Assembly: GCA_019636285.1 (NCBI GenBank)
Contig: JAHBXV010000002.1
Coordinates: 1 to 64,000 of the forward strand
Source of the DNA: Planctomycetaceae bacterium
GTDB taxonomy: Bacteria > Planctomycetota > Planctomycetia > Planctomycetales > Planctomycetaceae
DNA length: 64,000 nt
Direction of reading: 5' to 3'
Shown here: positions 1-64,000 of the stretch, one piece after another
How the letters are laid out: each line of letters begins with the position of its first letter
How positions within the stretch are numbered: the stretch's first letter is position 1
Notes under the pieces: generated by a model
The model's input: only the letters and a program-made list of their open reading frames with translations
Told to the model about the DNA's origin: nothing
Databases searched by the model: none
Made by a program: the position numbers and the translations under genes

Positions 1-182
1 TCCGAGAGCCGAGTCTGCACCCGCAGGCTGCGTCGCACGCACCGCAGGGTCTTCAGATGCGATTCGACCAGCCGTTTGATCAGTGGCGCGAAAAACCTCG
101 CCACCTGCCAACTGACGAAGATGAACAGGAGCAATAGCCCTGTCGGCAAACCGAATCGCTCTATCGCGGTGTACCAGTCCAT
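1..182 (-). CDS. Small phage membrane protein, partial (runs off the window edge)
   Basis: An ATG at 180-182 opens a frame that is still open at base 1, giving 60 residues beginning MDWYTAIERF. Residues 12 to 26 (LPTGLLLLFIFVSW) form one strong membrane segment, followed by a basic tail rich in Arg and Lys. It starts 10 bases after the preceding small membrane gene, so the two look like one operon. Its position after the tail-completion genes would suit a lysis or tail-associated membrane protein, but nothing fixes the function. Confidence 0.5.
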   Translation of the reverse strand, partial: MDWYTAIERFGLPTGLLLLFIFVSWQVARFFAPLIKRLVESHLKTLRCVRRSLRVQTRLS

Positions 183-192
183 GGCGAGACTC

Positions 193-462
193 TCAGAGCC
201 ACTCGTTCTCGTCTTCGACGTCTTCGTTCAGCGGTTCATCCGGCGTGGTCTCGATCGCCTTCTGAATCGCGTTGGCGATGCAGGCGATGGCCCCCGTCAG
301 GACCGCCGCCGTGATCGCGCTGAGCTGAGCACCGGACAGCGCGTCGATCAGCGTCGTCGACGCGATTCCGACGAGACTGAGGAGTGCCGACTTGACATGC
401 GTGTTCGCAGGCAGGCTCACCAGCCATGCCAGCAGAACAGACCAGAGGACTTGCCAGTTCAT
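193..462 (-). CDS. Small phage membrane protein, holin-like
   Basis: The 89-residue product has two likely membrane segments, around residues 5-18 and 40-66, and an acidic C-terminus (DEPLNEDVEDENEWL). The start at 462 is chosen because GAAGGAG precedes it at good spacing; a longer upstream reading of the same frame lies inside the gp10-like gene. Two short hydrophobic segments and a charged tail in a phage late operon are typical of class II holins, but this is inference from shape only. No lysin gene is visible in the window. Confidence 0.55.
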   Translation of the reverse strand: MNWQVLWSVLLAWLVSLPANTHVKSALLSLVGIASTTLIDALSGAQLSAITAAVLTGAIACIANAIQKAIETTPDEPLNEDVEDENEWL

Positions 463-472
463 TTGTGCTCCT

Positions 473-1030
473 TCACTGAAACAGGCCACGAAACATCTCG
501 GGGGACTTGTCGCGCTCGGCATCGAACGCCGGTCCCATATACGGGCGAGGCTGAATCCTCGTCCGACGCACAAAGCGGCGACCGTCGCGGCGGCGACGGG
601 CCACCGAGACCTCTCCCCCTTCTTCCAGCGTTCGCGGCGCCCCGCTCGATTTGTTGAGCTTGGCCGGTCCGATGACGACGCTTTGCGGTTGGGGGTCGTA
701 CCCAAACAGAATCCAGCCCCGCAGCAGGCCGGTCACATCACGAGGCGGTTCACCAGGTCGCGAGGGCGCCTTGCCGCGACGTGGTGGGCGACGGCCTTGC
801 TCCCGGGCAACCTTCGCGTCCTGTTTCCATTTCGCGCGAGCTTCTTTCGGCATGTCCGACAGACGCATCTGCCGAGGCTTCCGAATCGAACTCTTCGCAC
901 GGCGTTGGACGAACGCCCCGACCCGGCTGAGCGCCTTGAGACGAGCCCGGTCCACGCCCTTCTCGATCTTGACCCGATCGAAGAACATTGACTTCGCGTC
1001 GCGAATGGTGAACTGCGCGGCGAGCATCAT
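473..1030 (-). CDS. HK97 gp10-like tail completion protein
   Basis: This 185-residue basic protein has the layout of the HK97-gp10 family of neck/tail-completion proteins. An N-terminal helix with RVGAFVQRRAKSSIRK is followed by a Pro-rich PSRPGEPP turn, a strand with VVIGPAKL, a LEEGG motif and a C-terminal PRPYMGPAFD. The family sits between head-closure proteins and the tail tube in siphophages. There are two adjacent ATG codons (1030 and 1027) behind GGGAGG, and the second has the better spacing. It overlaps the gene before it by four bases, as expected for a translationally coupled late operon. Confidence 0.75.
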   Translation of the reverse strand: MMLAAQFTIRDAKSMFFDRVKIEKGVDRARLKALSRVGAFVQRRAKSSIRKPRQMRLSDMPKEARAKWKQDAKVAREQGRRPPRRGKAPSRPGEPPRDVTGLLRGWILFGYDPQPQSVVIGPAKLNKSSGAPRTLEEGGEVSVARRRRDGRRFVRRTRIQPRPYMGPAFDAERDKSPEMFRGLFQ

Positions 1031-1470
1031 CCCACCTCCCGATTCGCACGGCAGGTCAGCGTGATGACGCTCAGGAACTGGTGCTTGGCCCGGAGACGCT
1101 CCGGGTCGTAGAGCAGCTTGGAATCCCGCTTCTCCACGAACGCATCGAGCTCTTCCGTCAGCCAGGACCGGTTGCGGAAGGAATCGCGAATCTCCTCCCC
1201 CAACTGAATCAGGGGATCGATGGTCGCATTCGCGAAGTTGGCGACCTTCTGCACGAGCGCCACATGCACCTGGTGAAGCTCGCCGTCTGTCTCCTGGTCG
1301 ACCGCTTCGGACTCGATTTCCGCCGGCATCACCCAGGCCTTGAGCGTGGTGCTCCCTTCCAGCTTCACCGGCAGGACGTAACCCCGCTCGGCCGTCAGCG
1401 CAAGGCTGAACGCCGCGCCGTTCAAATCGGCGACGATCGCATCAGCCAGAGCGACGGGAACGGCAGACAT
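1027..1470 (-). CDS. Phage neck/tail-completion protein, family not recognised
   Basis: The 147-residue product begins with MSAVPVALADAIVADLN and has no membrane segment. Its position between a head-closure-like gene and a gp10-like gene is where siphophages keep a minor head-tail connector, which is the reason for the call. The ATG at 1470 is preferred; a GTG at 1476 overlaps the stop of the upstream gene and is possible. The C-terminus overlaps the gp10-like start. I do not recognise a named family from the sequence. Confidence 0.55.
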   Translation of the reverse strand: MSAVPVALADAIVADLNGAAFSLALTAERGYVLPVKLEGSTTLKAWVMPAEIESEAVDQETDGELHQVHVALVQKVANFANATIDPLIQLGEEIRDSFRNRSWLTEELDAFVEKRDSKLLYDPERLRAKHQFLSVITLTCRANREVG

Positions 1471-1472
1471 GG

Positions 1473-1820
1473 TCACACGATCCGCTTGGAATGAATCCGC
1501 AGCACGGTCTGGGTCGGGTCAATCGAATAGCACTCGTCGTCGTACGGCAGGACCTCGAACTGTTCGGTTCCCGCTTCGATCACATCACCCCGTTCGGGCC
1601 GGGTGATTTCGTCCGAAATAACCAGCTCCTCGGCGAGCCCCAGCCAGTCGAGACCGGTCCAGTTGTCCTCGACGTCGTCCAGGGCCGAGACCATCTCGGA
1701 GCGGCCACGAATCAGCGTGAGGCTGACCGTGGCAGCGCCCCGACGATAGATGCACGCCGTGCCGTGCAATTGGCGGGCGGTCTTAAAGGCACGGCGTGCG
1801 GATTTGGCGAGCAACGACAT
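1473..1820 (-). CDS. Phage head-closure-like protein
   Basis: This 115-residue protein lies directly downstream of the major capsid gene. It starts with a basic helix (MSLLAKSARRAFKTARQ) followed by beta-rich sequence ending in LRIHSKRIV, as in small head-tail joining proteins. The start at 1820 follows AAGGGTGACCGG; the frame is open further upstream but that part lies inside the capsid gene. One of the eight ATTTCGNNCGAAAT palindromes (1606-1619) lies inside the coding sequence and encodes part of VISDEI. The exact family is uncertain. Confidence 0.6.
   Translation of the reverse strand: MSLLAKSARRAFKTARQLHGTACIYRRGAATVSLTLIRGRSEMVSALDDVEDNWTGLDWLGLAEELVISDEITRPERGDVIEAGTEQFEVLPYDDECYSIDPTQTVLRIHSKRIV
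1606..1619. repeat. Palindromic site 1, ATTTCGTCCGAAAT
   Basis: This copy lies inside the head-closure-like gene. Centre TC; flanks gggtg and aacca. It matches the shared ATTTCGNNCGAAAT pattern exactly in all 12 fixed bases. Confidence 0.85.
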
Positions 1821-1830
1821 CCGGTCACCC

Positions 1831-2796
1831 TTAGGCGGCCAGCAGGGTTTCCGTGCTGCCGATCTGGTCCGTGACCACGATTGGAATGCCGTCGACGTCG
1901 ACCGGACGCGGGGCCGGAGTGCCGGTCGCATTCGTCGCCGTGCGGGACGCTCGCAGCTGCTTCAGCGAGCGACGGTTCATCGCGATCAGATTCGGCTGAC
2001 GGCTGGCCGGGAACCGGGACAACGCTTCATAGATCAGCGCGTCCGTCAATCCCTTGCCGCTGTCGGCGGTCAGGTTGCAGATGCGACCGACCGAGTACTT
2101 CGAACCGATCTGCAGGCCGAGCCAGCCTTCGATTGGCGTGTAGTAGGCGGGGTAATGCTTGCCGTCCCCGTCCGACTTCTGAATGACCACGGTGTCGCCG
2201 ATCATCAGATCGATCGAATCGCCAGCTTCGCCCGACTGCCCGGCTCCGATCAGGGTGCAGTCGGTGCCATCCCCGTTCGTGCGAATCAGGTAGACCGACG
2301 AGCCCGTGGCGGCCGTCGTCCCGGTGGCGTTGACCACCATTTCATCCGCCAGCGCGTTGAGCGTATCGGCGTCAGCCAGACCCACGAAGCCGCCGGCATC
2401 AGCGCCGGTCCCATAGATGATCTGCCCTTCGGCCCCGGCAAAGGCGGCTTTCAGATGGCGCAGCGCTTCGCGGGCGACGAACGCGTCCGGCCCCCTGCGG
2501 TAGGCATCGGCGAGCGACTTGTCACAGTCGAAAGACGCCGCGAGGATCTTCAGAGCGATCGTCACCAGCGTGTCGGCCGATTTCTTGTTTTCGCGGCCGG
2601 CGTTCACGGCGCGAAAACCGACGACGGGAGCCCCGGTTTCCTTCAGGTACTTGTGATCCGTCCCGTTGGACGACGGTGCGGCGGCCAGCGCCGCGAGCAG
2701 GGGGGCATCCTGCAGGAGATCGGTGACGTCGATGTCCGCCAGGTTTTGATCGTTGATTTTGACCAGTTCGGTCAGACCGAGATACTCGTGAGCCAT
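1831..2796 (-). CDS. Major capsid protein
   Basis: The 321-residue product begins MAHEYLGLTELVKINDQNLA. It has the look of an HK97-fold major capsid protein of the type made without a long N-terminal delta domain: early helices, an IYGTGADAGGF segment, a beta-rich middle (DTVVIQKSDG) and a C-terminal VDVDGIPIVVTDQI strand pair. It is encoded directly after the protease/scaffold gene. The ATG at 2796 follows GAAAGGAG, which decides it against the GTG three bases upstream. The scaffold-then-capsid order supports the call more than any single motif. Confidence 0.8.
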   Translation of the reverse strand: MAHEYLGLTELVKINDQNLADIDVTDLLQDAPLLAALAAAPSSNGTDHKYLKETGAPVVGFRAVNAGRENKKSADTLVTIALKILAASFDCDKSLADAYRRGPDAFVAREALRHLKAAFAGAEGQIIYGTGADAGGFVGLADADTLNALADEMVVNATGTTAATGSSVYLIRTNGDGTDCTLIGAGQSGEAGDSIDLMIGDTVVIQKSDGDGKHYPAYYTPIEGWLGLQIGSKYSVGRICNLTADSGKGLTDALIYEALSRFPASRQPNLIAMNRRSLKQLRASRTATNATGTPAPRPVDVDGIPIVVTDQIGSTETLLAA

Positions 2797-2863
2797 CACC
2801 GGCTCCTTTCAGTTGGGGACACAGGACAGAGCAGGACGCGGCGGCCGCAATCGCGGCGGGCAA

Positions 2864-4048
2864 TCAACTGGCGGTGGGCATCGAGATCAGCGAGGCCAGG
2901 CCCGTCTTCTTCTTGGCTCCGGCGTTGCCGTCGCCGCTCGTCGAGACGGGATCGGTTTCGCCGCGATCCAGGGAGGCGAGCTTGGCGGTCAGCTCTTCCA
3001 CGTCCTTTCGGCTCGCGGTCAACTGCGCCTCGAGGACCACGGCGTGGGCCTCCAGCGCCTGTTCCCAGGACTTGCCCGACGTGAACCAGGCCGTGCCGTG
3101 TTCGGCTCCGAACCGGGTCACATAGCGGTTCAGTTCGGCCGCGAAGTGTTCCCGGCCTTCCGCCGGTTTCGTTTCACCGGCCGGCGGGTTCCCGGTCTGT
3201 GGCGTCGTCGCCGTACTCATGGCTTCATCCTTGTTCACGACTGACAAACGATGTCGCTCAAGAAACTTGGCGACGAACGACTGCACCCGCTGCGGATGCA
3301 CGTCGAAGGAACTTGCGACCGGGGGTTCCTCGGTGAGCCCCAGCGCAAACGACAGCAGGGATTCCGCCTCATCGGCGATCGCATCGCCTCGGCGGAAAAG
3401 CCCGTTCGGGTTCGCGGCCGGAGAGTCGACGATGTCGACCGCTCGGAGCGCGGAGAGCCGCGCATGCCGCAGGTGTTTCGTGTTCTCGGCGTCGGGAGAA
3501 CGAAACCGCATTCGCTTCACCGGCTGACCGCGCCAGTCGGTCTCTTCCACCTCCTGGAGGTGATCGTTCTCGAATTCGTCCTCGGCATCGAAATCGTGAG
3601 CGAACACGATCGACGCCCCGAACGCGGCCGCGTCCTCGGTGGCGAGCTGCATCACGTAGGCGGCCAGGTCGCCGTCCGGGCTGCGATGGGCGCTTTGGGC
3701 CAGGTGCAGATCCGCGCGGATCGTGTCGCCGTCAACGGTCGCCTTGTGGGCACGCCCCAGATATTTGCCCAGCCCATCGGCCGACAATCCGGGGTGAGTG
3801 AACCGCGACTTGGCCCCGCCCTGCTCGGCATTCAGCGAGTCGGCCACTTGCTGCAGGAACGTCTTGTCGATCCACAGATCGTGCCCCAGCGCCTCGCCGC
3901 GGGTGATGACGGCAAAGCCCCGAATGAGACCGGAGCCGAACTCTCCCCCTTCCGGCTCAACGGGGATGTCGGCCGGGGAGATCCCGCGAGCCAGTGTCCC
4001 TCGACCGAATTCGGCGGGGTCGCCAAGTTTGTCACGCGTCGCGGGCAT
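2864..4048 (-). CDS. Prohead maturation protease with fused scaffold domain
   Basis: The 394-residue protein has an N-terminal protease-like half (about 1-230), with a candidate catalytic His in SRFTHPG and a Ser in AAFGASIVF, as in the assemblin-type phage prohead proteases. The C-terminal part (about 275-394) is Ala/Glu/Lys-rich and helical, which suits a scaffold. A methionine at about residue 276 (MSTATTPQTG) is preceded by AAGGA at good spacing, so a separate scaffold could be made from the same frame. The start overlaps the end of the split portal gene by 17 bases, so in an intact phage the two would be coupled. Confidence 0.75.
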   Translation of the reverse strand: MPATRDKLGDPAEFGRGTLARGISPADIPVEPEGGEFGSGLIRGFAVITRGEALGHDLWIDKTFLQQVADSLNAEQGGAKSRFTHPGLSADGLGKYLGRAHKATVDGDTIRADLHLAQSAHRSPDGDLAAYVMQLATEDAAAFGASIVFAHDFDAEDEFENDHLQEVEETDWRGQPVKRMRFRSPDAENTKHLRHARLSALRAVDIVDSPAANPNGLFRRGDAIADEAESLLSFALGLTEEPPVASSFDVHPQRVQSFVAKFLERHRLSVVNKDEAMSTATTPQTGNPPAGETKPAEGREHFAAELNRYVTRFGAEHGTAWFTSGKSWEQALEAHAVVLEAQLTASRKDVEELTAKLASLDRGETDPVSTSGDGNAGAKKKTGLASLISMPTAS

Positions 4049-4469
4049 CGATCACCTCCATCGCCGGGGGTGGCCCCGGATCAAAGCTGAGCTGCACGCC
4101 TTTGGACTCGGCGTAGGCCTTCGCCTCGGCGATCTGGTCGATGTTCTCGTAGAAATCCCCGCGACCGCGTTCCTTGCAGATCCGCTGCGGGTTATCGAGA
4201 CCGGCCCCGATGGCCTTCAGATCGCCGGTGATCTCCTTCGCCGGATCCCACCAGGGCATCCCCGTGGGAACCCACTCGATCGGCAGCGTGCCGAGGTTGT
4301 AGCTCTTCGGCAGCGTGATCCAGCCGTCCTGGATGGCCAGCTGCAGCCGCCAGCGGGTCAGGTGGTACCGGAGGGCGAGCGAGTCCCGGCGCTTGTCGAT
4401 GCAGCTCCGGTCGTAGTTCATCCAGCCGCCGCGCGAACCGAAGAAGTTCGTGTGAGACTCGTCGTAAAA
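4032..4469 (-). pseudogene. Portal protein, C-terminal fragment (cut by insertion)
   Basis: From the Phe codon at 4467-4469 to the stop at 4032 this encodes 145 residues beginning FYDESHTNFFGSRGGW. That is the typical sequence just after the DIPFS-type motif of lambda-family portal proteins. The matching N-terminal part is at 16646-17637. The reading frame continues a few codons upstream into the inserted DNA (MKKNGVVHTS) but these codons are foreign. Translation of this fragment alone would lack the wing and stem regions, so it is almost certainly non-functional while the insert is present. Confidence 0.88.
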
Positions 4470-4482
4470 GGAGGTATGAACA
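4455..4482. other. attL-type junction of the 12-kb element
   Basis: Portal coding sequence (GACTCGTCGT on the plus strand) runs into AAAAGGAGGTATG, which is foreign. Joined with the right junction through the A-run it restores the portal frame as ...M-P-F-S-F-Y-D-E-S. The recombinase gene ends 72 bases further in, as is usual for serine-integrase elements. Confidence 0.82.
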
Positions 4483-4541
4483 ACCCCGTTTTTCTTCAAA
4501 TGCCACGCAAACTCTGAGGTGGCAATTGGTTGTGCCGCTAG

Positions 4542-6347
4542 CTATTGGGCAGCGATTTGCCAGCCAGACCCCGGAATGTATTCGATCAGCCCAGCCAGCC
4601 CGCCACGCCGGGCGTGATACGCGGCGCTGCTCAGCGAAAACTGATGAGCAAGTTCGGTCGCGCGGACCGGCCGTCCGGCCCGGCGAATGTAGTCCACCAG
4701 ATGGACGTACGGCTGGCTGGGATCGAACTCCCAATCGTCAAATGGAATTGGCCCGTCTGGCGTGAGGGCTTCATGAAATTCCACTTTTCCCGAGACCGCT
4801 TTCAAAGTGACTGCGGCATCCTGGCGAACCTGCTTCCAAACCGTGATTCGAGTCAGAGACTGCCGTAGCGCAGCGGCAAGCATTGGCCGGTTAGCCAGTT
4901 CCAGATGATCCCGGATGGTTTGCAGATTGCCGACCGCCCGCAACAGATCGCTGGAGGCCACAGAAGAAATCGCCAAGCCGTCCACGCGCGCTAGGAGAGC
5001 CTTTTCCTGCTCCCGCCAAGATGACAAGAGCCGCTTAATGCCGTCGAAATTTTCGGCATCCGCCAAGGCAAGGTTCTGTGTTCCCCGTTCGATCTTCCTG
5101 CGGACTTCGGATAGCTGCTGCTTCTCCAAACTGGGAGCGCCGCGCCGAGCTTCCAATTCACGAGCCGCCTTGACCAGTTCGGCCTGATTTCGGTCGCACA
5201 GAATATGCTTTCTGACAAGGCGCAACACCATGCGTTCTAAGGCGTCCGCATCGATCATCGGATGGACTGGGCAATCGCTCAGTCCGGTCGTCGACGCATG
5301 GCAGCGGTAGCGTCGTAGGGGGCCGTTGCAATAACTTGGATGCGAGTACAGCGAACCCGCCATCGGCGCCCCGCAATGGCCGCAAACGACCAGCCCGGAG
5401 AGCAAATAGCGACCGGGATCACGCGCGGCACATTCGTGGCCGGTCGCTTCCAAAACCTCTTGGACGGCTTCGAAAGTAGGCAGATCGACAATTCCCGGAT
5501 GAGCATCCCGGACATAGATTGTCTCTTCTTCGATTCGGGCAAACTTTCCTCGCGGTGAGAATCCGAATCGCAGCACTCCGGCATAAACTGGATTGCGAAG
5601 AATGCGAAACAGCTTCGAAGGCGTGAATGGTCGCCCCTTCCGCGTCCGAAGCCCCGCTCGGTTCCATTCGATCGCCAGGCTGCGGGCCGATCGCCCCTTC
5701 AAAACCCCGTCGAAGGCCGAACGAATGGCATCGACGAGTCGAGGATCGCTCGTGGGAATCAGTCGCGACGTCCAAGACTTCGGCCGGGAGAACGATTCGC
5801 CGTACACCACGCGGCGAACAACCGCCCCGCTTTCGTCCACAATCTCCCGGTCAAAGCCGAAAGGAGTCGTCACCAGATGAATCCCCTGTCTCGCCTTCAT
5901 TTCCCGGCCCGACAGAGAACGCTGCGCTAGACGCACGGATTCTGAACGAGCCTCATGCTGCCCAACGATGGCGGTTAACAGGCCGGAAAGATCGTCGAAG
6001 CGGATTTCGCCGCGCTGGCAGGTCACCAGACGAACACCGGCGTCTCGTAGCAATCGCCAATGGAGCATGGCGTCGAGGGCATCTTCCCGCGAGAAGCGAC
6101 TCTGCTCATACATGAGAACGGCACGAAATCGCCCGCTGGATGCATCCAGCAACAGTTGCTGAAACTGCTGCCGGTTCTTGGACTCCGTCCCCGTCTGGCC
6201 GTGATCTTCGTACCACTGAATCACCGAGAAGCCCTGGCGCTCCGCAAGTCGTTCAATTTCAGCCCTTTGTCGCGCCGGAGAATCTTCCTGTTTGTCGGTC
6301 GACATCCGGATATAGCCAACCGCTGGCATGAGAGTCTTTTCTGTCAT
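4542..6347 (-). CDS. Large serine recombinase (integrase of the portal-gene element)
   Basis: The 601-residue protein starts MTEKTLMPAVGYIRMSTDKQ. Ser16 in YIRMSTDKQ is the expected nucleophile, and QSRFSRED carries catalytic arginines. A resolvase domain (about 1-150) is followed by a recombinase domain (about 180-300), a zinc ribbon with CGHCGAPM near 330-375, a coiled-coil-like stretch near 395-445, and a C-terminal winged-helix-like tail (RATELAHQFSLSSAAYHARR) that most relatives lack. GGAGC precedes the ATG at 6347. It lies 72 bases from the element end and reads towards it, so it is the obvious enzyme for integration into, and excision from, the portal gene. Confidence 0.93.
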   Translation of the reverse strand: MTEKTLMPAVGYIRMSTDKQEDSPARQRAEIERLAERQGFSVIQWYEDHGQTGTESKNRQQFQQLLLDASSGRFRAVLMYEQSRFSREDALDAMLHWRLLRDAGVRLVTCQRGEIRFDDLSGLLTAIVGQHEARSESVRLAQRSLSGREMKARQGIHLVTTPFGFDREIVDESGAVVRRVVYGESFSRPKSWTSRLIPTSDPRLVDAIRSAFDGVLKGRSARSLAIEWNRAGLRTRKGRPFTPSKLFRILRNPVYAGVLRFGFSPRGKFARIEEETIYVRDAHPGIVDLPTFEAVQEVLEATGHECAARDPGRYLLSGLVVCGHCGAPMAGSLYSHPSYCNGPLRRYRCHASTTGLSDCPVHPMIDADALERMVLRLVRKHILCDRNQAELVKAARELEARRGAPSLEKQQLSEVRRKIERGTQNLALADAENFDGIKRLLSSWREQEKALLARVDGLAISSVASSDLLRAVGNLQTIRDHLELANRPMLAAALRQSLTRITVWKQVRQDAAVTLKAVSGKVEFHEALTPDGPIPFDDWEFDPSQPYVHLVDYIRRAGRPVRATELAHQFSLSSAAYHARRGGLAGLIEYIPGSGWQIAAQ

Positions 6348-6393
6348 GTTCAAAGCTCCGTGAAAGATGTGATTCCGCTGGAATGACGAATGG

Positions 6394-7092
6394 TTAGGAC
6401 GCAACGCGAGCAGGTGTCTTGCTCACTGATGGCTTGCGAGTGGGCTTTTCGTTCGCGGTCCGGTCCAGCCCCTTGAGCTGCATCGCCAATTGCAGGAATC
6501 GATCGGCGATGGCGTTTCGATCGTCTGGCGTCAGCCCGGCCGCGAGCTGGTCGAGGTTGGCGACAAACGAGTCGAGCGTCTGCCGGAGCGATTCGGCGGA
6601 ATCGGCCCGCACCGTGGCCACAGCCAGCGCTGCTGCAGCTCGTTCCGGCTTACGATGCTTCCCGGCCGAAGGGTTGGTCGACTGCACGCCCGCTTGCTCC
6701 AGGAGGAGTTTCACGCGGGAGAGTGTGACCGTCTCGCCGCCCCGCGCCAGTCCGACCGCTTCGTCGATCACCTTCTGCGGAACATTCTTCCGGGCTAGAG
6801 CGACAATCGCCGAGGGCTGGAATCGCTCCAGGCAATCAAGGTCGCCGAAAACCCGTGCCGCTTGCATGTAGTTGCTGACGGTCGGCTGATTCCAACAGAA
6901 CTCGACTTCGTACCAGGCGCGAAACACCGGCGCTGGCATCGATTCACGAATCTCGGTTAGCCTCCGGCCGATCTCGATCACGGCTTCCCCAGTCCTTTGG
7001 ATGAGCGCCTTGATTTCTTTCGCTCCCAACTCGGCTCGCTTCCTGAGAGCCTTGTCCGCGATCACATCGTACTGAAAAATTACCTTTGCCAT
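6394..7092 (-). CDS. DUF3102-like protein A
   Basis: This 232-residue protein has an N-terminal half that matches the DUF3102 pattern: EVIKALIQRTG-type helix, IGRRLTEIRESMPAPVFRAWYEVEFCWNQPTVSNYM. The C-terminal half is Ala/Arg-rich with a Lys-rich tail. The start at 7092 is chosen because AAAGGA is eight bases upstream, while the ATG six bases earlier is too close to it. It is the last gene of a run that begins with the tandem recombinase, 46 bases before the serine recombinase. DUF3102 proteins are common on mobile elements and are thought to be regulatory or DNA-binding; the function here is unknown. Confidence 0.6.
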   Translation of the reverse strand: MAKVIFQYDVIADKALRKRAELGAKEIKALIQRTGEAVIEIGRRLTEIRESMPAPVFRAWYEVEFCWNQPTVSNYMQAARVFGDLDCLERFQPSAIVALARKNVPQKVIDEAVGLARGGETVTLSRVKLLLEQAGVQSTNPSAGKHRKPERAAAALAVATVRADSAESLRQTLDSFVANLDQLAAGLTPDDRNAIADRFLQLAMQLKGLDRTANEKPTRKPSVSKTPARVAS

Positions 7093-7154
7093 CGCCATCG
7101 TCCTTTTACAGGAACCCACTCGAACCGCCTGTTCCACTTTGGAATGGGCACAAG

Positions 7155-7168
7155 ATTTCGCCCGAAAT
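7155..7168. repeat. Palindromic site 2, ATTTCGCCCGAAAT
   Basis: This copy lies inside the 12-kb insert, in the 78-base gap between the two DUF3102-like genes. Centre CC; flanks acaag and actca. Confidence 0.85.
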
Positions 7169-7170
7169 AC

Positions 7171-7659
7171 TCACTCGCCCAGACAGCGGGACCGCCGCCG
7201 CGTTCCGCGAAACGGGCGACGGTTCACCCGGCGCGGGGAACGCAGAAACGCCCGCCACTCGGGAGCCACAAACTGCGGGTCTGTGCGCAGGATCTCGCGG
7301 TAGGCCCGGAGCAGCGCCGCCGCCCGTTCCAGTTGCCGTCCTTCGATTCCGCTGGCCGATGCGGCTCCCGCCAGATCGGCCAGTTCGCGCGGGTCGCAAT
7401 CGTCGGCGGACGTGAACCGCTGCGCGACGTCGACGAACCACGCGGCCAGTTCCTCCGACCAGAGGAACTCGGCATGCAGCCAGGCCCGGTAGAGCGGGGG
7501 CGACAGCTCTCCGCGCACGGCCGCCAGGTGCGGCCCGATCGCCAGCGCCGCCGCCGTCAGGTCTCGCAGCGACTTCCGCGCGGCGTCGGCTTCCGAAAGC
7601 ACCAACAAACGGATCGACTCATGCGGGATCGCACGATAGGGGAACTCTGAGGGACTCAT
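7171..7659 (-). CDS. DUF3102-like protein B (short paralogue)
   Basis: The 162-residue product carries the segment IGPHLAAVRGELSPPLYRAW followed by LHAEFLWSEELAAWFVDVAQRF. This aligns by eye with IGRRLTEIRESMPAPVFRAW and the following residues of the neighbouring gene, so the pair looks like a tandem duplication. The ATG at 7659 follows GGAGG and overlaps the stop of the upstream 75-residue gene (ATGA). The C-terminus is very basic (RRVNRRPFRGTRRRSRC). Its role is unknown; two adjacent paralogues suggest a heteromer or regulatory pair. Confidence 0.6.
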   Translation of the reverse strand: MSPSEFPYRAIPHESIRLLVLSEADAARKSLRDLTAAALAIGPHLAAVRGELSPPLYRAWLHAEFLWSEELAAWFVDVAQRFTSADDCDPRELADLAGAASASGIEGRQLERAAALLRAYREILRTDPQFVAPEWRAFLRSPRRVNRRPFRGTRRRSRCLGE

Positions 7660-7883
7660 ACCGCACCTCCGATCGTCGCGTCGATCTCTTCCCGGACCGT
7701 GCCGGGGAAACGGCTCCACGCCCCCAGCAAGAGCGTGAGAACGGCATCCTGATTGTGGGCGTCCAGTCCCAATCCTTCCGCCACGAACCATGTTCGCAGC
7801 GTCGTCAGTGCGGCCCGGCCGCGTTGAGAGCGACCGAGGGTCTCTGTCGCCTTCCGAATGGCGTTTTCGTCAATGGGCTTCAT
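7656..7883 (-). CDS. Small protein of unknown family
   Basis: This 75-residue, mainly helical protein (MKPIDENAIRKATETLGRSQRG...) is wedged between the HNH gene, whose stop it overlaps by 14 bases, and the DUF3102-like gene B, whose start it overlaps by 4. No Shine-Dalgarno sequence is evident, so translation is probably coupled to the HNH gene. I recognise no domain. The tight overlaps on both sides are the main evidence that it is real. Confidence 0.55.
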   Translation of the reverse strand: MKPIDENAIRKATETLGRSQRGRAALTTLRTWFVAEGLGLDAHNQDAVLTLLLGAWSRFPGTVREEIDATIGGAV

Positions 7884-8223
7884 GGTCAGTCTCGCTTTCC
7901 AAGGGGTGGAGCTGGTGAGGAGCCAGAGACGCGCAGGCCAGTTGCAGGCGGACCAGCCATTCCGCCGGCGTCAGCGTCCCTTTGGCGGCGTTGCAGTCGC
8001 GGCAGCACAACACAAGGTTGTCCGCCCGCTGCGAGCCGCCCCGCGCGACGGGAACCAGATGGTCCAGCGTCGCGCTGTCTTCCGTCATGAACCGATCGCA
8101 GTAGAAGCAGCGGGGCCGATCGCTCCAGAGCAGTCGCCGCAACCGCGACCGCTTCCGGCGACTCAAATGGCCATCGAGCGGCGACGACCACGGATCGGGG
8201 AGAATGGGGAGGCAGATCAGCAC
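7870..8223 (-). CDS. HNH endonuclease
   Basis: The 117-residue protein has a compact HNH zinc fold: CFYCDRFM, then ATLDHLVPVARGG with the Asp-His pair, then NLVLCCRDCNAAKG. A GTG start at 8223 is chosen because GGGGAGG lies just upstream; it overlaps the stop of the tandem recombinase by seven bases. Most of a longer upstream frame is inside that recombinase and is not coding. HNH proteins of this size occur as homing or packaging nucleases. Placement right after a recombinase suggests a part in moving or protecting the element, which is inference. Confidence 0.8.
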   Translation of the reverse strand: MLICLPILPDPWSSPLDGHLSRRKRSRLRRLLWSDRPRCFYCDRFMTEDSATLDHLVPVARGGSQRADNLVLCCRDCNAAKGTLTPAEWLVRLQLACASLAPHQLHPLESETDHEAH

Positions 8224-10058
8224 GACGCCTCCCCGTTCCCATCCGCTTCGATCGCAGGTCGCGAAATGGAATCCGCGGCCGTGTGCGCGCGGTTCAGCTT
8301 GCGCGGGTCGACATACCGCTTGGTCATGTCGAGCGTGCTGTGTCCCAGATGCTGCTGCGCGGCGACCCAGCCGTGCCGATCGCAAATGGCCGTCGCGCAG
8401 GTTCGCCGCAACTTGTGAAACAGGTCGCGTCGACCGCGAGCCAGCCCGGCCCGCTTCAGAATCCTGCGGTAGCGCGCGATCAGAGTGGCCCGCCACTCCG
8501 GTTGGTGGAACGGGAACAGCAGTTCGCGCGACCGGAAGTCTGTCGCCTGCAGCGCCGCCAGCGTGTCGGCATGGAGCCGGAACGCTTGATCGGCGTCCTG
8601 CTTCTGGACTTCGGCGGGGACGCTCAGCCAGCCATCCTCATTGAGGTCGCTCGTTCTCGCCGCCATCAGGGCCGCAATCCGCAGGCCCGTGTCGTACAGC
8701 GTGAGAATTAACGCCACCCAATACCGACCGGCGGGGATGCCGCAGACCGCGCCCGGCTGCGCGGCAGCCGCCGTCAGAATCCGCGCGACTTCCTCGGTCG
8801 ACCATGCTTCGGGGAGCCGCTTCGCGGTCGGGTAACAGATCACGTCGCGGGGCAGATCGGAGACCAGTTTCTTTCGCCACGCATGCCGCCACAGCGCGAG
8901 CAGATAACAGCGATATCGGTTGATCGTCGAGTTCGCGCGGCCCAGTTGTTTGCGGTAGGCCAGGAACCGTTCCACCAGATCATCGCTCAGACAGTCGACG
9001 GTCGGATCGCAGGCCAGAAACCCGGCCAGAAATTCGACGACGTCGCGGTACTGCTCGATCGTTCCCACGTCCGCCTCCGGCAGCCGCTGGGGGAGATAGC
9101 TGGTCTCAAACAGATGCTTGAGCGTCCGTTCGCCGACGATCTCAATGCGGTAGACCTCCGGCCCGCCGACTGTCGTCTTGCCCGGAGAATGTCGCGGCAT
9201 CAGCGTGCGGCGGCGAACGTCCTGCGGGGGGGCAGGGCGCGCGACGGGGAGAGGAGCGTCAAAGTTCAGCCGGTCAAGGATGTCGGGAGACTGGCGAGCC
9301 GTGCGCCGCAGCCGATCGAACAGGTTGGCGCTGACGTGCGGCAAGCCCGCGCGAAACAGGAGTTCCTTGTAACGCCGCAGAAGCATGTGGAACGGGGGCT
9401 TGCCATTGTCGAGCGGCCAGGGCAACAGCCGTTCGAGTTCGTGGAAGCGAATGGCGTCCAGCGCTTCCACGCTGCGCGCGTGCAACCGATAGCCGATCAG
9501 GCCGACGACCAGCGTGCCGGTTCGCCGGTCATAGTCGATCTTGGGAACCGCCAGGAGCGCGGACACCGACAGACCGGTATCGAGGAGGACCATCTGCAGC
9601 GCCACCCACCACCGCGCCGCCGGGATTCCCGCCACGTCTCCCGGCAAGGTCCGAGCGGCGGCGAACAACCGTTCCAGTTCGGTACGGCTCCACGGCACGA
9701 GCTGGTTGCGACCGTCGTTCGCGATGGGCGACGGAACCGGTTCCTCGGCAATCAGTCCCAGACGGCAGGCATCGCGCCCCAGACCGACCAAACTGGCACG
9801 ATAGCAACGGGCGGTGACCGCCTTCATTCCCTGCTGAAGCAACACCGCGAACGCGACCGCCAGCCGTTCGCTGGTCAGATCGTCAGCGGTGAGTTCATCG
9901 ACGGGGACCGACAGGCCCCGCGCCAGATGGCGCAGGGCGGTGCAACGCTGCTGACTGGTTTTGATGGGTCGATCGGCGTTCGCCTGATCGACAATCTGAA
10001 AGAGAAATCCGCTTCCTTGGGGTTCGAGCATCCCTGCGTGAGAGTCACGCGGGCTCAT
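8217..10058 (-). CDS. Tandem tyrosine recombinase (inactive first domain, intact second)
   Basis: The 613-residue protein contains two integrase-type halves. The second has the full set: Arg460 (DTGLRIAAL), His548 and Arg551 (FHKLRRTC), His573 (QHLGHS) and Tyr582 (KRYVD). The first is clearly related (WSRTELERLFAAA... at 123 against WSTEEVARILTAA... at 419) but has Ser164 for the first Arg, Asp248 for His, and no HxxH/Tyr tail, so it should be catalytically dead. The ATG at 10058 is preferred over an upstream GTG-type start because the extra N-terminal sequence is low-complexity. It heads an overlapping operon with the HNH gene. Confidence 0.85.
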   Translation of the reverse strand: MSPRDSHAGMLEPQGSGFLFQIVDQANADRPIKTSQQRCTALRHLARGLSVPVDELTADDLTSERLAVAFAVLLQQGMKAVTARCYRASLVGLGRDACRLGLIAEEPVPSPIANDGRNQLVPWSRTELERLFAAARTLPGDVAGIPAARWWVALQMVLLDTGLSVSALLAVPKIDYDRRTGTLVVGLIGYRLHARSVEALDAIRFHELERLLPWPLDNGKPPFHMLLRRYKELLFRAGLPHVSANLFDRLRRTARQSPDILDRLNFDAPLPVARPAPPQDVRRRTLMPRHSPGKTTVGGPEVYRIEIVGERTLKHLFETSYLPQRLPEADVGTIEQYRDVVEFLAGFLACDPTVDCLSDDLVERFLAYRKQLGRANSTINRYRCYLLALWRHAWRKKLVSDLPRDVICYPTAKRLPEAWSTEEVARILTAAAAQPGAVCGIPAGRYWVALILTLYDTGLRIAALMAARTSDLNEDGWLSVPAEVQKQDADQAFRLHADTLAALQATDFRSRELLFPFHQPEWRATLIARYRRILKRAGLARGRRDLFHKLRRTCATAICDRHGWVAAQQHLGHSTLDMTKRYVDPRKLNRAHTAADSISRPAIEADGNGEASC

Positions 10059-10103
10059 GAACGGCGCGCTGCCTTTCAGGCGGGCGCGCAACGGCGTCGG
10101 GAG

Positions 10104-10132
10104 TCGCGCCCCGGTGCGAAGCCGGGGCGCGA
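10104..10132. other. Perfect 11-bp hairpin upstream of the tandem recombinase
   Basis: TCGCGCCCCGG and CCGGGGCGCGA are exact complements around a 7-base loop. There is no U-run on either side, so this is a structured 5' leader or protein-binding site rather than an intrinsic terminator. Confidence 0.6.
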
Positions 10133-10158
10133 TTCGGGAAGCCGATGCGCGCACGCAA

Positions 10159-10278
10159 ACGCCCTAGGCTTGGATACGCGCTCTACAGGCCAACCGAAGA
10201 TGGCCTTGGCGGGTCTCTCTCCCCGGCTTCCCGGATCAACGATTGAACACCGCGCACACGTACCCAAGCCTAGGGCGT
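10159..10278. repeat. 15-bp inverted repeats spaced by 90 bp
   Basis: ACGCCCTAGGCTTGG (10159-10173) is the exact complement of CCAAGCCTAGGGCGT (10264-10278). The spacer has no ORF. The pair sits upstream of the tandem tyrosine recombinase and could be its binding arms, a divergent operator or a structured RNA; the sequence alone does not decide. Confidence 0.6.
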
Positions 10279-10430
10279 TGGACGACATCGACTTCCCTCT
10301 CCGGATCGTTGTGGCCATAACTGGACCACGCAGTTTGTAGGTCCGTCAGGATACCGGACGGAACAAGGGACGCAAGGGGGCAGCCAGAATTTCCCCGCCA
10401 GCACGGACAGCGCCCCGTTCGCGCGGTCTC

Positions 10431-10444
10431 ATTTCGGACGAAAT
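10431..10444. repeat. Palindromic site 3, ATTTCGGACGAAAT
   Basis: This copy lies inside the insert and ends 11 bases before the ATG of the plus-strand membrane protein, where a bound protein would be expected to affect its expression. Centre GA; flanks gtctc and aacgg. Confidence 0.85.
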
Positions 10445-10455
10445 AACGGGAATTC

Positions 10456-11118
10456 ATGTGGGGCCACACCATGCTTTCCAGAATCCTGACGATGATCCGC
10501 CGCGTGATCGGTTGGTCAATCGCTCTCGTCTGCGGCGGACTCGCGACATTCTTTCTGGTCAGCAACGAACGGCTGCTCACCATCGTCTTTGCAGTCCCCG
10601 CCGTTTTCGGCCTCTACCTCACGCTGCGTCGGGGGCCGCGATCGCGGAAGTACGAAGACTATCGCTGGGGAAAACCGGCTCCAACAGCCCGGCAATTCGG
10701 CTATGCGTGCTCGCTGGGGATTCCCCTCCGCAACGGGCTGACGAAAGGTGATCTCAGCCGCTTGCTTTCCGAGGCCGAACAGAAACAACCGCCAACTGAA
10801 GAGCAGCTTGAGGACGCCAAGGAACTGGGGCTAAAGGTTCCGCGCGGTATCTCGAAAGGCGCCTTGGACGATTTGCTGGAGAAGGCGGATGAAGATCAGG
10901 AACCGGCCGACCGTGACCAACTGGCAATCATTCGGGAGTATCACGGCGTCCTACCGCGCAAGATCAACTATCGCGAGGCGGAAGAAGTGATCGAGTTTCT
11001 TGAAACCCATCATCTCCCATGCCCGTTCTGCCGCTTCGAGATTTGTGCGATGGACGACAGGTGCTGCGCGTGCGAAAAGAGTCTGAAGAAACTGAAGATA
11101 CCGATCAAGCTGGAGTAG
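10456..11118 (+). CDS. Membrane protein with three ~40-residue repeats and a C-terminal zinc knuckle
   Basis: The 220-residue protein has two membrane segments near residues 18-34 and 41-56. Three related repeats follow: PTARQFGYACSLGI..., PTEEQLEDAKELGL... and ADRDQLAIIREYHG..., each ending in a DLLxxAE-like helix. The C-terminus has CPFCRFEICAMDDRCCACEK, a likely zinc site. It is the only plus-strand gene of the insert and converges on the subtilase gene. The start could instead be the ATG at 10471. A palindromic ATTTCG site lies just before the ATG. I do not recognise the family; the position next to IetAS makes an accessory defence role possible but unproven. Confidence 0.65.
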   Translation: MWGHTMLSRILTMIRRVIGWSIALVCGGLATFFLVSNERLLTIVFAVPAVFGLYLTLRRGPRSRKYEDYRWGKPAPTARQFGYACSLGIPLRNGLTKGDLSRLLSEAEQKQPPTEEQLEDAKELGLKVPRGISKGALDDLLEKADEDQEPADRDQLAIIREYHGVLPRKINYREAEEVIEFLETHHLPCPFCRFEICAMDDRCCACEKSLKKLKIPIKLE

Positions 11119-11164
11119 GTTGGCCATCGTTTCCGCAAAGTGGACGGATCGAGGCAAGGCGACT

Positions 11165-13774
11165 CTAGAGCGGTCCCATTTCGATAATCTGAGCATCGAC
11201 CGAATTTTCGACACCGATCTCGTGTTGCACCGCAGCTTCGGCCATCGCTTCGTAGATTTCGATCTGCTGATCGACAACCTCAAAGCTCGCAACGAGAGCA
11301 TATCGGGCTGCCGCTTCGGGGTCGTTGTCCCAGCCTTCATGCCCTTTGACGGCGATGTAAAAGCTCTCCGGCAGGGCGTGTGATTCAACAACCGCCCAGT
11401 CTTTCTGGACGCTCCCCTTCTTTCGACTCGTGCCACGAATGGTGGCGTGAGTGGTGGCCGCTCCCAGCATCCACGGAATCGGGTCGCCTTCCCGCACTGT
11501 CCTTGTTCCCTCGAAGACTTGACCTCGAAATGAGGCCAGCGGTTCTCCCAACTTGCTCGCTTCCCAGTCGACCCAGGTGGACAGGTAGCGCCGCATGGTC
11601 CGGCAGGTTCGGCGTGGCCGCGCGACGAAGGCGAGGGTGATTTCGATCAGCACTTTGTGCTGTGAGCCCGAAGCGCGGACTTGCTGAGGAATGGGGACTT
11701 GATACAAGTGCGCGTCTTTCGCCTTAATCCAGCAGTCTTCCGCCGTGATGTATGTCGCTCGATGCGGCGTGTTGCGGGTCGCACGTTGAACGTCGGGAAT
11801 GCCGAATCCGATGCGGCGCATCAACTCGCATTTTCTGGTTTCGTCCAGGAACCAGGATTCCTCCGGCCACCGGGCCGATTGAACGATCAACGCCCGCGTC
11901 AGTTGCGCCGACGCATCCGGAATGACGCTCTGAATCTCCGCCGCGATGCGCGTCACAAGCGGTGTTGAGAACGATGTCCCCGATCGCTCCCGGCTTGCGA
12001 GCGGACCCGGCCCTCCGAAGGTGGAGCGGACGAGCATTGGGCAACACTCGGGAACGAGCCCGCCGTGACGAACCTCTCCCGGATTGTCGCGAGCGACCAC
12101 GGCATCGCCTCCGAACTCCACCACGTCGGGCTTGATACTCTCCCAAAGCCCAAACCCGGTCCGTGAGAATGCAGACGCATCACCAGGGCGCTGCGCGAAC
12201 GTCCGCCATTCCGAGAGTTCAAACATGCCGCGTGCGACAGAGCCAACCGTCAGCGCATGCAGACTCTGAGCGGGGTTCGCAATGCGACTGCCGGGGTTGA
12301 GCAAAAATCGGGGATACGTCTGGCCGCGTTGGACGCAGTGCCGAAGGCACTGGTTGTCGGAATCATCGTCGAGTGGAATGTTTCCCGCGCTCTGAACGAT
12401 CAAGATGTCGTTCTCATAGCTCAGCAGGTCGATCTCTGCCGACCAGGTGGACATGTGCTGCAACTTGCACGGATTTCGGGTGTTGATCGACTGATTGAAG
12501 ATCCGGGTGCGTCGCGGCCCTTCGTGAAAGTGTTTGACGGCCCGGCGAGTGGCGACGGCAGGATGCAGGTTTTCGGGCATCCCGCAGTCTGCGTTCAGAA
12601 CGCGGGCGTTTTGAATCCAGTAGTCGGCAAGAATGGTTCCACCCGATGGGACTTCCGGGCCATACAGAATGGCTCCCGCGACGGCCGTTCCGTGGCCGGT
12701 CGGCTGATAGTAGTCGGCGACATCGCTTGGAGATTCTCCCGGCAGGAAACACCGTGACGTCTCTTCGTCAATCGCGCCATCGAGCAGTGGATGCTTCTCC
12801 TGAATCCCACTGTCAATCACGCACACGGCCGGCGCGTTGCCGAGGGGCGAGAAGATCGTCGGCGGGTCGTCGATGCCCGGCACCGGATCGACCGGCAAGT
12901 CGATCTCGATTGGCTCGGCCTCTTGGACCTCGAAGACGTACGGGAAATTTAGAACCAGGTCTCGCAACCCGTCGCCGGTCAGACGCACGCGGGCGGTGAA
13001 GCTGTCCGGCAATCGCACGAAATCGGCACTGAGTTCGTCCGAGCCGGGCTGCAAAATCTCTCCCCGCAATTCTCGTACAAACCTGCGAACTTCCTGCTCT
13101 CGTTTCTCCTTAAGTTCTTCCCACTGCATCAACAGCTCTCGTCGTGTTTTCATCCACGATTCCAGTTCCTCTTCTAGCTCAGTGGGCGAGACTGTCGGAC
13201 GCTCGCGCGGTCGGGCCGGAAGGTCACTCGGACTCTCGCAACTCACGCCAAGATCGACTGTCAACGCCGGGCATTGGGAAAGGGAAGGCCACAGTTCCAG
13301 GAGTCGTTCCGAGAGGATGCGCTTCAATCGCTCTTGCTGACTTCCGTCGACAATGAATTCATGAACGCTCGCGACGACCGCCGATCCTCTCTCGTTGGTC
13401 GCGAAAGCATCAACCTGTTCCAGGAACTGCGTGAGGCCATCGCTTGAGCAAAAGACGACCACGCCGTCTTCCTGCTCCGTCACCACGTCAAATTCAAATT
13501 TCTCGGCAAGCGGGGCGACCGACTGATTGGGGTCGAGTTTGAGAAGAACCGGAACACCAACCGGTTTCACCGGTGAATCAGGGCGCGCGGGAAGTGCCAG
13601 GGCAAGTTCCTGCATGTATTGCCGACCGGCGTCGGAAAGCTTCTCGGCATGTGCGGCGTGATTCGCTCTGTTTTGCCGAGTCTGATTGTTGAGTCTGGGC
13701 GGGGGATTGAGCCGGGCGGAATCTCGGATTCTCGCCACGAAGCGAATGTGGTCGAAGTTCCGATCCGCGGACAT
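11165..13774 (-). CDS. ietS: Subtilisin-like serine protease, IetS-type
   Basis: The 869-residue protein has an S8 catalytic triad: Asp321 in AVCVIDSGIQ, His361 in TGHGTAVAGAIL and Ser601 in SGTSFSTPLV. A roughly 300-residue N-terminal region and a C-terminal beta-rich region flank the protease. No signal peptide is visible, so it should act in the cytoplasm. It follows an AAA ATPase gene after 11 bases. A cytoplasmic subtilase paired with this kind of ATPase is the IetA/IetS arrangement, first described on an Agrobacterium Ti plasmid as a maintenance/incompatibility system and later reported as antiphage. Confidence 0.85.
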   Translation of the reverse strand: MSADRNFDHIRFVARIRDSARLNPPPRLNNQTRQNRANHAAHAEKLSDAGRQYMQELALALPARPDSPVKPVGVPVLLKLDPNQSVAPLAEKFEFDVVTEQEDGVVVFCSSDGLTQFLEQVDAFATNERGSAVVASVHEFIVDGSQQERLKRILSERLLELWPSLSQCPALTVDLGVSCESPSDLPARPRERPTVSPTELEEELESWMKTRRELLMQWEELKEKREQEVRRFVRELRGEILQPGSDELSADFVRLPDSFTARVRLTGDGLRDLVLNFPYVFEVQEAEPIEIDLPVDPVPGIDDPPTIFSPLGNAPAVCVIDSGIQEKHPLLDGAIDEETSRCFLPGESPSDVADYYQPTGHGTAVAGAILYGPEVPSGGTILADYWIQNARVLNADCGMPENLHPAVATRRAVKHFHEGPRRTRIFNQSINTRNPCKLQHMSTWSAEIDLLSYENDILIVQSAGNIPLDDDSDNQCLRHCVQRGQTYPRFLLNPGSRIANPAQSLHALTVGSVARGMFELSEWRTFAQRPGDASAFSRTGFGLWESIKPDVVEFGGDAVVARDNPGEVRHGGLVPECCPMLVRSTFGGPGPLASRERSGTSFSTPLVTRIAAEIQSVIPDASAQLTRALIVQSARWPEESWFLDETRKCELMRRIGFGIPDVQRATRNTPHRATYITAEDCWIKAKDAHLYQVPIPQQVRASGSQHKVLIEITLAFVARPRRTCRTMRRYLSTWVDWEASKLGEPLASFRGQVFEGTRTVREGDPIPWMLGAATTHATIRGTSRKKGSVQKDWAVVESHALPESFYIAVKGHEGWDNDPEAAARYALVASFEVVDQQIEIYEAMAEAAVQHEIGVENSVDAQIIEMGPL

Positions 13775-13785
13775 GCATCGCGCTC

Positions 13786-14772
13786 CTAGGCGTCCAGTCG
13801 CTTCAGTTCACGAATCGCCGCGTCCAGACGTTCGCGAGTCACGGTTTTTTCCCCAGCGAGAATCGTGGCCTTCGCCGCGTCACGCGCGACCTTGACCACA
13901 TCGGCCGCCGACGCTCCAGCAAGAGTGGCAACAATCATTTGCCAGTTCATACACTGCTCGACCCCGATGTTTCGCAGCGAATCCGCCAACAGACGTTCGA
14001 CCTCTTGAACACCCGGCTTCGGGATCAGGAGCGAGTCATCGAACCGGCGGATGAAAGCCGGATCGAGAGCGGATTCTGTGTTGGTCGTCGCCACCAGCAA
14101 ACCGGGGGCATCGAACTCGTCCATCAGCAGGAGCAGCGAATTGACAATGCGAGACGCTTCTCCGATGTCCCGATTTCCGGTTCGTGAACGCGCGATGAAG
14201 TCGCACTCGTCCAACAGAAGGACGCATGGGCGGGATTTGGCCGCATCGAACACCGCTCGGAGGTTCGCGGCCGATTCCCCGAAATAGGATGAGAGAATCG
14301 CGTCGAAACGGACTTTCAACAGGGGGAGTCCAGTGTTCCAGGCGAGCCGCTGTGCTCCCAAGGACTTGCCACAGCCCGGCGGTCCGTAGAGAAGGACTGT
14401 TTTTCGCGGTTTGAGGCCATGCATCCCCAGCCGCTCTCGCGCCGCATACTCCGACTCGATACGGCAGAAGCGGGACTCCACGTCGACCGGAAGCACCATG
14501 TGGTGTTCAAGTCGTTCCTGCGGCACCATCGTCAGCAGCAACTCGCCGCCACGCTTGGCGGACGGCAGTTCCATCATCCGGCGCGGCGATGAGCTTCGAC
14601 CGGAATCGGCTCCCTGCCGCGCACTTCGAAAAGCCGATTCGAGCTGCTCGGCAATGCGAACATGCCCGCTGCTTCGCTCTGATTCAATCAGAAGTTCGGC
14701 CAGCGCGTCCAGGTCATCAGTGGAGCGCTCCGCGATGGCCCGCACGATCCGTTTCATCAGGGCAGCGTTCAT
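13786..14772 (-). CDS. ietA: AAA ATPase, IetA-type
   Basis: The 328-residue protein has Walker A at 130-137 (GPPGCGKS), Walker B at 184-190 (VLLLDEC), a sensor/arginine-finger region ATTNTESALDPAFIRRFDD and an N-terminal helical region (LIESERSSGHVRIAEQL) like that of IetA proteins. The ATG at 14772 fits the family start better than a TTG 51 bases upstream. It precedes the subtilase and is probably co-transcribed with it. In this family the ATPase is thought to control the protease. A palindromic ATTTCG site lies about 220 bases upstream. Confidence 0.83.
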   Translation of the reverse strand: MNAALMKRIVRAIAERSTDDLDALAELLIESERSSGHVRIAEQLESAFRSARQGADSGRSSSPRRMMELPSAKRGGELLLTMVPQERLEHHMVLPVDVESRFCRIESEYAARERLGMHGLKPRKTVLLYGPPGCGKSLGAQRLAWNTGLPLLKVRFDAILSSYFGESAANLRAVFDAAKSRPCVLLLDECDFIARSRTGNRDIGEASRIVNSLLLLMDEFDAPGLLVATTNTESALDPAFIRRFDDSLLIPKPGVQEVERLLADSLRNIGVEQCMNWQMIVATLAGASAADVVKVARDAAKATILAGEKTVTRERLDAAIRELKRLDA

Positions 14773-14995
14773 GATCCCGTGGCCCAAGGGGAAAGACAGT
14801 TCGAGTGATGGACGTTCTAACAAGTGTCACAGCGAAGATCACCACGAACGAAATCGGGTGGCGGACCTTTGTACAGTATCGGTCCGCAGGGCGACCATTT
14901 GCAAGAACGAGCGGCCCGGAGAGGGAAAAATGGTGACCGATTCCGGTTGCCATCGCGATGGATCGGCAGCCGCTGCCGACGAATCGGGAGAATTT

Positions 14996-15009
14996 ATTTC
15001 GGCCGAAAT
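14996..15009. repeat. Palindromic site 4, ATTTCGGCCGAAAT
   Basis: This copy lies inside the insert, in the non-coding stretch upstream of ietA. Centre GC, so fully symmetric, with an extended match TTATTTCGGCCGAAATAA. Confidence 0.88.
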
Positions 15010-15130
15010 AACCGGAAGAGAGAGAGCTGCAAGCCCCCGGTCGGCCGAGAGGTTGTGCCGTTCGTGGTGGAAACTTCAGCGACGCCCCGCAGAATGGCGT
15101 GGCTCATTCGGCTACCCATGCAAACGACAA

Positions 15131-15154
15131 GGCGGCGGCAAAAATGCCGCCGCC
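15131..15154 (-). terminator. Hairpin between the HTH gene and ietA
   Basis: GGCGGCGGCA and TGCCGCCGCC pair perfectly around AAAA. It lies 80 bases past the stop of the helix-turn-helix gene. There is no strong U-run, so termination strength is uncertain. The 463 bases between 14773 and 15235 hold only this hairpin and palindromic site 4. Confidence 0.5.
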
Positions 15155-15235
15155 TCGCCGTTGTGAGCGACCAGGAGCAGCCAAACTCCAATCGCCAGTG
15201 ATCAGTCGTAGCAGCCTCTGCTCGGTCAAACAATG

Positions 15236-15994
15236 TCAGAAGGCCGCGTCGATGGCCTCCCTACGGTTGAATTGCAGATCCTCATGCCGCACGCGACACC
15301 TCGCGGCTACCGTGTCCCCGCTCCCCAGCGTGTAGACCTTCTTCACGAAGATGTCATCCAATTCAAACAGACGCCAGGCTTCATTCACGATCCGCTCGTA
15401 CTCGGTCGGTGACGAGTAGAGCCTCAGCAGCGAAGGCAGAGACTTAATCGCATCCACTGGCCTGACCGCACATAGCCGATGAGCCAACGATCGAAGCCTC
15501 AAAGAAGCGTATTCCAGCCCACGCGAAGCGAGCCTCTTGGGTGGCGTGCGTCCTGCCATTTTGATCAGTTTCTGTTCGTACGGTGGTTGCTGAACAAGCT
15601 CAAGGAGAACCCGATCCGGACGTATGTCTATCAATCGAGCCGGTCGGCCGTACTGGTCGGTTTGCTTCAAGGTCGCCGGTATCTTCGGTCTGATCCAGTT
15701 CCGGACGTCTTCTTTGAAAGTATCAATGTGGTTTGGCACGGAGTTGAAATCGAACCAATCCGTTTCCCGGTCGACCGGAGGCATCGCTAGATCAGGACAG
15801 CCAGATTTGGCGTATGCCGCGAGAGCCTCCGGAGTGATCTTCCAGTCTCCGTCTTCACCAACCCGCGAAGCCGTTAGCTTGCGGCGGGCAATCAGTCGGA
15901 GAACCACGATTGAAGCTTGGCCGAGTTCATGGGCAGCCTGCTCGATGGTGAGGAATGGCGTCATCGCCACCACATGGCCTGACGGAGTTGCCAT
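15236..15994 (-). CDS. Helix-turn-helix protein at the element end, unknown family
   Basis: The 252-residue protein starts MATPSGHVVAMTPFLTIEQA after AAGGGA. Residues 12-66 look like an excisionase/MerR-type winged helix (LTIEQAAHELGQASIVVLRLIARRKL...WKITPEALAAYA). The remainder (PNHIDTFKEDVRNWIRPKIP...) is unfamiliar and has no catalytic signature I can name. It is the first gene inside the right end of the insert, the place where a recombination directionality factor could sit, and its N-terminus is of the right type for DNA binding. That role is inference. Confidence 0.55.
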   Translation of the reverse strand: MATPSGHVVAMTPFLTIEQAAHELGQASIVVLRLIARRKLTASRVGEDGDWKITPEALAAYAKSGCPDLAMPPVDRETDWFDFNSVPNHIDTFKEDVRNWIRPKIPATLKQTDQYGRPARLIDIRPDRVLLELVQQPPYEQKLIKMAGRTPPKRLASRGLEYASLRLRSLAHRLCAVRPVDAIKSLPSLLRLYSSPTEYERIVNEAWRLFELDDIFVKKVYTLGSGDTVAARCRVRHEDLQFNRREAIDAAF

Positions 15995-16221
15995 TGAATT
16001 CCCTTCAGAAAGAATGAACGAAGGTTTTGATGTTCCGAGAATTCGACGAAGCGGCGACCACGGCGGTCTAAACCCAACACGCGAAGTCCCGAAAGACATT
16101 TCAGGCTGTAGGCAACCGGGTGACCGGCGGCGACAGCAGGGTCGCGGTCCAACCAACTAATCACATGACCGCAAAGCCGTGACGGCGGGCGGCGGCCGCC
16201 GTCGGCCGCCGCTTCCGGCAA

Positions 16222-16298
16222 CCCGGTAGGTACTTTCCCGCCGAGCCGCCAAGCACCCCCAACGGGAACAGTCGCTGGGACGCACACACTTTCTTTCA
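16222..16298 (-). repeat. 77-bp dispersed repeat, copy A
   Basis: Read on the minus strand, TGAAAGAAAGTGTGTGC...TACCTACCGGG matches copy B at 20342-20418 with only about 7 differences, in inverted orientation. It lies within the insert, while copy B lies within the prophage. Inside it, CCCGG and CCGGG arms can pair. The short frame reading ESVC-PATVPVGG across it is a by-product of the repeat. Confidence 0.8.
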
Positions 16299-16311
16299 CG
16301 ATCCGGTTTGA

Positions 16312-16497
16312 TCAGGACGTAGCAGGAGGTTCCCTTCCGCGTTTTTGCAAGCGGCTCTTCTTAATGGCTGGTTTTGAAGAGGGTTGCGCTTGTTCGCCGT
16401 CCTGCTCCAAGTGCTGCCAGACGTCAATCCCAACCATCGCCCAGGCAGAGAAAGCATTTGAACGACGTTGCTCGTCCGTGAGCTCGTTCGATTTCAT
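16312..16497 (-). CDS. Possible small protein at the right end of the insert
   Basis: A 61-residue frame starting MKSNELTDEQRRSNAFSAW lies between a strong terminator and the 77-bp repeat. The composition looks protein-like (acidic start, Lys/Arg-rich tail), but there is no clear Shine-Dalgarno sequence. The same frame is open back through the terminator into the portal fragment. It may be a real small gene of the element or just the read-through tail of the broken portal frame. Confidence 0.35.
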   Translation of the reverse strand: MKSNELTDEQRRSNAFSAWAMVGIDVWQHLEQDGEQAQPSSKPAIKKSRLQKRGREPPATS

Positions 16498-16519
16498 GAT
16501 CAGCACCACAGCAACAAAA

Positions 16520-16558
16520 AGCCCTCCGCATTCGGCCAGAGCCGAGATGCGGAGGGCT
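16520..16558 (-). terminator. Intrinsic terminator just inside the right end of the insert
   Basis: AGCCCTCCGCAT and ATGCGGAGGGCT form a perfect 12-bp stem, extended inside by TCGGC/GCCGA, followed on the minus strand by TTTTTG. It would stop phage late transcription about 90 bases after it enters the insert. Confidence 0.85.
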
Positions 16559-16631
16559 TGGATTTCACGAAATAGATGGACTCGCAAAGGGGTTACTTCA
16601 TAGGCAGTTCCCGTCTCAAAGAAAACGCGAT

Positions 16632-16662
16632 TTGAACCACACTCCAAACTGAAGGGCATGTC
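16632..16662. other. attR-type junction of the 12-kb element
   Basis: Foreign DNA ending CACACTCC meets AAACTGAAGGGCATG, which encodes M-P-F-S of the portal on the minus strand. The A-run is shared with the left junction. Confidence 0.82.
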
Positions 16663-17637
16663 GAGCGCCTTCAGCGCGACCATAATCATCAGGCGGCTGA
16701 AATCCTGGAACTGCGTGCTCGGAGTGTTCGATTCCAGAAACTTGACGTCGTCGCCCCGGTTGAGATCCAGCTTCAAGGGACCACGGCCGAAGTCGACCTC
16801 ATAGCCCCGACTCGATTTCTTCGCGGCCTGGTCGCCGTCTTCATCCCCGTTGGCGTCTCGCAGAAACGCGATCGCGAACAGGTTCGAGATCTTTGCTTTC
16901 GCCTGGGCCAGGTCGAAGTTCTCGTACACGTCGGCCAGGTTGTTGAACGACGGCGCCAGCGGGCTGATGCCCCGGGTCTGGTCGAAGCGATCGAAATGGC
17001 CGAACAGATGCAACCGGCTCGCCGGCACATCCCGCTCGAACTCAAAGCCGCGTCCCCCACGAGCGCGACGGTGAATGGCATACGCGAGCGCCCGGCCGCC
17101 GCCGCGCACCACTTTCACCCCCTCGATCCACTCGGTTCCATCCGACGTCGACACGCGGGCGAGATCCGGATTGCGGATCCGGTCGCTCTCGATCCCCTGC
17201 ACGAATCCGTTGGCGAGCTTCAGCGTGCCGAAGTCGCCGTCGAGAACCTTGCGGGCCTCGGCCATGCGGATGTACTTGTCGAGACCGAACCGCGCGGAGG
17301 TCTCGAAGTTGGTCGTGCCAGACCACCAGCGCACGAGCTGCTCGCAGTCGGTATCGAATCCGTCGTCGCCGGTGCGGCTGTGGAAATTCGCCTCGCACAC
17401 GTAGTCCAGGTGCTTGCGCACCATCCAGCCGGCGATGGTGAAGTTCCGGACGATGTCGCGACCCTGGGCCTGCAGCTTCCGGCGGCCGCGGGTGGTCAGC
17501 GTCCGATCTTCCGACTCCAACTGTTCAGACGGCGCGCGTCGACGCCCCCGCGATTCTGTCGCGTGGTAGCCGAGGCTCGTCGCCGCCCTTCCCAGGAACT
17601 GGGCGCAGGCGTACCTGGATGACGCCAGCACGCCCAT
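16646..17637 (-). pseudogene. Portal protein, N-terminal fragment (cut by insertion)
   Basis: Residues 1-330 of a lambda-family portal protein are encoded here, ending ...MVALKALDMPFS at the junction. The frame then runs 111 codons into the insert before a stop at 16312, producing a chimaeric 441-residue reading. The missing portal C-terminus is at 4032-4469, and together they would make about 475 residues. The start at 17637 overlaps the end of the gpW-like gene, as expected for a phage head operon. Without the C-terminal stem the product cannot be a working portal, so packaging should fail while the insert stays in place. Confidence 0.88.
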
Positions 17638-17838
17638 TCAGCACGCTCCGTCCAGGAGAATCGTTGCCGCCAGCGGCCGAAGCCCCTGCGTCGCGTCATC
17701 CAGCTTTTTCAGCCGGGCCAATTCGCGCCGCAGCGTGTCGTGGTCATAGACCACGGTCAACCCTTCCACGACGGTCTGCTTGACCCCCAGCCGGAGGATC
17801 TCTTCGATTTCCGCGATCGCTTCGCTGTGGTTGGCCAT
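17638..17838 (-). CDS. gpW-like head-tail joining protein
   Basis: The 66-residue protein has the gpW pattern: an N-terminal helix (AIAEIEEILRLG), the hairpin VKQTVVEGLTVVYD, and a second helix LRRELARLKKLDD. In lambda, gpW joins the portal ring and is encoded between terminase and portal, exactly as here. The ATG at 17838 follows GGGGAGAAG, and the stop abuts the portal start. The frame is open further upstream but that part is not coding. Confidence 0.72.
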   Translation of the reverse strand: MANHSEAIAEIEEILRLGVKQTVVEGLTVVYDHDTLRRELARLKKLDDATQGLRPLAATILLDGAC

Positions 17839-17939
17839 GCCGGACTTCTCCCCGCGCGTCGCATGTACTGGCGAACTTCTGACACCATCCCGCCCAGCCC
17901 ACGGCCGATCCCGCAAGATGGGATATTCGGTTTGAGTAT

Positions 17940-18215
17940 TTATTCCGGTTCGAGCTCGAACGACTTGTCGAAACGGTGCTGGCCGCAGGCCTCGCAGCGA
18001 CACCGCCGCCAGACGATCCGGTTGTAGGGTCGCCCCTCGTGCTCGCCCATTTGGACGACCGTATTTCGCCCGAAATACGCGCTCCTCGACGTGCTCCCGC
18101 ACTGGCGGCAGCGGGTCGGCGCGGACTCGACTTCGTCGTACTCGCGGTTCGTCGCACCGGCCGGTCGACCAGCGGCCGAGGGCTTGGGACGGGGGGCGGG
18201 TTTCTTGGCGGACAT
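17940..18215 (-). CDS. Small phage zinc-ribbon protein
   Basis: The 91-residue protein starts with a Lys/Pro/Ala-rich tail (MSAKKPAPRPKPSAAGRP) and has two Cys pairs, CRQCGS and CRCEACGQ, separated by about 35 residues. This suggests a zinc ribbon that binds DNA or a partner. It lies 9 bases after terminase. Palindromic site 5 lies inside its coding sequence (encoding YFGRN). Small zinc proteins next to the terminase are common in phages, but I cannot name this one. Confidence 0.65.
   Translation of the reverse strand: MSAKKPAPRPKPSAAGRPAGATNREYDEVESAPTRCRQCGSTSRSAYFGRNTVVQMGEHEGRPYNRIVWRRCRCEACGQHRFDKSFELEPE
18063..18076. repeat. Palindromic site 5, ATTTCGCCCGAAAT
   Basis: This copy lies inside the small zinc-ribbon gene of the prophage. 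Centre CC; flanks accgt and acgcg. Confidence 0.85.
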
Positions 18216-18224
18216 GGGCTTCCC

Positions 18225-20324
18225 TTACAGCTCGAGGTAACTGACGGACGGTGGTTCGACGGCGAGAGGGGCGGCGGGTTCCTGGGCCTGGATGAGCCGC
18301 GACCGGTTCTCAATCTTGCAGCCGAGTTCGGACGCTCCGACCGCGCAGCCCACCACGCAATCGAACCAGTGGTTGTCGGGTTTCGCCGTCGGCAGCGACC
18401 AGATGTCGACGCTGCGGACGCCGCTCGATTTCCGCTCGCGGGTCTCGGCGGTCAGGTGCTGGGCGAACAACCGGTGGATGTGTGGCGGCGACTGGAACAG
18501 GGAGAGGCTGTGATCTTCGGCCGGGTCCATGCTCAGGGCTTCATGCACGAAGCTCTTCCAGTAGTTGACGTCGGTCACGAGATAGCGGATCCCGCGCTTG
18601 CCGGTCTTCCGGAACCAGTGATGGCCACCGCGCTCTCCCTCGCCGGCGGGCCACTCCGACATCGGCTTGTGTTTCTCGCTGATCCCCTTTCCGTGCGCCG
18701 GTCGAATCAGGTGCGAGAACGGGCTTTCACGGCAGGCGGCATACACCGTGTCCATGGCCTGACCGTAGCCGGCGTCGACCAGGATCCGCTCCGGCCGCAG
18801 CTCGATCGCGTCGTCCCGCTTGTAGGCTTGGGACGCCAGCTCGGGCAGCAGCGTGTCGAGGGCCTTGCGGATCGCGGGCAGGATGTTCCGCAGCTTGGTC
18901 GCTTTCTTGATCGTGGGGTCGGCCGCTCGCAGCGTGAACTGCCCCTTCGTCTGCTTCGGCCATGTGCCATAGCTCAGCACGCCACCGGTGAAGTCGTCGT
19001 CCCACCAGCACACCGCCCAGAACAGCAGCCGATCGTGGACGTCGACCATCGCCGTCAGTCGCTGGGCTCGCAGCGGCACGCGACCGCGCGCCAACGGATT
19101 GACCTTGCGGGCGACCTGGTCCGCCGTCGGCAACGGATCGATCTCGGTGGCCGCGACGAGGGGTTCGTTCTGGTACTCGGAGGCGAAGGCTTCCGGATCC
19201 AGGAAGTACAGGTTCATCGCGGACTGCAGAGCGGTGACGTCGCACGGCCGTTTCCGCTCGGGCCAGGCGACGATGGCCCCTTCCTCCAGCTCTTTGCGGT
19301 GCTTGCGGTAGAACGCATTCGCCGCCTTCTGCACCTGCTCCGGCGTGGCGTCGCGGGCCAGCAGATCCGCGACCAGCTCGCGATATTCCTCCCAGCGGGC
19401 CATGTGTTTGGGCATGGCATACAGCAGCTTCTTCCGTTCCCCCTGCCAGTCGGGATGCGTGGCGCGGTTCAGCATCCGATCAGCCAGGTCATTCGGCTGG
19501 ATCACGGTGCAGGTCATGAGCGCGGCGACGCTCTTCCCTGGGCCAGCCAGGCCCAGCACGTCGGCGGCGACGATCTGCTCGCGGGCGTTGGTCTGATTCT
19601 CGCTGCGAGCGCTGTCGCGGGTCTGCGGGTCATCCAGGAGGACCAGCGTCGGGCGTTCCACTTCGCCGTCCGGCCTCAGGTAGTTCGCCCCGCGCACGGC
19701 CGACTTGATGGCTCCCGTCTTGACGATGGCCCCGGAGCCGGCGGCATCCGGAATCGTCGCGAAGACCACCGCCCGTTTCCCCCACACGATCTTCGTCGGG
19801 ACGCCCCGAAAGGTCTGACCCTTGGCGCGATTGGCGATTCCCTCAAGCCGCCGGCAGGGGATGCAGACCTCGGGGAAGTCGGCGAGCAGCAACTCGTTGG
19901 TTTCGAGCTCGGTCTTGATCTTGTCGATCGACTCGTCGGCCTTCTCCTTGTTCGCGCCGATCAGCATCGCGAACCGGTGATGGCCGTAGAGCACCGCCCA
20001 CAGGATGGCCCGTTCGCAGACCGTGGTCTTGCCGCTGCCGCGCGGCATGGCCATTGCGAACAGCCCCCCGGACAACACCGCCTGCTTCACTTTGGCGATG
20101 ATCGATTCGTGATCCTTCGACCATTTGAGCGGGAACGCCTTGGGGAAGTAGGTCAGCAGAAACTTGCCGAGATCCTGCTTCGCGGCGGACCGGCGTTTCG
20201 GGTTGGCGACCGGCGGGAGTTCCGGGATGGCGCGACCGGCTGCCGACAGCGCGGCCTGCCTCGCGGCGGCGTCGCGCTTGTGCCGTTCGTACGAATCGTC
20301 GCCCGGGTCGCCGGTCTTGCTCAA
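18225..20324 (-). CDS. Terminase large subunit
   Basis: The 699-residue protein has Walker A at 93-100 (MPRGSGKT), a Walker B-like TLVLLDDPQT and a C-terminal nuclease half with Asp-bearing strands (MVDVHDRLLFWAV, ILVDAGYGQAMD, DNHWFDCVVG). This is the large-terminase plan, of the long GpA-like kind. It packages DNA into the prohead through the portal. It is encoded just before the zinc-ribbon, gpW-like and portal genes. No separate small terminase is obvious upstream, where a Gam-like gene sits instead. Confidence 0.87.
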   Translation of the reverse strand: MSKTGDPGDDSYERHKRDAAARQAALSAAGRAIPELPPVANPKRRSAAKQDLGKFLLTYFPKAFPLKWSKDHESIIAKVKQAVLSGGLFAMAMPRGSGKTTVCERAILWAVLYGHHRFAMLIGANKEKADESIDKIKTELETNELLLADFPEVCIPCRRLEGIANRAKGQTFRGVPTKIVWGKRAVVFATIPDAAGSGAIVKTGAIKSAVRGANYLRPDGEVERPTLVLLDDPQTRDSARSENQTNAREQIVAADVLGLAGPGKSVAALMTCTVIQPNDLADRMLNRATHPDWQGERKKLLYAMPKHMARWEEYRELVADLLARDATPEQVQKAANAFYRKHRKELEEGAIVAWPERKRPCDVTALQSAMNLYFLDPEAFASEYQNEPLVAATEIDPLPTADQVARKVNPLARGRVPLRAQRLTAMVDVHDRLLFWAVCWWDDDFTGGVLSYGTWPKQTKGQFTLRAADPTIKKATKLRNILPAIRKALDTLLPELASQAYKRDDAIELRPERILVDAGYGQAMDTVYAACRESPFSHLIRPAHGKGISEKHKPMSEWPAGEGERGGHHWFRKTGKRGIRYLVTDVNYWKSFVHEALSMDPAEDHSLSLFQSPPHIHRLFAQHLTAETRERKSSGVRSVDIWSLPTAKPDNHWFDCVVGCAVGASELGCKIENRSRLIQAQEPAAPLAVEPPSVSYLEL

Positions 20325-20341
20325 TCGCGCCCCATCCCGAC

Positions 20342-20418
20342 TGAAAGAAAGTGTGTGCTTCCCAGCGACTGTTCCCGTTGGGGGTGTCTGGCGACCCGGC
20401 GGGGAAGTACCTACCGGG
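20342..20418 (+). repeat. 77-bp dispersed repeat, copy B
   Basis: This matches copy A (16222-16298) in inverted orientation. It fills the gap between the Gam-like gene and terminase, so it may carry a promoter or processing signal for the packaging operon. The function is not evident. Confidence 0.8.
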
Positions 20419-20443
20419 CCGCCGTCGGCGTGGTCGGGGCGGG

Positions 20444-21070
20444 TCAGCCGACCGGCGCCGTCACCTCGACGGCCGCCGGTTCGATGACGAACTCGTCGCG
20501 CTCGGTCTCGACCGAAAGCCCGACGCTCTTCAGCGTTTGTTGCTGCCGCTTTCCTTCGGCCCAGGCCTTCTTGATCGAGACCTTGTCGAGTTCCGGTTTC
20601 AGGCGAATCAGCCTTCCCAGCGTCAAGGAACCGAGCACGGTGAGCAGCAGTTTCGAGAGCAGCGACTGCAACTTGGCCCGCTTGTCGATCGACGACATGA
20701 CCGATTTCTCGGTTTCACCAGTGGCGAACGCGACGGCAGCCGGAGCCTTGCGAGTACCGATCCGGCCATGGGAGAGTTCGAGGGTCTTCGCGCCCTCCGG
20801 AAGATGGCTGGCGAGATGCTCTCGACACCAGTCTTCAAGCCGCGTTCGCAGAGCGGCTGCTCGATCAGCGAACGTGATCCGTTGGCCACCGATGTCGACC
20901 GCCAGTTTCTCGCAGGCGGTCTGCTTCAATTGCTCGATCGCCGATTTCGTGCGGGCGTCGACGGCGGCGGACTGTTGCGTCAGCCAGCCGAGTTCGTGCA
21001 GCGCGGCGTTGACGTCGTCGAGGGTTGTGATGGCACTGTCGACACCGAGGGCGTTGGGTCGCTGCGTCAC
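20444..21070 (-). CDS. Gam-like host-nuclease inhibitor
   Basis: The 208-residue protein has the coiled-coil plan of Mu Gam: DDVNAALHELGWLTQQSAAVDARTKSAIEQLKQ helices, then LRTRLEDWCREHLASHLPEGAKTLELSHGRIGTR with the family's late T-LELxxGxIGxR motif. Gam binds DNA ends and blocks exonucleases. A GTG start at 21070 follows AGGAG and is chosen over a longer frame whose first 56 residues look non-coding. A C-terminal extension (about 130-208) goes beyond usual Gam and is of unknown role. Confidence 0.7.
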   Translation of the reverse strand: MTQRPNALGVDSAITTLDDVNAALHELGWLTQQSAAVDARTKSAIEQLKQTACEKLAVDIGGQRITFADRAAALRTRLEDWCREHLASHLPEGAKTLELSHGRIGTRKAPAAVAFATGETEKSVMSSIDKRAKLQSLLSKLLLTVLGSLTLGRLIRLKPELDKVSIKKAWAEGKRQQQTLKSVGLSVETERDEFVIEPAAVEVTAPVG

Positions 21071-21102
21071 GGAAGGGGCTCCTGATTGAGCGGCCGCGAA
21101 CA

Positions 21103-21231
21103 GACCAGGGAGGGTGCAGCAAGGCGACAAGCGGTGAAGGTGGGTGGAGTCGCGCTGACCGTCCCTGGTCTTGCTCGGGAGTGGTGGGAAAGAGTATGAC
21201 CGCGGGCCAACGTCCCTGTTGCCCGCGGTCA
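21103..21231. other. Intergenic stretch with a perfect 11-bp hairpin
   Basis: The gap upstream of the Gam-like gene (21071-21304) holds TGACCGCGGGC and GCCCGCGGTCA (21197-21231) and a looser 9-bp inverted pair GACCAGGGA/TCCCTGGTC (21103 and 21162). The promoters of the minus-strand packaging operon and the plus-strand small genes should both lie here. I see no clear -35/-10 pair. Confidence 0.5.
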
Positions 21232-21304
21232 CTCGCATAGCCGATCGACGGGTTTATCCAGCACAGCCCACGCGCGGGTTGTCAACCGGAATTCGAGGGA
21301 CGAA

Positions 21305-21481
21305 ATGCAGGACGCAGCCCCCAGGCGATCGAAGAAGATCACGATCCGTGTCACCGAGGCGGAGTTTCACGCCATTCGAAAAGCTGCCTATCGAGGCAAA
21401 CACCAGCAGCTCGGCGCGCTGCTTTATGACTGGATCGCGGCGCGTTTAAAGCGTCTGGCGAATGAGGTTGAAACACCTTGA
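21305..21481 (+). CDS. Small ribbon-helix-helix-like protein
   Basis: The 58-residue product MQDAAPRRSKKITIRVTEAE... starts after GAGGGACG. The segment KITIRVTEAEFHAIRKAAYRG followed by LGALLYDWIAARL has the strand-helix-helix order of a CopG/Arc-type DNA binder. It is divergent from the Gam gene, so it could regulate the packaging operon. It is short, so confidence is moderate. Confidence 0.55.
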   Translation: MQDAAPRRSKKITIRVTEAEFHAIRKAAYRGKHQQLGALLYDWIAARLKRLANEVETP

Positions 21482-21615
21482 ACTCGCGAGACCCGCATTC
21501 TCGCGACGAACGGATCGAGCAGGCCATCCGCGGCGTCTTCGCCGTGCTGTTTGCCTGCGTGCCGATCATCATGGCCGCTGGCGTGCTCGTCTACTTCCTG
21601 GTGCTCAGGCAGTAG
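21478..21615 (+). CDS. 45-residue single-span membrane protein
   Basis: A TTG start at 21478 overlaps the stop of the preceding small gene. The product has a polar N-terminus (NSRDPHSRDERIEQAIRG) and a membrane helix (VFAVLFACVPIIMAAGVLVY). The tight overlap, the terminator right after it and the protein-like composition suggest a real, coupled gene. The function is unknown. Confidence 0.4.
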   Translation: MNSRDPHSRDERIEQAIRGVFAVLFACVPIIMAAGVLVYFLVLRQ

Positions 21616-21629
21616 GTTCCCCCGAAACG

Positions 21630-21664
21630 CGAACACCCCCGGCCGATCGGACCGGGGGTGTTCG
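21630..21664. terminator. Bidirectional-type hairpin terminator
   Basis: CGAACACCCCCGG and CCGGGGGTGTTCG pair perfectly over 13 bp with a 9-base loop. It lies between the converging plus-strand small genes and the minus-strand antitoxin-like gene and could serve both. Confidence 0.7.
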
Positions 21665-21675
21665 TTGCACGAATT

Positions 21676-21689
21676 ATTTCGGCCGAAAT
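21676..21689. repeat. Palindromic site 6, ATTTCGGCCGAAAT
   Basis: Fully symmetric copy whose last base is part of the stop codon of the antitoxin-like gene. Flanks gaatt and cagcc. Confidence 0.88.
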
Positions 21690-22015
21690 CAGCCGCGTGC
21701 CGTGGCCACGAGTTCGAGCTTCAGCGCGCTGGCCAGCCGGTCAAACACGTCGCTGGGCAGCGTCCCGCCAGCCAGGAACGGTCCAACCGTCTCCCAGTCC
21801 GTGCGCGCGTCGGCAAGCAGTCGCGGCAGCGTGATTCGCTGATGATGGGCGCTCCGAATCGCACGCCGCAGTTGTCCGCTGACGCTCGGTTCCGCCGCCG
21901 CGCGGTCCGCTTCGTCCAGGTGCTCCTTGATGGCCGGCCAATTGCCTTCGATCTCGGCGACCTGCTCTTCCCAGGCCGCCGCTTCTTCCGGCGTGAGGGT
22001 GATCGTTCGGTCCAT
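21689..22015 (-). CDS. Antitoxin-like partner of a BrnT/RelE-like protein
   Basis: The 108-residue protein begins with an acidic, helical part (LTPEEAAAWEEQVAEIEG). It ends with LPRLLADARTDWETVGPFLAGGTLPSDVFDRLASALKLEL, which resembles the helix-turn-helix end of XRE-type antitoxins. It starts one base after the stop of the small toxin-like gene. Toxin first, antitoxin second with an HTH is known for several type II systems. The call rests on this arrangement and pattern, not on a firm family match. Confidence 0.5.
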   Translation of the reverse strand: MDRTITLTPEEAAAWEEQVAEIEGNWPAIKEHLDEADRAAAEPSVSGQLRRAIRSAHHQRITLPRLLADARTDWETVGPFLAGGTLPSDVFDRLASALKLELVATARG

Positions 22016-22016
22016 G

Positions 22017-22262
22017 TTAGAAATCCTTGTCGGGGGTGAAGGCAGTGATCGGCCGCACCGTGATGTCGTCTTCGAACACGAAGACGACCACCAGATAACG
22101 GCCCGTCGAGACATAGCCGCGAACGAGAGGCAAGCCGGTCGAGTCGCTGGATTCGATGAAGTCCGCGTCCAGCAAAAGTTCCCGGACTTCATCGACAGTG
22201 ATGCCGCGTTCGTCGATTTTGGCCAGGAACTTGGTCGTCCAGATGAAGTCGTACCAGGCCAT
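22017..22262 (-). CDS. BrnT/DUF4258-like small toxin candidate
   Basis: The 81-residue protein reads KIDERGITVDEVRELLLDA, then GYVSTGRYLVVVFVFEDDITVRPITAF. This is the order seen in BrnT-like and DUF4258 proteins (an H/RGIT-EEV-ELL helix, then strands ending in PITA). It is transcribed leftwards together with the antitoxin-like gene, and divergently from a ribbon-helix-helix protein. The catalytic residues of BrnT are not all evident, so toxicity is uncertain. Confidence 0.5.
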   Translation of the reverse strand: MAWYDFIWTTKFLAKIDERGITVDEVRELLLDADFIESSDSTGLPLVRGYVSTGRYLVVVFVFEDDITVRPITAFTPDKDF

Positions 22263-22350
22263 TGTCGTCTCTCCCGTTCGTCCGTCGCAACACCGCGTTG
22301 CGTTCGTTTGATTGTGTGTGTATATTATCGGCCACACGGGAGGACGTCAA

Positions 22351-22572
22351 TTGAAAAAGAACACAAAAAATCAAATCCCCGAAAAGCCGGGTCGCGGCGG
22401 AAAACGGCCGGGGGCCGGACGGCCGATGACCGGACATGTGCGCGCGAACTACTCGCTTCCGCCGGATCTGGTCGACGGGCTCCGCCAGGCGGCGGAAGCG
22501 GACGGCACAACGGCATCCGCGTTGCTCGCGGAGTTCCTGCGGGAGGGATTGTCCCGGCGTTCAGCCGGTTGA
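22351..22572 (+). CDS. Ribbon-helix-helix (CopG-type) regulator
   Basis: A TTG start at 22351 follows GGGAGGACG at good spacing; earlier in-frame starts lie in the promoter region. The 73-residue product has a basic Gly-rich N-terminus (GRGGKRPGAGRPMTG) and a CopG-like part (VRANYSLPPDLVDGLRQAAE...TTASALLAEFL). It is divergent from the toxin-like gene. An A/T-rich stretch between them (TGTGTATATTATC) is a likely promoter, so it may regulate that pair. Confidence 0.6.
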   Translation: MKKNTKNQIPEKPGRGGKRPGAGRPMTGHVRANYSLPPDLVDGLRQAAEADGTTASALLAEFLREGLSRRSAG

Positions 22573-22617
22573 AATGAAGATGTGCTGCACAACTTCACTT
22601 TCGCGGAACGATCGATG

Positions 22618-22824
22618 CTAGATCCAGACTTCCGCGATCGCCAGATCGTCGTCGCCCATCCGGCCGAGGTTGTAGAGACGGCTACCACGGGGGAGCAGAG
22701 CGCGAACGTCCTCGATCGACGTGCCACGCGCGACCAGCTCGCCGGGTTGGTTCCAGTGGAACTTGCGGCACACGAATTCGTCGGGGTAGTCCCGCGGGTG
22801 ATCGTAGATCACGAAGAAGTCCAT
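22618..22824 (-). CDS. Small phage protein, unknown
   Basis: The 68-residue product MDFFVIYDHPRDYPDEFVCR... is a compact alpha/beta sequence. The pattern DYPDEFVCRKFHWN...TSIEDVRALLPRGSRLYNLGRM occurs in small proteins on many mobile elements, but I know no function. It overlaps the previous small gene, and GGGTGAG serves as a weak ribosome-binding site. Confidence 0.5.
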   Translation of the reverse strand: MDFFVIYDHPRDYPDEFVCRKFHWNQPGELVARGTSIEDVRALLPRGSRLYNLGRMGDDDLAIAEVWI

Positions 22825-22828
22825 CGGC

Positions 22829-23047
22829 TCACCCGCCAAACAGCGCCTGCTGCAGATCGAGGTCCTCGATCGCCGTCGGCGTGATGCCCCGCCGCTTCGC
22901 CTTCTGCAGGATCTCCTCGCAGCGACCGACGTCGACTGCCGGCCCGCCGGTGATCAGGCCGAATTTCCGGGCCGAGTCGATCAGGAGCGCGACGTTCGCC
23001 ATGTCGGCCGCTTCTTTCCATTCCGCTTTTGTCCTTGGTTCCCGCAT
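22829..23047 (-). CDS. Small phage protein, unknown
   Basis: The 72-residue, largely helical product begins MREPRTKAEWKEAADMANVA. The start at 23047 follows AAAGGAAC. It forms a two-gene unit with the following gene (gap of 4 bases). No family is recognised. Confidence 0.5.
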   Translation of the reverse strand: MREPRTKAEWKEAADMANVALLIDSARKFGLITGGPAVDVGRCEEILQKAKRRGITPTAIEDLDLQQALFGG

Positions 23048-23145
23048 TCGATCAGTTCCTTTCTGTGAAACCTCGCTCCAGCGCAACCCCGCCGGCATGG
23101 CAGGTGGCGGAAACGCCAGACGTGTCATTCAGCAAGGGGAAAAAG

Positions 23146-23343
23146 ATGCTCGCGTGGTTGATTTCTTGGCGGGACCTGCTCGTGAAAATCGCTGGATTCG
23201 CCGTAAAGCTGTGGGCTCTTTGGAAACAGACGCGCAACATGGACGAGAAAAAATCTGGATTGAATCAAACGATCATGATTAACGCCGAGACCGTGAACGT
23301 GAACGTGTTTAACGTCAACATCTACACGTCTTCACGTCAGTGA
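23146..23343 (+). CDS. 65-residue plus-strand protein with one amphipathic or membrane helix
   Basis: The ATG at 23146 follows AAGGGGAAAAAG. The sequence LAWLISWRDLLVKIAGFAVKLWALW looks like an amphipathic or membrane helix, followed by a polar, Asn/Val-alternating tail (INAETVNVNVFNVNIYTS). Its end overlaps the end of the ParB-like gene by 12 bases in convergent orientation. The family is unknown; small size keeps confidence moderate. Confidence 0.45.
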   Translation: MLAWLISWRDLLVKIAGFAVKLWALWKQTRNMDEKKSGLNQTIMINAETVNVNVFNVNIYTSSRQ

Positions 23344-24900
23344 AACCGCCTCGCAGTCGACCAGTCGCTGCGGGGTCTTGGCCTTGCCCTTCCACGACAT
23401 CAGATCGTCGATCGCTTCCGCGCGTTTGACGGGCAGGAAGCCGTCGCCCCACTCGGCCGCGATCTCGTCGAGCTGGGCCCGCGTGTGGATCTCCAGGAAC
23501 TCCCGATCGAGCTGCCATTCCTTCTTGATGTCGATTCCCGCCTGGTCAGCCAGGGCGAGGATGGTCTTAGCGCGAATGTCCGGGTGATAGCCCTCGAAGC
23601 CCAGCGACACCCACTGCCGCAAGAGGTCGACCAGCAACTCCTGCGGATCGCGCTTGGCGATTGCACGCATCATCTGCATCGTGTCGTCGAAGCCGCTCAC
23701 ATTCAGCAGTTCATCCAGGACTCCCCCGCGTGCCAACACGCCCTCCGGAGTCGTGGCGAAAAACGTCACCCATCCGACCATCACGAGGAACGCTGGCCGC
23801 CGCTTGTCATCACTGAGGCGTGCGACCAGAGTCCGTTGCAGCCAGGTCAGCTTGTACCGGAACAATTTCTTGGCATAGACCGCCTGGGCCTTCTCGTCCT
23901 TCTTCTTCTGCTCGGCCGCGGTGACTTTGCCACCTGTCTTTTCTGCCTTCTCGGCTGCGGCCGCTTCGCGATCGCGCTTGCGTTGTTGCTGGGCCGTGAC
24001 GATTTGCTCCCAGCTCGCGATGTTCCAGCAGCGCTTCTCCCGGTCACCGTCGAACTTCACCTCGAAGACATCCAGCTCTTCGATCTGGGCCGGTGTCGGC
24101 TTGATGTCGATCGCGCCCCAGGTCCTGCCGCTGTTGGGCTCGCTGTAGTAATAATCTTTAAGCGGCCGGCTCGCATCGTCGACGGCACGCTGCACGAGGC
24201 GGCGGAACCTCCCAGCATCGGGCACTTTCCCACTGAATTCCCGCTTCAGGAGATGATTGAGGGCCGCGAAGACGGCCGCTTTGTCGCCGAACGGCACCAA
24301 CTCCCACAAATGGTGATCGGTCGCCTCGCCGTCGATCAGTCGCTGCTGCCACTCCTGCGGGGCCTTGAGCAGCCGGAGCCGATTGCTGATATGACTCTGG
24401 CTCCGGCCGATCTGTTCCCCGAGGCTCTTTTGCGTGACGCCGTCCGCCGCGAATCGATCGAGCATGTCCTGATAGCCGAGCGCCTCCTCAATTGCGTTGA
24501 GATCCTCGCGCGTGAGGTTCTCTTCGAGTCGCGCGGCTGCCGAGGCCAGGTCATTCTTGTCGACGATGCGCACAGGCACCGTCTTACGTCCGAGGAGCTT
24601 GGCGGCGCGGAGACGTCGCTCTCCCGCGATCAATTCATGCCGGCCATCCGGCCCAGCCGGACGCACCAGGAGCGGATGCAAGAAGCCATGCGCCGCGATC
24701 GACTTGGCCAGGATCTGCAACGCCTCCTCATTGAACACCTTTCGCGGGTTGGCAGTCGGAATGACGAGGTCGATGGCCACTTCGTCGCCAGCAGGTGGCG
24801 TCTCAGGGATGGCCGGAATCGTCTCACTCTTGGTCCGCTTCGCCTTGGGCTCCTTGCTGACTTTCGTGGCTCGACTAGCCGACCGTGTTGCCGTGGCCAT
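23332..24900 (-). CDS. ParB/Noc-like CTP-switch DNA-binding protein (no ParA nearby)
   Basis: The 522-residue product starts MATATRSASR after a strong AGGAGG. It has the ParB N-domain: LAKSIAAHGFLHPLLVR, then the CTP-binding GERRLRA at 93-99 and ENLTREDLN at 128-135. The helix-turn-helix at about 156-178 (TQKSLGEQIGRSQSHISNRLRLL) is followed by a long C-terminal region with a Lys/Glu-rich coil. ParB clamps load at palindromes and spread. No ParA is present in the window, which recalls Noc rather than a partition system. The same mobile region carries eight palindromes of Noc-site layout, which I propose as its binding sites. Confidence 0.85.
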   Translation of the reverse strand: MATATRSASRATKVSKEPKAKRTKSETIPAIPETPPAGDEVAIDLVIPTANPRKVFNEEALQILAKSIAAHGFLHPLLVRPAGPDGRHELIAGERRLRAAKLLGRKTVPVRIVDKNDLASAAARLEENLTREDLNAIEEALGYQDMLDRFAADGVTQKSLGEQIGRSQSHISNRLRLLKAPQEWQQRLIDGEATDHHLWELVPFGDKAAVFAALNHLLKREFSGKVPDAGRFRRLVQRAVDDASRPLKDYYYSEPNSGRTWGAIDIKPTPAQIEELDVFEVKFDGDREKRCWNIASWEQIVTAQQQRKRDREAAAAEKAEKTGGKVTAAEQKKKDEKAQAVYAKKLFRYKLTWLQRTLVARLSDDKRRPAFLVMVGWVTFFATTPEGVLARGGVLDELLNVSGFDDTMQMMRAIAKRDPQELLVDLLRQWVSLGFEGYHPDIRAKTILALADQAGIDIKKEWQLDREFLEIHTRAQLDEIAAEWGDGFLPVKRAEAIDDLMSWKGKAKTPQRLVDCEAVSLT

Positions 24901-25302
24901 GTACGCCTCCTGGAATTGACGGGAAAGGAACAGATTGATTTCGTCCGAAATAACGTCGTCGGCGTGCTCACGGGCCGCCTGCAAATTCTCGTAGCCGTCA
25001 CCCTGCCGCAGCTCGTCACACAGCGCACTTCGCCGCCATCGCAGGTATTGACCGGCTTCCCGGTAGTTGCCATCCATGGCGAACAACTGGCCGCACAGAT
25101 CGACGGCCGCCGCCATCACGACGCACCGCCAGTACTCGCAATCCGGCCACTCGTCACTGCACCAGCTCTCCAGCTCCATCAGCGTCGTGATCCGCAGCCC
25201 GTTCGCGGCGGCGGCAGCTTCGTCCGATACCCCGCCGCGCGGCTTGGGGATCGCGGAGACGGCGGCCACAGCGTCGGCAGTAGGCAACGGGCGGATCTCC
25301 AA
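24901..25302 (-). CDS. In-frame sequence upstream of the ParB-like start (separate gene or N-terminal extension)
   Basis: 134 codons (LEIRPLPTADAVAAVSAIPKPRG...) run without a stop into the ParB-like gene. The section MELESWCSDEWPDCEYWRCVVMAAAVDLCGQLF looks like real protein. A TTG at 25302 is the only upstream start and has no clear ribosome-binding site. Either a 656-residue fusion is made, or this part is translated from an internal start and reads through into ParB, which also has its own strong start. Palindromic site 7 lies here, encoding VISDEIN. Confidence 0.45.
24938..24951. repeat. Palindromic site 7, ATTTCGTCCGAAAT
   Basis: This copy lies 38 bases upstream of the ParB-like ATG, where binding could control its expression. 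Centre TC; flanks gattg and aacgt. Confidence 0.87.
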
Positions 25303-25338
25303 GCAGGGATCGTTGACGGGGAAGGGGTTTGAAGCTCG

Positions 25339-25581
25339 TCACGAGGCACTCTCTTTCGGCGGAACCCACGGCCCCAAACAGACCGAGATCTCGCGACCCA
25401 GGCAGATCACGTGGTGCGAACCGCCGCCGAAGACGACGATCGATCGCACGCGCCGTCCGCGCAGAGCACACGAGGTGCATAGCCCGACGATGGGCTTGAT
25501 CGATTGACCTCGCAGCGACTTCTTCCACGCGACCAATCCGGGATGGTCACCCGCGTATCGATACTTCGCCGGCGCGACCAT
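25339..25581 (-). CDS. Small phage protein with a CxxC pair, unknown
   Basis: The 80-residue product begins MVAPAKYRYAGDHPGLVAWK. It contains LCTSCALRGRR and SIVVFGGGSHHVICLG, suggesting a small metal-binding domain. Its ATG overlaps the stop of the upstream gene (TGATG). It is part of the early operon between the replication gene and the ParB-like gene. The family is not recognised. Confidence 0.5.
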   Translation of the reverse strand: MVAPAKYRYAGDHPGLVAWKKSLRGQSIKPIVGLCTSCALRGRRVRSIVVFGGGSHHVICLGREISVCLGPWVPPKESAS

Positions 25582-25814
25582 CAGACCACCTCGGCTTCCG
25601 GCTTCTGATACCGCCACATGGCTCCCATCAGTGCCGCGATCGTGCCAGGGTTGTTCCGTTCCGACTTCGCCATCAGCAACAGGAACAGCAGCGCATCCAC
25701 GAGACCCGGCTCCGAGGCCTCGCGCATCAGCACGCTGTTGAACGTGTCGTCGACGCCCCGGAGCGTCTCGGCGCTGATCTCGATCGCCATCGAATCGGCT
25801 AACAGCATTTTCAC
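25581..25814 (-). CDS. Small phage protein, unknown
   Basis: A GTG at 25814 follows AAGGAGACCACC at good spacing and is preferred over an in-frame start 15 bases upstream. The 77-residue, helical product (MLLADSMAIEISAETLRGVDD...) has no membrane segment strong enough to call. It follows the replication gene directly and overlaps the next gene. The function is unknown. Confidence 0.5.
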   Translation of the reverse strand: MKMLLADSMAIEISAETLRGVDDTFNSVLMREASEPGLVDALLFLLLMAKSERNNPGTIAALMGAMWRYQKPEAEVV

Positions 25815-25825
25815 GGTGGTCTCCT

Positions 25826-26884
25826 TCACTTGGCGGCCCGAGCGGCCCGTTTTGCCTCGAACTCTGCCAGCAGATCGACGTGCGTCTGCACGGGGACTTC
25901 CGGCCCCTGGTCGACGTCATCGGGAACCGCCTCGACCGGCGGATCCTCAGCCGCTGCAAACTCCAGCCGTGCGATCATGCGGGCCGCTTCGTCTTCGTCC
26001 GCACAACTGCCGTACCATCGAGCGGCCGCGACGTTCTCCCGGAAGATCGCGCCCCGCCGTGCCGCCACGCGTCGGTCAACCGCCGCCTGGACGAACACCT
26101 GGAATCGGTTGTCGTCGGTCGCCTCAAAGCACCCGGCAGCCGCCGCGAAGCAGAACAGCTCCTCGACGTCGGACGGGTTATCGAGATTTCGTTCCGCGAT
26201 CGCATGCCGCCACCAGGCGAAGAACCGCGGGCTCCCCCAGCGGGGAATTTGACCCCGGTCAGACACCGGTCTTAAGACTGGTCTTTTAGAATTCAATTCA
26301 TAAAAGACCGGTCTAAGACTGGTCTTAGAAGAGGGGGTCAAATTGACCCCCTTGACCCGGTCAAATTGACCCCCTTCGACGGGGTCAACTGACCCCCTGG
26401 AGGGGGTCAATTTGACCCCCTGAGGGCCGGGAGTTGACCCCCTGACTGGCACTCTGCCACAGCGGCCCGGACCGTTGGGCTTCTGTGGCATCACCCCCGC
26501 AGGAATCGGTTCGGTCTGCTGGTTGCCATTCCGGTCCAGGATGGCGAGCCAGCGGATCGAATACGTGTGCGAGCGGTGCGAGGAACCAGTCACCTCCAGG
26601 AAGCCAGTTGAGAGCGCCTCGTCGATGTAGTCGCGCGCGGTGTTGCGGGAGCGAACTCCCAGCTTCCACATCACCGTTTGCATCGGCGCACTAACCCGGA
26701 CACTGCCATCCGCCAGACGTTCGGCCTGCGGATCAATTTGCGTCAACTCATCCAGTGCGTGCAGTAGCTTCTTGACGCGGTCGCTGGCCAGCACGTCGGG
26801 CAAACCCTCGATCAGCGTGTGCCGTGCGGCACGCTGCCGATCGTCGTTCCCCCAGATCTCCTGCCAATCCAGTTGTCGTGACAC
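25826..26884 (-). CDS. Candidate phage replication initiator with the origin inside its gene
   Basis: The 352-residue protein has a winged-helix-like N-terminal domain (SAPMQTVMWKLGVRSRNTARDYIDEALSTGFLEV). A low-complexity linker (about residues 148-214) follows, then a C-terminal helical domain (FFAWWRHAIAERNLDNPSDVEELFCFAAAAG). The linker is exactly where the DNA carries clustered GGGGTCAA/TTGACCCC palindromes and an A/T-rich stretch. Lambda O has the same plan, with iterons inside the initiator gene. No helicase-loader or helicase motif is present, so the initiator role is inferred from the fold-like pattern and the iterons. Confidence 0.6.
   Translation of the reverse strand: MSRQLDWQEIWGNDDRQRAARHTLIEGLPDVLASDRVKKLLHALDELTQIDPQAERLADGSVRVSAPMQTVMWKLGVRSRNTARDYIDEALSTGFLEVTGSSHRSHTYSIRWLAILDRNGNQQTEPIPAGVMPQKPNGPGRCGRVPVRGSTPGPQGVKLTPSRGSVDPVEGGQFDRVKGVNLTPSSKTSLRPVFYELNSKRPVLRPVSDRGQIPRWGSPRFFAWWRHAIAERNLDNPSDVEELFCFAAAAGCFEATDDNRFQVFVQAAVDRRVAARRGAIFRENVAAARWYGSCADEDEAARMIARLEFAAAEDPPVEAVPDDVDQGPEVPVQTHVDLLAEFEAKRAARAAK
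26242..26442. other. Candidate replication origin: iterons plus A/T-rich inverted repeat
   Basis: Six TTGACCCC-type units lie in 200 bases, including two near-perfect palindromes, GGGGGTCAAATTGACCCCC (26333-26351) and GGGGGTCAATTTGACCCCC (26402-26420). Beside them a 14-bp inverted pair (AGACTGGTCTTTTA at 26275 and TAAAAGACCGGTCT at 26301, one mismatch) encloses GAATTCAATTCA, the most A/T-rich spot in the region. Iterons beside an unwinding element are the layout of theta-type origins. Confidence 0.65.
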
Positions 26885-26913
26885 GTCGCCCTCCTTCCGG
26901 CGGTGGCCGAAAG

Positions 26914-27090
26914 TCAGGCGGCTTTACGTTGCTGCTCGGTCAGCGGCTCCAGTTCATCCCGAACAATGTGGAGGTGGCGGGGAGCCGTGATCCCGAGCCG
27001 CACATACCCTTGTTTGATGAAATGAACCTTGATTTCGATCTGGTCACCGATGCGGATCCTCTGGTTCTTCCGGCGGTCCAAAAACAACAT
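26914..27090 (-). CDS. csrA: CsrA-family translational regulator, phage-encoded
   Basis: The 58-residue product MLFLDRRKNQRIRIGDQIEI... follows the CsrA pattern: MLxLxRRxxxxIxIGDxIEI, then VRLGITAPRHLHIVRDEL with the conserved GIxAPxxxxVxRxEL end. It should dimerise and bind GGA motifs in mRNA. The ATG at 27090 follows GGAAAGG. Host CsrA usually has Ser/Gly in place of Asp-Arg at positions 5-6, so binding specificity could differ. Phage CsrA copies are thought to reprogram host or phage mRNA use. Confidence 0.85.
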   Translation of the reverse strand: MLFLDRRKNQRIRIGDQIEIKVHFIKQGYVRLGITAPRHLHIVRDELEPLTEQQRKAA

Positions 27091-27161
27091 AGGGGTTTCC
27101 TTTCCGAGTTCGTCCAAGGGGAGGACACTTCGCGGTATCAGGCCGCGCCCTTAAAGCCATG

Positions 27162-27229
27162 ACCGCCGCCGGGATTCGAACCCGGAAGATCCCGCCGCAC
27201 GCGAGACTAGACGCACGGCTGACGACGGC
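27162..27229 (-). tRNA. Degenerate tRNA-like sequence (T-arm and acceptor only)
   Basis: On the minus strand CCGGG-TTCGAAT-CCCGG is a perfect T-arm followed by CGGCGGT, which can pair with GCCGTCG 61 bases earlier (two G-U pairs). The middle is 37 bases, too short for normal D and anticodon arms, and no regular anticodon loop folds. It may be a decayed phage tRNA or a tRNA mimic. Confidence 0.35.
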
Positions 27230-27241
27230 CCACCCCTATCA

Positions 27242-27439
27242 TCAATTCGCTTCGAGCGCGGACCGCACGGCCGCGTCCTTCGCTTCGAGCAGCTTGCGGA
27301 GACAGACTGTCCGCTCCGCGCTGGGCGGGAGCATCTCGACCAGTTCCACCGCGAGGTGGTGGAACCGCCGCGACACCTCGCGCAGCCGCTCGGGCAAATG
27401 CGAGTAAGCAAACCAGCGCATCAACGGCTCGTCGTCCAT
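27242..27439 (-). CDS. Acb2/Tad1-hairpin-like protein (candidate anti-defence sponge)
   Basis: The 65-residue product starts MDDEPLMRWFAYSHLPERLR after AAGGAGG. The pattern RWFAYSHLP...VSRRFHHLAVELVEMLPPSAERTVCLRKLLEAKDAAVRSAL is that of small phage proteins now grouped as the Acb2/Tad1 hairpin domain: an aromatic start, then two helices joined at P-x-x-x-E-R. Acb2 and Tad1 bind cyclic nucleotides and block CBASS or Thoeris defence. The match is by eye and the nucleotide-binding residues cannot be verified, so the function is a candidate only. Confidence 0.55.
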   Translation of the reverse strand: MDDEPLMRWFAYSHLPERLREVSRRFHHLAVELVEMLPPSAERTVCLRKLLEAKDAAVRSALEAN

Positions 27440-27481
27440 GGGCACCCTCCTTGAGGTTCCGATATAAATCGGTCGAATCTG

Positions 27482-27769
27482 TCAGATCACCAACGGCGTG
27501 GCCTCGGGACTGACTGGCTCTTTGGCAAGCAGCGAGGCGACCAGATCTCGCCGCTGCCGTTGCAACTCGTCGATCAGTCCGTCCACCTGGTCGAGCGTGA
27601 GATACGCCTCGACGTGGATCCGCTCGGTCGTCTCGCCGTCATTGAAACCGAGGAACATCCAGACCTGTTTGACGCGCGGCATGGCATCGACGGTGAACGC
27701 GCCGTTGAAGCCCAACTGGACCGTGCCAGCGTTGTCAGATCGCAGCAGCGAAGCTGAGATGTCCTGCAT
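27482..27769 (-). CDS. Phage protein of unknown function
   Basis: The 95-residue product begins MQDISASLLRSDNAGTVQLG and looks beta-rich in its first half (VKQVWMFLGFNDGETTERIHVEAYLTLDQ), with a helical end (LIDELQRQRRDLVASLL). The second of two closely spaced ATG codons is preferred, as GGAGG is seven bases before it. It overlaps its upstream neighbour by a few bases. No family is recognised. Confidence 0.5.
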   Translation of the reverse strand: MQDISASLLRSDNAGTVQLGFNGAFTVDAMPRVKQVWMFLGFNDGETTERIHVEAYLTLDQVDGLIDELQRQRRDLVASLLAKEPVSPEATPLVI

Positions 27770-27771
27770 GG

Positions 27772-27981
27772 TCATTCCTCCAGGATTCGTGGGAACTTCG
27801 CAGGCTCCGGCATCTCGCGCAGCTCCCGCGTGAATTCTTCATGGTCGCGGTCCTCGCGAACCGCGATGCGATGGATCAGGACGATGCACGGCGTGCCGTT
27901 GGCCGTGGTTCCTTTCCAGACGCGACAGGGCACGCCGTCGACGTCCTCGATTCGATCCGTGGACTCAATGTGCAGCTGCAT
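27772..27981 (-). CDS. Small phage protein of unknown function
   Basis: The 69-residue product (MQLHIESTDRIEDVDGVPCRVWKGTT...) has the look of a single small beta barrel plus a helix. The segment GVPCRVWKGTTANGTPCIVLIHRIAV is a recurrent pattern in phage early proteins. The ATG at 27981 follows AAGGGAGG and lies inside the end of the preceding gene (overlap of 17 bases). Confidence 0.5.
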   Translation of the reverse strand: MQLHIESTDRIEDVDGVPCRVWKGTTANGTPCIVLIHRIAVREDRDHEEFTRELREMPEPAKFPRILEE

Positions 27982-28228
27982 CGGCCCTCCCTTCAGTGGC
28001 CTGGGTGTCGATCACGCGGTAGCCCATCGCCACGGCGCGGTTCTCGATCGAGGCGAGCGACGCTCCGAACTTGTCTCCCGATGCGTGCCCCAGGACCCAG
28101 CAGAGGACGTTGAGTGACAACTGGGCGCGCAGGCTATCCCCGGCCGACTGACCGATTTCGATCTCGCGATTCAGAAGCGCCTGCAGGACGTCATGCGCCC
28201 GCTGGATCTCGACGACGTCACGAACCAT
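27965..28228 (-). CDS. Small helical phage protein, unknown
   Basis: The 87-residue product begins MVRDVVEIQRAHDVLQALLN and is helical (LRAQLSLNVLCWVLGHASGDKFGASLASIENR). Its start lies three bases after the stop of the upstream gene and its end overlaps the next gene. I do not recognise the family. Confidence 0.55.
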   Translation of the reverse strand: MVRDVVEIQRAHDVLQALLNREIEIGQSAGDSLRAQLSLNVLCWVLGHASGDKFGASLASIENRAVAMGYRVIDTQATEGRADAAAH

Positions 28229-28231
28229 CGG

Positions 28232-28603
28232 TCAGGCCTCCGATCCAGCGCCAACCAACTCCGTCCGCGCATCGGCTCTCGGAGGCACCATCACCGTGCG
28301 GAGTCCGCGGTTCGTATTGCGATCCGGGGCCGGGATGAGGCATCGCAGCTCGATGCCGTCGACGAAGGCATAGCGCCAGACCTGCCGATCGTCTTCGAGG
28401 CAGGGGCGGCCCGCGAAGAGGCGATCAAAATCAAGGCGGTCAATGCTGATCGACTCGAAGGACGCGCCGTAGATCCGGATGTCGGGAGGCAGCTCGTCGA
28501 CGAGCCGCAACACGGTGCGCAAGCCATCGGCCACGCGATCATGAGGCAACCAGCCTTTGATTGGTGGCGGAGGTTCCAGCGTTGCTCGATCAACCAGGTT
28601 CAT
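28232..28603 (-). CDS. Phage early protein, unknown
   Basis: The 123-residue product starts MNLVDRATLEPPPPIKGWLP. GGAGACATGCC precedes this ATG, deciding it against one 27 bases upstream. It contains RIYGASFESISIDRLDFDRLFAGRP and ELRCLIPAPDR. It is the first gene of the early operon. No domain is recognised. Confidence 0.5.
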   Translation of the reverse strand: MNLVDRATLEPPPPIKGWLPHDRVADGLRTVLRLVDELPPDIRIYGASFESISIDRLDFDRLFAGRPCLEDDRQVWRYAFVDGIELRCLIPAPDRNTNRGLRTVMVPPRADARTELVGAGSEA

Positions 28604-28839
28604 GGCATGTCTCCAGGGGGTCAGTCTCATGCGTGTAAATCTCTGGGAGAAAACCGGCCCCGCCGCGAAAAGGTAGGGAAGGCGGGGCCGGTCTCTCTCA
28701 GACACAGATCGCGCCACGCGCGACCAATTCGCGGACCACCCGCGAATGCAAAACGCCGACCGGCGGGAAGGATCCCCCCCACGGTCCACCGCGGGCCATG
28801 CGTGGCCGCAGGGCTGCCGCCGATCGGCGAAAGAACAAA

Positions 28840-28907
28840 CCGACCGGCGGTCCGGATGTCCCCAATGGCCCGAGGGCACAAAAAGCCACGGGGGCACCGC
28901 CGGTCGG
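28840..28907 (-). terminator. Terminator-like inverted repeat after the integrase gene
   Basis: A 12-bp pair, CCGACCGGCGGT and ACCGCCGGTCGG, encloses 44 bases; on the minus strand TTTGTTC follows. The 328 bases between 28604 and 28931 hold only this repeat and palindromic site 8. Confidence 0.5.
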
Positions 28908-28918
28908 CTGAACGAAGT

Positions 28919-28932
28919 ATTTCGGACGAAAT
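28919..28932. repeat. Palindromic site 8, ATTTCGGACGAAAT
   Basis: This copy overlaps the last base of the integrase stop codon. Centre GA; flanks gaagt and caggg. Confidence 0.87.
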
Positions 28933-30155
28933 CAGGGCAGGGCGAAGCAGGGCGGCTGCTCCACCGCGTTGACCGCTTCGAAGATCAGGTCGCTGGGTTC
29001 GTGGTAGGACTTCGCGTTGAGCGACAGCCCGTGCCCCAGGACGAACAGCCCAGCCCCCTGCCGGGCACGTTCGAGCCGCGTGTTGCACGTGGCCCGCGCG
29101 ACCTGGAAGGGCTTTTCGAATGTCAGCGCAGCCATCGCGAACCGATGCGCGATCAGTTCCTTCCGACGTCGCGCGGGCCGTGACCGTTCCGGGTCGATCG
29201 CTTCGGGCGATGATCGACCCGGAAACAGCCACGGCGAATCGCCTTTCGACGGCAGACGCAGCACATGGCGCACGGTGACCGGTGCCAGCGGGATCGTCTG
29301 GGCCTTCCGCGTTTTCCGGGCGGTGAATGTCACGGTCGGGTGCGTGCCGACCAGATCGCAGTTCGACCACTTGAGCGAGAAGAGATCGACGGTGCGCATC
29401 CCGGTGTTGATGGCCAGGACGAACGCCACCTGCAGATCGACGTGATCCTTCAGCGCGAGGAACGCCGCCTCGATCTGCTCCGGCCTGTACACGCTGACCT
29501 TCCTGTCTTCCGGCCGCTTGCGTTCCGGTTTGGGGGCATGATCCAAGGCTCGCACCTGGACCGCGTAGTTCAGAATCGTGCGCAGATGGCCCCAGGTGGA
29601 GCGGGCGGTCGAGTCGCCCAGCTCGGCGTGCATCCGGGTTAATACGTCGGCGACGTACCGACCGGTGAGCGCCCCGATCGGAATGCCCGGCCAGGGCTTG
29701 TCCTCGGGCCAGTCCTCGGGCCGGCTGTAGCGTTCCCAGCGCGACAGCGCCTGCCGGTCTTTGCTGATCGTGCCGCGAGAGAGTTCCTTCGCCGCGCACC
29801 GTCGCTCGCGATCCTGGAGCATCCAGTCCTGGTAGAACGCTCGCAGCGTGAGGTTGTCGCGGATCCAGGCCCGGGAGACCTCGGGCACGACCGGATCGCG
29901 ATACCGCTGCTCGACGGCGGCCGCGTAAGCCCGCACGTCGGGATCGAGCGCCTGATCCCAGAGCGGCATCTGCCGCGGGTCGGGCTTGTGTTTCCTGCGG
30001 GGCTTGCTGACACCAGGATTCATCATCCTGGTGGCAGGCGGGGGTTGGAAGAGCGTCGGAAACTTGAGGATGGCCGGTGCGTCGTCGGCCTTGGGAACGG
30101 CGGACACGGGCGGCTCCGGAGACTTGCGGGAAGGCCATGGCGGCAACGGACGCAT
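28932..30155 (-). CDS. Tyrosine integrase of the prophage
   Basis: The 407-residue protein has a SAM-like N-domain (ISKDRQALSRWERYSRPED) and a catalytic domain. Arg is in AINTGMRTVDLFSLKW, Lys in FTARKTRKAQTI, then FQVARATCNTRLE, where Gln replaces the usual His but Arg remains. LGHG supplies the last His and SYHEPSD the Tyr. It lies 1.1 kb from the tRNA-Phe half that marks the attachment site, the usual place for a phage integrase. It reads leftwards, away from that site. Confidence 0.88.
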   Translation of the reverse strand: MRPLPPWPSRKSPEPPVSAVPKADDAPAILKFPTLFQPPPATRMMNPGVSKPRRKHKPDPRQMPLWDQALDPDVRAYAAAVEQRYRDPVVPEVSRAWIRDNLTLRAFYQDWMLQDRERRCAAKELSRGTISKDRQALSRWERYSRPEDWPEDKPWPGIPIGALTGRYVADVLTRMHAELGDSTARSTWGHLRTILNYAVQVRALDHAPKPERKRPEDRKVSVYRPEQIEAAFLALKDHVDLQVAFVLAINTGMRTVDLFSLKWSNCDLVGTHPTVTFTARKTRKAQTIPLAPVTVRHVLRLPSKGDSPWLFPGRSSPEAIDPERSRPARRRKELIAHRFAMAALTFEKPFQVARATCNTRLERARQGAGLFVLGHGLSLNAKSYHEPSDLIFEAVNAVEQPPCFALP

Positions 30156-30312
30156 GTGCGACTCTCGCGCGAGGAATGCGGCTCCTCCGTGAATGTCTGT
30201 CCATGGTTCCGTCCGGTGTGAAGGCTAGTTCACAAATTCACCCTGAGCGTCCAGTTGGTGCAAAAATGCCACCACCTGCACTGCCCAGTGATCCCCGGTC
30301 GGCGCACAAAAA

Positions 30313-30350
30313 AACGACGCCGACCACTCGCGCGAGCGGCCGGCGTCGTT
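30313..30350 (-). terminator. Intrinsic terminator after the XRE gene
   Basis: AACGACGCCG and CGGCGTCGTT pair, with a GC-rich inner hairpin (CTCGCGCGAG). On the minus strand a T7 run follows. It separates the repressor from the integrase. Confidence 0.85.
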
Positions 30351-30413
30351 GGGTAAATTCAATTCAGCCCGACCGCACACGCGCCGGGCATGATAACCTT
30401 TAGGCTACCAGTG

Positions 30414-30671
30414 TCAAGCGGAATGGGGCATCACCAAATCCGCCGTGGTTTCGCCGAGAAGGTCTTCCGGTCTGACGTCGAGCACGACGCACAGCTTCGA
30501 GATGCTCGACAACGTCGGGGACTTGTGGCCTTTTTCCCATGCCACAACAACCGGAGACGACGTTTCGAGTGACTCAGCGAGACGGCGCTGGCTCCAGCCC
30601 TTCGCAACCCGCAGCGCACGCAGGTTCCTGCAGAAGACAGGGCCGAGTTGGTCTGGCGTCATCGGTTGCAT
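30414..30671 (-). CDS. XRE-family repressor
   Basis: The 85-residue product has a complete lambda-type helix-turn-helix: NLRALRVAKGWSQRRLAESL followed by ETSSPVVVAWEKGHKSPTLSSISKLCVVLDV. It is short, with no dimerisation or LexA-type cleavage domain. The start may be 30671 or 30662; the ORF is open a little further. Its place beside the integrase and the attachment site is that of a lysogeny regulator. Confidence 0.8.
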   Translation of the reverse strand: MQPMTPDQLGPVFCRNLRALRVAKGWSQRRLAESLETSSPVVVAWEKGHKSPTLSSISKLCVVLDVRPEDLLGETTADLVMPHSA

Positions 30672-30746
30672 TCCTAAAGAATACCGCAGTGCGGTTGAAT
30701 CAACCACTGGTGTTTTGGTTCGTTTTCGCTTTGGGTTTTGCGGGAT

Positions 30747-31133
30747 TTATTCGGGCACTCGTGACGATGGCGGAAACTTCACTGGTACCGAGAATCGAAG
30801 CCGACTGACCTCCGAGGCGACAACGGTGCTGTCGTCCCCTCCTCCAATCCCCAGCACCCAAACCTGCAACTTGCCATCTCGCTTCGAAGACTTCTCGGCC
30901 CTCGTTGACACCGCCACATCGAATTCAATCGATTGCGAGAGCCCCACAGAAACGCAGCTCGAAGGAACGCTGAACGAGCCAGACTCGTTATTCACTCGTT
31001 TGGACCGCCTGATGACTTTTGTGCCGACCTGACCACCCACGGCCTCTATCGCGGCCCTCGCCTGAACAACGCCCGTCACGATCTCCACAAGCGTTTGATG
31101 CACGAATTCTTCAAGCCGGCCTCCAAGTGCCAT
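30747..31133 (-). CDS. Conserved small protein near the attachment site, possible lysogenic cargo
   Basis: The 128-residue product starts MALGGRLEEFVHQTLVEIVT after AAAGGA. An N-terminal helical part precedes a beta-rich end: SIEFDVAVSTRAEKSSKRDGKLQVWVLGIGGG then VSRLRFSVPV. This pattern (FDVAV...KIxVxV...SRIxFxVPV) recurs in small prokaryotic proteins of unknown function. It is the gene next to the prophage edge, where accessory cargo is often found. Confidence 0.55.
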   Translation of the reverse strand: MALGGRLEEFVHQTLVEIVTGVVQARAAIEAVGGQVGTKVIRRSKRVNNESGSFSVPSSCVSVGLSQSIEFDVAVSTRAEKSSKRDGKLQVWVLGIGGGDDSTVVASEVSRLRFSVPVKFPPSSRVPE

Positions 31134-31175
31134 CGGATGAATCCTTTCGTGGCGTCCCAAGTGAGCGCAAAAACA

Positions 31176-31214
31176 AGCCGACCGGTAGACCACCAGGTGG
31201 CCCGCCGGTCGGCT
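31176..31214 (-). terminator. Intrinsic terminator at the prophage edge
   Basis: AGCCGACCGG and CCGGTCGGCT pair, with CCACC/GGTGG inside; the minus strand continues TTGTTTTTG. It would stop transcripts entering from the tRNA side. Confidence 0.75.
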
Positions 31215-31300
31215 GATGAATGCGTGGAGTGGGTGCGGCGGGGCACTGACCCCAGCGTTTGGTTTCGTCTCTTCTCAACGTCTTCTGGTGTGTCCGAGCC

Positions 31301-31343
31301 CAGGATTTTCAGTCCTGTGCTCTACCAACTGAGCTACCTGTCC
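31301..31343 (-). tRNA. tRNA-Phe(GAA), 5' half only (attachment-site fragment)
   Basis: On the minus strand an acceptor 5' strand, a normal D-arm (GCTCAGTTGGTAGAGC) and a perfect anticodon arm CAGGA-CTGAAAA-TCCTG are present, then the match to tRNA stops. No T-arm or acceptor 3' strand follows. Integration with crossover in the anticodon arm explains this. Confidence 0.75.
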
Positions 31344-31532
31344 GGTCGATCTCGGATCGTCGTCCAACCGTTTCCCGCAGGGGAATGGTCGGAGCGATCG
31401 TGAATCTGCCGAGAAGATGACTGATCGCCGGAGCGGCGTCAAGCCTTGCCAGGACTGGAGAGGGGCGAGTCTCGGTCCTGGATGCCGTCTCTGACGATTA
31501 ACCGTGTCTTCTTGGGGGACAATAGGTTACGG

Positions 31533-33788
31533 CTAGAATGTCACGCTGACCATGCCGCGGACGGTGAATGGGGCTCCGGGAGAAATCTGCATGTCGTTGA
31601 CGGCGCTGGCATAGTACCGTTTGTCCAGCAGGTTCTCGAAGTAGAGTGCAAAGTCCCAGGCTCGTTTCCGGTAGAACAGGCCGGCGTCCCAGCGGGTGTA
31701 GTCGGGTAGCCGTAAGTCGCCGCCAAAGGCTGCCAGCCGATCGTCGACGTAGAGCATTCCGAGTCCGCCCCCCAGCGTTCGGTCATCGTCCTGGATCACG
31801 TTGTAGCGGGTCCAGAGGTTGACCAGGTGGCGAGGGACGTTGCGCGGGCGCGTGTCGTCGAACTGGGTATTGACCGAATCGCGAAGGACCGCATCGGTCA
31901 GCGTGTATTGCGACGACGTGCTCCAGCGCTCTGTGATCTGACCTTGCAGCGACAATTCCACCCCTTGGCTGGTCAGGCTTCCGGCCTGGGTCGTCACGAA
32001 GAACGGGGGAGAACTGCTCGTCAGGTCGAGCGTGTAGTTGTCCTTCTGGATCCAGAACCAGGCGACTTGGCCGATGAGGTTAGGCCGCATCTGCCACTTG
32101 GTCCCGATTTCCCAGGATTCGCCCAATTCGGGCGAGAGCGGATCGTTGGTCAGGCGCGGGCCGCCCGGCGGGACGTCGAAGGAACGGCTGTAGCTGCCGT
32201 AGAGGCTAAGCACGTCGGGGATGGGCTGATAGACGAGCCCGATTCGCGGGGTCCAGCGGTCGAACGTCTGCTCGGTATCGGTCAGGGGAAGAGTTGGAAT
32301 GCCGAATGTCGTCAGTTCCCGCACGAAATCGACATTCGCCCGGTCGTACCGTAAGCCAGCCATGGCCGACCAGTTTTCGCTGAACGTCATCACGTCCTGC
32401 GCGTAGACGCCATGGCGGTTGACGCGGTAGGCCGACTCAAAATCGGCCGGCAGGATGAAGGGTTGCGGGTCGGTATAGACCGGGTTCAGGCCATCGATTG
32501 GAAAGTTCTGAAGACCCGGCAGCGAGCTTTCGGACAGGAAATTGTTCGAAATGAACCAACCCTGCTCGGTTCCCAGCAGCAGTTTGTGCTCGATGTTGCC
32601 GGTCAGGAATTCGCCCGACAGGTTCGCAGTCAATCCGTGGTAGGACTCGAAGAACTCGGGAATGTCCTGCCGCGAGCGGTTGTAGATCGACGTTCCTGGA
32701 TCTTGCTCGAGCGGGAAGGTTCCCGAGGATGGGGCGTGGTAGAACAGCGACGTCGCCATCAGGCGCATCGACCAGATATCGTTGAAGCGGTGGTCCAGAA
32801 AGACCGACTGCCGCCAGTCCTGGTACAACTGAAAATCGTTGGCGGGTTCGCCAAGAAAACGATCGATGGGCAGGCCGTCGATGTTGCCGTTGAGGGACGC
32901 GATGCCGGTGTCGAAACGGCGGCGATCCTTGAGGTATTCACCTTCCCACGTGATGGACGTGTCCGTATCGAGGATGAACGTCATCGCGGGAGAGATGAAG
33001 ACACGTTCGTTGAAGCCGAAGTCGCGGAAGCTGTCGCGGTTCTCGTAGGCCATGTTGACGCGGAACAACGCGGCCCGGTCGTCGCCAATCGCGCCGTTGG
33101 CGTCAATCGTGTAGCGATCGAGACCATAGTTCCCAAGTTGGGTAGCGAAGGTCGCAAAGTCGTCGTCGATCGGCTTCTTCGTGATGATATTGACGATACC
33201 GGCGGGCTGCCCGGTGCCGTAAAGAACCGAAGCCGGTCCTTTCAAGATTTCGACGCGTTCGACATTGGCCAGATCCCGAGGCGTATAGGTCGGATCGCGC
33301 ATGCCGTTCTTGCGATAGTCTTGCGAGCGGACTTCAAAACCGCGCAAGAGGAGCGTATCCGGACGCAACTGATCGCCGAGTTTCGACGCTCCGGGAACGT
33401 CGCGGAAAATGTCGTCGAGCCGCAGGGCCTGCTGGTCGCGGATGAGATCCTTGGTGACGACGCTGACGGACGCGGGAACTTCCAGCACTGGGACATTCAC
33501 GAACGTCCCGGTTGTCGTGGTTTCCGCGCCGTAACCGGTGGTACGCGGGGTGGCGAAGACGCTGGTGTCGAGAATGCTGGGAACCGGCGTCATCGGAGCG
33601 GGCGGTAGCGGCGGAAAGACAGCTTCCGGGGCCAGGACCGGGTCGCCTTCGACACGCACTTCCGGCAGTGTTTGCGGACCGGCATCGGGAGACGGGGGAA
33701 CACCTCCCGCCTCCTGCGCCAGAATGGGGGAAGTGGTCCCCAAGGCCACGAACAATGTCGCGGCGCGGAAAAATCGCGAGTGAGCCAT
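31533..33788 (-). CDS. TonB-dependent siderophore receptor
   Basis: The 751-residue protein has a signal peptide (MAHSRFFRAATLFVALGTTSPILA) and a plug domain with VPASVSVVTKDLIRDQQALRLDDIFRDVPG, LLLRGFEVRSQ and VEILKGPASVLYGTGQPAGIVNIITKKP. A long barrel follows and ends in a C-terminal aromatic (MVSVTF). This is the FhuA/FpvA-like siderophore receptor pattern, acting in the outer membrane and powered by TonB. No TonB/ExbBD genes are nearby. The MFS genes next to it could handle the cargo or be unrelated. The gene lies 0.2 kb from the prophage attachment site. Confidence 0.9.
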   Translation of the reverse strand: MAHSRFFRAATLFVALGTTSPILAQEAGGVPPSPDAGPQTLPEVRVEGDPVLAPEAVFPPLPPAPMTPVPSILDTSVFATPRTTGYGAETTTTGTFVNVPVLEVPASVSVVTKDLIRDQQALRLDDIFRDVPGASKLGDQLRPDTLLLRGFEVRSQDYRKNGMRDPTYTPRDLANVERVEILKGPASVLYGTGQPAGIVNIITKKPIDDDFATFATQLGNYGLDRYTIDANGAIGDDRAALFRVNMAYENRDSFRDFGFNERVFISPAMTFILDTDTSITWEGEYLKDRRRFDTGIASLNGNIDGLPIDRFLGEPANDFQLYQDWRQSVFLDHRFNDIWSMRLMATSLFYHAPSSGTFPLEQDPGTSIYNRSRQDIPEFFESYHGLTANLSGEFLTGNIEHKLLLGTEQGWFISNNFLSESSLPGLQNFPIDGLNPVYTDPQPFILPADFESAYRVNRHGVYAQDVMTFSENWSAMAGLRYDRANVDFVRELTTFGIPTLPLTDTEQTFDRWTPRIGLVYQPIPDVLSLYGSYSRSFDVPPGGPRLTNDPLSPELGESWEIGTKWQMRPNLIGQVAWFWIQKDNYTLDLTSSSPPFFVTTQAGSLTSQGVELSLQGQITERWSTSSQYTLTDAVLRDSVNTQFDDTRPRNVPRHLVNLWTRYNVIQDDDRTLGGGLGMLYVDDRLAAFGGDLRLPDYTRWDAGLFYRKRAWDFALYFENLLDKRYYASAVNDMQISPGAPFTVRGMVSVTF

Positions 33789-34046
33789 CCTTGGCCTCGG
33801 TCAATCGGAATGGAGCGAGCGCATCCGTACTGCGGAACCCGCCACTCCATCATCGACCGAGGAAACCACTGCACGCGCTGGCATTTGCCGTGGCAGCGCA
33901 AGACTCCGCCGCGAGAGGAATTGAATTCGTCAAACTCTTCCCGATCGGATCAGGAAACGGGAGAGACTTTGACGCCTGCGAAGACTCTGTGGCTGCCAGC
34001 GGCCAGCCGCGAGCTACCAGCCACTGGCTGCTTCTTCCCGGCCCTG

Positions 34047-35633
34047 TCACTCCGGCAAGGGCTTACCCTTCGTCTCTGGGCAGAACCAGATGAGGATCAG
34101 GCCGACGATGTAGATGGCGATCACGTAGCTGCACGCAACAGCGTAGCCCCCTTCAATTCCGGCGAAGGACTTCTGCCCCTGGACCACGGAAAGAAGTGCG
34201 CCGACCTGCAAGGCACCGATCGCCGAGATGATTCGCCCGAAGTTGAAGCTGAATCCCTGGCCGGTCGCGCGAATTCGTGTGGCAAAGAGTTCGGGCAGGT
34301 ACAACGGCAGCCAGCCGTAGAACGATGCCGAGATGGCCCCCACCAGGAACGAGTTGATGAGAAACATCCAGCCGAATTGCGACTGAAACTGAAAGAAGCC
34401 GAACACGGCGACCATCGAGCCGACGCAGAGGATGCTGTAGGCGGCGCGGCGACCGAACCAGTCACCTGCCTGAGCAGCGGCGATGGTGCCTACGATGGCT
34501 CCAATCGACAGGAAAATCAGCGTGTATTCGCGAGGATTGGCTCCAATTGCCCCCAAGGAGGCCGTGACTTCCGGGGGCGTGCGTTCCATGAGTTGAGCCG
34601 ACCACGAGGGAGCCCACTGCGTCGATCCCCAGGTTCCCAAAAGGGCGACGCCGCTGAGTCCGGCCCCCAGCAGCATGCGACGGACGGCATTTTCGATCGG
34701 GACCGCGTACTGATTGGCAGCCCGTTCCCGCTTCAGGTAGCGGATGACGGGATAGAGGTATCCGGCGGTGGCCACGGCCGCGCCGAGCGCGGTTCCCGCC
34801 AGACGGATCGGCCAGTCGGCGGAGGTCGCCCAGAGGTAAATGATGCCCGCTGTTCCGCCAGTGCCGATCAAGACACCAACCAGGTCGATCGTGGCCCAGT
34901 GCGAAGTTCCCCCACGGGACTTTTCTTCCTCCCATTTATGGGACTCAGGGACAAATAAGCGAATCAGGAACGTGAGGATCGCGGGGAGGACGCCTAGCAT
35001 CATCATCAGTCGCCAGCCCTTGAAGGCGACCAGCATTTCAACGGTTGAGGCAGAGAGTCCAGCTCCCAGCAGCCATCCTTCAAATGTTGACAGCAGGCTG
35101 ATGAGGGCGATGCCAATCACGCCGACAAGCGCATAGCCGGCGTTCGCGGCTGCTCCAATGAGGCCGGCCATCAGCGCGCGGGACCGATTCGGCCAGACCT
35201 CCATGACCAGCGCGACGCCCAGCGACCACTCGCCTCCCATTCCCAGCGAGGCGATGAATCGCAAGACACCCAATTGCAGGGGGGACTGGGCCAGTCCGCA
35301 CAGCCCCGTGAACAGGGCATAGGTCATGATGCTGAGGCTCATGGCGCGGACGCGTCCGATCCGGTCGCCCAGCCACCCGAAGACGACTCCCCCCGCCGCC
35401 GCGCCGACCAGAAAGCAGGCGATGATGACACTGAACAACAGACCAATCTCGGATTCCTGGGCCGGGGTTGGCGTTCCCGCGATGTCCAGAAGATCCTGAA
35501 CGGCGGCCCGACCCACGAGCGAGAAAATGCCCATCTCCGCGCCGTCGAACAACCATCCCAGCAATGCCGCCGTCAGCGCCATCCACTGACCGAAAGGAGT
35601 TGCCGTCTTGCCGGTTGCTGAAGTGACGGTCAC
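34047..35633 (-). CDS. MFS transporter
   Basis: The 528-residue protein has twelve predicted membrane helices and the MFS signature after helix 2 (GWLGDRIGRVRAMSLSI), repeated in weaker form in the second half (AGDWFGRRAAYS). It ends CPETKGKPLPE, the motif of the sugar/aromatic-acid porter families. A GTG start at 35633 follows GAGG. A paralogue of similar length and ending is encoded divergently at 35943. The substrate cannot be told from sequence. The 258 bases between this gene and the TonB receptor hold no gene. Confidence 0.85.
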   Translation of the reverse strand: MTVTSATGKTATPFGQWMALTAALLGWLFDGAEMGIFSLVGRAAVQDLLDIAGTPTPAQESEIGLLFSVIIACFLVGAAAGGVVFGWLGDRIGRVRAMSLSIMTYALFTGLCGLAQSPLQLGVLRFIASLGMGGEWSLGVALVMEVWPNRSRALMAGLIGAAANAGYALVGVIGIALISLLSTFEGWLLGAGLSASTVEMLVAFKGWRLMMMLGVLPAILTFLIRLFVPESHKWEEEKSRGGTSHWATIDLVGVLIGTGGTAGIIYLWATSADWPIRLAGTALGAAVATAGYLYPVIRYLKRERAANQYAVPIENAVRRMLLGAGLSGVALLGTWGSTQWAPSWSAQLMERTPPEVTASLGAIGANPREYTLIFLSIGAIVGTIAAAQAGDWFGRRAAYSILCVGSMVAVFGFFQFQSQFGWMFLINSFLVGAISASFYGWLPLYLPELFATRIRATGQGFSFNFGRIISAIGALQVGALLSVVQGQKSFAGIEGGYAVACSYVIAIYIVGLILIWFCPETKGKPLPE

Positions 35634-35896
35634 GCGGAAACCTCGTCATCAAAAAGGGGCTATCGGAAAGCAGAGACGCATCAGCGAGGGCGATTGTGTG
35701 GGACGGCCGACTCAAACGCAACGCCAAGAAAGGGTTTCGTCGGACTGATCGACCAATCTTTTCGCGAGTGACTGACACAACTTTCGCGATGCGAAATGGC
35801 CGAACATCCTCGTGAATCTCGCCTGAGACTTGCGACTGGGAAGCGATTCGAGTGTATTGATGCGTCGCTGAGCAACGGATGACAGACAGCCTGAAG

Positions 35897-35925
35897 CCCA
35901 CGGAGGGTCTGCCGTGGGTTTTTTT
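35897..35925 (+). terminator. Leader terminator (attenuator-like) before the second MFS gene
   Basis: CCCACGG-N8-CCGTGGG followed by seven T lies 18 bases upstream of the ATG at 35943, on the same strand. No plus-strand gene lies upstream in the 309-base gap, so the terminator must end a leader RNA. CAGAC at 35884 could pair with GTCTG in the terminator loop. The class of leader is not recognised. Confidence 0.65.
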
Positions 35926-35942
35926 GTGCGGAGATTGACCAC

Positions 35943-37484
35943 ATGCACGGAGTTGAAGAACTGTCCGCCAAGTCGGATGACGGCCCCGACGATGGTCGTC
36001 CGTGGTGGAAACTGCTCACCCGATATCACTGGTTCGTGCTGGTGGTGGCTGCTCTGGGGTGGTTGTTCGACTGCCTCGACCAGCAGTTGTTCATTCTCGC
36101 ACGTCCCGCAGCGATGCGAGATCTCATTCAGGAGACTCCGGAGCTGACCGGGAAGGCCCTTGATGCGGCTCGCAGCGCCGGGGGCGATATCGCCACCTCG
36201 ATCTTCATTGCCGGCTGGGCGTGCGGAGGATTGATCTTCGGCATGCTGGGCGACCGCATCGGCCGCGCCAAGACGATGATGATCACGATTCTGCTCTATT
36301 CGCTGTTCACGGGTCTGAGTTCGTTCTCGGTCGGAGTGTGGGACTTCGCGTTCTATCGCTTTCTGACTGGTCTGGGCGTTGGCGGCGAGTTCGCCGTCGG
36401 TGTCGCGCTCGTCGCGGAAGTGATGCCGGGACGGGCACGGCCCTATACGCTCGGACTTTTGCAGGCGTTGTCGGCCATCGGCAACTTGAGTGCCGCGTTC
36501 ATCAACCTGGGACTCGGTCTCGCGGAAGAGCAGGGGCTTGAGTGGAGCCCGTGGCGGATCATGTTTCTAATCGGCGCGCTCCCGGCGCTCCTGGCATTGG
36601 TGATTCGTCGAAATTTGAAGGAGCCGGAACAGTGGAAGAAGGCCAAGCACGATCATGTCGTCGCGAAACAGTTGGGTTCGTACTCGGAATTATTTAGTAC
36701 CCCTCTGCTCCGCAAACACGCTCTCCTGGGGTTGCTGCTTGGCTGCTCGGGGATCATCGGCCTGTGGTCGGTCGGTTTCTTCACGATGGACCTGATCGGT
36801 TACGTCCAGCGCGGCCCGGTCACGGTTCAGGTTTACAAGGAACAATTGGCCGCCGCGCAAGCGGCTGGTGACAATAGGAGGGTTACCCTGCTGACGCAGC
36901 TTCGAGACGTTCAAACAAGCCCCGAAGAGGTCAGTAAGCTGGGGTCCGAGGCGCTGGAACTGAAAAAGGGAATTGATGGCACCATCAACGGCCGCGTGGC
37001 TGCCTGGCGCAGCTATGCCTCGATGGCGATTAACGTCGGGGCCTTCTTCGGCATGTTCGGGTTCGGCGCGCTGTCGCAGAGGATCGGCCGCAAGCCGACA
37101 TTCACGATCGCGCTGCTGGCGGCATATCTCAGCACTGTGGCCACGTTCTGGTTCCTTGAAGACTTCTGGCAGGTCTGGGTGATGGTCCCCATCATGGGGT
37201 TCTGCCAGTTGTCGCTGTTTGCCGGTTACGCGATTTACTTCCCCGAGTTGTTCCCCACGCGGTTGCGTTCGACGGGGACCAGCTTCTGCTACAACGTCGG
37301 CCGCTTCATCGCGGCGGTTGGGCCGCTGGTTAAGACGGCTCTTGAGTCAGCGTTCGCATCGGTCGCCACCACTCAGGTCGAGGCCTTGCGCTACGCTGGC
37401 GTGACGATGTCGTCGATCTTCCTGCTGGGGCTGTTCGTCCTGCCTTTCCTGCCGGAAACACGCGGCAAGCCGCTGCCAGAGTAG
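35943..37484 (+). CDS. MFS transporter, second copy, behind a leader terminator
   Basis: The 513-residue protein opens with HWFVLVVAALGWLFDCLDQQLF, carries the MFS motif GMLGDRIGRAKTMMITIL, and ends LPETRGKPLPE, very like its divergent neighbour. A soluble 60-residue loop in the middle (QVYKEQLAAAQAAGDNRR...) contains helical repeats. GGAGAT precedes the ATG. Expression may be controlled by the terminator just upstream. Two paralogous porters in divergent orientation suggest transport of related substrates under one control region. Confidence 0.85.
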   Translation: MHGVEELSAKSDDGPDDGRPWWKLLTRYHWFVLVVAALGWLFDCLDQQLFILARPAAMRDLIQETPELTGKALDAARSAGGDIATSIFIAGWACGGLIFGMLGDRIGRAKTMMITILLYSLFTGLSSFSVGVWDFAFYRFLTGLGVGGEFAVGVALVAEVMPGRARPYTLGLLQALSAIGNLSAAFINLGLGLAEEQGLEWSPWRIMFLIGALPALLALVIRRNLKEPEQWKKAKHDHVVAKQLGSYSELFSTPLLRKHALLGLLLGCSGIIGLWSVGFFTMDLIGYVQRGPVTVQVYKEQLAAAQAAGDNRRVTLLTQLRDVQTSPEEVSKLGSEALELKKGIDGTINGRVAAWRSYASMAINVGAFFGMFGFGALSQRIGRKPTFTIALLAAYLSTVATFWFLEDFWQVWVMVPIMGFCQLSLFAGYAIYFPELFPTRLRSTGTSFCYNVGRFIAAVGPLVKTALESAFASVATTQVEALRYAGVTMSSIFLLGLFVLPFLPETRGKPLPE

Positions 37485-37545
37485 CGATCGAATCGGTTGA
37501 CGTGGAGGTCCGGCATCCGGGACTGTTGGACGAGGAGAACGTCTG

Positions 37546-37791
37546 ATGAGCCGGGTTGCCCGAACCGACGAACCGCTGGTGCTAACCGTGAATGGAAAGG
37601 CCGAGGTGGTCGTGCAGGATGCGACCGCTTACCAGCGGCTGCTGGACTTGGCGGCGCGTGCCGACCGGGAAGAGGCGGTGGCCGCGATCCGCGAAGGTCT
37701 GGCCGACGCGGAAGCCGGGCGGGTGAAACCAGCCCGCAAGGCACTGAAGGCGCTGGCCAGAAAATACGGCATTCCTGCTGCGGACGAATAA
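37546..37791 (+). CDS. Phd/YefM-type antitoxin, N-terminally shortened
   Basis: The 81-residue frame starts MSRVARTDEPLVLTVNGKAEVVVQD and continues AYQRLLDLAARADREEAVAAIREGLADAEAGRV. That is a Phd/YefM core and C-terminus, but the first 15-20 residues that normally form the DNA-binding N-terminus (EARxxLxxLL) are absent. It may still bind a toxin. A remnant of a RelE-type toxin follows two bases later. Together they look like a decaying type II module. Confidence 0.7.
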   Translation: MSRVARTDEPLVLTVNGKAEVVVQDATAYQRLLDLAARADREEAVAAIREGLADAEAGRVKPARKALKALARKYGIPAADE

Positions 37792-37792
37792 G

Positions 37793-37846
37793 ATGTCCTA
37801 CCGAGTCGTCCTAACCGGCAAGGTGGAAGCCGATGTGGCAACGTAA
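37793..37846 (+). pseudogene. RelE-type toxin remnant (17 codons)
   Basis: MSYRVVLTGKVEADVAT followed by a stop matches the first strand of RelE/ParE toxins (MSYRVxLxxKAExDV). The rest of the gene is gone, and the helicase gene ends 36 bases later. Confidence 0.6.
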
Positions 37847-37881
37847 TGCGATGGCAGAGCCAGTCGCACACGCGCTCCAGT

Positions 37882-40155
37882 TTAACCCACCGGTTGCAGC
37901 GGGCATTTGGAGAGGATGAACGACTCGCGTCGCTGGTCGTCGACGAATTCGACCGTGACGGTCCGGTGACGCGAGTAGCCGCCGGTTTCGACGACGATGC
38001 CGATGCCGTAGCGTGGATGTCGCACCCGCATGCCCGTCGCGAACCCCAGGGGCAGATTCACTTCGGTCTCTGCATCGGCTTCACCAGCCAGAGCGGCGCC
38101 GGTTGTCAGCAGCGGCCGGCCACCAGCTTTCTGAAGAGATTGAGTCAACCGCTCAATCGGCGAACTCGCTTTCGGGAATGGCGATCGCGGTGCCGCCAGG
38201 CGATCCTCGAAGCTCTCGAATTGTCCCCCGGTGCAATCCCGCGAGACGACATCCAGTTCCGGCAAAAAGTCGCTGGGGATGGTTGAGAGCGAACGGCCGT
38301 GCAACTCGCGGCGGACGGTGTGCGTGAGAACGAGCTTCTCTTCGGCGCGGGTGATGCCCACGAATAAGAGGCGTCGCTCTTCTTCGACCTGTCGGGCGTC
38401 GTTCTCGCGAAGCGATCGTTCGTGCGGCAGCAAGTTTTGTTCGACCGCGAGGAGGTAAACGACGGGAAACTCCAGGCCCTTGGCGGAATGGAGCGTCATC
38501 AGCGTGACGGTTCCACGATCGTCGGCGAGTTGATCGACATCCTGGGCCAGGCTGGCGGTTTCCAAAAAACCAGACAGTGAATGTTCCACGTCGGGTTGCT
38601 CGTCATACTGCCGAGCCGCGCTGACGAGTTCGTCGACGTTGGCCAGCCGCTGCGTGTCGTCTTCCGACGGGGAGTCTTGCCAGGCCGTCGTGTAGCCCGT
38701 CCGGGTGAGAACCTGCCGCAGTAACTCGGCCACCGGCCCGCTTGAGCGATCGACCAGTTCGTGCATGAGTTCGCCGAAACGCTGGAGTGCCAGAACCGCG
38801 CGTTTTGACAGGCCCGGGCATTCGCGGGGATTTCGTGCGGCATCCAGCAGCGGCAGGTCCTGCAAGTCGGCCCAGCGCGCCAGGCGATTGACCGTGGTCT
38901 TGCCGATTCCCCGGGCGGGCGTGTTGACGACTCGCAAAAAGGCGATGCGATCGCGCGGGTTCTCGATCAGCCGCAGGTAGGCGATCAGATCCTTGACTTC
39001 GGCTCGTTCATAGAACGCCACACCGCCGGCCATCTGGGTGGGAATGCGCTGCCGGGCCAGGGCCGTCTCGACCACGCGGGACAGAGCATTCACGCGGTAG
39101 AAGATTGCGAAATCCGACCAGCGACGTTGCCCCGACTGGACCAGCGAGCGAATTTCCTGCGCGATCGCGTCGGCTTCCGCTCGACCGTCATCGTACAGAC
39201 GCAACTCGACCGGTTCGCCGGAGGCGTTCGGGGTGCGAAGAACCTTGGGTTTGCGATGCCGGTTGTGGGCAATCAGTCGATCGGCCGTCGCGAGAATCTC
39301 GGGCGTACTGCGGAAGTTGTCTTCGAGCCGAATCACTTCGACGTTCGCGAAGTCCCGTTCAAACCGCAAAATGTTCTCGATGCGAGCGCCCCGCCAGCCA
39401 TAGATCGATTGATCGGGATCGCCCGTCGCGCACAGATTTTTTTCGATCCGCGACAGGCTCGCGACAATCTGGTATTGGGCACGGTTCGTGTCCTGGTACT
39501 CATCGACCAGAATGAACCGAAATCGCTGGTCGAGATGAGACCGGAGTTCCTCGTTCTCGGCCAGCAGATTCGCGACATGCAGCAGCAGATCATCAAAGTC
39601 GACCGCGTTCGCCGCGAGCAAACGCTTTTGATATTGCGGATAGACCCGCGCGACGACCGCCTGCAAGTGATGGCCCACGCGCTCTTCGAATCCGCGGGCG
39701 TAATCGGCAGCCGAAATGAGCTCGTTCTTGGCCTGGCTGATTTGGTGGCCGATCTTGGCCGGCGGGAAATGAGCCGCGTCGATATCCAGATCGTGCAGCG
39801 TCTGCTTGATGAGCTGATGCTGGTCGCTGGTGTCGAAGATCGAAAAATTCGATTGCAGGCCGACCTCGGCTCCGTATTCGCGAAGCAGCCGGGCACACAG
39901 GCGGTGAAAGGTGCTGACCCAGACGCGCGTTCCCGGCAGCAGCCGCTGCACTCGCTCGGCCATTTCGCGAGCGGCCTTGTTGGTGAAGGTGATTGCCAGG
40001 ATTTCCCGGGGCGACACGCCGCGATCGACCAGACGGGCAATTCGCCGGGTAATGACCCGCGTCTTTCCGGAACCCGGGCCAGCGAGTACCAGCAGCGGTC
40101 CTTCGAAAAACTCGACGGCGGCATGCTGGCTCGGTGTCAAATCCTGCGGAGGCAC
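37882..40155 (-). CDS. UvrD/PcrA-family DNA helicase
   Basis: The 757-residue protein has superfamily 1A motifs: the Q-motif LTPSQHAAVE, Walker A LAGPGSGKT at 25-32, ITFTNKAAREM, VDEYQDTNRAQ, GDPDQSIYGWRGA, VTLMTLHSAKGLEFPVV and LLFVGITRAEEKLVL. A GTG start at 40155 follows AAAGGGAG and is preferred over longer readings. It unwinds DNA 3' to 5' in repair and clears recombinases from DNA. The C-terminus includes GMRVRHPRYGIGIVV, a Tudor-like PcrA end. It is a chromosomal housekeeping gene. Confidence 0.92.
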   Translation of the reverse strand: MPPQDLTPSQHAAVEFFEGPLLVLAGPGSGKTRVITRRIARLVDRGVSPREILAITFTNKAAREMAERVQRLLPGTRVWVSTFHRLCARLLREYGAEVGLQSNFSIFDTSDQHQLIKQTLHDLDIDAAHFPPAKIGHQISQAKNELISAADYARGFEERVGHHLQAVVARVYPQYQKRLLAANAVDFDDLLLHVANLLAENEELRSHLDQRFRFILVDEYQDTNRAQYQIVASLSRIEKNLCATGDPDQSIYGWRGARIENILRFERDFANVEVIRLEDNFRSTPEILATADRLIAHNRHRKPKVLRTPNASGEPVELRLYDDGRAEADAIAQEIRSLVQSGQRRWSDFAIFYRVNALSRVVETALARQRIPTQMAGGVAFYERAEVKDLIAYLRLIENPRDRIAFLRVVNTPARGIGKTTVNRLARWADLQDLPLLDAARNPRECPGLSKRAVLALQRFGELMHELVDRSSGPVAELLRQVLTRTGYTTAWQDSPSEDDTQRLANVDELVSAARQYDEQPDVEHSLSGFLETASLAQDVDQLADDRGTVTLMTLHSAKGLEFPVVYLLAVEQNLLPHERSLRENDARQVEEERRLLFVGITRAEEKLVLTHTVRRELHGRSLSTIPSDFLPELDVVSRDCTGGQFESFEDRLAAPRSPFPKASSPIERLTQSLQKAGGRPLLTTGAALAGEADAETEVNLPLGFATGMRVRHPRYGIGIVVETGGYSRHRTVTVEFVDDQRRESFILSKCPLQPVG

Positions 40156-40365
40156 GGCGAACTCCCTTTCGATGAAAATTGTATCAGCCGCCACGCATAA
40201 GCCGCCAGCGGCCAGCAATCAGGAGTCAGGCAGCGGGTTCTGACCCTCGACCATCAACCCTCAACCATCGACCATTCCTCCCCCAATTGCAGAAGGCCCC
40301 TGTCAGTGCTCAAATGGAGCCCTCGATCGTTCCGTGTTCTCGGACTCACCAGGAGTAAGCTCCCC

Positions 40366-42024
40366 ATGAAGATGCGTCTGTTGTTCGCACCACTCGCGTT
40401 GCTGGCATCGATGCTGCTGCCAGCGGCTGGCTTTGCCGAAGACTGGGAAAGTCTGTTTGACGGAAAGACCCTGAAGAACTGGGATGGCAATCCGGATTTC
40501 TGGCGGGTCGAGGATGGCTGCATCACCGGGCAGACGACCCCTGAAAACCCGACCAAGGGGAACACGTTTCTCATCTACCGTGGTGGTGACGTCGGCGAAT
40601 TCGAATTGACGCTCGACTACAAGATTGTGGGCGGGAACTCCGGCATTCAGTACCGCAGTTTTGAAGTGCCGGACAACAAGTGGGTCATCGGGGGCTACCA
40701 GGCGGACATTGATTCGGGCGATACTTATTCTGGGATCAACTACGGCGAACGGTTCCGCGGCATTCTGGCCAATCGCGGGCAGAAAACCGTGATCCAGGAA
40801 GACCATAAACCCAAGGTTTTGGAGCAGTTTGCCGAGTCAGCCGACCTGCAGAAGCACGTCAAGAAGGACGACTGGAATTCCTACCGCATTGTCTCCAAAG
40901 GCTTCACGTTCACGCACTACATCAACGGCGTGAAGATGTCGGAATGCACCGACGAAGATGCCGAGATGCGCCGGAACGCTGGCTTACTGGCCCTGCAATT
41001 GCATGCCGGGCCGCCCATGACGGTGCAGTTCAAGAACATCAAGATTCGCAAGCTGGCTCCGGCGGCGACGTCGAGCGTTGAGAAGAAGCACGTCCTGCTC
41101 CTGGCCGGCCGTCGCAGCCATGGCTTTGGCGCGCACGACCACACGTCAGGCTGCCATCTCCTCGCGAAACTCTTGAACGAATCCGGGCTACCGATTGAGG
41201 CGAGTGTTCACGAACTGGAAAAAGATGGCTGGCCGGCCGCTGAAAAGCTCGCGTCGGCCGACACGATCGTCATCTACGCCGACGGCGGCGGAGGTCACCC
41301 CTTTAACTCGCATCTTGAAGAGCTTCAGGGGTTGACGGAAAAAGGGGCTGGAATCGTCTGCATCCATTACGGCGTGGAAACCGTGACCGGTCCGCCCGGA
41401 GACGCCTTTCTGAAGTGGACGGGCGGATTTTTCGAGCCACATTACTCGGTCAATCCCCACTGGACCGCCAACTACAAGAGCTTTCCGAAGCATCCGATTA
41501 CGACTGGCGTCGAGCCGTTCGAGATCAACGACGAGTGGTACTACCACATGCGGTTTCGTGAGGGGATGGAAGGCGTGACGCCACTCCTGACGGACCTCCC
41601 ACCGGCAACGACGCTCGTCCAGGTTGATGACGAAGGCAAGCCGATCCTGGTCGAGGAAAACGGCCAGAAGACCTACAAGCTGAGCCGCCCGGAAAACGCC
41701 CACAATAACAACCCGCATGCCCGCAAAGCCGTCCTCGAAGACAAGACCCCCCAGCACATGGCCTGGGCCGTGGAAAATGCGAACGGCCAGCGGGGCTTTG
41801 GCTGCTCAGGCGGCCACGTCCACTGGAATTGGGGTCACGACCAGTTCCGCAAGCTGTTTTTGAACGCCATCGTCTGGACGGCCGGACTCGACGTTCCCGC
41901 AGGCGGCGTCTCGCCGGGAGCCGTCACGGTTGACGACCTGCTGCAACACCACGACGAGCCGATTCCGGAGGACTTCAACAAGGCCCGCATCGCCGCCATG
42001 ATCGCCCAGTGGAACTCCAAATAA
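40366..42024 (+). CDS. Secreted DUF1080 plus ThuA two-domain protein
   Basis: The 552-residue protein has a signal peptide (MKMRLLFAPLALLASMLLPAAGFA). A DUF1080/3-keto-disaccharide-hydrolase domain (WESLFDGKTLKNWDG...ITGQTT...FELTLDYKIVGGNSGIQYRS) spans about residues 24-215. A ThuA domain (HVLLLAGRRSHGFGAHDH...VCIHYGVET...HPITTGVEPF...HVHWNWGHDQFRKLFLNAIVW) follows at about 225-520. Both domains act on carbohydrate and are very frequent in planctomycetes, which is the main clue to the host phylum. The start could be the Met two codons later; AGGAG is about 10 bases upstream. Confidence 0.88.
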   Translation: MKMRLLFAPLALLASMLLPAAGFAEDWESLFDGKTLKNWDGNPDFWRVEDGCITGQTTPENPTKGNTFLIYRGGDVGEFELTLDYKIVGGNSGIQYRSFEVPDNKWVIGGYQADIDSGDTYSGINYGERFRGILANRGQKTVIQEDHKPKVLEQFAESADLQKHVKKDDWNSYRIVSKGFTFTHYINGVKMSECTDEDAEMRRNAGLLALQLHAGPPMTVQFKNIKIRKLAPAATSSVEKKHVLLLAGRRSHGFGAHDHTSGCHLLAKLLNESGLPIEASVHELEKDGWPAAEKLASADTIVIYADGGGGHPFNSHLEELQGLTEKGAGIVCIHYGVETVTGPPGDAFLKWTGGFFEPHYSVNPHWTANYKSFPKHPITTGVEPFEINDEWYYHMRFREGMEGVTPLLTDLPPATTLVQVDDEGKPILVEENGQKTYKLSRPENAHNNNPHARKAVLEDKTPQHMAWAVENANGQRGFGCSGGHVHWNWGHDQFRKLFLNAIVWTAGLDVPAGGVSPGAVTVDDLLQHHDEPIPEDFNKARIAAMIAQWNSK

Positions 42025-42177
42025 CATCGGCAGACGGCCTGGTGCCTGAAACCGGGCTTGGGACGACTCCCGTCCGCCGAAAGGTCAGGGCCGGGAAGAC
42101 TTGCAACAGTTCGGGATAGCTGCGATGATCCCGACCCGGCGGCGGGTTCCCGAAGAGGGACTGCCCACCGCCAAATT

Positions 42178-42252
<75 letters not shown>

Positions 42253-42261
42253 CTAGACTGT

Positions 42262-42320
42262 AAATACAAATCCCGTCAGTGGTTGCGAAAGCGGCTGTTG
42301 GCGGGATTTGAGCTTCTTGG
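42262..42320 (+). repeat. 59-bp direct repeat, left copy
   Basis: AAATACAAATCCCG...GGTTGCGAAAGCGGCTG...GGGATTTG matches 44565-44624. It folds as CAAATCCCG/CGGGATTTG with a 26-base loop. It lies just after tRNA-Pro, so it may be that gene's terminator. Confidence 0.8.
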
Positions 42321-42346
42321 GAGGTAACTGCAATTTCAGACGCGAT

Positions 42347-42372
42347 TGTCACAGTCCTTTGCCTAGTGTGTC
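42347..42372 (+). promoter_or_regulatory. ECF-type promoter of the sigma-factor gene
   Basis: TGTCACA, 15 bases, TGTC. The same two boxes at the same spacing precede the SDR gene. TGTCACA is a known -35 element for some ECF groups. Confidence 0.68.
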
Positions 42373-42428
42373 CAAGGAGTTCATGTCTATTGATGTGAAG
42401 TGACACGTTCTGAACGAGGAATGTGGTA

Positions 42429-43310
42429 ATGCACAATCCCTTTGCCGAGGTCGTCGATGAATCAACAGATGCCGACCTGATCGAGCGGGCCAAGAACGGC
42501 AGCCGTGACGCCCTGGAAGAGCTGGTTCTGCGACATCAATCGTGGATCTACAACATCGCAGTTCGCATGGTTTTTCGAGTGCAGGATGCGGAGGAAGTCA
42601 CCCAGGAAGTGCTGATCAAGGCCATTACGCGACTCGGCACTTTTCAAGGGGAAAGCCAGTTTCGCACTTGGCTCTACCGCATCACGGCCAACCACGTGCT
42701 GAACATGAAGCGGCGCGGCGGGGAAGCTGAAGCTCAGACCTTTTCCGGTTACGCCGCCGCCATCAACGACACCCCCGACCTGGACCTGCCCGACCCGAAG
42801 TCGATGCCGATCGATGTGCCGCTGCTGGTTGAAGAAGCCAAAATCTCCTGCACTACGGGGATGTTGCTCTGCCTCGACCGCAAGCAACGGCTGATCTTCA
42901 CGCTGGGCGAAATCTTCGGAGCCAGCGACACAGTCGGCAGCGAAGTCCTGGCGATCACCGCCGACAATTTCCGGCAGTGCCTCTCTCGCGCCCGCCGCGA
43001 CCTTTACCAGTTCATGCAAGGCCAGTGCGGTCTGGTCAACGCAACCAACCCCTGCCGCTGCCCGAAGAAGACCAAGAGCTTTATCGAGGCGGGACATGTT
43101 GATCCCCGACAGCTGCAATTCGTCCCGCTGCATCGGCAACGCATCTCGGAAGCGGCAGAAGGTGTCGTGCGGACCATCGAGAATACCGTGGAGGAACAAT
43201 ACGCGGCGATTTTCCGCGAGCATCCCTTTCTCGAACCGAGGAACCAACTCGACTGGTTGCGGCAACTGCTCGACAGAGGTGATTTTGGGACAGCGCTGCA
43301 ACTCAATTGA
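42429..43310 (+). CDS. ECF-type sigma factor with a C-terminal extension
   Basis: The 293-residue protein has region 2 (IERAKNGSRDALEELVLRHQSWIYNIAVRMV...DAEEVTQEVLIKAITRLGTFQGESQFRTWLYRITANHVLNMKR) and region 4 (LCLDRKQRLIFTLGEIFGASD...RQCLSRARRDL). The C-terminal 100 residues contain a Cys motif, NPCRCPKKT, which may bind metal or sense redox state. The ATG at 42429 follows GAGGAA. No anti-sigma gene is adjacent, so the extension may do the regulation. It probably drives itself and the following SDR through the shared TGTCACA-N15-TGTC promoters. Confidence 0.85.
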   Translation: MHNPFAEVVDESTDADLIERAKNGSRDALEELVLRHQSWIYNIAVRMVFRVQDAEEVTQEVLIKAITRLGTFQGESQFRTWLYRITANHVLNMKRRGGEAEAQTFSGYAAAINDTPDLDLPDPKSMPIDVPLLVEEAKISCTTGMLLCLDRKQRLIFTLGEIFGASDTVGSEVLAITADNFRQCLSRARRDLYQFMQGQCGLVNATNPCRCPKKTKSFIEAGHVDPRQLQFVPLHRQRISEAAEGVVRTIENTVEEQYAAIFREHPFLEPRNQLDWLRQLLDRGDFGTALQLN

Positions 43311-43327
43311 AGAATTTTGAAATCGCT

Positions 43328-43353
43328 TGTCACAGTCTCCTTCCCGTGGTGTC
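43328..43353 (+). promoter_or_regulatory. ECF-type promoter of the SDR gene
   Basis: TGTCACA, 15 bases, TGTC, identical in both boxes and spacing to the promoter upstream of the sigma gene; the downstream sequences also agree (GTCACAGTC in both). Confidence 0.68.
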
Positions 43354-43376
43354 TACGGGAGTAAGGAGGACAAGTC

Positions 43377-44132
43377 ATGTCGAAACTTCAATGCAAAGTG
43401 GCTCTCGTCACGGGAGCGTCCAAAGGCATCGGAGCCGGAATCGCCAGGGAACTTGCCGCTACTGGTGCGGCAGTTGTAGTGAACTACGCGAGCGACCAAA
43501 CCGGGGCGCAATCCGTCGTCGATGCAATTACCACGGCTGGCGGCCAAGCCATCGCGATTCAGGCGGATGTCGCGAAGTCCACCGATGTCGCCCGGCTTTT
43601 TGAGCGGGCGAAGGAAGCCTTTGGCGCTATCGACATTCTGGTCAACAATGCCGGAGTCTATCAGGCCATGCCTGTCACGGATTTGATAGAGGAAGAGTTC
43701 CATCGTCAGATCAACGTCAATCTGCTTGGGCCGCTGTTGACCATTCGAGAATCGCTCAAGCACTTCAGCCCCGATGGCGGGAGCATAATTAACATTGGTT
43801 CTGTTGCTTCCCGCGCGCACTCACCCGGATACTCGATCTACTCCGCAAGCAAAGCAGGCCTCGATGCCGTGACCGGCGTGCTGGCCAAGGAATTGGCCCC
43901 GCGAAAAATTCGCGTGAACTCGGTCAATCCCGGCGCCACGCTCAGCGAAGGGACGAAGGAGGCGGGACTGTATGGCGTCGGTAGCGACTTCGAAAGGCAG
44001 CTCGTCGCCATGACCCCTCTAGGTCGAGTCGGTACGCCGAGAGACATTGCCAAAGTTGTTTCGTTTCTCGCCTCAGATGATTCCAGCTGGCTGACCGGCG
44101 AGGTCATCCTCGCGTCCGGCGGATTGCGATAG
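43377..44132 (+). CDS. Short-chain dehydrogenase/reductase (FabG-like)
   Basis: The 251-residue protein has the classical SDR motifs: [12 protein letters not shown] for NAD(P) binding near residue 12, LVNNAGVYQ near 87, a catalytic Ser in NIGSVAS and YSASKAG near 155. It ends [18 protein letters not shown] precedes the ATG. It reduces or oxidises a small alcohol or keto compound; the substrate is unknown. It sits between the ECF sigma gene and the DUF1330 gene inside the 2.3-kb islet. Confidence 0.9.
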
Positions 44133-44165
44133 TTTCGATTCCCACACTCGAACCGGAGACGGATC

Positions 44166-44453
44166 ATGCCCGCTTATATGGTGTTCACGCGTGAAAAGAC
44201 ACTCGACCAATCCGAGTTGGATGCCTACTGGGAGAAGGTCATGGGGACGCTTGATGGCCGCCCGATCAAGTCGCTGGCTGCCTACGGCAGGCATTTGACT
44301 TTGGAGGGTCCGGAGGTTGAGGGCGTCGTCATTGCCGAGTTCCCGACCTTGGAAGAGGCCCGCGACTGGTACTATAGTCCTGCCTACCAGGAGGCAGCCC
44401 AGCACCGGCATCGCGGTGCCGTCTATCGCGGCTTGATCGTCGAAGGCGTGTGA
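44166..44453 (+). CDS. DUF1330 protein
   Basis: The 95-residue product follows the DUF1330 pattern: MPAYMVFTREKTLDQSELDAYW near the start, LAAYGRHLTLEGPEVEGVVIAEFPTLEEARDWYYSPAYQEAAQHR near the end. It is a dimeric alpha-beta barrel fold of unknown role, often beside oxidoreductases. It follows the SDR gene by 33 bases and probably shares its promoter. Confidence 0.85.
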   Translation: MPAYMVFTREKTLDQSELDAYWEKVMGTLDGRPIKSLAAYGRHLTLEGPEVEGVVIAEFPTLEEARDWYYSPAYQEAAQHRHRGAVYRGLIVEGV

Positions 44454-44564
44454 CTGCCTCAGGCATTCCGGTTTGGATTACTCTTGCCCACTGAGAATCC
44501 TTCGCAAAACCGCATCCTCTGCTCGCACCCTGGTCAGTAGAAGTTCAATTTCATGATTTGTCGC

Positions 44565-44624
44565 AAATACAAATCCCGCAAATGGTTGCGAAAGCGGCTG
44601 TGGGTGGGATTTGAACTTTTTTGG
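44565..44624 (+). repeat. 60-bp direct repeat, right copy
   Basis: It matches 42262-42320 with a few differences and keeps the CAAATCCCGC/GTGGGATTTG stem, here followed by ACTTTTTTGG, so it should terminate the DUF1330 transcript. Confidence 0.8.
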
Positions 44625-44653
44625 AATACCGGATCGCGGCTTCCACCGGCTCA

Positions 44654-45298
44654 TCATTTCAACGAATGCGGCTCCTCCACCCCGGCTGGCCAGCGTAGGG
44701 TGAAGTTCATCGCAAACGACAGTCGGTGAAAGTCGCCGCGATGCGGTGTCACGGAATGCCAGACGTAGGCGGGGAAAATGAGCATCAGGCCCGGGCGCGG
44801 GTGGACTTTGACGTGATCGCGATGACCGAGCGAGGTGAGGTTGGCGTTGAAACGCGGATCGTGAAGGACCAGTACTCCGTCGCCGGGTTCAAAGTAGTCT
44901 TCGCTGTCGTCCGGAGAGATGGGTTCTCGGCTGGAGTCCGCCGTGCGAGCGTAGTAGATGCCGATCAGGTCGGTGCGGTGATTGTGAGCAATTGTCGATT
45001 CGCCGCGGCCCGTGCGGTTGCTGAAGAGTAAAAGATCGATCCCTTCGGGCCGCGCGATTCTCTCAGCGTCCAACCAGTGTTTCACTCCCGCCAGGAACAT
45101 CGAGCGGAGTTGTTCGATCGCCGGCACGGTTTCCGCCAGACGCAGCAGATTCAATGCTTCGGGCTGCGTGTTGGACCTGTCGTCGAGTTCCGGCCGGCGC
45201 TCAAATAGATCGCAAAGCTCTTCATTCAGTAGTTCAGTCTCCGGGAACTGGATCGTCACCACCCGCGTGGGAAAAAAGGAATAGTCCGTCACTTCCAT
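44654..45298 (-). CDS. 2OG-Fe(II) oxygenase-like protein
   Basis: The 214-residue protein has the layout of the putative 2OG-Fe(II) oxygenase family that starts ...FPTRVVTIQFPE. A likely metal site is HNHRTDLIGIYY with a late His (YVWHSVTPHRG), and Arg in GDFHRLSFAMNF may bind 2-oxoglutarate. It should hydroxylate a small molecule or peptide; the substrate is unknown. It stands alone and converges on the right direct repeat. Confidence 0.72.
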   Translation of the reverse strand: MEVTDYSFFPTRVVTIQFPETELLNEELCDLFERRPELDDRSNTQPEALNLLRLAETVPAIEQLRSMFLAGVKHWLDAERIARPEGIDLLLFSNRTGRGESTIAHNHRTDLIGIYYARTADSSREPISPDDSEDYFEPGDGVLVLHDPRFNANLTSLGHRDHVKVHPRPGLMLIFPAYVWHSVTPHRGDFHRLSFAMNFTLRWPAGVEEPHSLK

Positions 45299-45804
45299 CT
45301 GGCAACCTCTTCGCGGGCAAAGTCACTGCACTGCCGTTACATGAACGACTCACGGCCGCTATTGGGCGGCGTTTCGACGATGCATCCTGATCCGCGCCTG
45401 TCTGAAACTCCAGCCTGTTTCCGGACTGAGGGATTGGATCGGCGACCGTGATGTCGCCAGTTCCGTAGCGACCGAGATGCCGGGACTGAGTGGTCGCCAT
45501 TCGGCCGGTCTGGACTCTCGGCGACCAGCTTCTGTGCCGCCCATCGCCACGAACTGCGGTACGTCACATGGCTGCCGGATGGAAGTCGTCCGGCGGCGCG
45601 GGGTTTGCACCCTTCATTGCGTTGAAGCGTGTATGCGACTTCAGACCCCAATCCTGGAGTTGCGCCTGCATTCCGCCACCAGCCGTTGGCGCCTTCGTGT
45701 TTCAGAACGAATGTTGCGTCTTCCCCTCCTCCAACTGACTGCGCGATTTGGCACTTGTCGGCGTCACATTCTCCGAGCCAGAACTTCCGAGGAAGGAGCC
45801 AGCT
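45299..45804. other. 506-base stretch without a convincing gene
   Basis: Open frames here on both strands lack ribosome-binding sites and protein-like composition. It should hold the divergent promoters of the oxygenase-like gene and the baeRF gene; I see no clear -35/-10 boxes or hairpins. Confidence 0.5.
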
Positions 45805-47016
45805 ATGAATCTGCCCACCATCCGCCATGTGACCAACCTCCTGTCCGGGCAGGAGCCGCCTTGCATCTCGCTTTATCAGCCGACCCATAGGCAGCATCCC
45901 GACAATCAACAGGATCCGATCCGATACCGGAACATGCTCACGGAGTTGGAAAACCTGCTCCGAGACAAATATTCGAAACGGGAAGTCCGACCGCTTCTGG
46001 AGCAGTTCCAGTCGCTCGCGCGAGACGATGAATTCTGGAATCACCGGACCGAGGGCCTGGCCGTACTGGGTTCGCCTAGCACCTTTCAGATCTTTGAGCT
46101 GCAACGAGCCGTCCCGGAATTGCTCGTCGTGGCGGAGACCTTTCATCTGAAGCCGCTGCTTCGAGTCGTTCAGTCAGCCGATCGCTACCAGATTCTCGCC
46201 CTGAGCCGCCATGAGGCCCAGCTTTTTGAAGGCAACCGCTATGCCCTGGATCGAGTCGAGTTGACGCACGTCCCCGCGACCATCACCGACGCCTTGGGGG
46301 AGGAACTGACCGAACAGCACTTGAACGTCAATAGCTACGGGGCGGGGGCGCCTCGGTCGCCCCGCGGTGGGGAACCGGGCAGCGGCGCGCCGCCGTCAGT
46401 CCACGCACATGGCGATAAGAAGGAAGAGGTGGACCTCGATCGCGACCGGTTCTTCCAGGTCATCGATCGCGGCATACTTGAGCATCACTCGCGGCGGTCA
46501 GGTCTACCCCTGATTCTCGCCGCGCTGAAAGAACATCACGACCCGTTTCATGCGATCAGCCATAATCCTTTCTTAATGGCCGATGGAATCAAGATGGACC
46601 CCCAGGCCCTGGACCTGGATCAGCTACGAGCCGAAGCATGGCGCGTCATGGAGCCCATGTATCTCGAGCGCCTGGCCGGACTGGTGGACAACTACAACGT
46701 GGCCCGATCTCGAGAACTGGCGTCGGATGATTTGGGAGAGGTTGCGGAAGCCGCGGCGGCAGGGCGGGTCGGTACCTTGCTCGTCGAGGCGGAACGGCAG
46801 ATTCCCGGCAAAATCGATTTGGTAACCGGTCATGTGGCGCAAGGCTCTCAGAACAAGTCGGTTCGCGGCGCGGCTGGCGAACTCTCCGATTCGCATGTCG
46901 ATGACCTTCTGGATGACGTGGCAGAACTCGTCCTCCAAACGAAAGGCGAAGTGATCGTCGTGCCAGCCGAGCGGATGCCTTCGGATACGGGCCTTGCTGC
47001 CACGTATCGGTTCTAA
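45805..47016 (+). CDS. Bacterial eRF1-like (baeRF) protein
   Basis: The 403-residue protein starts MNLPTIRHVTNLLSGQEPPC after GGAAGGAG. It shows the baeRF plan: ISLYQPTHR near the start, RDDEFWNHRTEGLAVLGS, then FHLKPLLRVVQSADRYQILALSRHEAQLFEG. In the last third, VDNYNVARSRELASDDLGEVAEAAAAGRVGTLLVEA precedes a C-terminal VIVVPAERMPSDTGLAATYRF. These proteins resemble archaeal release factor domains and are thought to act on stalled ribosomes or in stress. It heads a run of stress-type genes in the same direction. Confidence 0.85.
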   Translation: MNLPTIRHVTNLLSGQEPPCISLYQPTHRQHPDNQQDPIRYRNMLTELENLLRDKYSKREVRPLLEQFQSLARDDEFWNHRTEGLAVLGSPSTFQIFELQRAVPELLVVAETFHLKPLLRVVQSADRYQILALSRHEAQLFEGNRYALDRVELTHVPATITDALGEELTEQHLNVNSYGAGAPRSPRGGEPGSGAPPSVHAHGDKKEEVDLDRDRFFQVIDRGILEHHSRRSGLPLILAALKEHHDPFHAISHNPFLMADGIKMDPQALDLDQLRAEAWRVMEPMYLERLAGLVDNYNVARSRELASDDLGEVAEAAAAGRVGTLLVEAERQIPGKIDLVTGHVAQGSQNKSVRGAAGELSDSHVDDLLDDVAELVLQTKGEVIVVPAERMPSDTGLAATYRF

Positions 47017-47118
47017 CCGACCGGGGACGACGCGGGACGAACGCCGGGCGCGCAGTTTACGTCGTTTCCAAGCTCATAACGCCTTTCCGCTTCAAAACGC
47101 ACCTTGGGAAGCCGAATC

Positions 47119-47571
47119 ATGATTCCCGCCACCAGCCGTCGAGTGCCCGAGCATACTCCCGAGAAAATCAACCAGTGGATTCGCCAGGAGATGCAAGAGC
47201 GGGTCGCCCGCTACCGTCATGCCTCGCCCAAGGAGATTGATCGCCGTCTGCAAGAATTAGACCAGGAATGGGACGTCGAGAGGACTCTGGAGGCGAACGC
47301 CGCAACGCTCGCTTTTACCGGCTGCGTCCTCGCGGCGACCACCGATCGCCGCTGGGTCTACTTGCCTATGGCCGTGACGGTCTTCCTGCTGCAGCACGCG
47401 ATTCAGGGCTGGTGCCCGCCGCTGCCGGTGATCCGGAGCCTTGGCTTCCGCACCATGCGCGAGATCGATGAGGAACGGCACGCTCTCAAGCTACTGCGTG
47501 GCGACTTTCGCCACGTCTCTGACAAGCCCGGCGCATCTGCCAACGAACTCGTCGATGCGGTGAAGCGCTAG
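47119..47571 (+). CDS. DUF2892 (YgaP-like) membrane protein
   Basis: The 150-residue protein has a helical N-terminus (PEKINQWIRQEMQERVARYRH). A membrane pair follows (LAFTGCVLAATTDRRWVYLPMAVTVFLLQHAIQGWCPPLPVIRSLGFRTMREIDEERHALKLLRGDF), where GWCPPLP and LGFRT-REIDEE are the family landmarks. The related YgaP C-terminus accompanies a sulfurtransferase. It lies in the group that also contains the YeeE/YedE genes, so a sulfur-related role is plausible. Confidence 0.7.
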   Translation: MIPATSRRVPEHTPEKINQWIRQEMQERVARYRHASPKEIDRRLQELDQEWDVERTLEANAATLAFTGCVLAATTDRRWVYLPMAVTVFLLQHAIQGWCPPLPVIRSLGFRTMREIDEERHALKLLRGDFRHVSDKPGASANELVDAVKR

Positions 47572-47601
47572 GGCGATGCTGAATGCAAACGGAACAGTCT
47601 C

Positions 47602-47850
47602 ATGAGAAACACCTTGATCGTCGCGGTCTCGGTGATCCGCGGACTGGATACACGTCCTGTCACGGCCTGTCCGTACTGCGATTCCGAGGTTGGACGACGG
47701 GTTTCGGCGGGAATCTTTAATAGCGACTTTTGGGCGAACACCATCCTGACGCTGCTTCCGATCCCTGTCATGGTCCTGATCGTCGCCCTGATTCATTACG
47801 TCCTACCCTGGCCGACACGTCGAGATCCGCCACGGCAGGAGTCCGGTTAA
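47602..47850 (+). CDS. Small membrane protein with a CPYC motif
   Basis: The 82-residue product has VTACPYCDSEVGRRVSAGIF followed by one membrane helix (TILTLLPIPVMVLIVALIHYVL). CPYC may bind metal or be redox-active. The 5' part is otherwise unremarkable. The family is unknown; it is in line with its neighbours. Confidence 0.6.
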   Translation: MRNTLIVAVSVIRGLDTRPVTACPYCDSEVGRRVSAGIFNSDFWANTILTLLPIPVMVLIVALIHYVLPWPTRRDPPRQESG

Positions 47851-47891
47851 GTCGCTGATAGTCCGGTTCTTCACGTTAGGGAGAACATCGC

Positions 47892-48410
47892 ATGGACCAG
47901 CCTGATTCGCGTCCGCTGATTTCGGCCGGGACGTTGCTGGGGATCGGCCTCGGGGGCTTTGTGGATGGAATCGTCTTCCATCAGCTTTTGCAGGTTCACA
48001 ACATGCTCTCGGCGAAGTATCCCGTGAGCGGTGACGTGGATCCTCGATCGCTGGCGGTGAATCTTGAAATTAATATGTTCTGGGACGGGCTTTTTCACGT
48101 CTTCTGCTGGTTCATGACGGCCGTTGGATTGGGCCTGCTCTGGAAGGCCGTCCGTCGTCCGGGCGTGTCGCTGTCGACTCCGGCGTTTGTCGGTTCCCTG
48201 TCCCTCGGGTGGGGCATCTTCAACTTGGTCGAAGGCATCATCGACCATCATCTTCTGCACATTCACCACGTGACCGAGACCGCGAACCATCTGGTCTGGG
48301 ATCTGGCATTCCTCGCTTCGGGTGTGGTGCTGGTCCTGATCGGCGGTTGGCTAATCCTGTCAAGCGGACGTGAGTCCGAACTGCCTCGCCACACATCTGA
48401 AGCGATCTGA
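47892..48410 (+). CDS. DUF2243 membrane protein
   Basis: The 172-residue protein has four membrane helices and the DUF2243 landmarks GIGLGGFVDGIVFHQLLQ, NMFWDGLFHVFCWF and FNLVEGIIDHHLLHIHHV. The repeated His residues in the helices suggest metal or heme binding. DUF2243 proteins often neighbour cytochrome or stress genes; the function is unknown. Confidence 0.85.
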   Translation: MDQPDSRPLISAGTLLGIGLGGFVDGIVFHQLLQVHNMLSAKYPVSGDVDPRSLAVNLEINMFWDGLFHVFCWFMTAVGLGLLWKAVRRPGVSLSTPAFVGSLSLGWGIFNLVEGIIDHHLLHIHHVTETANHLVWDLAFLASGVVLVLIGGWLILSSGRESELPRHTSEAI

Positions 48411-48424
48411 ATGGGAGCTTGACC

Positions 48425-48973
48425 ATGAGCAACCCGCTGACACAGATCTCGTGGTCCCCTTACGTGGTTGGCGCTGCCATCGGAATCCTCAGTTGGTTCT
48501 CCTTTGCCACGGCCGACCACCCCTTAGGGATTACCTCGGCATTCGAGGACACGGCTGCCCTGGCTGGGAAAGCGGCTATACCGTCTTTGGAGGAAACGCA
48601 CCCCTATTATGCCGAGAAGGCGAAGGAGGGGGACTCTCCGAAAATCGGTTGGGAATGGATGCTGGTGGTCGGAGTGTTTGCCGGGGCCTGGCTGAGTGCA
48701 GCCCTCTCCGGAGATCGGACGAGGATGACGGTGCCGCCGTCGTGGAAAACCCGATTTGGCGCGAGTCCGGTGAAGCGGCTCGCCGCCGCGTTCGTCGGCG
48801 GGGCGGTGATGATGTTCGGGGCGCGTCTGGCGCAGGGCTGCACGAGTGGCCACGGCATCAGCGGAGCACTGCAATTGGCCGTATCGAGCTGGTTGTTCGT
48901 GATCGTCATGTTTCCCGCCGCGATTGGCATGGCGTTTCTGCTCTATGGGAACAAAGGGACGCAACATGTTTGA
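48425..48973 (+). CDS. YeeE/YedE-family half transporter, first gene
   Basis: The 182-residue protein has membrane helices and the motif GARLAQGCTSGHGISGALQ, the conserved Cys motif of YeeE/YedE (DUF395) sulfur transporters. It overlaps the next gene, which carries the second half with GYCPGTSVAA. In full-length YeeE/TsuA proteins the two halves are fused and conduct thiosulfate; here they are split, as in PmpA/PmpB. Confidence 0.85.
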   Translation: MSNPLTQISWSPYVVGAAIGILSWFSFATADHPLGITSAFEDTAALAGKAAIPSLEETHPYYAEKAKEGDSPKIGWEWMLVVGVFAGAWLSAALSGDRTRMTVPPSWKTRFGASPVKRLAAAFVGGAVMMFGARLAQGCTSGHGISGALQLAVSSWLFVIVMFPAAIGMAFLLYGNKGTQHV

Positions 48974-49553
48974 TTCACCCGATAAGCTTGCCCTGGGCCT
49001 GGTAACCGGGATTGCGTTCGGCTTTTTGCTGCAGAAAGGGCGTGTCGCGAAGTATGAAGTCATTCTCGGGCAGTTACTCTTAAAAGACTGGACCGTCGTG
49101 AAAGTCATGGGGACCGCGGTCGTCGTTGGCTCGGTCGGTGTCTATACGCTTGTGGAAGGGGGCTGGGCTTCGCTGGAAGTGAAGCCGCTTCTGTATGGTG
49201 GCGTGATCTCGGGGGCTGTACTGTTCGGAATTGGCATGGCGCTTCTCGGCTACTGCCCCGGAACCAGTGTTGCCGCATGTGGCGAGGGGCGGCGCGATGC
49301 GATGGTTGGGGTGTTAGGAATGCTCACCGGGGCGGGTCTCTTCGTCGCCCTCCACTCGATGATGCAGCCGATCATTCAAGGAATGGGGAACGACGGAAAG
49401 CCGACCCTGCCCGAAGTGTTGGGCATTTCGCCATGGGCAGTCGTCGCAATACTTGTTGCCGCCGGTATTCTCGCCTATTGGCTCACCAGCGGTCGGACCG
49501 GCTGGCGAAAACCGGCCGATCTCAGCGGATCTACCCATCAACGGGCGATCTGA
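48966..49553 (+). CDS. YeeE/YedE-family half transporter, second gene
   Basis: The 195-residue protein starts MFDSPDKLALGLVTGIAFGF inside the end of the preceding gene (8-base overlap). It has LLQKGRVAKYEVILGQLLLKDW, then GIGMALLGYCPGTSVAACGEGRRDA, the second Cys motif. The two halves should form one sulfur-compound channel in the inner membrane. The split and overlap ensure equal amounts. Confidence 0.85.
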   Translation: MFDSPDKLALGLVTGIAFGFLLQKGRVAKYEVILGQLLLKDWTVVKVMGTAVVVGSVGVYTLVEGGWASLEVKPLLYGGVISGAVLFGIGMALLGYCPGTSVAACGEGRRDAMVGVLGMLTGAGLFVALHSMMQPIIQGMGNDGKPTLPEVLGISPWAVVAILVAAGILAYWLTSGRTGWRKPADLSGSTHQRAI

Positions 49554-49744
49554 ACCGGGCGAAGCTAAGGCGCATCGATTGTTCCTTCGTAGTACTGTCA
49601 AAACCCTCTGGACTTCCGAAATGATCCCGAATTTGTAGAGGTTTCCGGGCTGCCAACCGGGTTTTGACGGAGGCTCTCGTCTGTTCATCCAGGTGACTGT
49701 CGCCAGCCGGATTGGAGACTGAGGCGCGCGGATTGACCATGATC

Positions 49745-52555
49745 TCACGCATTCAGAAAGCTGTGGCGAAAGAGTTGGCGGTGGAGGAACGGTAGCGAGT
49801 TCAAGTCGGGGATAAGGAAGTGATTGTCGTCGACGTCAGTCAGCAGCCAGCCGTTGCAGCCAAAGCGAATGACGCGATGCGGATTGTTGTGGACGGTGAA
49901 CTGGACTTCGCCATCATCCGTGTCCGCCGCGCAAGCGACGAGTCCATTCTTTTCCGGAGTGGTAACCAGTGATTTGACCACGCGCAGCAGGTACCGGCGG
50001 TTGAGCGACCGTCGCACGAGATGCCGAGTTTCGTCCGACCATTCTCCCAAGTTGCGGATGATGCCAATCTCGTGTTCCCGGCCGGAGTCGTCCGCGTAGT
50101 GAATGCCGAGGAATTCCTCGGAATGCGAGGCAGGGAAGGCGCGAACGGCGAAAACAGCCGCGTAGTACTTTCCCTCCGCTTCCATTGTCAGCACGTCGTG
50201 AATTCCCAACTGAAAGCGGGTTGTGGCGGGATCGAGCCACGGAATCTCCGTGGCAAAAGAGCGATCGTTCGTGGACGTTTCCGTTGGTTTCGGCTGGCCG
50301 GCGTCTTCACGCTCGGGGAGCGGGCGGTCGACTTCGAGATTGCCGTATTGGAGTCGCACGAGGCGGGCATAAGCCCCGTCGGCAGCCAGCAATTCTCGAT
50401 GAGTTCCCTGCTCGATCAAGCGTCCCTGTTCGAGCACCACCAGCCGATCGGCGTGCTCCAGCGTGGAAAGCCGATGGGCGATGGCGAGCGTCGTGCGACC
50501 CTTCGAGAATCTTTCCACGGCCTCCTGAATCAACCGCTCGGATTCCGAGTCCACGCTGCTGGTTGCCTCGTCGAGAATGAGAATCTGCGGGTTATACAGA
50601 ATCGCCCGGGCGATCGAGATCCGTTGCCGTTCTCCGCCAGACAATCCGGCGCCGCGTTCGCCAACCATCGTGTCGTAGGCAAACGGCATCCGCAGGATGA
50701 ATTCATGCGCGCTCGCCGCTCGCGCGCTGGCCAGAATCTGTTCGGGATTGGCCCCTGGGTCGCCATAGGCAATGTTGTCGCCCACGGTTCCCTGGAACAA
50801 ATAAGGTTCCTGAAGGACCACTCCGACCCTGCGGCGAAGCGCGAGGCCGCTCATTTCCCGCACGTCGATGCCATCAATCGAGATCGAACCGGATTGCGCG
50901 TCATACAGGCGGCTGACGAGAGAGACGAGTGTCGACTTTCCGGATCCGCTCCGGCCGACAATTCCGATCGATTCACCGGGCGAAACTTCAAGGCTGAGAT
51001 GATCGAGCACGGGAGTTTGGCCGTCATACGAAAAGGTGACGTCGTCGAATCGAATATGACCTTTCATTTGATCCACGGGCCGGGGCGATGGCGGATCGTC
51101 CAGCGTCACCGGTGTATCGAGCAGGTCGAAGATCCGATGGCTGGCGCTGAGGAAGTTGCTCATCCAGGAGGCTCCTTCCGAGACGGTCGTCAATGGAGCA
51201 TAGAACATCGATAGATAGGCGAGAAACGCCATCAGCGATCCCAGGCTCATTTCCTGGCCCAGGACATCGCGTCCGCCGATGTACCAGACCACCAGGCCCC
51301 CCAGCCCGAACAGGACGCCCACCAACGAAGAGAAAGTCGCGTTCGCCAGGTCGACACCCACGCGCGACTCGCGCAGGCGCTCGCTGGCGGCGCTGAATCG
51401 TTCCTGCTCGCGAGACTCCTGCGTGAACGACTTCACCACACGAATCCCCGAGAGCAGGCTGGTCAGGGCGGCGGCCTGTCTGCCCACGGCGTCCCAATAG
51501 CGATGATTGCGCGTATAAAGACATTTGCAGAAGAACCAGCTTGCCAGGAGGACCAGCGGCGTGGGAAGCAGCGTGATGAGCGCGAGCTTGGGATTCAGGA
51601 CGAACAGCATTCCGCCAATGGCGAACAATTGCAGAATTTGCAGAAAAAATCCGCCCGACATTTGATGCATGAAGGTATGCATCGCCTCCGTGTCGTAGGC
51701 CACGCGGCTCATCAAAAGACCGACCTCGTTGCGGTCATGGTACGAGACCGATAAATGTTCCAGCTTATCGACCATGCGCGTGCGGAGGTCGGCTGTCAGG
51801 CGAGTTCCTATCTCGCTGGAATACCGTGCCTTCAGAACGGCAATCACCGCCGCTGCCACGCGCACCAGCGCAAGTCCCCCGACAATGACAGCGAGCGTTG
51901 TCAGCAGCGGGGCAACACTGGGCTGAGAATCACCGTGTGTGAGGACGCGATCCACCAGGACTTTCTGCAGCCATGGAGGAATCAGTTCGATGGCGACCGC
52001 GGTCGCAGACAGGACGAGAATCGTCAGGACTTGCCGACCATGCGGTCGCAGCAAGCCGAGGACGCGACGAAAGGTGGCCACCGAGGGCTGGCAATGCTTA
52101 CAAGAGGCCCCTTTCGCGGAGAGGGCATGCCCGCATCGTTCACAGACGGGGGCCTCCGCGTCGCTGGCATCGATGGGAAACTCGCGGTGACATCGCAGTC
52201 GCTCGATCCGCTCCACGGCATCGCGAAAACGGCTGGTCAGGCGGTTGGAGAAGCGAATGATGTCGATCCAGACATCATTCTGCCGGACTTGCAGGTATCC
52301 CGAGCCGATCTGGGTTTGTATTCGGCAACCTTGCAATTCCTGGAGTCGATACATGACGCGGCAACGCACGTCGCGACCGGTTTTCCGATCGTCCGGGTCC
52401 ACCACCGCGATGCATTCTTCCGTCGCGAGCAGCCATTGTTCGACGGCATGCCCTCCCTGATCGAGGTCCGAGGCAATCGATAACAACAACGCGCGACCCG
52501 GTAATTGTGGCTTGCCTATGAGCGACACAATTTCAGGCGGGAACTGGTTGACCAT
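49745..52555 (-). CDS. ABC exporter fused to an N-terminal zinc-ribbon region and a C-terminal DUF1854 domain
   Basis: The 936-residue protein has a roughly 150-residue N-terminal region ending in a zinc ribbon (CERCGHALSAKGASCKHC). Six membrane helices (about 180-480) follow, then an ABC ATPase with GRSGSGKST, LSGGERQRISIARA and ILILDEATSS. The last 190 residues (TRFQLGIHDVLTMEAEGKYYAAVFAVRAFP...ELRxL-type repeats...LTDVDDNHFLIPDLNSL) are DUF1854-like. DUF1854 proteins occur next to ABC exporters, including some linked to cyanophycin use. The substrate is unknown. The start at 52555 lacks a strong ribosome-binding site; 52591 is possible. Confidence 0.85.
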   Translation of the reverse strand: MVNQFPPEIVSLIGKPQLPGRALLLSIASDLDQGGHAVEQWLLATEECIAVVDPDDRKTGRDVRCRVMYRLQELQGCRIQTQIGSGYLQVRQNDVWIDIIRFSNRLTSRFRDAVERIERLRCHREFPIDASDAEAPVCERCGHALSAKGASCKHCQPSVATFRRVLGLLRPHGRQVLTILVLSATAVAIELIPPWLQKVLVDRVLTHGDSQPSVAPLLTTLAVIVGGLALVRVAAAVIAVLKARYSSEIGTRLTADLRTRMVDKLEHLSVSYHDRNEVGLLMSRVAYDTEAMHTFMHQMSGGFFLQILQLFAIGGMLFVLNPKLALITLLPTPLVLLASWFFCKCLYTRNHRYWDAVGRQAAALTSLLSGIRVVKSFTQESREQERFSAASERLRESRVGVDLANATFSSLVGVLFGLGGLVVWYIGGRDVLGQEMSLGSLMAFLAYLSMFYAPLTTVSEGASWMSNFLSASHRIFDLLDTPVTLDDPPSPRPVDQMKGHIRFDDVTFSYDGQTPVLDHLSLEVSPGESIGIVGRSGSGKSTLVSLVSRLYDAQSGSISIDGIDVREMSGLALRRRVGVVLQEPYLFQGTVGDNIAYGDPGANPEQILASARAASAHEFILRMPFAYDTMVGERGAGLSGGERQRISIARAILYNPQILILDEATSSVDSESERLIQEAVERFSKGRTTLAIAHRLSTLEHADRLVVLEQGRLIEQGTHRELLAADGAYARLVRLQYGNLEVDRPLPEREDAGQPKPTETSTNDRSFATEIPWLDPATTRFQLGIHDVLTMEAEGKYYAAVFAVRAFPASHSEEFLGIHYADDSGREHEIGIIRNLGEWSDETRHLVRRSLNRRYLLRVVKSLVTTPEKNGLVACAADTDDGEVQFTVHNNPHRVIRFGCNGWLLTDVDDNHFLIPDLNSLPFLHRQLFRHSFLNA

Positions 52556-52827
52556 TGAAAAGCGTCCCGAGGAATCTCTTGCCCCATGCAAGCGATGTTG
52601 GCAAAGTCCGCGCCACGCGCGCGAGAAATTTCCTCCAGAACCAGTTCGTCACGTCCAACAATCGTTTTTCCGTCCCGAGCGGGCTCGACATTGCCTTCCC
52701 TGCCTTTTTTCCCGCGGGAGAGAACTTGGTCGCTGGTGCGACACCGATCCCCTTGGCAGCGCGGAATACAGAACCTGCCAATCAACATATCATCAACCAT
52801 TGTTGCCAATTCGCGTAGTTTGGCTGA

Positions 52828-55800
52828 TTAGCGAGGAACGTCCCGCAGAGCCGTCGACGTCGGCAGCCTCCGGTCGCCGAGGTCATGCGATCCTGAACTT
52901 CTGCGATGGCAAGTCAGCGTGACGTCATGTTCTTCGCCATCGTCAACCAGTTGAACGGTCTCTGTCTCGTCATCGAATAAGGCTTCCGTTTCGCGTTCCG
53001 AATCCACGTCGGAAAGCTCCACGCGCAGCCGCCACGTTGCCCCACCCACTCGCAACGTGACGGAGAAGTTGCTCCAATCGGCTGGAACGCAGGGCCGAAA
53101 CGAGACTTCTCTCCCGCGCTTTCGCAGCCCCAGAATGTTTTCGAGGGCAACTCGATAGGTCCAGGCAGCCGAGCCGGTATACCAGGTCCATCCGCCGCGT
53201 CCCTGATGCGGCGGTTGCGAGTAAACATCGGCGGCGAGCACATACGGCTCCACTTGGTAGCGCGTAACATCTTTCTCGGTCGCGGTCTGGCGGATGGGAT
53301 TGATGAGATCGAAGATCGTCATCGCCTGATCGCCATCGCCTTTTTCCGTCAAGGCTTGAATCAGCCAGAGGACGGCATGGGTATATTGCCCGCCATTTTC
53401 CCGGACGCCCTTGACGTAACCGGCAATGTAACCGGGGTTGGGTTCAGACTTGTCGAACGGTGGATCGAGCAACGCCACCAGGTGATCCTTGTAGCGAACC
53501 AGATACTTCCGAACGGCGCCGAGCGCCATATTGGTGCGCTCGGTATCCGCGCCGGCCAGAACAGCCCAGCTTTGGGAAAGCGAGTCGATCCGGCATTCGG
53601 AATTGGCTCGCGATCCTAACGGCGTGCCGTCATCGAAGAAGGCCCTTCGATACCATTCGCCATCCCAGCCGTGGTGTTCCAGTTGCCGTAACAATTCCAT
53701 CCGCTTCTGGCGGTACTCGGCGGCCAGTTCATGATCGCCCCGCTTTTCCAGGGTGGGCAAGAACCGGTCGAGAATGACGGCCAGGAACCAGCCGACCCAG
53801 ACGCTTTCCCCGCGACCACCGGCCCCCACTTTGTTCATGCCGTCATTCCAGTCGCCGCAACCCATGAGCGGCAGCCCATGCTCGCCCAACCGGTAACCGT
53901 GACGCAAGGCTCTCAGGCAATGCTCATAGATGGAACCGCTGACGTTCGAGACGTTCGGCAGCTCGTAGCGTTCTTGTTCGTCGGGAGACAATTCCGGCGA
54001 CTCGAGAAACGTCGCCTGTTCGTCCCAGATCGATTCATCGCCCGTGACCTCGACGTAGTGGCACGTGGCGTGGATTATCCACAAGAGGTCGTCGGAAAAC
54101 CGTGTCCGCGTTCCACGTCCCGACGGGACATGCCACCAGTGCTGCACATCCCCTTCCAGATATTGTCTGGCGGCCGCGCGAAGGATCTGATCGCGCACCA
54201 GATCGGGTCGCGCGTACACGAGCGCCATCACATCCTGGAGTTGATCTCGGAAGCCGTAAGCCCCTCCCGACTGATAAAACGCGGAACGCCCCCAGAGGCG
54301 GCAACTAAGTACCTGATAAAGCGACCAGCGGTTGGCGAGCAGATCGAAAGTTCGATTCGGAGTTTCAACTTGGACCGCGTTCAGAATGTCCTCCCAGCGA
54401 TCGCGCGCCGCTTCGTGAGCTTGCAGGATGGCAGTCTCCCTGGAGTATTTCTCCAGCAGGGCCTCGGCCTCCTGTCGATTGGCGCCCCGTCCAAAAACGA
54501 TCGTGACGGAAGCGGTCTGCATCGAACCCAAGGAAAGCCGGGACTGCACCACGCCGCACGGATCCAGGCCAGCGCCGGCGCAGCCGTTCGTCACGGATGA
54601 TTTCGCGCCCGCGGGCTCATCAATATCTCCATTACGGCCCAGGAAGCTGGTGCGATCTCCCGTCGCGGAGACCTCTCCCCCAATCGCCCGGAGAAAGACG
54701 ACCTGGTCCGGAAACTCGGGGTGATATCCGTTTCGAGCCAGAAGCGTCTGGTTCTCGGGAAGGATTTCGGTAACCAGTTGCGTCTGTGTCTCTTCGCGGC
54801 AGACACCCAGGACGATCTCGGCGAAGTAGGTCAGAAACACTTCACGCGGCGTTGTCGTCTCGTTCTGCAGTTGGACTTCGAGAAACTTGACGGGATCATT
54901 CGCGGCAATGCTGATCGTGATGTTCGCGCTCAGGCCGGGAATCGACCAGGCCCACCGCGACCAGCCGCAACCATGGCGGACGCTCCGAGTCGCGGTCGAT
55001 TTCGCGGCTCCTCCGAACAATGGCCAGACTTCATCGCTCGCGCCATCCCGAAGGTAGAACTGCTCGGAGGGGGGATCTGTGATGGGATCGTTGCACCACG
55101 TCGTCAACTTGTTTTCCCGGCTGTTCTCGGCCCATGTGTAGCCTCCGCCCGATTCGGTGACGAGACAACCGAAGCGTTCGTTGGCAATTACGTTCGACCA
55201 CGGCATGGGGGTGGGCCGCTCGGGCGATGTCAGGATGTGATATTCCCGCCCGTCGTCCGCGAATCCTCCATAGCCGTTCCAGAGTTCCAGTTCGGCTCTT
55301 TCACGCTGAATGGCGTCCCAGACGTTCTCCACGGGAGACGATAGGCGAAACGGAGGCTTTTTCGACGAGTGCCGGCGCGGAGGGTGCGCGGTCCAGAGCG
55401 TCGCGGGCGCGGTGGTTGACCGCCCCTGCGGCAGCAGCGCGGAATTGGACCATCCTCGAGACGCCTCCAGAACAACGGCTGCCACTGCCTCGAACAGTTG
55501 CATCTGTTCCGAGGAAAGTTGAGAGCAGCGGAGGACGAACGCTTTCCCGGGTCGGACTTCCACGCGACGGGGCGTTTCCCGAATGAGATGTTCCAGTTGT
55601 TCCTGAAGGTCATCGATATAGCTGCCCGGCAGGCAATTGAGAATGACCAGATCGACGTGGAACTGGCCAAACGCCCAGAACTCCTGGGCGACCAGCAGTT
55701 CGCGAACAAAATTCAATTGTCGAGTCTGGTTGACTCGCACCAGGACAATCGGCAGGTCGCCCGAGACGCCAAAAGGCCATAAATCTGATTGGCTGCCGCG

Positions 55801-58800
55801 GTTACCGAGCACAGCCGTCGCGCGCCCGCGCGACACGCCATTGGGATAAAGGATCGATGAAGCGAGTTGCTGATAGCGATGTGTCTGGGCGGCATTCGCG
55901 CGCCAATGTCGCAATTCCATCTGATTGAAGGCCCAGGCCAGTTCCAGGGCACGCTGAGCCGACCGCCAGTCGTGGTACGTGTCGGCTAGCGACAAGGCTT
56001 CTTCACGAGACGATGCAAACCCCGTCATGATGACGAGGTGGCAGGTTCCATCGGCGGGAACCGTGACGCGGCAGCGTATGGCAAGGATCGGATCGAGAAC
56101 GGCCCCCGTCGTCCCGGACAACCGTTGTCCCGGATCGAGAGCCCGCGGATTCCGTGCCGTCCTGCCGCGCCCGAGAAACTCGGCCCGGCTGGTCTCCCAC
56201 TGGACCTGATCGGCCTCGGAATCACCCGGACTCAGAACATGCACGGCCCAGAGAACGGGCTCTTCGGCATCACGCGGACGGCGTCTTGCCAGCACGGCGC
56301 GCAGTTCCGGCACATACTCCGTCTCGACAAACAACTTTTGGAAGGCCGGATGCGACAGGTCGGCGGCAGCCTTCGTCAGGACGACTTCCACGTAGCTGGT
56401 CACATCAAGAAGTCGCGGCCTTTTTCCCAGATTCGTCAGCTTCAACTGGCGAATCTCCATGGGGTCCTCCGGACTGACGGCCACTTCCAGCGAAGACTCG
56501 ATCTCGCCGTCGCGCCGGTGAATCTCGGCTTTATCGATCGAAAAGACGACTTCGTATTCGTCGGGCGGCACCAGCGTGGGCTGATAGCCAACGGACCAGG
56601 CCTCCCCCGTTCGCGGATCGCTGAGATACAACCATTGGCCCCAATGGTCGCGAGTAATGTCGGACCTCCAGCGCGAGATGGAAATATCTTTCCAGCGGCT
56701 ATAGCCGCTCCCCGCGTTCGTGAGCATGACGCTATACGAACCGTTGGACATCAGGTGAGTTCGCGGCGTGATCGTCTCGTAGGTGGCGATGCGACGGCTG
56801 ACGACCGGCTGCTCCGCGGGCCGTGCCACCTGGGCATCGGCCGTTTCGTCCGCATGCGGCAGCACCACCTGTGACGAAACGGGAACACCTTCCTGCAATA
56901 GCAGTTCGGCGGCCTTCATCAACGGACTAGACCGGAATCGACGGCGAATCGATTCGTCGTTGAGAAGATTGGAGAGGCTGAGAAAGCTCATACCCTGGTG
57001 ATGTGCCATGAAACAGCGGACAATCGCCGCGTGTTTGCCGGCGGGAAGTCGCGAGGGGGTGAAATCAACCGCCTCGTAGAACCCCCAACGAGCGAGCATC
57101 CCCTCTTTTTCGAGCCGACGAAGATTGCGAACCGCCGCCGCCGGACAGACTTCCAAGGCGAGCATGGTCGCGTACGGCGCCACGACGTTGTCCTTGCTCA
57201 GTCCGCGCTTCAGACCCAGGCCCGGCACGCCAAAAGACTGGTATTGATAGTCTGAATTTGGCGAGAAGCTGGCATACGCGCTTTCCGAGACCCCCCAGGG
57301 GACGCCTCGTTGGCGGGCGAACGATTGTTGCTGGCCAACCGCTGCCTCGCACGCCGCCGCCAGCAGCGAACCCTCGATACGGGGTTGAAACAAGAGCGGC
57401 ATCAGGAACTCGAACATCGTGCCGCCCCAGGACAGGACGCCCACTTGTCCCGCTGCGTAGGTCGTCTGCCGACCCAGGCGAAACCAATGCCTGACAGGGA
57501 CATCTCCCCTGGCAACTGCCAGGTAGCTGGTCAGCCTCGCCTCCGAGCACAACAAATCGTAGTGGGATCCATCGAGCTGGCCTTCGTCGAGGTTGTAACC
57601 TATCGAGAAAAGGCGTCGCAGCGGGTCGTACAGAAACCCGAAGTTCATCTCATCGACCAGTTGCCGGGCGCAGCGCGACACATCGACCAACCGCGAGTCG
57701 ATCTCCGTCGCATTCTGGCTGCACGCCCGCACGCTATGGATGAACGCGTCGATCCATTGCCTGCCCTGCTCGCGAACTCGCGATTCCGTGCCGGCCGCTT
57801 GTAACGCGTCTTGCAGCCTCGCGACCGACGCGGCAAGACGATCCTCGAGTTCGATCAGGTCCGCCAGCGATCGAATCGTCTCGGCTTCCTCCGTCAACTG
57901 GTTCCAGGCTTCGCGGCATGAATTGGAATCGCGCCAGTCGCTCGCGTTCGGTAATTGCGTCCGCCCGGTTTCCGAATGGGGAAAGCCAGCCAGCGGCTCG
58001 AGCCATGCAAACAGCTGGTTGTAATCCCGAAGTTGCCCGTCGAGCCAACAGCGCAGGCTTTTGATTTCGCTGAAGTCTTCCTCGAGAGTTCTCCCGGTAC
58101 TCGGGAATATGTCAACGTCGCACACTCGCGAGAGCTCCAGCCGACAGTCCTTTAAGACCGCCATCGCGCTTGGCAACTCCAGAAGTTCACGGGGAGGCTG
58201 TTCGCATTCTTGTTGAAGCTTCCGCAGAACGCCGGACAATTCCGCATGGCTTGGGTCGGCGGACCGATCTCTCTTCGTGGGAACAGCGGCTGCTTCGGCA
58301 ACCGCGACGGTATCGGCGAGACCCTGCCACGGCTTGGCACGTGGGATCGACCCTTTTCGTAACTCGTCGATACCTTGCTGGACCACGAGCAGGCTGGCCG
58401 CCAGGTTCCCGCTGTCCACGGTGGAAAGGTATCGAGGCCGCAAGGGCTGCATCGTGGTCGTGTCGTACCAGTTGAAGAAGTGTCCTCCGACGCGGGGAAG
58501 CTGGGACAGCGACTGGAGGTTGCGCTCCCAGAAGTCGAGCATCGCATGCAGGGACACGTAGCCAAAGTCGCGAGCGGCCAGCACGGAGACGAGGAAGAGC
58601 CCTTCGTTTGTCGGCGAAAGGCGGTTTGCGACACGCAGGCTGGGATATTCCTGAACATTATCGGGCGGCAGCCAGTTGTTATCCGGTCCCAGCGTCTGCT
58701 CGAAGTAATTCCAGTTCTTGCGGGCGACCAGTCGCAGCCAGCGTCGGGCCTCGTCGTCCAGTCTGATTTTGCGGATTCGCCGGGGCCGGCTGATGAACTC

Positions 58801-61692
58801 CAGAAAAAGCGGAGAACACAGCCACGCCATGAGCCATGGAACCGCCGCCGCGGTAGCCGCCCACGGCAGCGTGAAAGCCATCACCAAGGCAAGGGTCGAG
58901 ATTCCGAGCAGTTGTGAAAACGACTGAGCCCTGCCATTGCTGACGAGGCGGTCGGTGGCGGCCGCGGTCTGCCATTCCAGCATGTGACGGCGCGTCACGA
59001 ACATGCGCCACAGCGTCCGCGCGATGGCATCGACCATGTTGGCGGCGCGATGAGGCAGCGAGACCGCGAGAACGATGGTTTGCAGAACGGCCGTTTTCAG
59101 GCTGTCAGCGGCGGAGCGAATTCCGGTCGCCCAGTCTCTCGCGCGGGTCAATCCTTCAAGACTGGCGATCATCGCGATACAGGCAGCCGTTCCCAGGCAA
59201 ACCAGGCCGATCAGGCTCCACAGCCAGGCAAACGTCGGTGCCAGATACCAACCCAGGACCATCGTCATCACGATGGCGGGCGGAACCAGGCTTCGCCGCA
59301 GGTTGTCGGCGATCTTCCACCACGACAACCAGGATAACTGGTTGCGACGCGGACCGTGGGCCGAGGGCGTGCGAGGAAACAGCCAGGGAGCGATCTGCCA
59401 GTCGCCCCGCGCCCAGCGGTGTTGCCGCCGCGCGTCGGCATCGTACCGGGACGGATAGCCGTCCATCACTTCGATGTCGGAGGCCAGCGCGGTGCGCAGG
59501 TGACAGCCTTCGATCAAATCATGGCTGAGAATGCGATTCTCATCGAACGCATCGTGCAGACCTCGCTCGAACGCATCCAGGTCATAGATCCCTTTTCCGG
59601 TAAAACTCCCTTCGCCGAACAGATCCTGGTAAACGTCCGAGGCTGCCGTGGCGTAGGGGTCGATTCCACGGCTGTTCGCCATGATCTGCACGAACCACGA
59701 TTTCTGCCCTTCCGCCAGCGAGACGCTGACGCGCGGCTGAATGAGCGAGTAGCCTGCCACCACTTGCGGCGACGTTCCTTCGAAACAGGCTCGATTCAGC
59801 GGGTGCGCGAGCGCCCCGATCAGACGCCGCGCCGTGCCGTGTGGCAACTGGGTATCCGCGTCACACGTGATCACATAACGAATGCGAGCGGCATCGAGAC
59901 CGGTCAATCGATCGAGATCCCCCTCTTGCACGACGTAGCTTGTCGTCGAGTCGCCGCGGAGGAGCCGATGAAATTCCATCAGCTTTCCACGCTTGCGCTC
60001 CCATCCCATCCAGCAGTTTTCGTTGGCATTCCAAACTCGCTGTCGATGAAACAAATAGAAGGGCGCCGAACCGCTGCCCGCGTATCGCTGATTGAGGGTA
60101 ACGATGCCGGTTCGAGCCGCGGTGAGGATCTCGGAGTCACCGGGCAGCGACTTTTCGTTGGCGTCGGCAAAGTCGGTCAGGAGCGCGAACGACAACTGCG
60201 GATCGGAGTTGGCGACATAGTGCAGTTCCAGTCGACGCAGGAGCTCCGCGACCTCATCCAGCGACGTCAGCATGGATGGGACCACGACGATCGTTCGATT
60301 GTCGGAAGTAATGCCGTTGCGGAACTCGAGTTTGGGAAGTACGCGCGGGGGAACCAGTCGGTTGGTCAGAAAATTGACCATGCCAACCGCGAACTCGCTC
60401 ATCGCCACCGCCAGCGGGACCGCCAGCACGGCGGCGACCCAGTTTGACCAGCCGACCGACAGACCTAGAACGAGCGCGACCGCCACGATCGTGACGCCGA
60501 GAATCGCCCCCGCATAGTAGGCCAGTCCAAAGCTCCGCAAAGCTCGGGAAACGGTCTCGCGGATCGTCGGGCGATAGCCCAGTTCCGTCTCCAGAATTCT
60601 CCGGCCCTTATCGACGATCCAGTAGCCCACGTGCCGTTGTCGCGCGATGGCCGGATGACTGGCGTCAACCTCCTCGGCATGACGGATCGCTGCGGTGGCC
60701 GCCTCGATTTCAGTCGCGGTCGACCGCTTGGCGAGACCTTCCAACGCATGGCGGTAGCGGTCGCGGGTTTCATAATCCATCTCGGCATACGCCCGCGCCG
60801 GATCGGTGCGCAGCAGTTGTTCAACGAGACTGCAGCCTTCAAAGAATTCAACCCAGTCCAGCGCCGAAATCAGCCGCATCGCGGTGATGACGTTACCAAT
60901 CGAGACTTGGTTGGCTGCCTGTCGCTGGTGAAACGCGCGGACAGCGTCATGCAGGGCAGGGTGGCAATCCGCGAGCAACCGTTCCATCGGCAACAAGCGG
61001 TCGGCGTCCTCGGCCGGACAATCTTCCAGGTAGATCAAGGTCTGCGCGAGCAGATCTTTTTCGGTGTCGTCTCGCAACACGTCGGGCAGGCTTTGCCGAT
61101 CCGACCAGGTGGCCAGCAGGTCGCGCACCGTGTCTCGCTGGGCCAGCGACCGATGCATGCTTCGCGCCAAGCAACTCAGATGCTCGATCAAAGCGACTCG
61201 CAGCATGATCGGGACGGCCCAGACTTCGCCGATCGTCAGCGGGGCCACGTCCTGAAAGGCCCGTACGAAGTCGACGATCGTAGGTTCATCCAGCAGGCCG
61301 TCGGTATGGAGAATCAGTTCTTTGGCCAGGCGATAGACCCGTGGTTCCCCGTTCCCCAGTTTGGGGAGTTCGGCGAAGTACTTGGGAGGCAGGTCTTCTT
61401 CGACTTCGTGGAAGTGCTCTTCGACCACATAGAAATTGTCCAGAAGCCATTCCGCGTCGCGGGTCACGGTGGCATCGCGCTGGCTCGCCGTCGTGAGCCA
61501 GTGATAGGTCGTCTGAATGTCCCTCTCGCAGGATCGGATGCGATGGAACAGATCGATTGTCTGGGGAGGGGAAGAGTCTAGTTCCAGTTGAGCCGCGAGC
61601 GCGCGCGCGTGTTCCCGCAAATGGTCCAAGCTAAAACGCCCGGACCGCGGCGAGGGAATTTCTTCCAGGGCCGGGACAACGACTTGCGACAT
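52828..61692 (-). CDS. ndvB: Cyclic beta-1,2-glucan synthase (NdvB/ChvB type)
   Basis: The 2954-residue protein is of the size of the known NdvB/ChvB enzymes. The N-terminal part (about 1-390) is followed by membrane helices and a GT84 transferase domain with ITCDADTQLP and QHRWARGDWQ (the D-x-D and Q/R-x-x-R-W motifs). More membrane helices and a glucoamylase-like region come next, then tandem GH94 phosphorylase-type modules at the C-terminus (QTRQLNFVREL, GNDGMNKVGAGGRGESVWVGWF, GGWTWYTGSAAW). It makes cyclic glucan and sets ring size with its GH94 part. No NdvA-type exporter is recognised beside it, but the DUF1854 ABC exporter is 0.3 kb downstream. Confidence 0.9.
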   Translation of the reverse strand: MSQVVVPALEEIPSPRSGRFSLDHLREHARALAAQLELDSSPPQTIDLFHRIRSCERDIQTTYHWLTTASQRDATVTRDAEWLLDNFYVVEEHFHEVEEDLPPKYFAELPKLGNGEPRVYRLAKELILHTDGLLDEPTIVDFVRAFQDVAPLTIGEVWAVPIMLRVALIEHLSCLARSMHRSLAQRDTVRDLLATWSDRQSLPDVLRDDTEKDLLAQTLIYLEDCPAEDADRLLPMERLLADCHPALHDAVRAFHQRQAANQVSIGNVITAMRLISALDWVEFFEGCSLVEQLLRTDPARAYAEMDYETRDRYRHALEGLAKRSTATEIEAATAAIRHAEEVDASHPAIARQRHVGYWIVDKGRRILETELGYRPTIRETVSRALRSFGLAYYAGAILGVTIVAVALVLGLSVGWSNWVAAVLAVPLAVAMSEFAVGMVNFLTNRLVPPRVLPKLEFRNGITSDNRTIVVVPSMLTSLDEVAELLRRLELHYVANSDPQLSFALLTDFADANEKSLPGDSEILTAARTGIVTLNQRYAGSGSAPFYLFHRQRVWNANENCWMGWERKRGKLMEFHRLLRGDSTTSYVVQEGDLDRLTGLDAARIRYVITCDADTQLPHGTARRLIGALAHPLNRACFEGTSPQVVAGYSLIQPRVSVSLAEGQKSWFVQIMANSRGIDPYATAASDVYQDLFGEGSFTGKGIYDLDAFERGLHDAFDENRILSHDLIEGCHLRTALASDIEVMDGYPSRYDADARRQHRWARGDWQIAPWLFPRTPSAHGPRRNQLSWLSWWKIADNLRRSLVPPAIVMTMVLGWYLAPTFAWLWSLIGLVCLGTAACIAMIASLEGLTRARDWATGIRSAADSLKTAVLQTIVLAVSLPHRAANMVDAIARTLWRMFVTRRHMLEWQTAAATDRLVSNGRAQSFSQLLGISTLALVMAFTLPWAATAAAVPWLMAWLCSPLFLEFISRPRRIRKIRLDDEARRWLRLVARKNWNYFEQTLGPDNNWLPPDNVQEYPSLRVANRLSPTNEGLFLVSVLAARDFGYVSLHAMLDFWERNLQSLSQLPRVGGHFFNWYDTTTMQPLRPRYLSTVDSGNLAASLLVVQQGIDELRKGSIPRAKPWQGLADTVAVAEAAAVPTKRDRSADPSHAELSGVLRKLQQECEQPPRELLELPSAMAVLKDCRLELSRVCDVDIFPSTGRTLEEDFSEIKSLRCWLDGQLRDYNQLFAWLEPLAGFPHSETGRTQLPNASDWRDSNSCREAWNQLTEEAETIRSLADLIELEDRLAASVARLQDALQAAGTESRVREQGRQWIDAFIHSVRACSQNATEIDSRLVDVSRCARQLVDEMNFGFLYDPLRRLFSIGYNLDEGQLDGSHYDLLCSEARLTSYLAVARGDVPVRHWFRLGRQTTYAAGQVGVLSWGGTMFEFLMPLLFQPRIEGSLLAAACEAAVGQQQSFARQRGVPWGVSESAYASFSPNSDYQYQSFGVPGLGLKRGLSKDNVVAPYATMLALEVCPAAAVRNLRRLEKEGMLARWGFYEAVDFTPSRLPAGKHAAIVRCFMAHHQGMSFLSLSNLLNDESIRRRFRSSPLMKAAELLLQEGVPVSSQVVLPHADETADAQVARPAEQPVVSRRIATYETITPRTHLMSNGSYSVMLTNAGSGYSRWKDISISRWRSDITRDHWGQWLYLSDPRTGEAWSVGYQPTLVPPDEYEVVFSIDKAEIHRRDGEIESSLEVAVSPEDPMEIRQLKLTNLGKRPRLLDVTSYVEVVLTKAAADLSHPAFQKLFVETEYVPELRAVLARRRPRDAEEPVLWAVHVLSPGDSEADQVQWETSRAEFLGRGRTARNPRALDPGQRLSGTTGAVLDPILAIRCRVTVPADGTCHLVIMTGFASSREEALSLADTYHDWRSAQRALELAWAFNQMELRHWRANAAQTHRYQQLASSILYPNGVSRGRATAVLGNRGSQSDLWPFGVSGDLPIVLVRVNQTRQLNFVRELLVAQEFWAFGQFHVDLVILNCLPGSYIDDLQEQLEHLIRETPRRVEVRPGKAFVLRCSQLSSEQMQLFEAVAAVVLEASRGWSNSALLPQGRSTTAPATLWTAHPPRRHSSKKPPFRLSSPVENVWDAIQRERAELELWNGYGGFADDGREYHILTSPERPTPMPWSNVIANERFGCLVTESGGGYTWAENSRENKLTTWCNDPITDPPSEQFYLRDGASDEVWPLFGGAAKSTATRSVRHGCGWSRWAWSIPGLSANITISIAANDPVKFLEVQLQNETTTPREVFLTYFAEIVLGVCREETQTQLVTEILPENQTLLARNGYHPEFPDQVVFLRAIGGEVSATGDRTSFLGRNGDIDEPAGAKSSVTNGCAGAGLDPCGVVQSRLSLGSMQTASVTIVFGRGANRQEAEALLEKYSRETAILQAHEAARDRWEDILNAVQVETPNRTFDLLANRWSLYQVLSCRLWGRSAFYQSGGAYGFRDQLQDVMALVYARPDLVRDQILRAAARQYLEGDVQHWWHVPSGRGTRTRFSDDLLWIIHATCHYVEVTGDESIWDEQATFLESPELSPDEQERYELPNVSNVSGSIYEHCLRALRHGYRLGEHGLPLMGCGDWNDGMNKVGAGGRGESVWVGWFLAVILDRFLPTLEKRGDHELAAEYRQKRMELLRQLEHHGWDGEWYRRAFFDDGTPLGSRANSECRIDSLSQSWAVLAGADTERTNMALGAVRKYLVRYKDHLVALLDPPFDKSEPNPGYIAGYVKGVRENGGQYTHAVLWLIQALTEKGDGDQAMTIFDLINPIRQTATEKDVTRYQVEPYVLAADVYSQPPHQGRGGWTWYTGSAAWTYRVALENILGLRKRGREVSFRPCVPADWSNFSVTLRVGGATWRLRVELSDVDSERETEALFDDETETVQLVDDGEEHDVTLTCHRRSSGSHDLGDRRLPTSTALRDVPR

Positions 61693-62497
61693 TCTGATTT
61701 TGCCTCCGTCGGCGCCGCCCTCCGACATCCGAGTCGATGACGACTTGATCCGGAAGCTGACAGCGGCGCGACCTCAAGATGAGTCGAGCGCGACAAATGC
61801 CCCTTCCGATCGACTCAATTTGCTTCCGACGCCATTCGCGGCTCGCACGTGGGTGTTGCACGTCCACGGCCCAGCATCATCATCAGCTTGCGCTCGACGG
61901 CTTGTGTCGGGCTGATTCGGCACCGTGCATCCGCGATCAAACACTCTTCATGCTGAGCTGCAACAACCTGCGGGCTCGGCGCGGCGGGCAGGGAGAAACG
62001 CTGGCGAAGATTTGCAAGTGTGGGCATTTTGGCACCATTCCAGGTCGTCGTTCCGAATGACTCCAGCAGCGACTGCTGGAGTGGTACGGTTTCCTGCATC
62101 GCAGAAGTCATGCCAGTCGACCCCGGCGTCGCGACTCCGGAGAACAACCCACGCTCTCGCTTGGAGTTACGAGGCGTGACTCTCATCGCGGTGCAGGCGA
62201 GCCCCACGCGAATGGCCGCGAAAATCCGGTTTTCCAGAGGTCACCGCCCCCAGTTCTGCTTTCTGCGCGAGCCGCGCGGACGCTCAGCTTCCATCGTCCG
62301 GGTGACAAACGGAATACGGCAACCCTGCCTGTGACGCCGCGCGGGCGGAATGGATTCGACGTAATGCCGATCCGCTGACATGGGAGAATCGCCGGAGGCC
62401 CTCCCATTCCGTGGGCACGGCCTTTGCAAGAAATGGCTTCTAATTGGCTCGCGCCACGGGAGCCACACTTTGCACGATTCTGGAAGGAGCCCCTTCA
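61693..62497. other. 805-base stretch with one hairpin and no convincing gene
   Basis: Open frames here lack ribosome-binding sites and protein-like composition. ACTCCAGCAG-CGA-CTGCTGGAGT (62060-62082) is a perfect hairpin without a U-run. The promoter of the glucan synthase should lie near 61.7-61.9 kb and that of the YciF-like gene near 62.4 kb; neither shows clear boxes. Confidence 0.5.
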
Positions 62498-62995
62498 ATG
62501 TCATCGAAGATTGCGAATTTGAACGACCTGTTGATCGTCCAGTTGAAAGATCTCTATAGCGCCGAGTCTCAGTTGACCAGGGCTTTGCCAAAGATGGCCA
62601 AGGCGGCACACTCGACCGAGTTGCAGGATGCCTTCTTGAACCACCTCGACGAAACCAAGGAGCAGATCAGCCGACTCGAACAGATTGCGACCCTGTTGGA
62701 TATGAAGCTGCAGGGCCACAAGTGCGTCGCCATGGAAGGGCTGATCGCCGAAGGAGAAGAAACGATCAAGGAAGACATGGATCCCGAGGTTCTGGACGCG
62801 GCTCTGATTTGCGCCGCTCAACGCGTGGAGCACTACGAGATGGCCGGCTATGGCTGCGCCCGTACCTTCGCGGAAACGCTGGGGTTCGCGGACGTTGCCC
62901 AGTTGCTGGCCGACACCCTGGAAGAAGAAGCGGCAGCCGATCAAACGCTGACCAACATCGCCATTTCTCAAGTCAACCTGGCGGCGGCTCATTAG
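62498..62995 (+). CDS. DUF892 (YciF-like) ferritin-fold protein
   Basis: The 165-residue protein starts MSSKIANLNDLLIVQLKDLY after GGAAGGAG. Its four-helix pattern, LYSAESQLTRALPKMAKAA, then HLDETKEQISRLEQI, CVAMEGLIAEGEE, and VEHYEMAGYGCARTFAE...LLADTLEEEAAAD, is the DUF892/YciF family with Glu and His metal ligands. Such proteins are induced by stress. It is followed by CsbD- and BON-type genes. Confidence 0.88.
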   Translation: MSSKIANLNDLLIVQLKDLYSAESQLTRALPKMAKAAHSTELQDAFLNHLDETKEQISRLEQIATLLDMKLQGHKCVAMEGLIAEGEETIKEDMDPEVLDAALICAAQRVEHYEMAGYGCARTFAETLGFADVAQLLADTLEEEAAADQTLTNIAISQVNLAAAH

Positions 62996-63204
62996 ATCGA
63001 ATGTTCCAAGGTCGTGGCGGCTGTTTCCAGTGCCGCGACCGATCTGTCGTGATGAGCTGAGAGGTTCGAGTCGAGCAGGCCAACGAGCCTGCAGGCGAAG
63101 CTTGGGAACCTGTCAGGACAGAATGGTCGTACCACCAGGCCGCGACATCATCTCGGCACTCGCGACCGGGAGGGAATTCGTTCAACCATTAGGGAGGAAA
63201 CATT

Positions 63205-63411
63205 ATGAATTGGGATCAGGCACAAGGGAATTGGAAGCAGTTTTCCGGCAAAATCCGTGAGCGCTGGGGCGAATTCACGGACGACGACCTCGAGAAAGTG
63301 AAGGGTCGTCGCGAGCAACTCGAAGGGGCCATCCAGGAACGGTATGGCATAAGTCGCGAGGAAGCCCATCGTCAGTTGGATGAAGTGCTGGACCGTTGCC
63401 GCGGTTGTTAA
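63205..63411 (+). CDS. CsbD-like stress protein
   Basis: The 68-residue product MNWDQAQGNWKQFSGKIRER... has the CsbD pattern: W-x-Q-x-x-G-x-W-K-Q-x-x-G-K, WGEFTDDDLEKVKGRREQLEGAIQERYG. AGGGAGG precedes it, and a strong terminator follows 12 bases after the stop. Confidence 0.88.
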   Translation: MNWDQAQGNWKQFSGKIRERWGEFTDDDLEKVKGRREQLEGAIQERYGISREEAHRQLDEVLDRCRGC

Positions 63412-63422
63412 CTGGCATACCG

Positions 63423-63467
63423 AAAGCGCTGGCCGTTGAATTGCCAACGGCCAGCGCTTTTTTTTAA
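63423..63467 (+). terminator. Intrinsic terminator after csbD-like gene
   Basis: AAAGCGCTGGCCGTTG and CAACGGCCAGCGCTTT pair perfectly over 16 bp with a 6-base loop and a T-run of nine. It lies between converging genes. Confidence 0.92.
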
Positions 63468-63591
63468 CTATTGAACTCACGGGAACCGCATCAAGATGGC
63501 ACTGGGCAGCGGCCCGGCACATTCAGGGCGCGGGGCTCCGTCAAGGCCTCACTTCCCGGATGAAAGCCGACGTACTAACGCGATCCGCTCA

Positions 63592-63873
63592 TTAGCGAGG
63601 TCGAGTCCGTTCCGGCCTCTGAGTGACCACGATGTCGTTTCGCAGAAGATTGACACCATCCACGCTGCCAGCGATCGTCTGAGCCAACTGCTTCAAATAG
63701 AAGGTCGGCACGCGGCCGTTCAAGACCACGTATCCAGACTCTTCGGTGACCTGCACGTCGCGGAGTGTCCACTCACCCCGATCGCGAAACTGCACGCTGA
63801 CTGCCTCGGGGAGCAGGGAAGAGGTTTCGCGAGAGTCGACCATATCCAATTCGGGAAGCATCGCTGAAGTCAT
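63592..63873 (-). CDS. BON-domain protein
   Basis: The 93-residue product contains VSVQFRDRGEWTLRDVQVTEESGYVVLNGRVPTFYLKQLAQTIAGSVDGVNLLRNDIVV, a single BON domain (strand, G-x-V-x-L-x-G, helix, V-x-V). There is no signal peptide, so it should be cytoplasmic. The ATG at 63873 is preferred over a TTG upstream. BON proteins occur with stress and envelope functions; it converges on the CsbD-like gene. Confidence 0.78.
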   Translation of the reverse strand: MTSAMLPELDMVDSRETSSLLPEAVSVQFRDRGEWTLRDVQVTEESGYVVLNGRVPTFYLKQLAQTIAGSVDGVNLLRNDIVVTQRPERTRPR

Positions 63874-64000
63874 CGTTGAACTCAATTCCTCGATCGAATG
63901 ATTGGGTAGCCTGAGGGTTCTGGAGTGACCCTGCCGGAAGGGGAACAGCCCGCAACGTCGATGGATGTCCCACTATGTCTTCAGGGGATTTGTTGCCTGA

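Follow-up and report, generated by a model that had tools for sequence, protein, structure and literature searches.

The gene pair at positions 11165-14772 of the window, i.e., the whole analyzed stretch of 64,000 nucleotides from a Planctomycetaceae bacterium (contig JAHBXV010000002.1), raises the question of what kind of element carries an IetAS-type ATPase and protease into the packaging gene of a phage and which use the pair might have there. We consider it probable that a mobile element living in the portal gene of a phage carries the pair as cargo, and that a serine recombinase inserts this element there and probably also removes it.

The AAA+ ATPase IetA (13786-14772, minus strand) comprises 328 aa when read from an ATG, with an alternative TTG start at 14823 leading to 345 aa, and matches Pfam AAA (1.1e-29) and the PADLOC profile of IetA (5.4e-70). 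Its translation contains GPPGCGKS and LLLDECD, which we take to be Walker A and Walker B, respectively, and its matches in a PDB search were p97/Cdc48-type AAA domains. The gene for the subtilase IetS (11165-13774, minus strand, 869 aa; Pfam Peptidase_S8 3.6e-34; PADLOC IetS 7.3e-56) lies at a distance of 11 nt, and no solved structure was matched by its sequence in the PDB search. Asp321, His361, Asn465, and Ser601 are shared by all 12 IetS proteins that were aligned, the catalytic triad Asp321/His361/Ser601 being intact. The preliminary description of this DNA had proposed exactly this, namely an adjacent and co-directional IetAS pair with intact catalytic residues and Ser601 as one of them, and the profile searches, the shared minus strand, and the alignment are all in agreement with it. 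Judged by these comparisons, the pair is a further member of the known IetAS family.

Anti-phage activity of IetAS was reportedly described by Gao et al. in 2020, and PADLOC classes the system under defence. The accessible part of PMC11267873 describes its mechanism as unknown and one copy as prophage-encoded. According to the accessible parts of PMC5006074 and PMC8562856, AAA/subtilase pairs are toxin-antitoxin modules on SGI1, on pTiC58, and in mycoplasmas, with the subtilase as toxin and the AAA protein as antitoxin. Like IetAS of pTiC58 and SgiAT of SGI1 (S026-S025), the pair described here consists of adjacent AAA ATPase and subtilase genes on a mobile element; it differs from them in host, carrier, and sequence. 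By analogy, it may serve as a toxin-antitoxin-like module for both anti-phage defence and maintenance.

The element carrying the pair extends from about 4470 to 16647 (12,178 bp including one copy of a TT core, ends read from the sequence) and separates two parts of a portal gene on the minus strand. The 5′ part (16648-17637) encodes residues 1-330, matches Pfam Phage_portal_2 (1.7e-27) as well as a PHROG portal family, and covers columns 52-372 of a portal HMM that was built from 20 intact portals and run on six frames; its open frame extends to 16312, inside the element. The 3′ part (4032-4469, HMM columns 366-501) was matched by tblastn to the portals of all eight relatives, and all eight of these homologous portals, located in seven other genomes, are contiguous at the break point of the window. 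Further genes of the interrupted phage are those of the terminase large subunit (18225-20324, minus strand; Pfam GpA_nuclease 9.4e-16), with Mu Gam-like and ParB-like proteins encoded upstream, and of the major capsid protein (1831-2799, minus strand; Pfam GP7 5.9e-19). Because the contig starts at base 1 of the window, the assembly contains only part of the phage. The split portal and its unbroken homologs bear out the earlier proposal of an element that has the pair as cargo and a packaging gene as its insertion site. The accompanying claim that the phage was disabled by the insertion is not supported by the sequence: each portal half retains an open reading frame, and joined at TT, the only in-register core common to both junctions, they would read MPFS-FYDES, in frame and like the intact relatives; moreover, the closest parallel, discussed below, excises and restores its late gene.

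At the left end of the element, a large serine recombinase of 620 aa is encoded (4542-6404, minus strand and hence that of the portal; Pfam Resolvase/Recombinase/Zn_ribbon; phrog_95 integrase 2e-84). It is followed by a DUF3102 protein (6394-7137, minus strand; Pfam 2.1e-05), which is also part of the chassis of the relatives G015, G021, and G205 (G and L numbers are our own handles), a small ORF, and an HNH endonuclease domain region (7870-8242, minus strand; Pfam HNH_5 2.9e-12, called on the longer frame 7870-8496). Next to these, a tandem tyrosine-recombinase-like protein of 645 aa (8217-10154, minus strand; phrog_1 integrase 3.8e-34) contains two such halves, with Pfam Phage_integrase matching the C half only. 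Relatives of this protein occur in 7 of 396 other genomes of the class (E<=1e-40), and among the loci compared it co-occurs with DUF3102 only in G015, G021, and G205. Just upstream of its gene, a repeat search revealed a 21-nt inverted repeat (10158-10178/10259-10279, 95%). An ORF of 220 aa (10456-11118, plus strand) had no Pfam match and shows, from its sequence, a probable membrane segment and CxxC motifs. Close to the right end lies a gene for a weakly AlpA/excisionase-like HTH_17 protein (15236-16156, minus strand; Pfam 2.8e-04, under the curated cut-off); compared with the HE-PICI feature (see below) of an AlpA gene next to the integrase, it is encoded at the opposite end from the recombinase. 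No primase, RepA-like, AAA_25, or D5/Prim-Pol gene was present among the scanned frames. Since most relatives do carry a replication gene, the window element may be a decayed or a differently organized member of its group.

Relatives of the recombinase were searched in 59 neighborhood genomes and in 397 genomes of the class (18 at E<=1e-60, own genome included). An alignment of 12 recombinases used as query yielded 25 loci in GTDB genomes and 19 in IMG/VR; a scan of IMG/VR with the single recombinase protein found nothing. After removal of duplicate records and of matches below 400 HMM positions 43 recombinases were kept, not all of them independent because L157/L183 (same phage) and L188/L189 (two phages) have near-identical recombinases. 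Six end at a contig edge and 37 have sequence beyond the recombinase. In 25 of these 37 a portal 3′ half was found within about 1.8 kb downstream, always with the recombinase on the strand of the portal (25/25); in one (G205) a capsid gene lacking its 5′ part adjoins the recombinase, and 11 showed no portal. Two recurrent positions of the portal HMM account for most insertions, site A at 333-341 (n=11) and site B at 354-366 (n=12), with single cases at 287 and 439. On the recombinase tree the site A/B labels require one change, compared to 7.95 on average for shuffled labels, which never took fewer than 3 in 2000 shuffles. Portal matches ending at residue 292 had been considered as break points and were dropped, as the query itself ended there; break points were taken from open frames and split halves instead.

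Among the 34 recombinases of at least 640 bits, 24 adjoin a portal and one a capsid gene, five adjoin neither, and four end at a contig edge. Five close relatives have downstream sequence and no portal half (G304, G057, G023, L164, and G351), with only 1.3 kb following the recombinase in G351, the close relative L167 of which shows its portal half at 1.8 kb. Scans with PF04860 and PF05065 detected no split portal or capsid in the covered relatives of the group without portal. Thirty Pfam Recombinase loci taken from 59 genomes of the class served as a control, and two of these loci fell inside the clade (the window, with a portal match, and G057, with none). None of the 28 outside had a portal match, a modest control because two of the 28 are without clade-profile match and downstream sequence is only 0 to 1.4 kb. 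In the window, 79 nt separate the recombinase match from the portal 3′ half (HMM column 366), which shares its strand. Its recombinase groups with those of G205 (capsid gene), L181, and L158, on long branches and with a support of 0.56 at one node. These alignments place the window recombinase in a clade for which phage portal genes are a recurrent target. The recurrence of one recombinase type in the portal gene makes the element look like a phage parasite and not like a one-off accident.

Several observations were made alongside this survey. G111, G183, G172, and G070 were not counted, having short portal frames and no clade recombinase in the fetched stretch; in G111 (L154 3348-4112) the portal 5′ part ends at the MPFN codons of site B, with no recognized clade recombinase within the 14 kb fetched. 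In G021 (L045 13399-15828) a second, partial resolvase domain is fused ahead of the recombinase. L169 and L157 are filed under a Sphingomonadaceae and a Nealsonbacteria MAG, respectively; as L169 is 91% identical to the viral contig L194 and L157 99.9% to L183, a binning error is likely.

In 11 cases representing 10 distinct elements, a single contig contained the element with a portal half on either side, namely in the window, G117, G165, G180, and the viral records G408-G412, G415, and G417; G307 (halves on two contigs) as well as G336 and G092 (one-sided) were left out of this count. Several relatives have in-register cores of 5-8 bp, e.g., CCGTTCAA at site B (L194, L234) and GTCGATCC in G165, and the TT core of the window is shorter than those of the other site-B elements. 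In G411 and G412 the element shows 100% identity throughout 15,765 nt (L232 614-16378), in agreement with the core-to-core interval (638, 16362), whereas the split portals are 90.4% (5′ half) and 93.2% (3′ half) identical and the flank beyond is 92.3% identical over 2263 nt. An identical element in portals of only 90-93% identity indicates that the element moves. Most simply, one element would have inserted twice in recent time, once into each of two related phages; the same pattern might also stem from recombination of the flanks.

A replication gene (AAA_25 or D5/Prim-Pol) is located near the portal 5′ half in 8 of the 10 distinct two-sided elements, with L230 not scanned. AAA_25 was found by Pfam in G117, G165, and G180 and by similarity in L229 and L232/L233; D5 or Prim-Pol types were found in L194, L231, and L234. 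The cargo varies. Type I restriction-modification (RM) genes are present in G180, L230, and L234, the last of which, also inserted in a portal, encodes a second, divergent IetAS (PADLOC IetA 4.5e-71, IetS 4.3e-32). Altogether, 4 of the 10 distinct elements carry a named defence system and 2 of the 10 IetAS, the cargo of L194 not being scanned. Other cargo includes an SNF2 helicase with weak defence matches (L231), a kinase, AAA_5, and methylase (G165), and an own capsid homolog plus a subtilase (G117). The protease-capsid-type protein of the G117 element (L137 2157-3998) is about 35% identical to the capsid of the resident phage, reminiscent of capsid-bearing satellites. HsdM/HsdR-like genes occur in one-sided L167, and McrBC and RM on that contig of G307 which bears the portal 5′ half; the type I RM of G021 was not counted as cargo, being located on the far side of its recombinase. 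No defence match was obtained for the three cargo ORFs of L229 or for the 1809-aa protein of L232, and two downstream ORFs had no match in PDB searches. The L229 ORFs (5514-11981; 548, 836, and 768 aa), adjacent, large, without Pfam or PADLOC match, and placed in the defence slot, are a candidate for a new defence operon. A conserved protein of the relatives (255 aa in G180) has a coiled-coil appearance.

IetAS itself was matched in 24 of 397 genomes of the class (E<=1e-30, own genome included). Its relatives had been tried as a guide to the element and failed as such, since none of the 15 fetched IetAS loci contained any other gene of the window element, which in turn indicates that IetAS is exchangeable cargo. 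It is conceivable, though we hold it to be somewhat doubtful, that the pair is an addiction module only, which keeps the element in place and has no anti-phage role. The toxin-antitoxin function of such pairs on SGI1 and pTiC58 and in mycoplasmas speaks in favor of this; the type I RM in the same slot of relatives, which fits defence, and the listing of IetAS as defence by PADLOC speak against it. Addiction and anti-phage roles of IetAS would be compatible with each other.

The closest parallel to the carrier are the helper-embedded PICIs (HE-PICIs), Gram-negative PICIs which the accessible part of PMC10111431 describes as satellites that reside in the late genes of their helper prophages, with 491 of them mapped to 14 sites including the portal sites B:Phage_portal_2:241 and :21. 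According to the same part, their integrase tree respects insertion sites, excision with restoration of the late gene was measured on induction, and no integrases other than tyrosine integrases are used; its main text contains neither serine nor Planctomyc as a word. Like a HE-PICI, the window element is satellite-sized, splits a late gene of a prophage, and has an integrase on the strand of that gene from a clade with repeated late-gene tropism and subclades by site, and its relatives have a primase. Unlike a HE-PICI, its terminal integrase is a large serine recombinase, the tandem tyrosine recombinase being internal, it has no primase among the frames scanned, and its clade is found in Planctomycetes and metagenomic viral contigs, with cores of 2-8 bp and RM or IetAS as cargo. 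P4, another satellite, is not known to reside inside its helper. P4-like satellites with defence hotspots, as described in the accessible part of PMC9122126, share variable anti-phage cargo with the window element and differ from it in integrase type. A serine-recombinase counterpart of HE-PICIs was not found in the literature searched, with subscription papers and preprints being outside its coverage. In terms of gene content and position, the carrier is a portal-embedded, satellite-like element with a serine recombinase, a separate version in Planctomycetes.

All this is in line with the following scenario. Insertion by the serine recombinase would take place at a conserved stretch within the portal gene, and the same enzyme would probably also excise the element. 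In the integrated state the portal would be split, so that the prophage could not make it. As the recombinase gene is situated at the distal end of the insert and on the strand of the portal, late transcripts of the prophage could extend through it, which might lead to excision and thereby to a restored portal; no excised form was seen. Judging from its relatives, IetAS could punish cells that lose the element, with IetA holding the IetS protease in check, or could block competing phages.

A dead prophage appears unlikely. According to that explanation, a single landing in the portal gene killed the phage and host selection keeps a harmless remnant together with IetAS as a host defence. The split portal, the missing replication gene of the window element, and the truncated helpers reported for many cases in the accessible part of the HE-PICI survey (PMC10111431) would suit it. 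However, the portal halves of the window are open, the complete portal C halves of the relatives are open in one frame with the frameshifted L191 as sole exception, the element of G411/G412 moved recently, and the site preference extends across the whole recombinase clade. Even though the element also has a tandem tyrosine recombinase and an HNH protein and the G117 element a capsid-like gene of its own, a nested phage or transposon using portals by chance is highly improbable given the 25 of 37 evaluable relatives in portals versus 0 of 28 controls and the two recurrent codon positions.

We therefore return to the mobile, portal-resident element. Whether it represents an independent second origin of helper-embedded satellites, i.e., a Planctomycetes serine-recombinase lineage in portal genes for which late transcription triggers excision and portal repair and which directs IetAS or restriction against rival phages of its helper, seems evenly balanced to us. 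If true, late-gene targeting would have arisen two or more times in evolution by means of unrelated recombinases, and this would suggest that living within the helper is a genuine strategy. Phage satellites would then be linked to defence islands in a phylum with little-known phages, the conserved portal codons would constitute a defined attB testable in vitro, and IetAS would be placed in a setting in which its role in maintenance could be told apart from that against phages.

Follow-up and report, generated by a model that had tools for sequence, protein, structure and literature searches.

Iteron origins located inside a gene are already known from both phages and plasmids. In lambda, an origin within the initiator gene is established (PMC5043065), and in SPP1, oriL lies in gene 38 and consists of direct repeats and an AT-rich unwinding element that are bound by gp38 (PMC6316719). 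The Rep protein of pSK41 comprises an N-terminal domain (NTD, residues 1-120), a linker whose coding sequence contains the origin (residues 121-199) and a C-terminal domain (CTD, residues 200-319), and this origin-coding linker is dispensable for protein function (PMC5703833). The origin repeats of RepA_N replicons are semi-palindromic (PMC7145576). Furthermore, the NTD of the pPR9 Rep protein corresponds to PF13730 (PMC5703833), and Paracoccus Reps of the HTH_36 type are accompanied by predicted oriV repeats near the rep gene, in one case over its start codon (PMC3832669).

The 64-kb stretch of planctomycete DNA analysed here (the window) contains an array of short repeats within a putative initiator gene, which very probably represents the site where replication of a prophage starts, within the gene of its own initiator. 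It is most likely an in-gene iteron origin like those of lambda O/ori, SPP1 gp38/oriL and pSK41 RepA_N. Judged by its gene content, the locus is a prophage: its genes, all on the minus strand to the left of 30.7 kb, include those for an integrase, an HTH_3 repressor, CsrA, ParB, Mu-Gam, terminase, portal and capsid proteins. Because the window starts at contig base 1, the left end of the prophage lies outside the sequence. The relevant genes are:

30414-30707, minus strand: HTH_3 repressor-like protein (family match)
28932-30155, minus strand: tyrosine integrase (phrog_1, E 1.3e-26)
26914-27117, minus strand: CsrA-family protein upstream of rep (E 6.4e-18)
25826-26884, minus strand: putative replication initiator gene (rep) containing the putative origin (GTG start, 352 aa, codon-position GC typical of coding sequence, relatives found)
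25581-25829, minus strand: 82-aa ORF overlapping the end of rep, without a family in the family searches (from the ORF list)
23332-25302, minus strand: ParB-family protein with ParB_N and HTH_ParB domains (E 1.9e-18 and 3.8e-16)
20444-21238, minus strand: Mu-Gam-like protein of the same prophage (E 6e-15)
18225-20324, minus strand: terminase large subunit of the same prophage (family match)
16312-17637, minus strand: portal protein, N-terminal part (Phage_portal_2, E 1.7e-27)
1831-2799, minus strand: major capsid protein of the same prophage (family match)

The portal gene occurs in two pieces within 4032-17637 (minus strand). The N-terminal piece (16312-17637) continues into foreign sequence, and the C-terminal piece is found 12 kb away at 4032-4499. 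The DNA between them encodes two recombinases, one of the large serine type (4542-6404) and one of the tyrosine type (8217-10154), together with a subtilase/AAA-ATPase pair (11165-14823) and an HTH_17-like protein, and this insert looks like a nested element interrupting the portal gene. Within it, the subtilase (phrog_3964, E 7.6e-121) and the adjacent AAA ATPase, both on the minus strand, may constitute a cargo or defence module. The CsrA gene is located directly upstream of the initiator, and CsrA-like matches near the initiator were also identified in the related loci L049, L052, L055, L060 and L062.

The initiator gene is preceded at a short distance by a ribosome-binding-like sequence (AGGAGGG). 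An AlphaFold2 model of the full protein, built with 14 aligned sequences, and a separate model of the C-terminal domain predict the following parts:

26522-26884, minus strand: N-terminal winged-helix domain, residues 1-121, putatively iteron-binding (pLDDT 85-97 for most of residues 20-120)
26228-26521, minus strand: predicted disordered linker, codons 122-219, whose DNA carries the putative origin (pLDDT <50)
25829-26227, minus strand: C-terminal helical domain, residues 220-352, putatively replisome-recruiting (modelled with 30 relatives, pLDDT 85)

The best structural matches of the N-terminal domain are the RepA_N initiators 4pql (Z 9.4, rmsd 5.0 over 102), 4pt7 (Z 9.2) and 5kbj, which span Z 8.5-9.4. 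CRP-type folds are tied at Z 8.5, and since these winged helices fall within one Z unit, the structural likeness to RepA_N is a lead rather than a sign of membership. The C-terminal domain modelled alone has no convincing match in the PDB (best Z 3.4) and no Pfam family, and the PDB and Pfam comparison revealed neither a DnaD-like nor a loader-binding fold. The complete protein lacks significant initiator matches in Pfam, NCBIfam and PHROG (best hit phrog_270, E 0.043), and no DnaA box was found within its gene.

The repeats are concentrated in the middle of this gene. The half-site GGGGTCAA occurs nine times in the 64-kb window against 2.2 expected copies, a count reached by none of 100 dinucleotide shuffles. 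Eight of the nine exact copies are located at 26249-26441, on both strands and inside the initiator ORF, and a single copy is found in all the rest of the window. With one mismatch permitted, the array comprises 10 units. Several half-sites are joined as the near-palindrome GGGGTCAAnTTGACCCC, and the near-palindrome GGGTCAANTTGACCC, searched with up to one mismatch, was found four times in the 6.37-Mb genome, with three of the sites in this array. Register repeats of 35 nt are spaced by 23, 23, 23 and 22 nt, corresponding to an array period of 22-23 nt. The array is the densest 8-mer cluster of the window, and all other 8-mers with at least four copies per 220 nt derive from it. The putative origin thus consists of:

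26332-26443, unstranded: main iteron array of GGGGTCAA/TTGACCCC and one-mismatch units (26334+, 26343-, 26366-, 26381+, 26403+, 26412-, 26434-; period 22-23 nt)
26255-26333, unstranded: AT-rich segment with nested inverted repeats (arms 26275-26288/26301-26314 and others), a putative DNA unwinding element and hairpin
26249-26256, minus strand: outlying iteron beyond the AT-rich segment (exact copy)

The array is under selection at the DNA level. When codons were permuted among synonymous positions with the protein held constant, eight copies per 220 nt were obtained in none of 200 shuffles, the maximum being four. Moreover, the exact copies fall into reading frames 2, 0, 0, 1, 1, 0, 0 and 1 on strands ++--++-+, and this distribution over three frames and both strands rules out a peptide repeat as the explanation. 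The lowest-GC 50 nt of the gene (34% versus 63-64% for the gene) lie at about 26284-26333, directly 3' of the array in the gene sense, and their AT-richness was matched by none of 300 synonymous shuffles. The folding energy of the segment has a z score of about -8, to which both the long inverted repeat and the last iteron palindrome within the folded stretch contribute. The first-pass annotation of this DNA had described six repeat units and an A/T-rich inverted repeat in a phage replication gene, at codons 148-214 and in a linker between two folded parts. Its count was too low (eight exact units, 10 with one mismatch), but the repeats themselves, the inverted repeat and the codon range were correct. 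The exact copies span codons 148-212 and thus fall within the predicted disordered residues 122-219, which are flanked by confidently modelled domains, and the phage setting is borne out by co-oriented genes for an integrase, Mu-Gam, terminase, portal and capsid.

A single-protein search of the host family identified five relatives of the initiator, and profile searches added more in the family, class and phylum. Protein-to-DNA searches with the window protein against genome contigs and viral contigs returned no matches, and neither did tblastn against phages and plasmids. In sequence, the initiator is closest to relatives from Schlesneria metagenome-assembled genomes, which belong to the Planctomycetaceae, the family of the window's genome. 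Most winged-helix relatives contain an array in the same slot, each with a lineage-specific unit. The two closest loci (L002 and L003, both Schlesneria) have the unit GGTCAA, which is shared with the core of the window array. The units are GGTGGGCGCCCAC in L005, GGGGCGACA in L006 and L004, CAAGGGAA in L013, AACCGGGG in L022 (10 copies), AAACCGGA in L037, ACCCCGGA in L038, CCCGGTCC in L040, GGCTGACA in L043 and TATCAGGG in L076 (11 copies), the last encoding a protein with a different C-terminus, and still other units are present in L079, L081, L085, L086 and L092. Same-strand spacings of these units cluster at 20-24 and 31-34 nt, with a phasing statistic that does not separate 10.5 from 12 nt.

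In most members the AT minimum of the gene is also located directly 3' of the array, and for 11 of the 16 members tested it fell below what synonymous shuffling predicts (about 4% or better). As a background, 208 ORFs in 16 neighbourhoods were screened, and 15 of them had at least four copies. Ten of these 15 are initiator genes; among the remaining five, at least three have a trivial cause, namely an N-run, a 7-nt microsatellite and an in-frame 15-nt repeat. For exact 8-mers, counts in L002, L003, L004, L045, L046 and L074 are not clearly above those of synonymous shuffles. Winged-helix similarity and iteron similarity are weakly correlated (Mantel p 0.012; Spearman not significant), and the correlation depends on three loci. 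In GGYV-type proteins, which have the C-terminal domain alone in common, repeat counts equal the shuffle level, which indicates that the array goes with the winged helix. A separate planctomycete family, which has a GGYVLI-type N-terminus combined with this C-terminal domain, comprises L014, L017, L018, L020, L023, L026, L029, L030, L032, L034, L035, L069, L071 and L075; as these genes have no in-gene repeats, their origin, if they encode initiators, must be elsewhere.

Hairpins 3' of the array have z scores of -9 in L005, -6 in L040 and -5 in L025 relative to mononucleotide shuffles. Long perfect or near-perfect hairpins of unrelated sequence follow the iterons in L002, L005, L025 and L040, with 15-bp stems in L025 and L040, and their recurrence suggests that hairpin formation itself may be under selection.

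The first-pass annotation had made its reading depend on the repeats being kept in close relatives with the same gene. They are kept in L002, L003 and most of the wider family, but not in L031 and L047, where both domains are present and no array is detectable, so the rule is not absolute. Its identification of the gene as a replication initiator is likewise supported through the relatives, although the window protein has no such match itself. HTH_36 was matched by nine of 14 aligned family members (best E 4.5e-11) and RepA_N by one of 14 (E 1.4e-3). Furthermore, phrog_391 ("replication initiation O-like") was matched by the initiator of an IMG/VR viral contig (L097) identical to L022 (E 4.6e-4).

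These family-wide data also bear on other functions that the repeats could have. They might form a partition centromere, i.e. a parS cluster bound by the neighbouring ParB-family protein, whose gene lies about 0.5 kb downstream of rep; the units are near-palindromic, as is usual for parS sites, and ParB is encoded near three other iteron loci. Yet the arrays go with the initiator gene, where they lie between the two domain-coding parts, and some consist of non-palindromic direct repeats (L006). Of about 13 iteron loci, four have a ParB_N match nearby, whereas about nine, several of them on short contigs, have none. The lack of a ParB_N match on the 38.5-kb contig of L003, despite its GGTCAA core, further argues against a centromere, and we consider this function very unlikely.

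It is equally improbable that the repeats are solely transcriptional operators, serving autoregulation of the initiator or binding of a phage repressor without origin function. Initiators often autoregulate, and an HTH_3 repressor gene is present in the prophage, but the array is located mid-gene rather than at any gene start, and the AT-rich hairpin segment behind it would be superfluous for an operator. Moreover, lambda O, SPP1 gene 38 and pSK41 rep have the same arrangement, and in all three it is established as an origin. The repeats could also function as mRNA hairpins that control translation or bind CsrA, in line with the strong folding of the palindromes and of the AT-rich inverted repeat and with the adjoining CsrA gene. 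This function is extremely doubtful, as the units of L006, L022 and L074 are all in direct orientation and would form no hairpin, and the spacings described above fit the helical phasing of duplex DNA, although 10.5 and 12 nt are not separated. Operator and RNA roles may, however, exist in addition to that of an origin. Low-complexity coding, by a repeated peptide or slippage, has next to no chance of explaining the array, since the copies occupy all three frames and both strands and protein-preserving shuffles never reach the observed count, even though the linker is Gly/Pro/Ser-rich and predicted to be unstructured.

For the favoured function as an in-gene replication origin, we propose that the N-terminal winged-helix domain would bind the GGGGTCAA half-sites, several of them paired as GGGGTCAAnTTGACCCC about two helical turns apart, would wrap the array and could then melt the adjoining AT-rich, hairpin-forming segment, after which the C-terminal domain would recruit the host helicase or primase machinery. 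Encoding the array in the predicted disordered linker would allow the DNA sites and the protein to evolve jointly and to be transferred as a single cassette. Next to the initiator there is no recognisable P-like gene for a helicase loader, the next genes being the 82-aa ORF without a family and then ParB. Since the host genome encodes DciA and its matches to the DnaC-related IstB_IS21 family are weak and partial, it is a reasonable conjecture that helicase loading depends on DciA and DnaB of the host. More broadly, planctomycete prophages and related elements might share a self-contained origin cassette (winged helix, in-gene iterons and AT-rich hairpin) that is recombined with different C-terminal domains, and in which the hairpin rather than a phage-encoded loader provides the single-strand site for loading of the host helicase; we regard this as a speculative and rather unlikely extension.

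The locus provides a predicted origin and initiator for a Planctomycetaceae prophage, from which replicating plasmids for planctomycetes might be developed. Current understanding is not overturned by it; of most interest is how fast the iterons change across this diverse family of initiators, with almost every lineage having its own iteron set in one and the same slot. The family is therefore a natural set of data from which to learn how winged-helix initiators select their DNA sites.

Compared with HTH_36 Reps, the likeness lies in the nine family members that match PF13730, as does the NTD of the pPR9 Rep; the window protein itself has no HTH_36 match, and the Paracoccus repeats are near rep, one of them overlapping its start codon. 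With SPP1 gp38/oriL, judged from the published description, the window locus shares repeats and an AT-rich element inside the initiator gene, but SPP1 has its own loader, helicase and second origin, none of which were seen at the window locus.

The parallel with lambda O/ori drawn in the first-pass annotation holds for the layout: in both, the origin (putative in the window) is part of the initiator gene, inverted-repeat iterons recur about every 20-24 nt and an AT-rich segment lies immediately 3', in the common order DNA-binding domain, iterons, AT-rich segment and C-terminal domain. In a control analysis, the annotated lambda iterons correspond to O codons 117-145 and the AT minimum starts 4 nt after them. 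Lambda O passed the repeat test with 7-mers; with 8-mers the top cluster lay elsewhere in the gene, because the lambda iterons are less uniform. In contrast to lambda O, the window protein has no match to phrog_391 at E <= 1, its iteron unit is a different one, as had also been stated, and no recognisable P-like loader gene follows.

With respect to pSK41 RepA_N, the window protein has no match to PF06970 at E <= 1 and its CTD no detected relation, and its repeats are GC-rich, do not converge on an A-tract and belong to a prophage of Planctomycetaceae. In both cases, however, a winged-helix NTD of about 120 aa, repeats in the central linker and a separate CTD are present, with nearly identical boundaries (1-120/121-199/200-319 in pSK41 versus 1-121/122-219/220-352 in the window protein). 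The repeats are semi-palindromic in both, and RepA_N structures are among the best matches of the N-terminal domain, tied with CRP-type folds. The window gene resembles RepA_N plasmid initiators at least as closely as it resembles lambda O.
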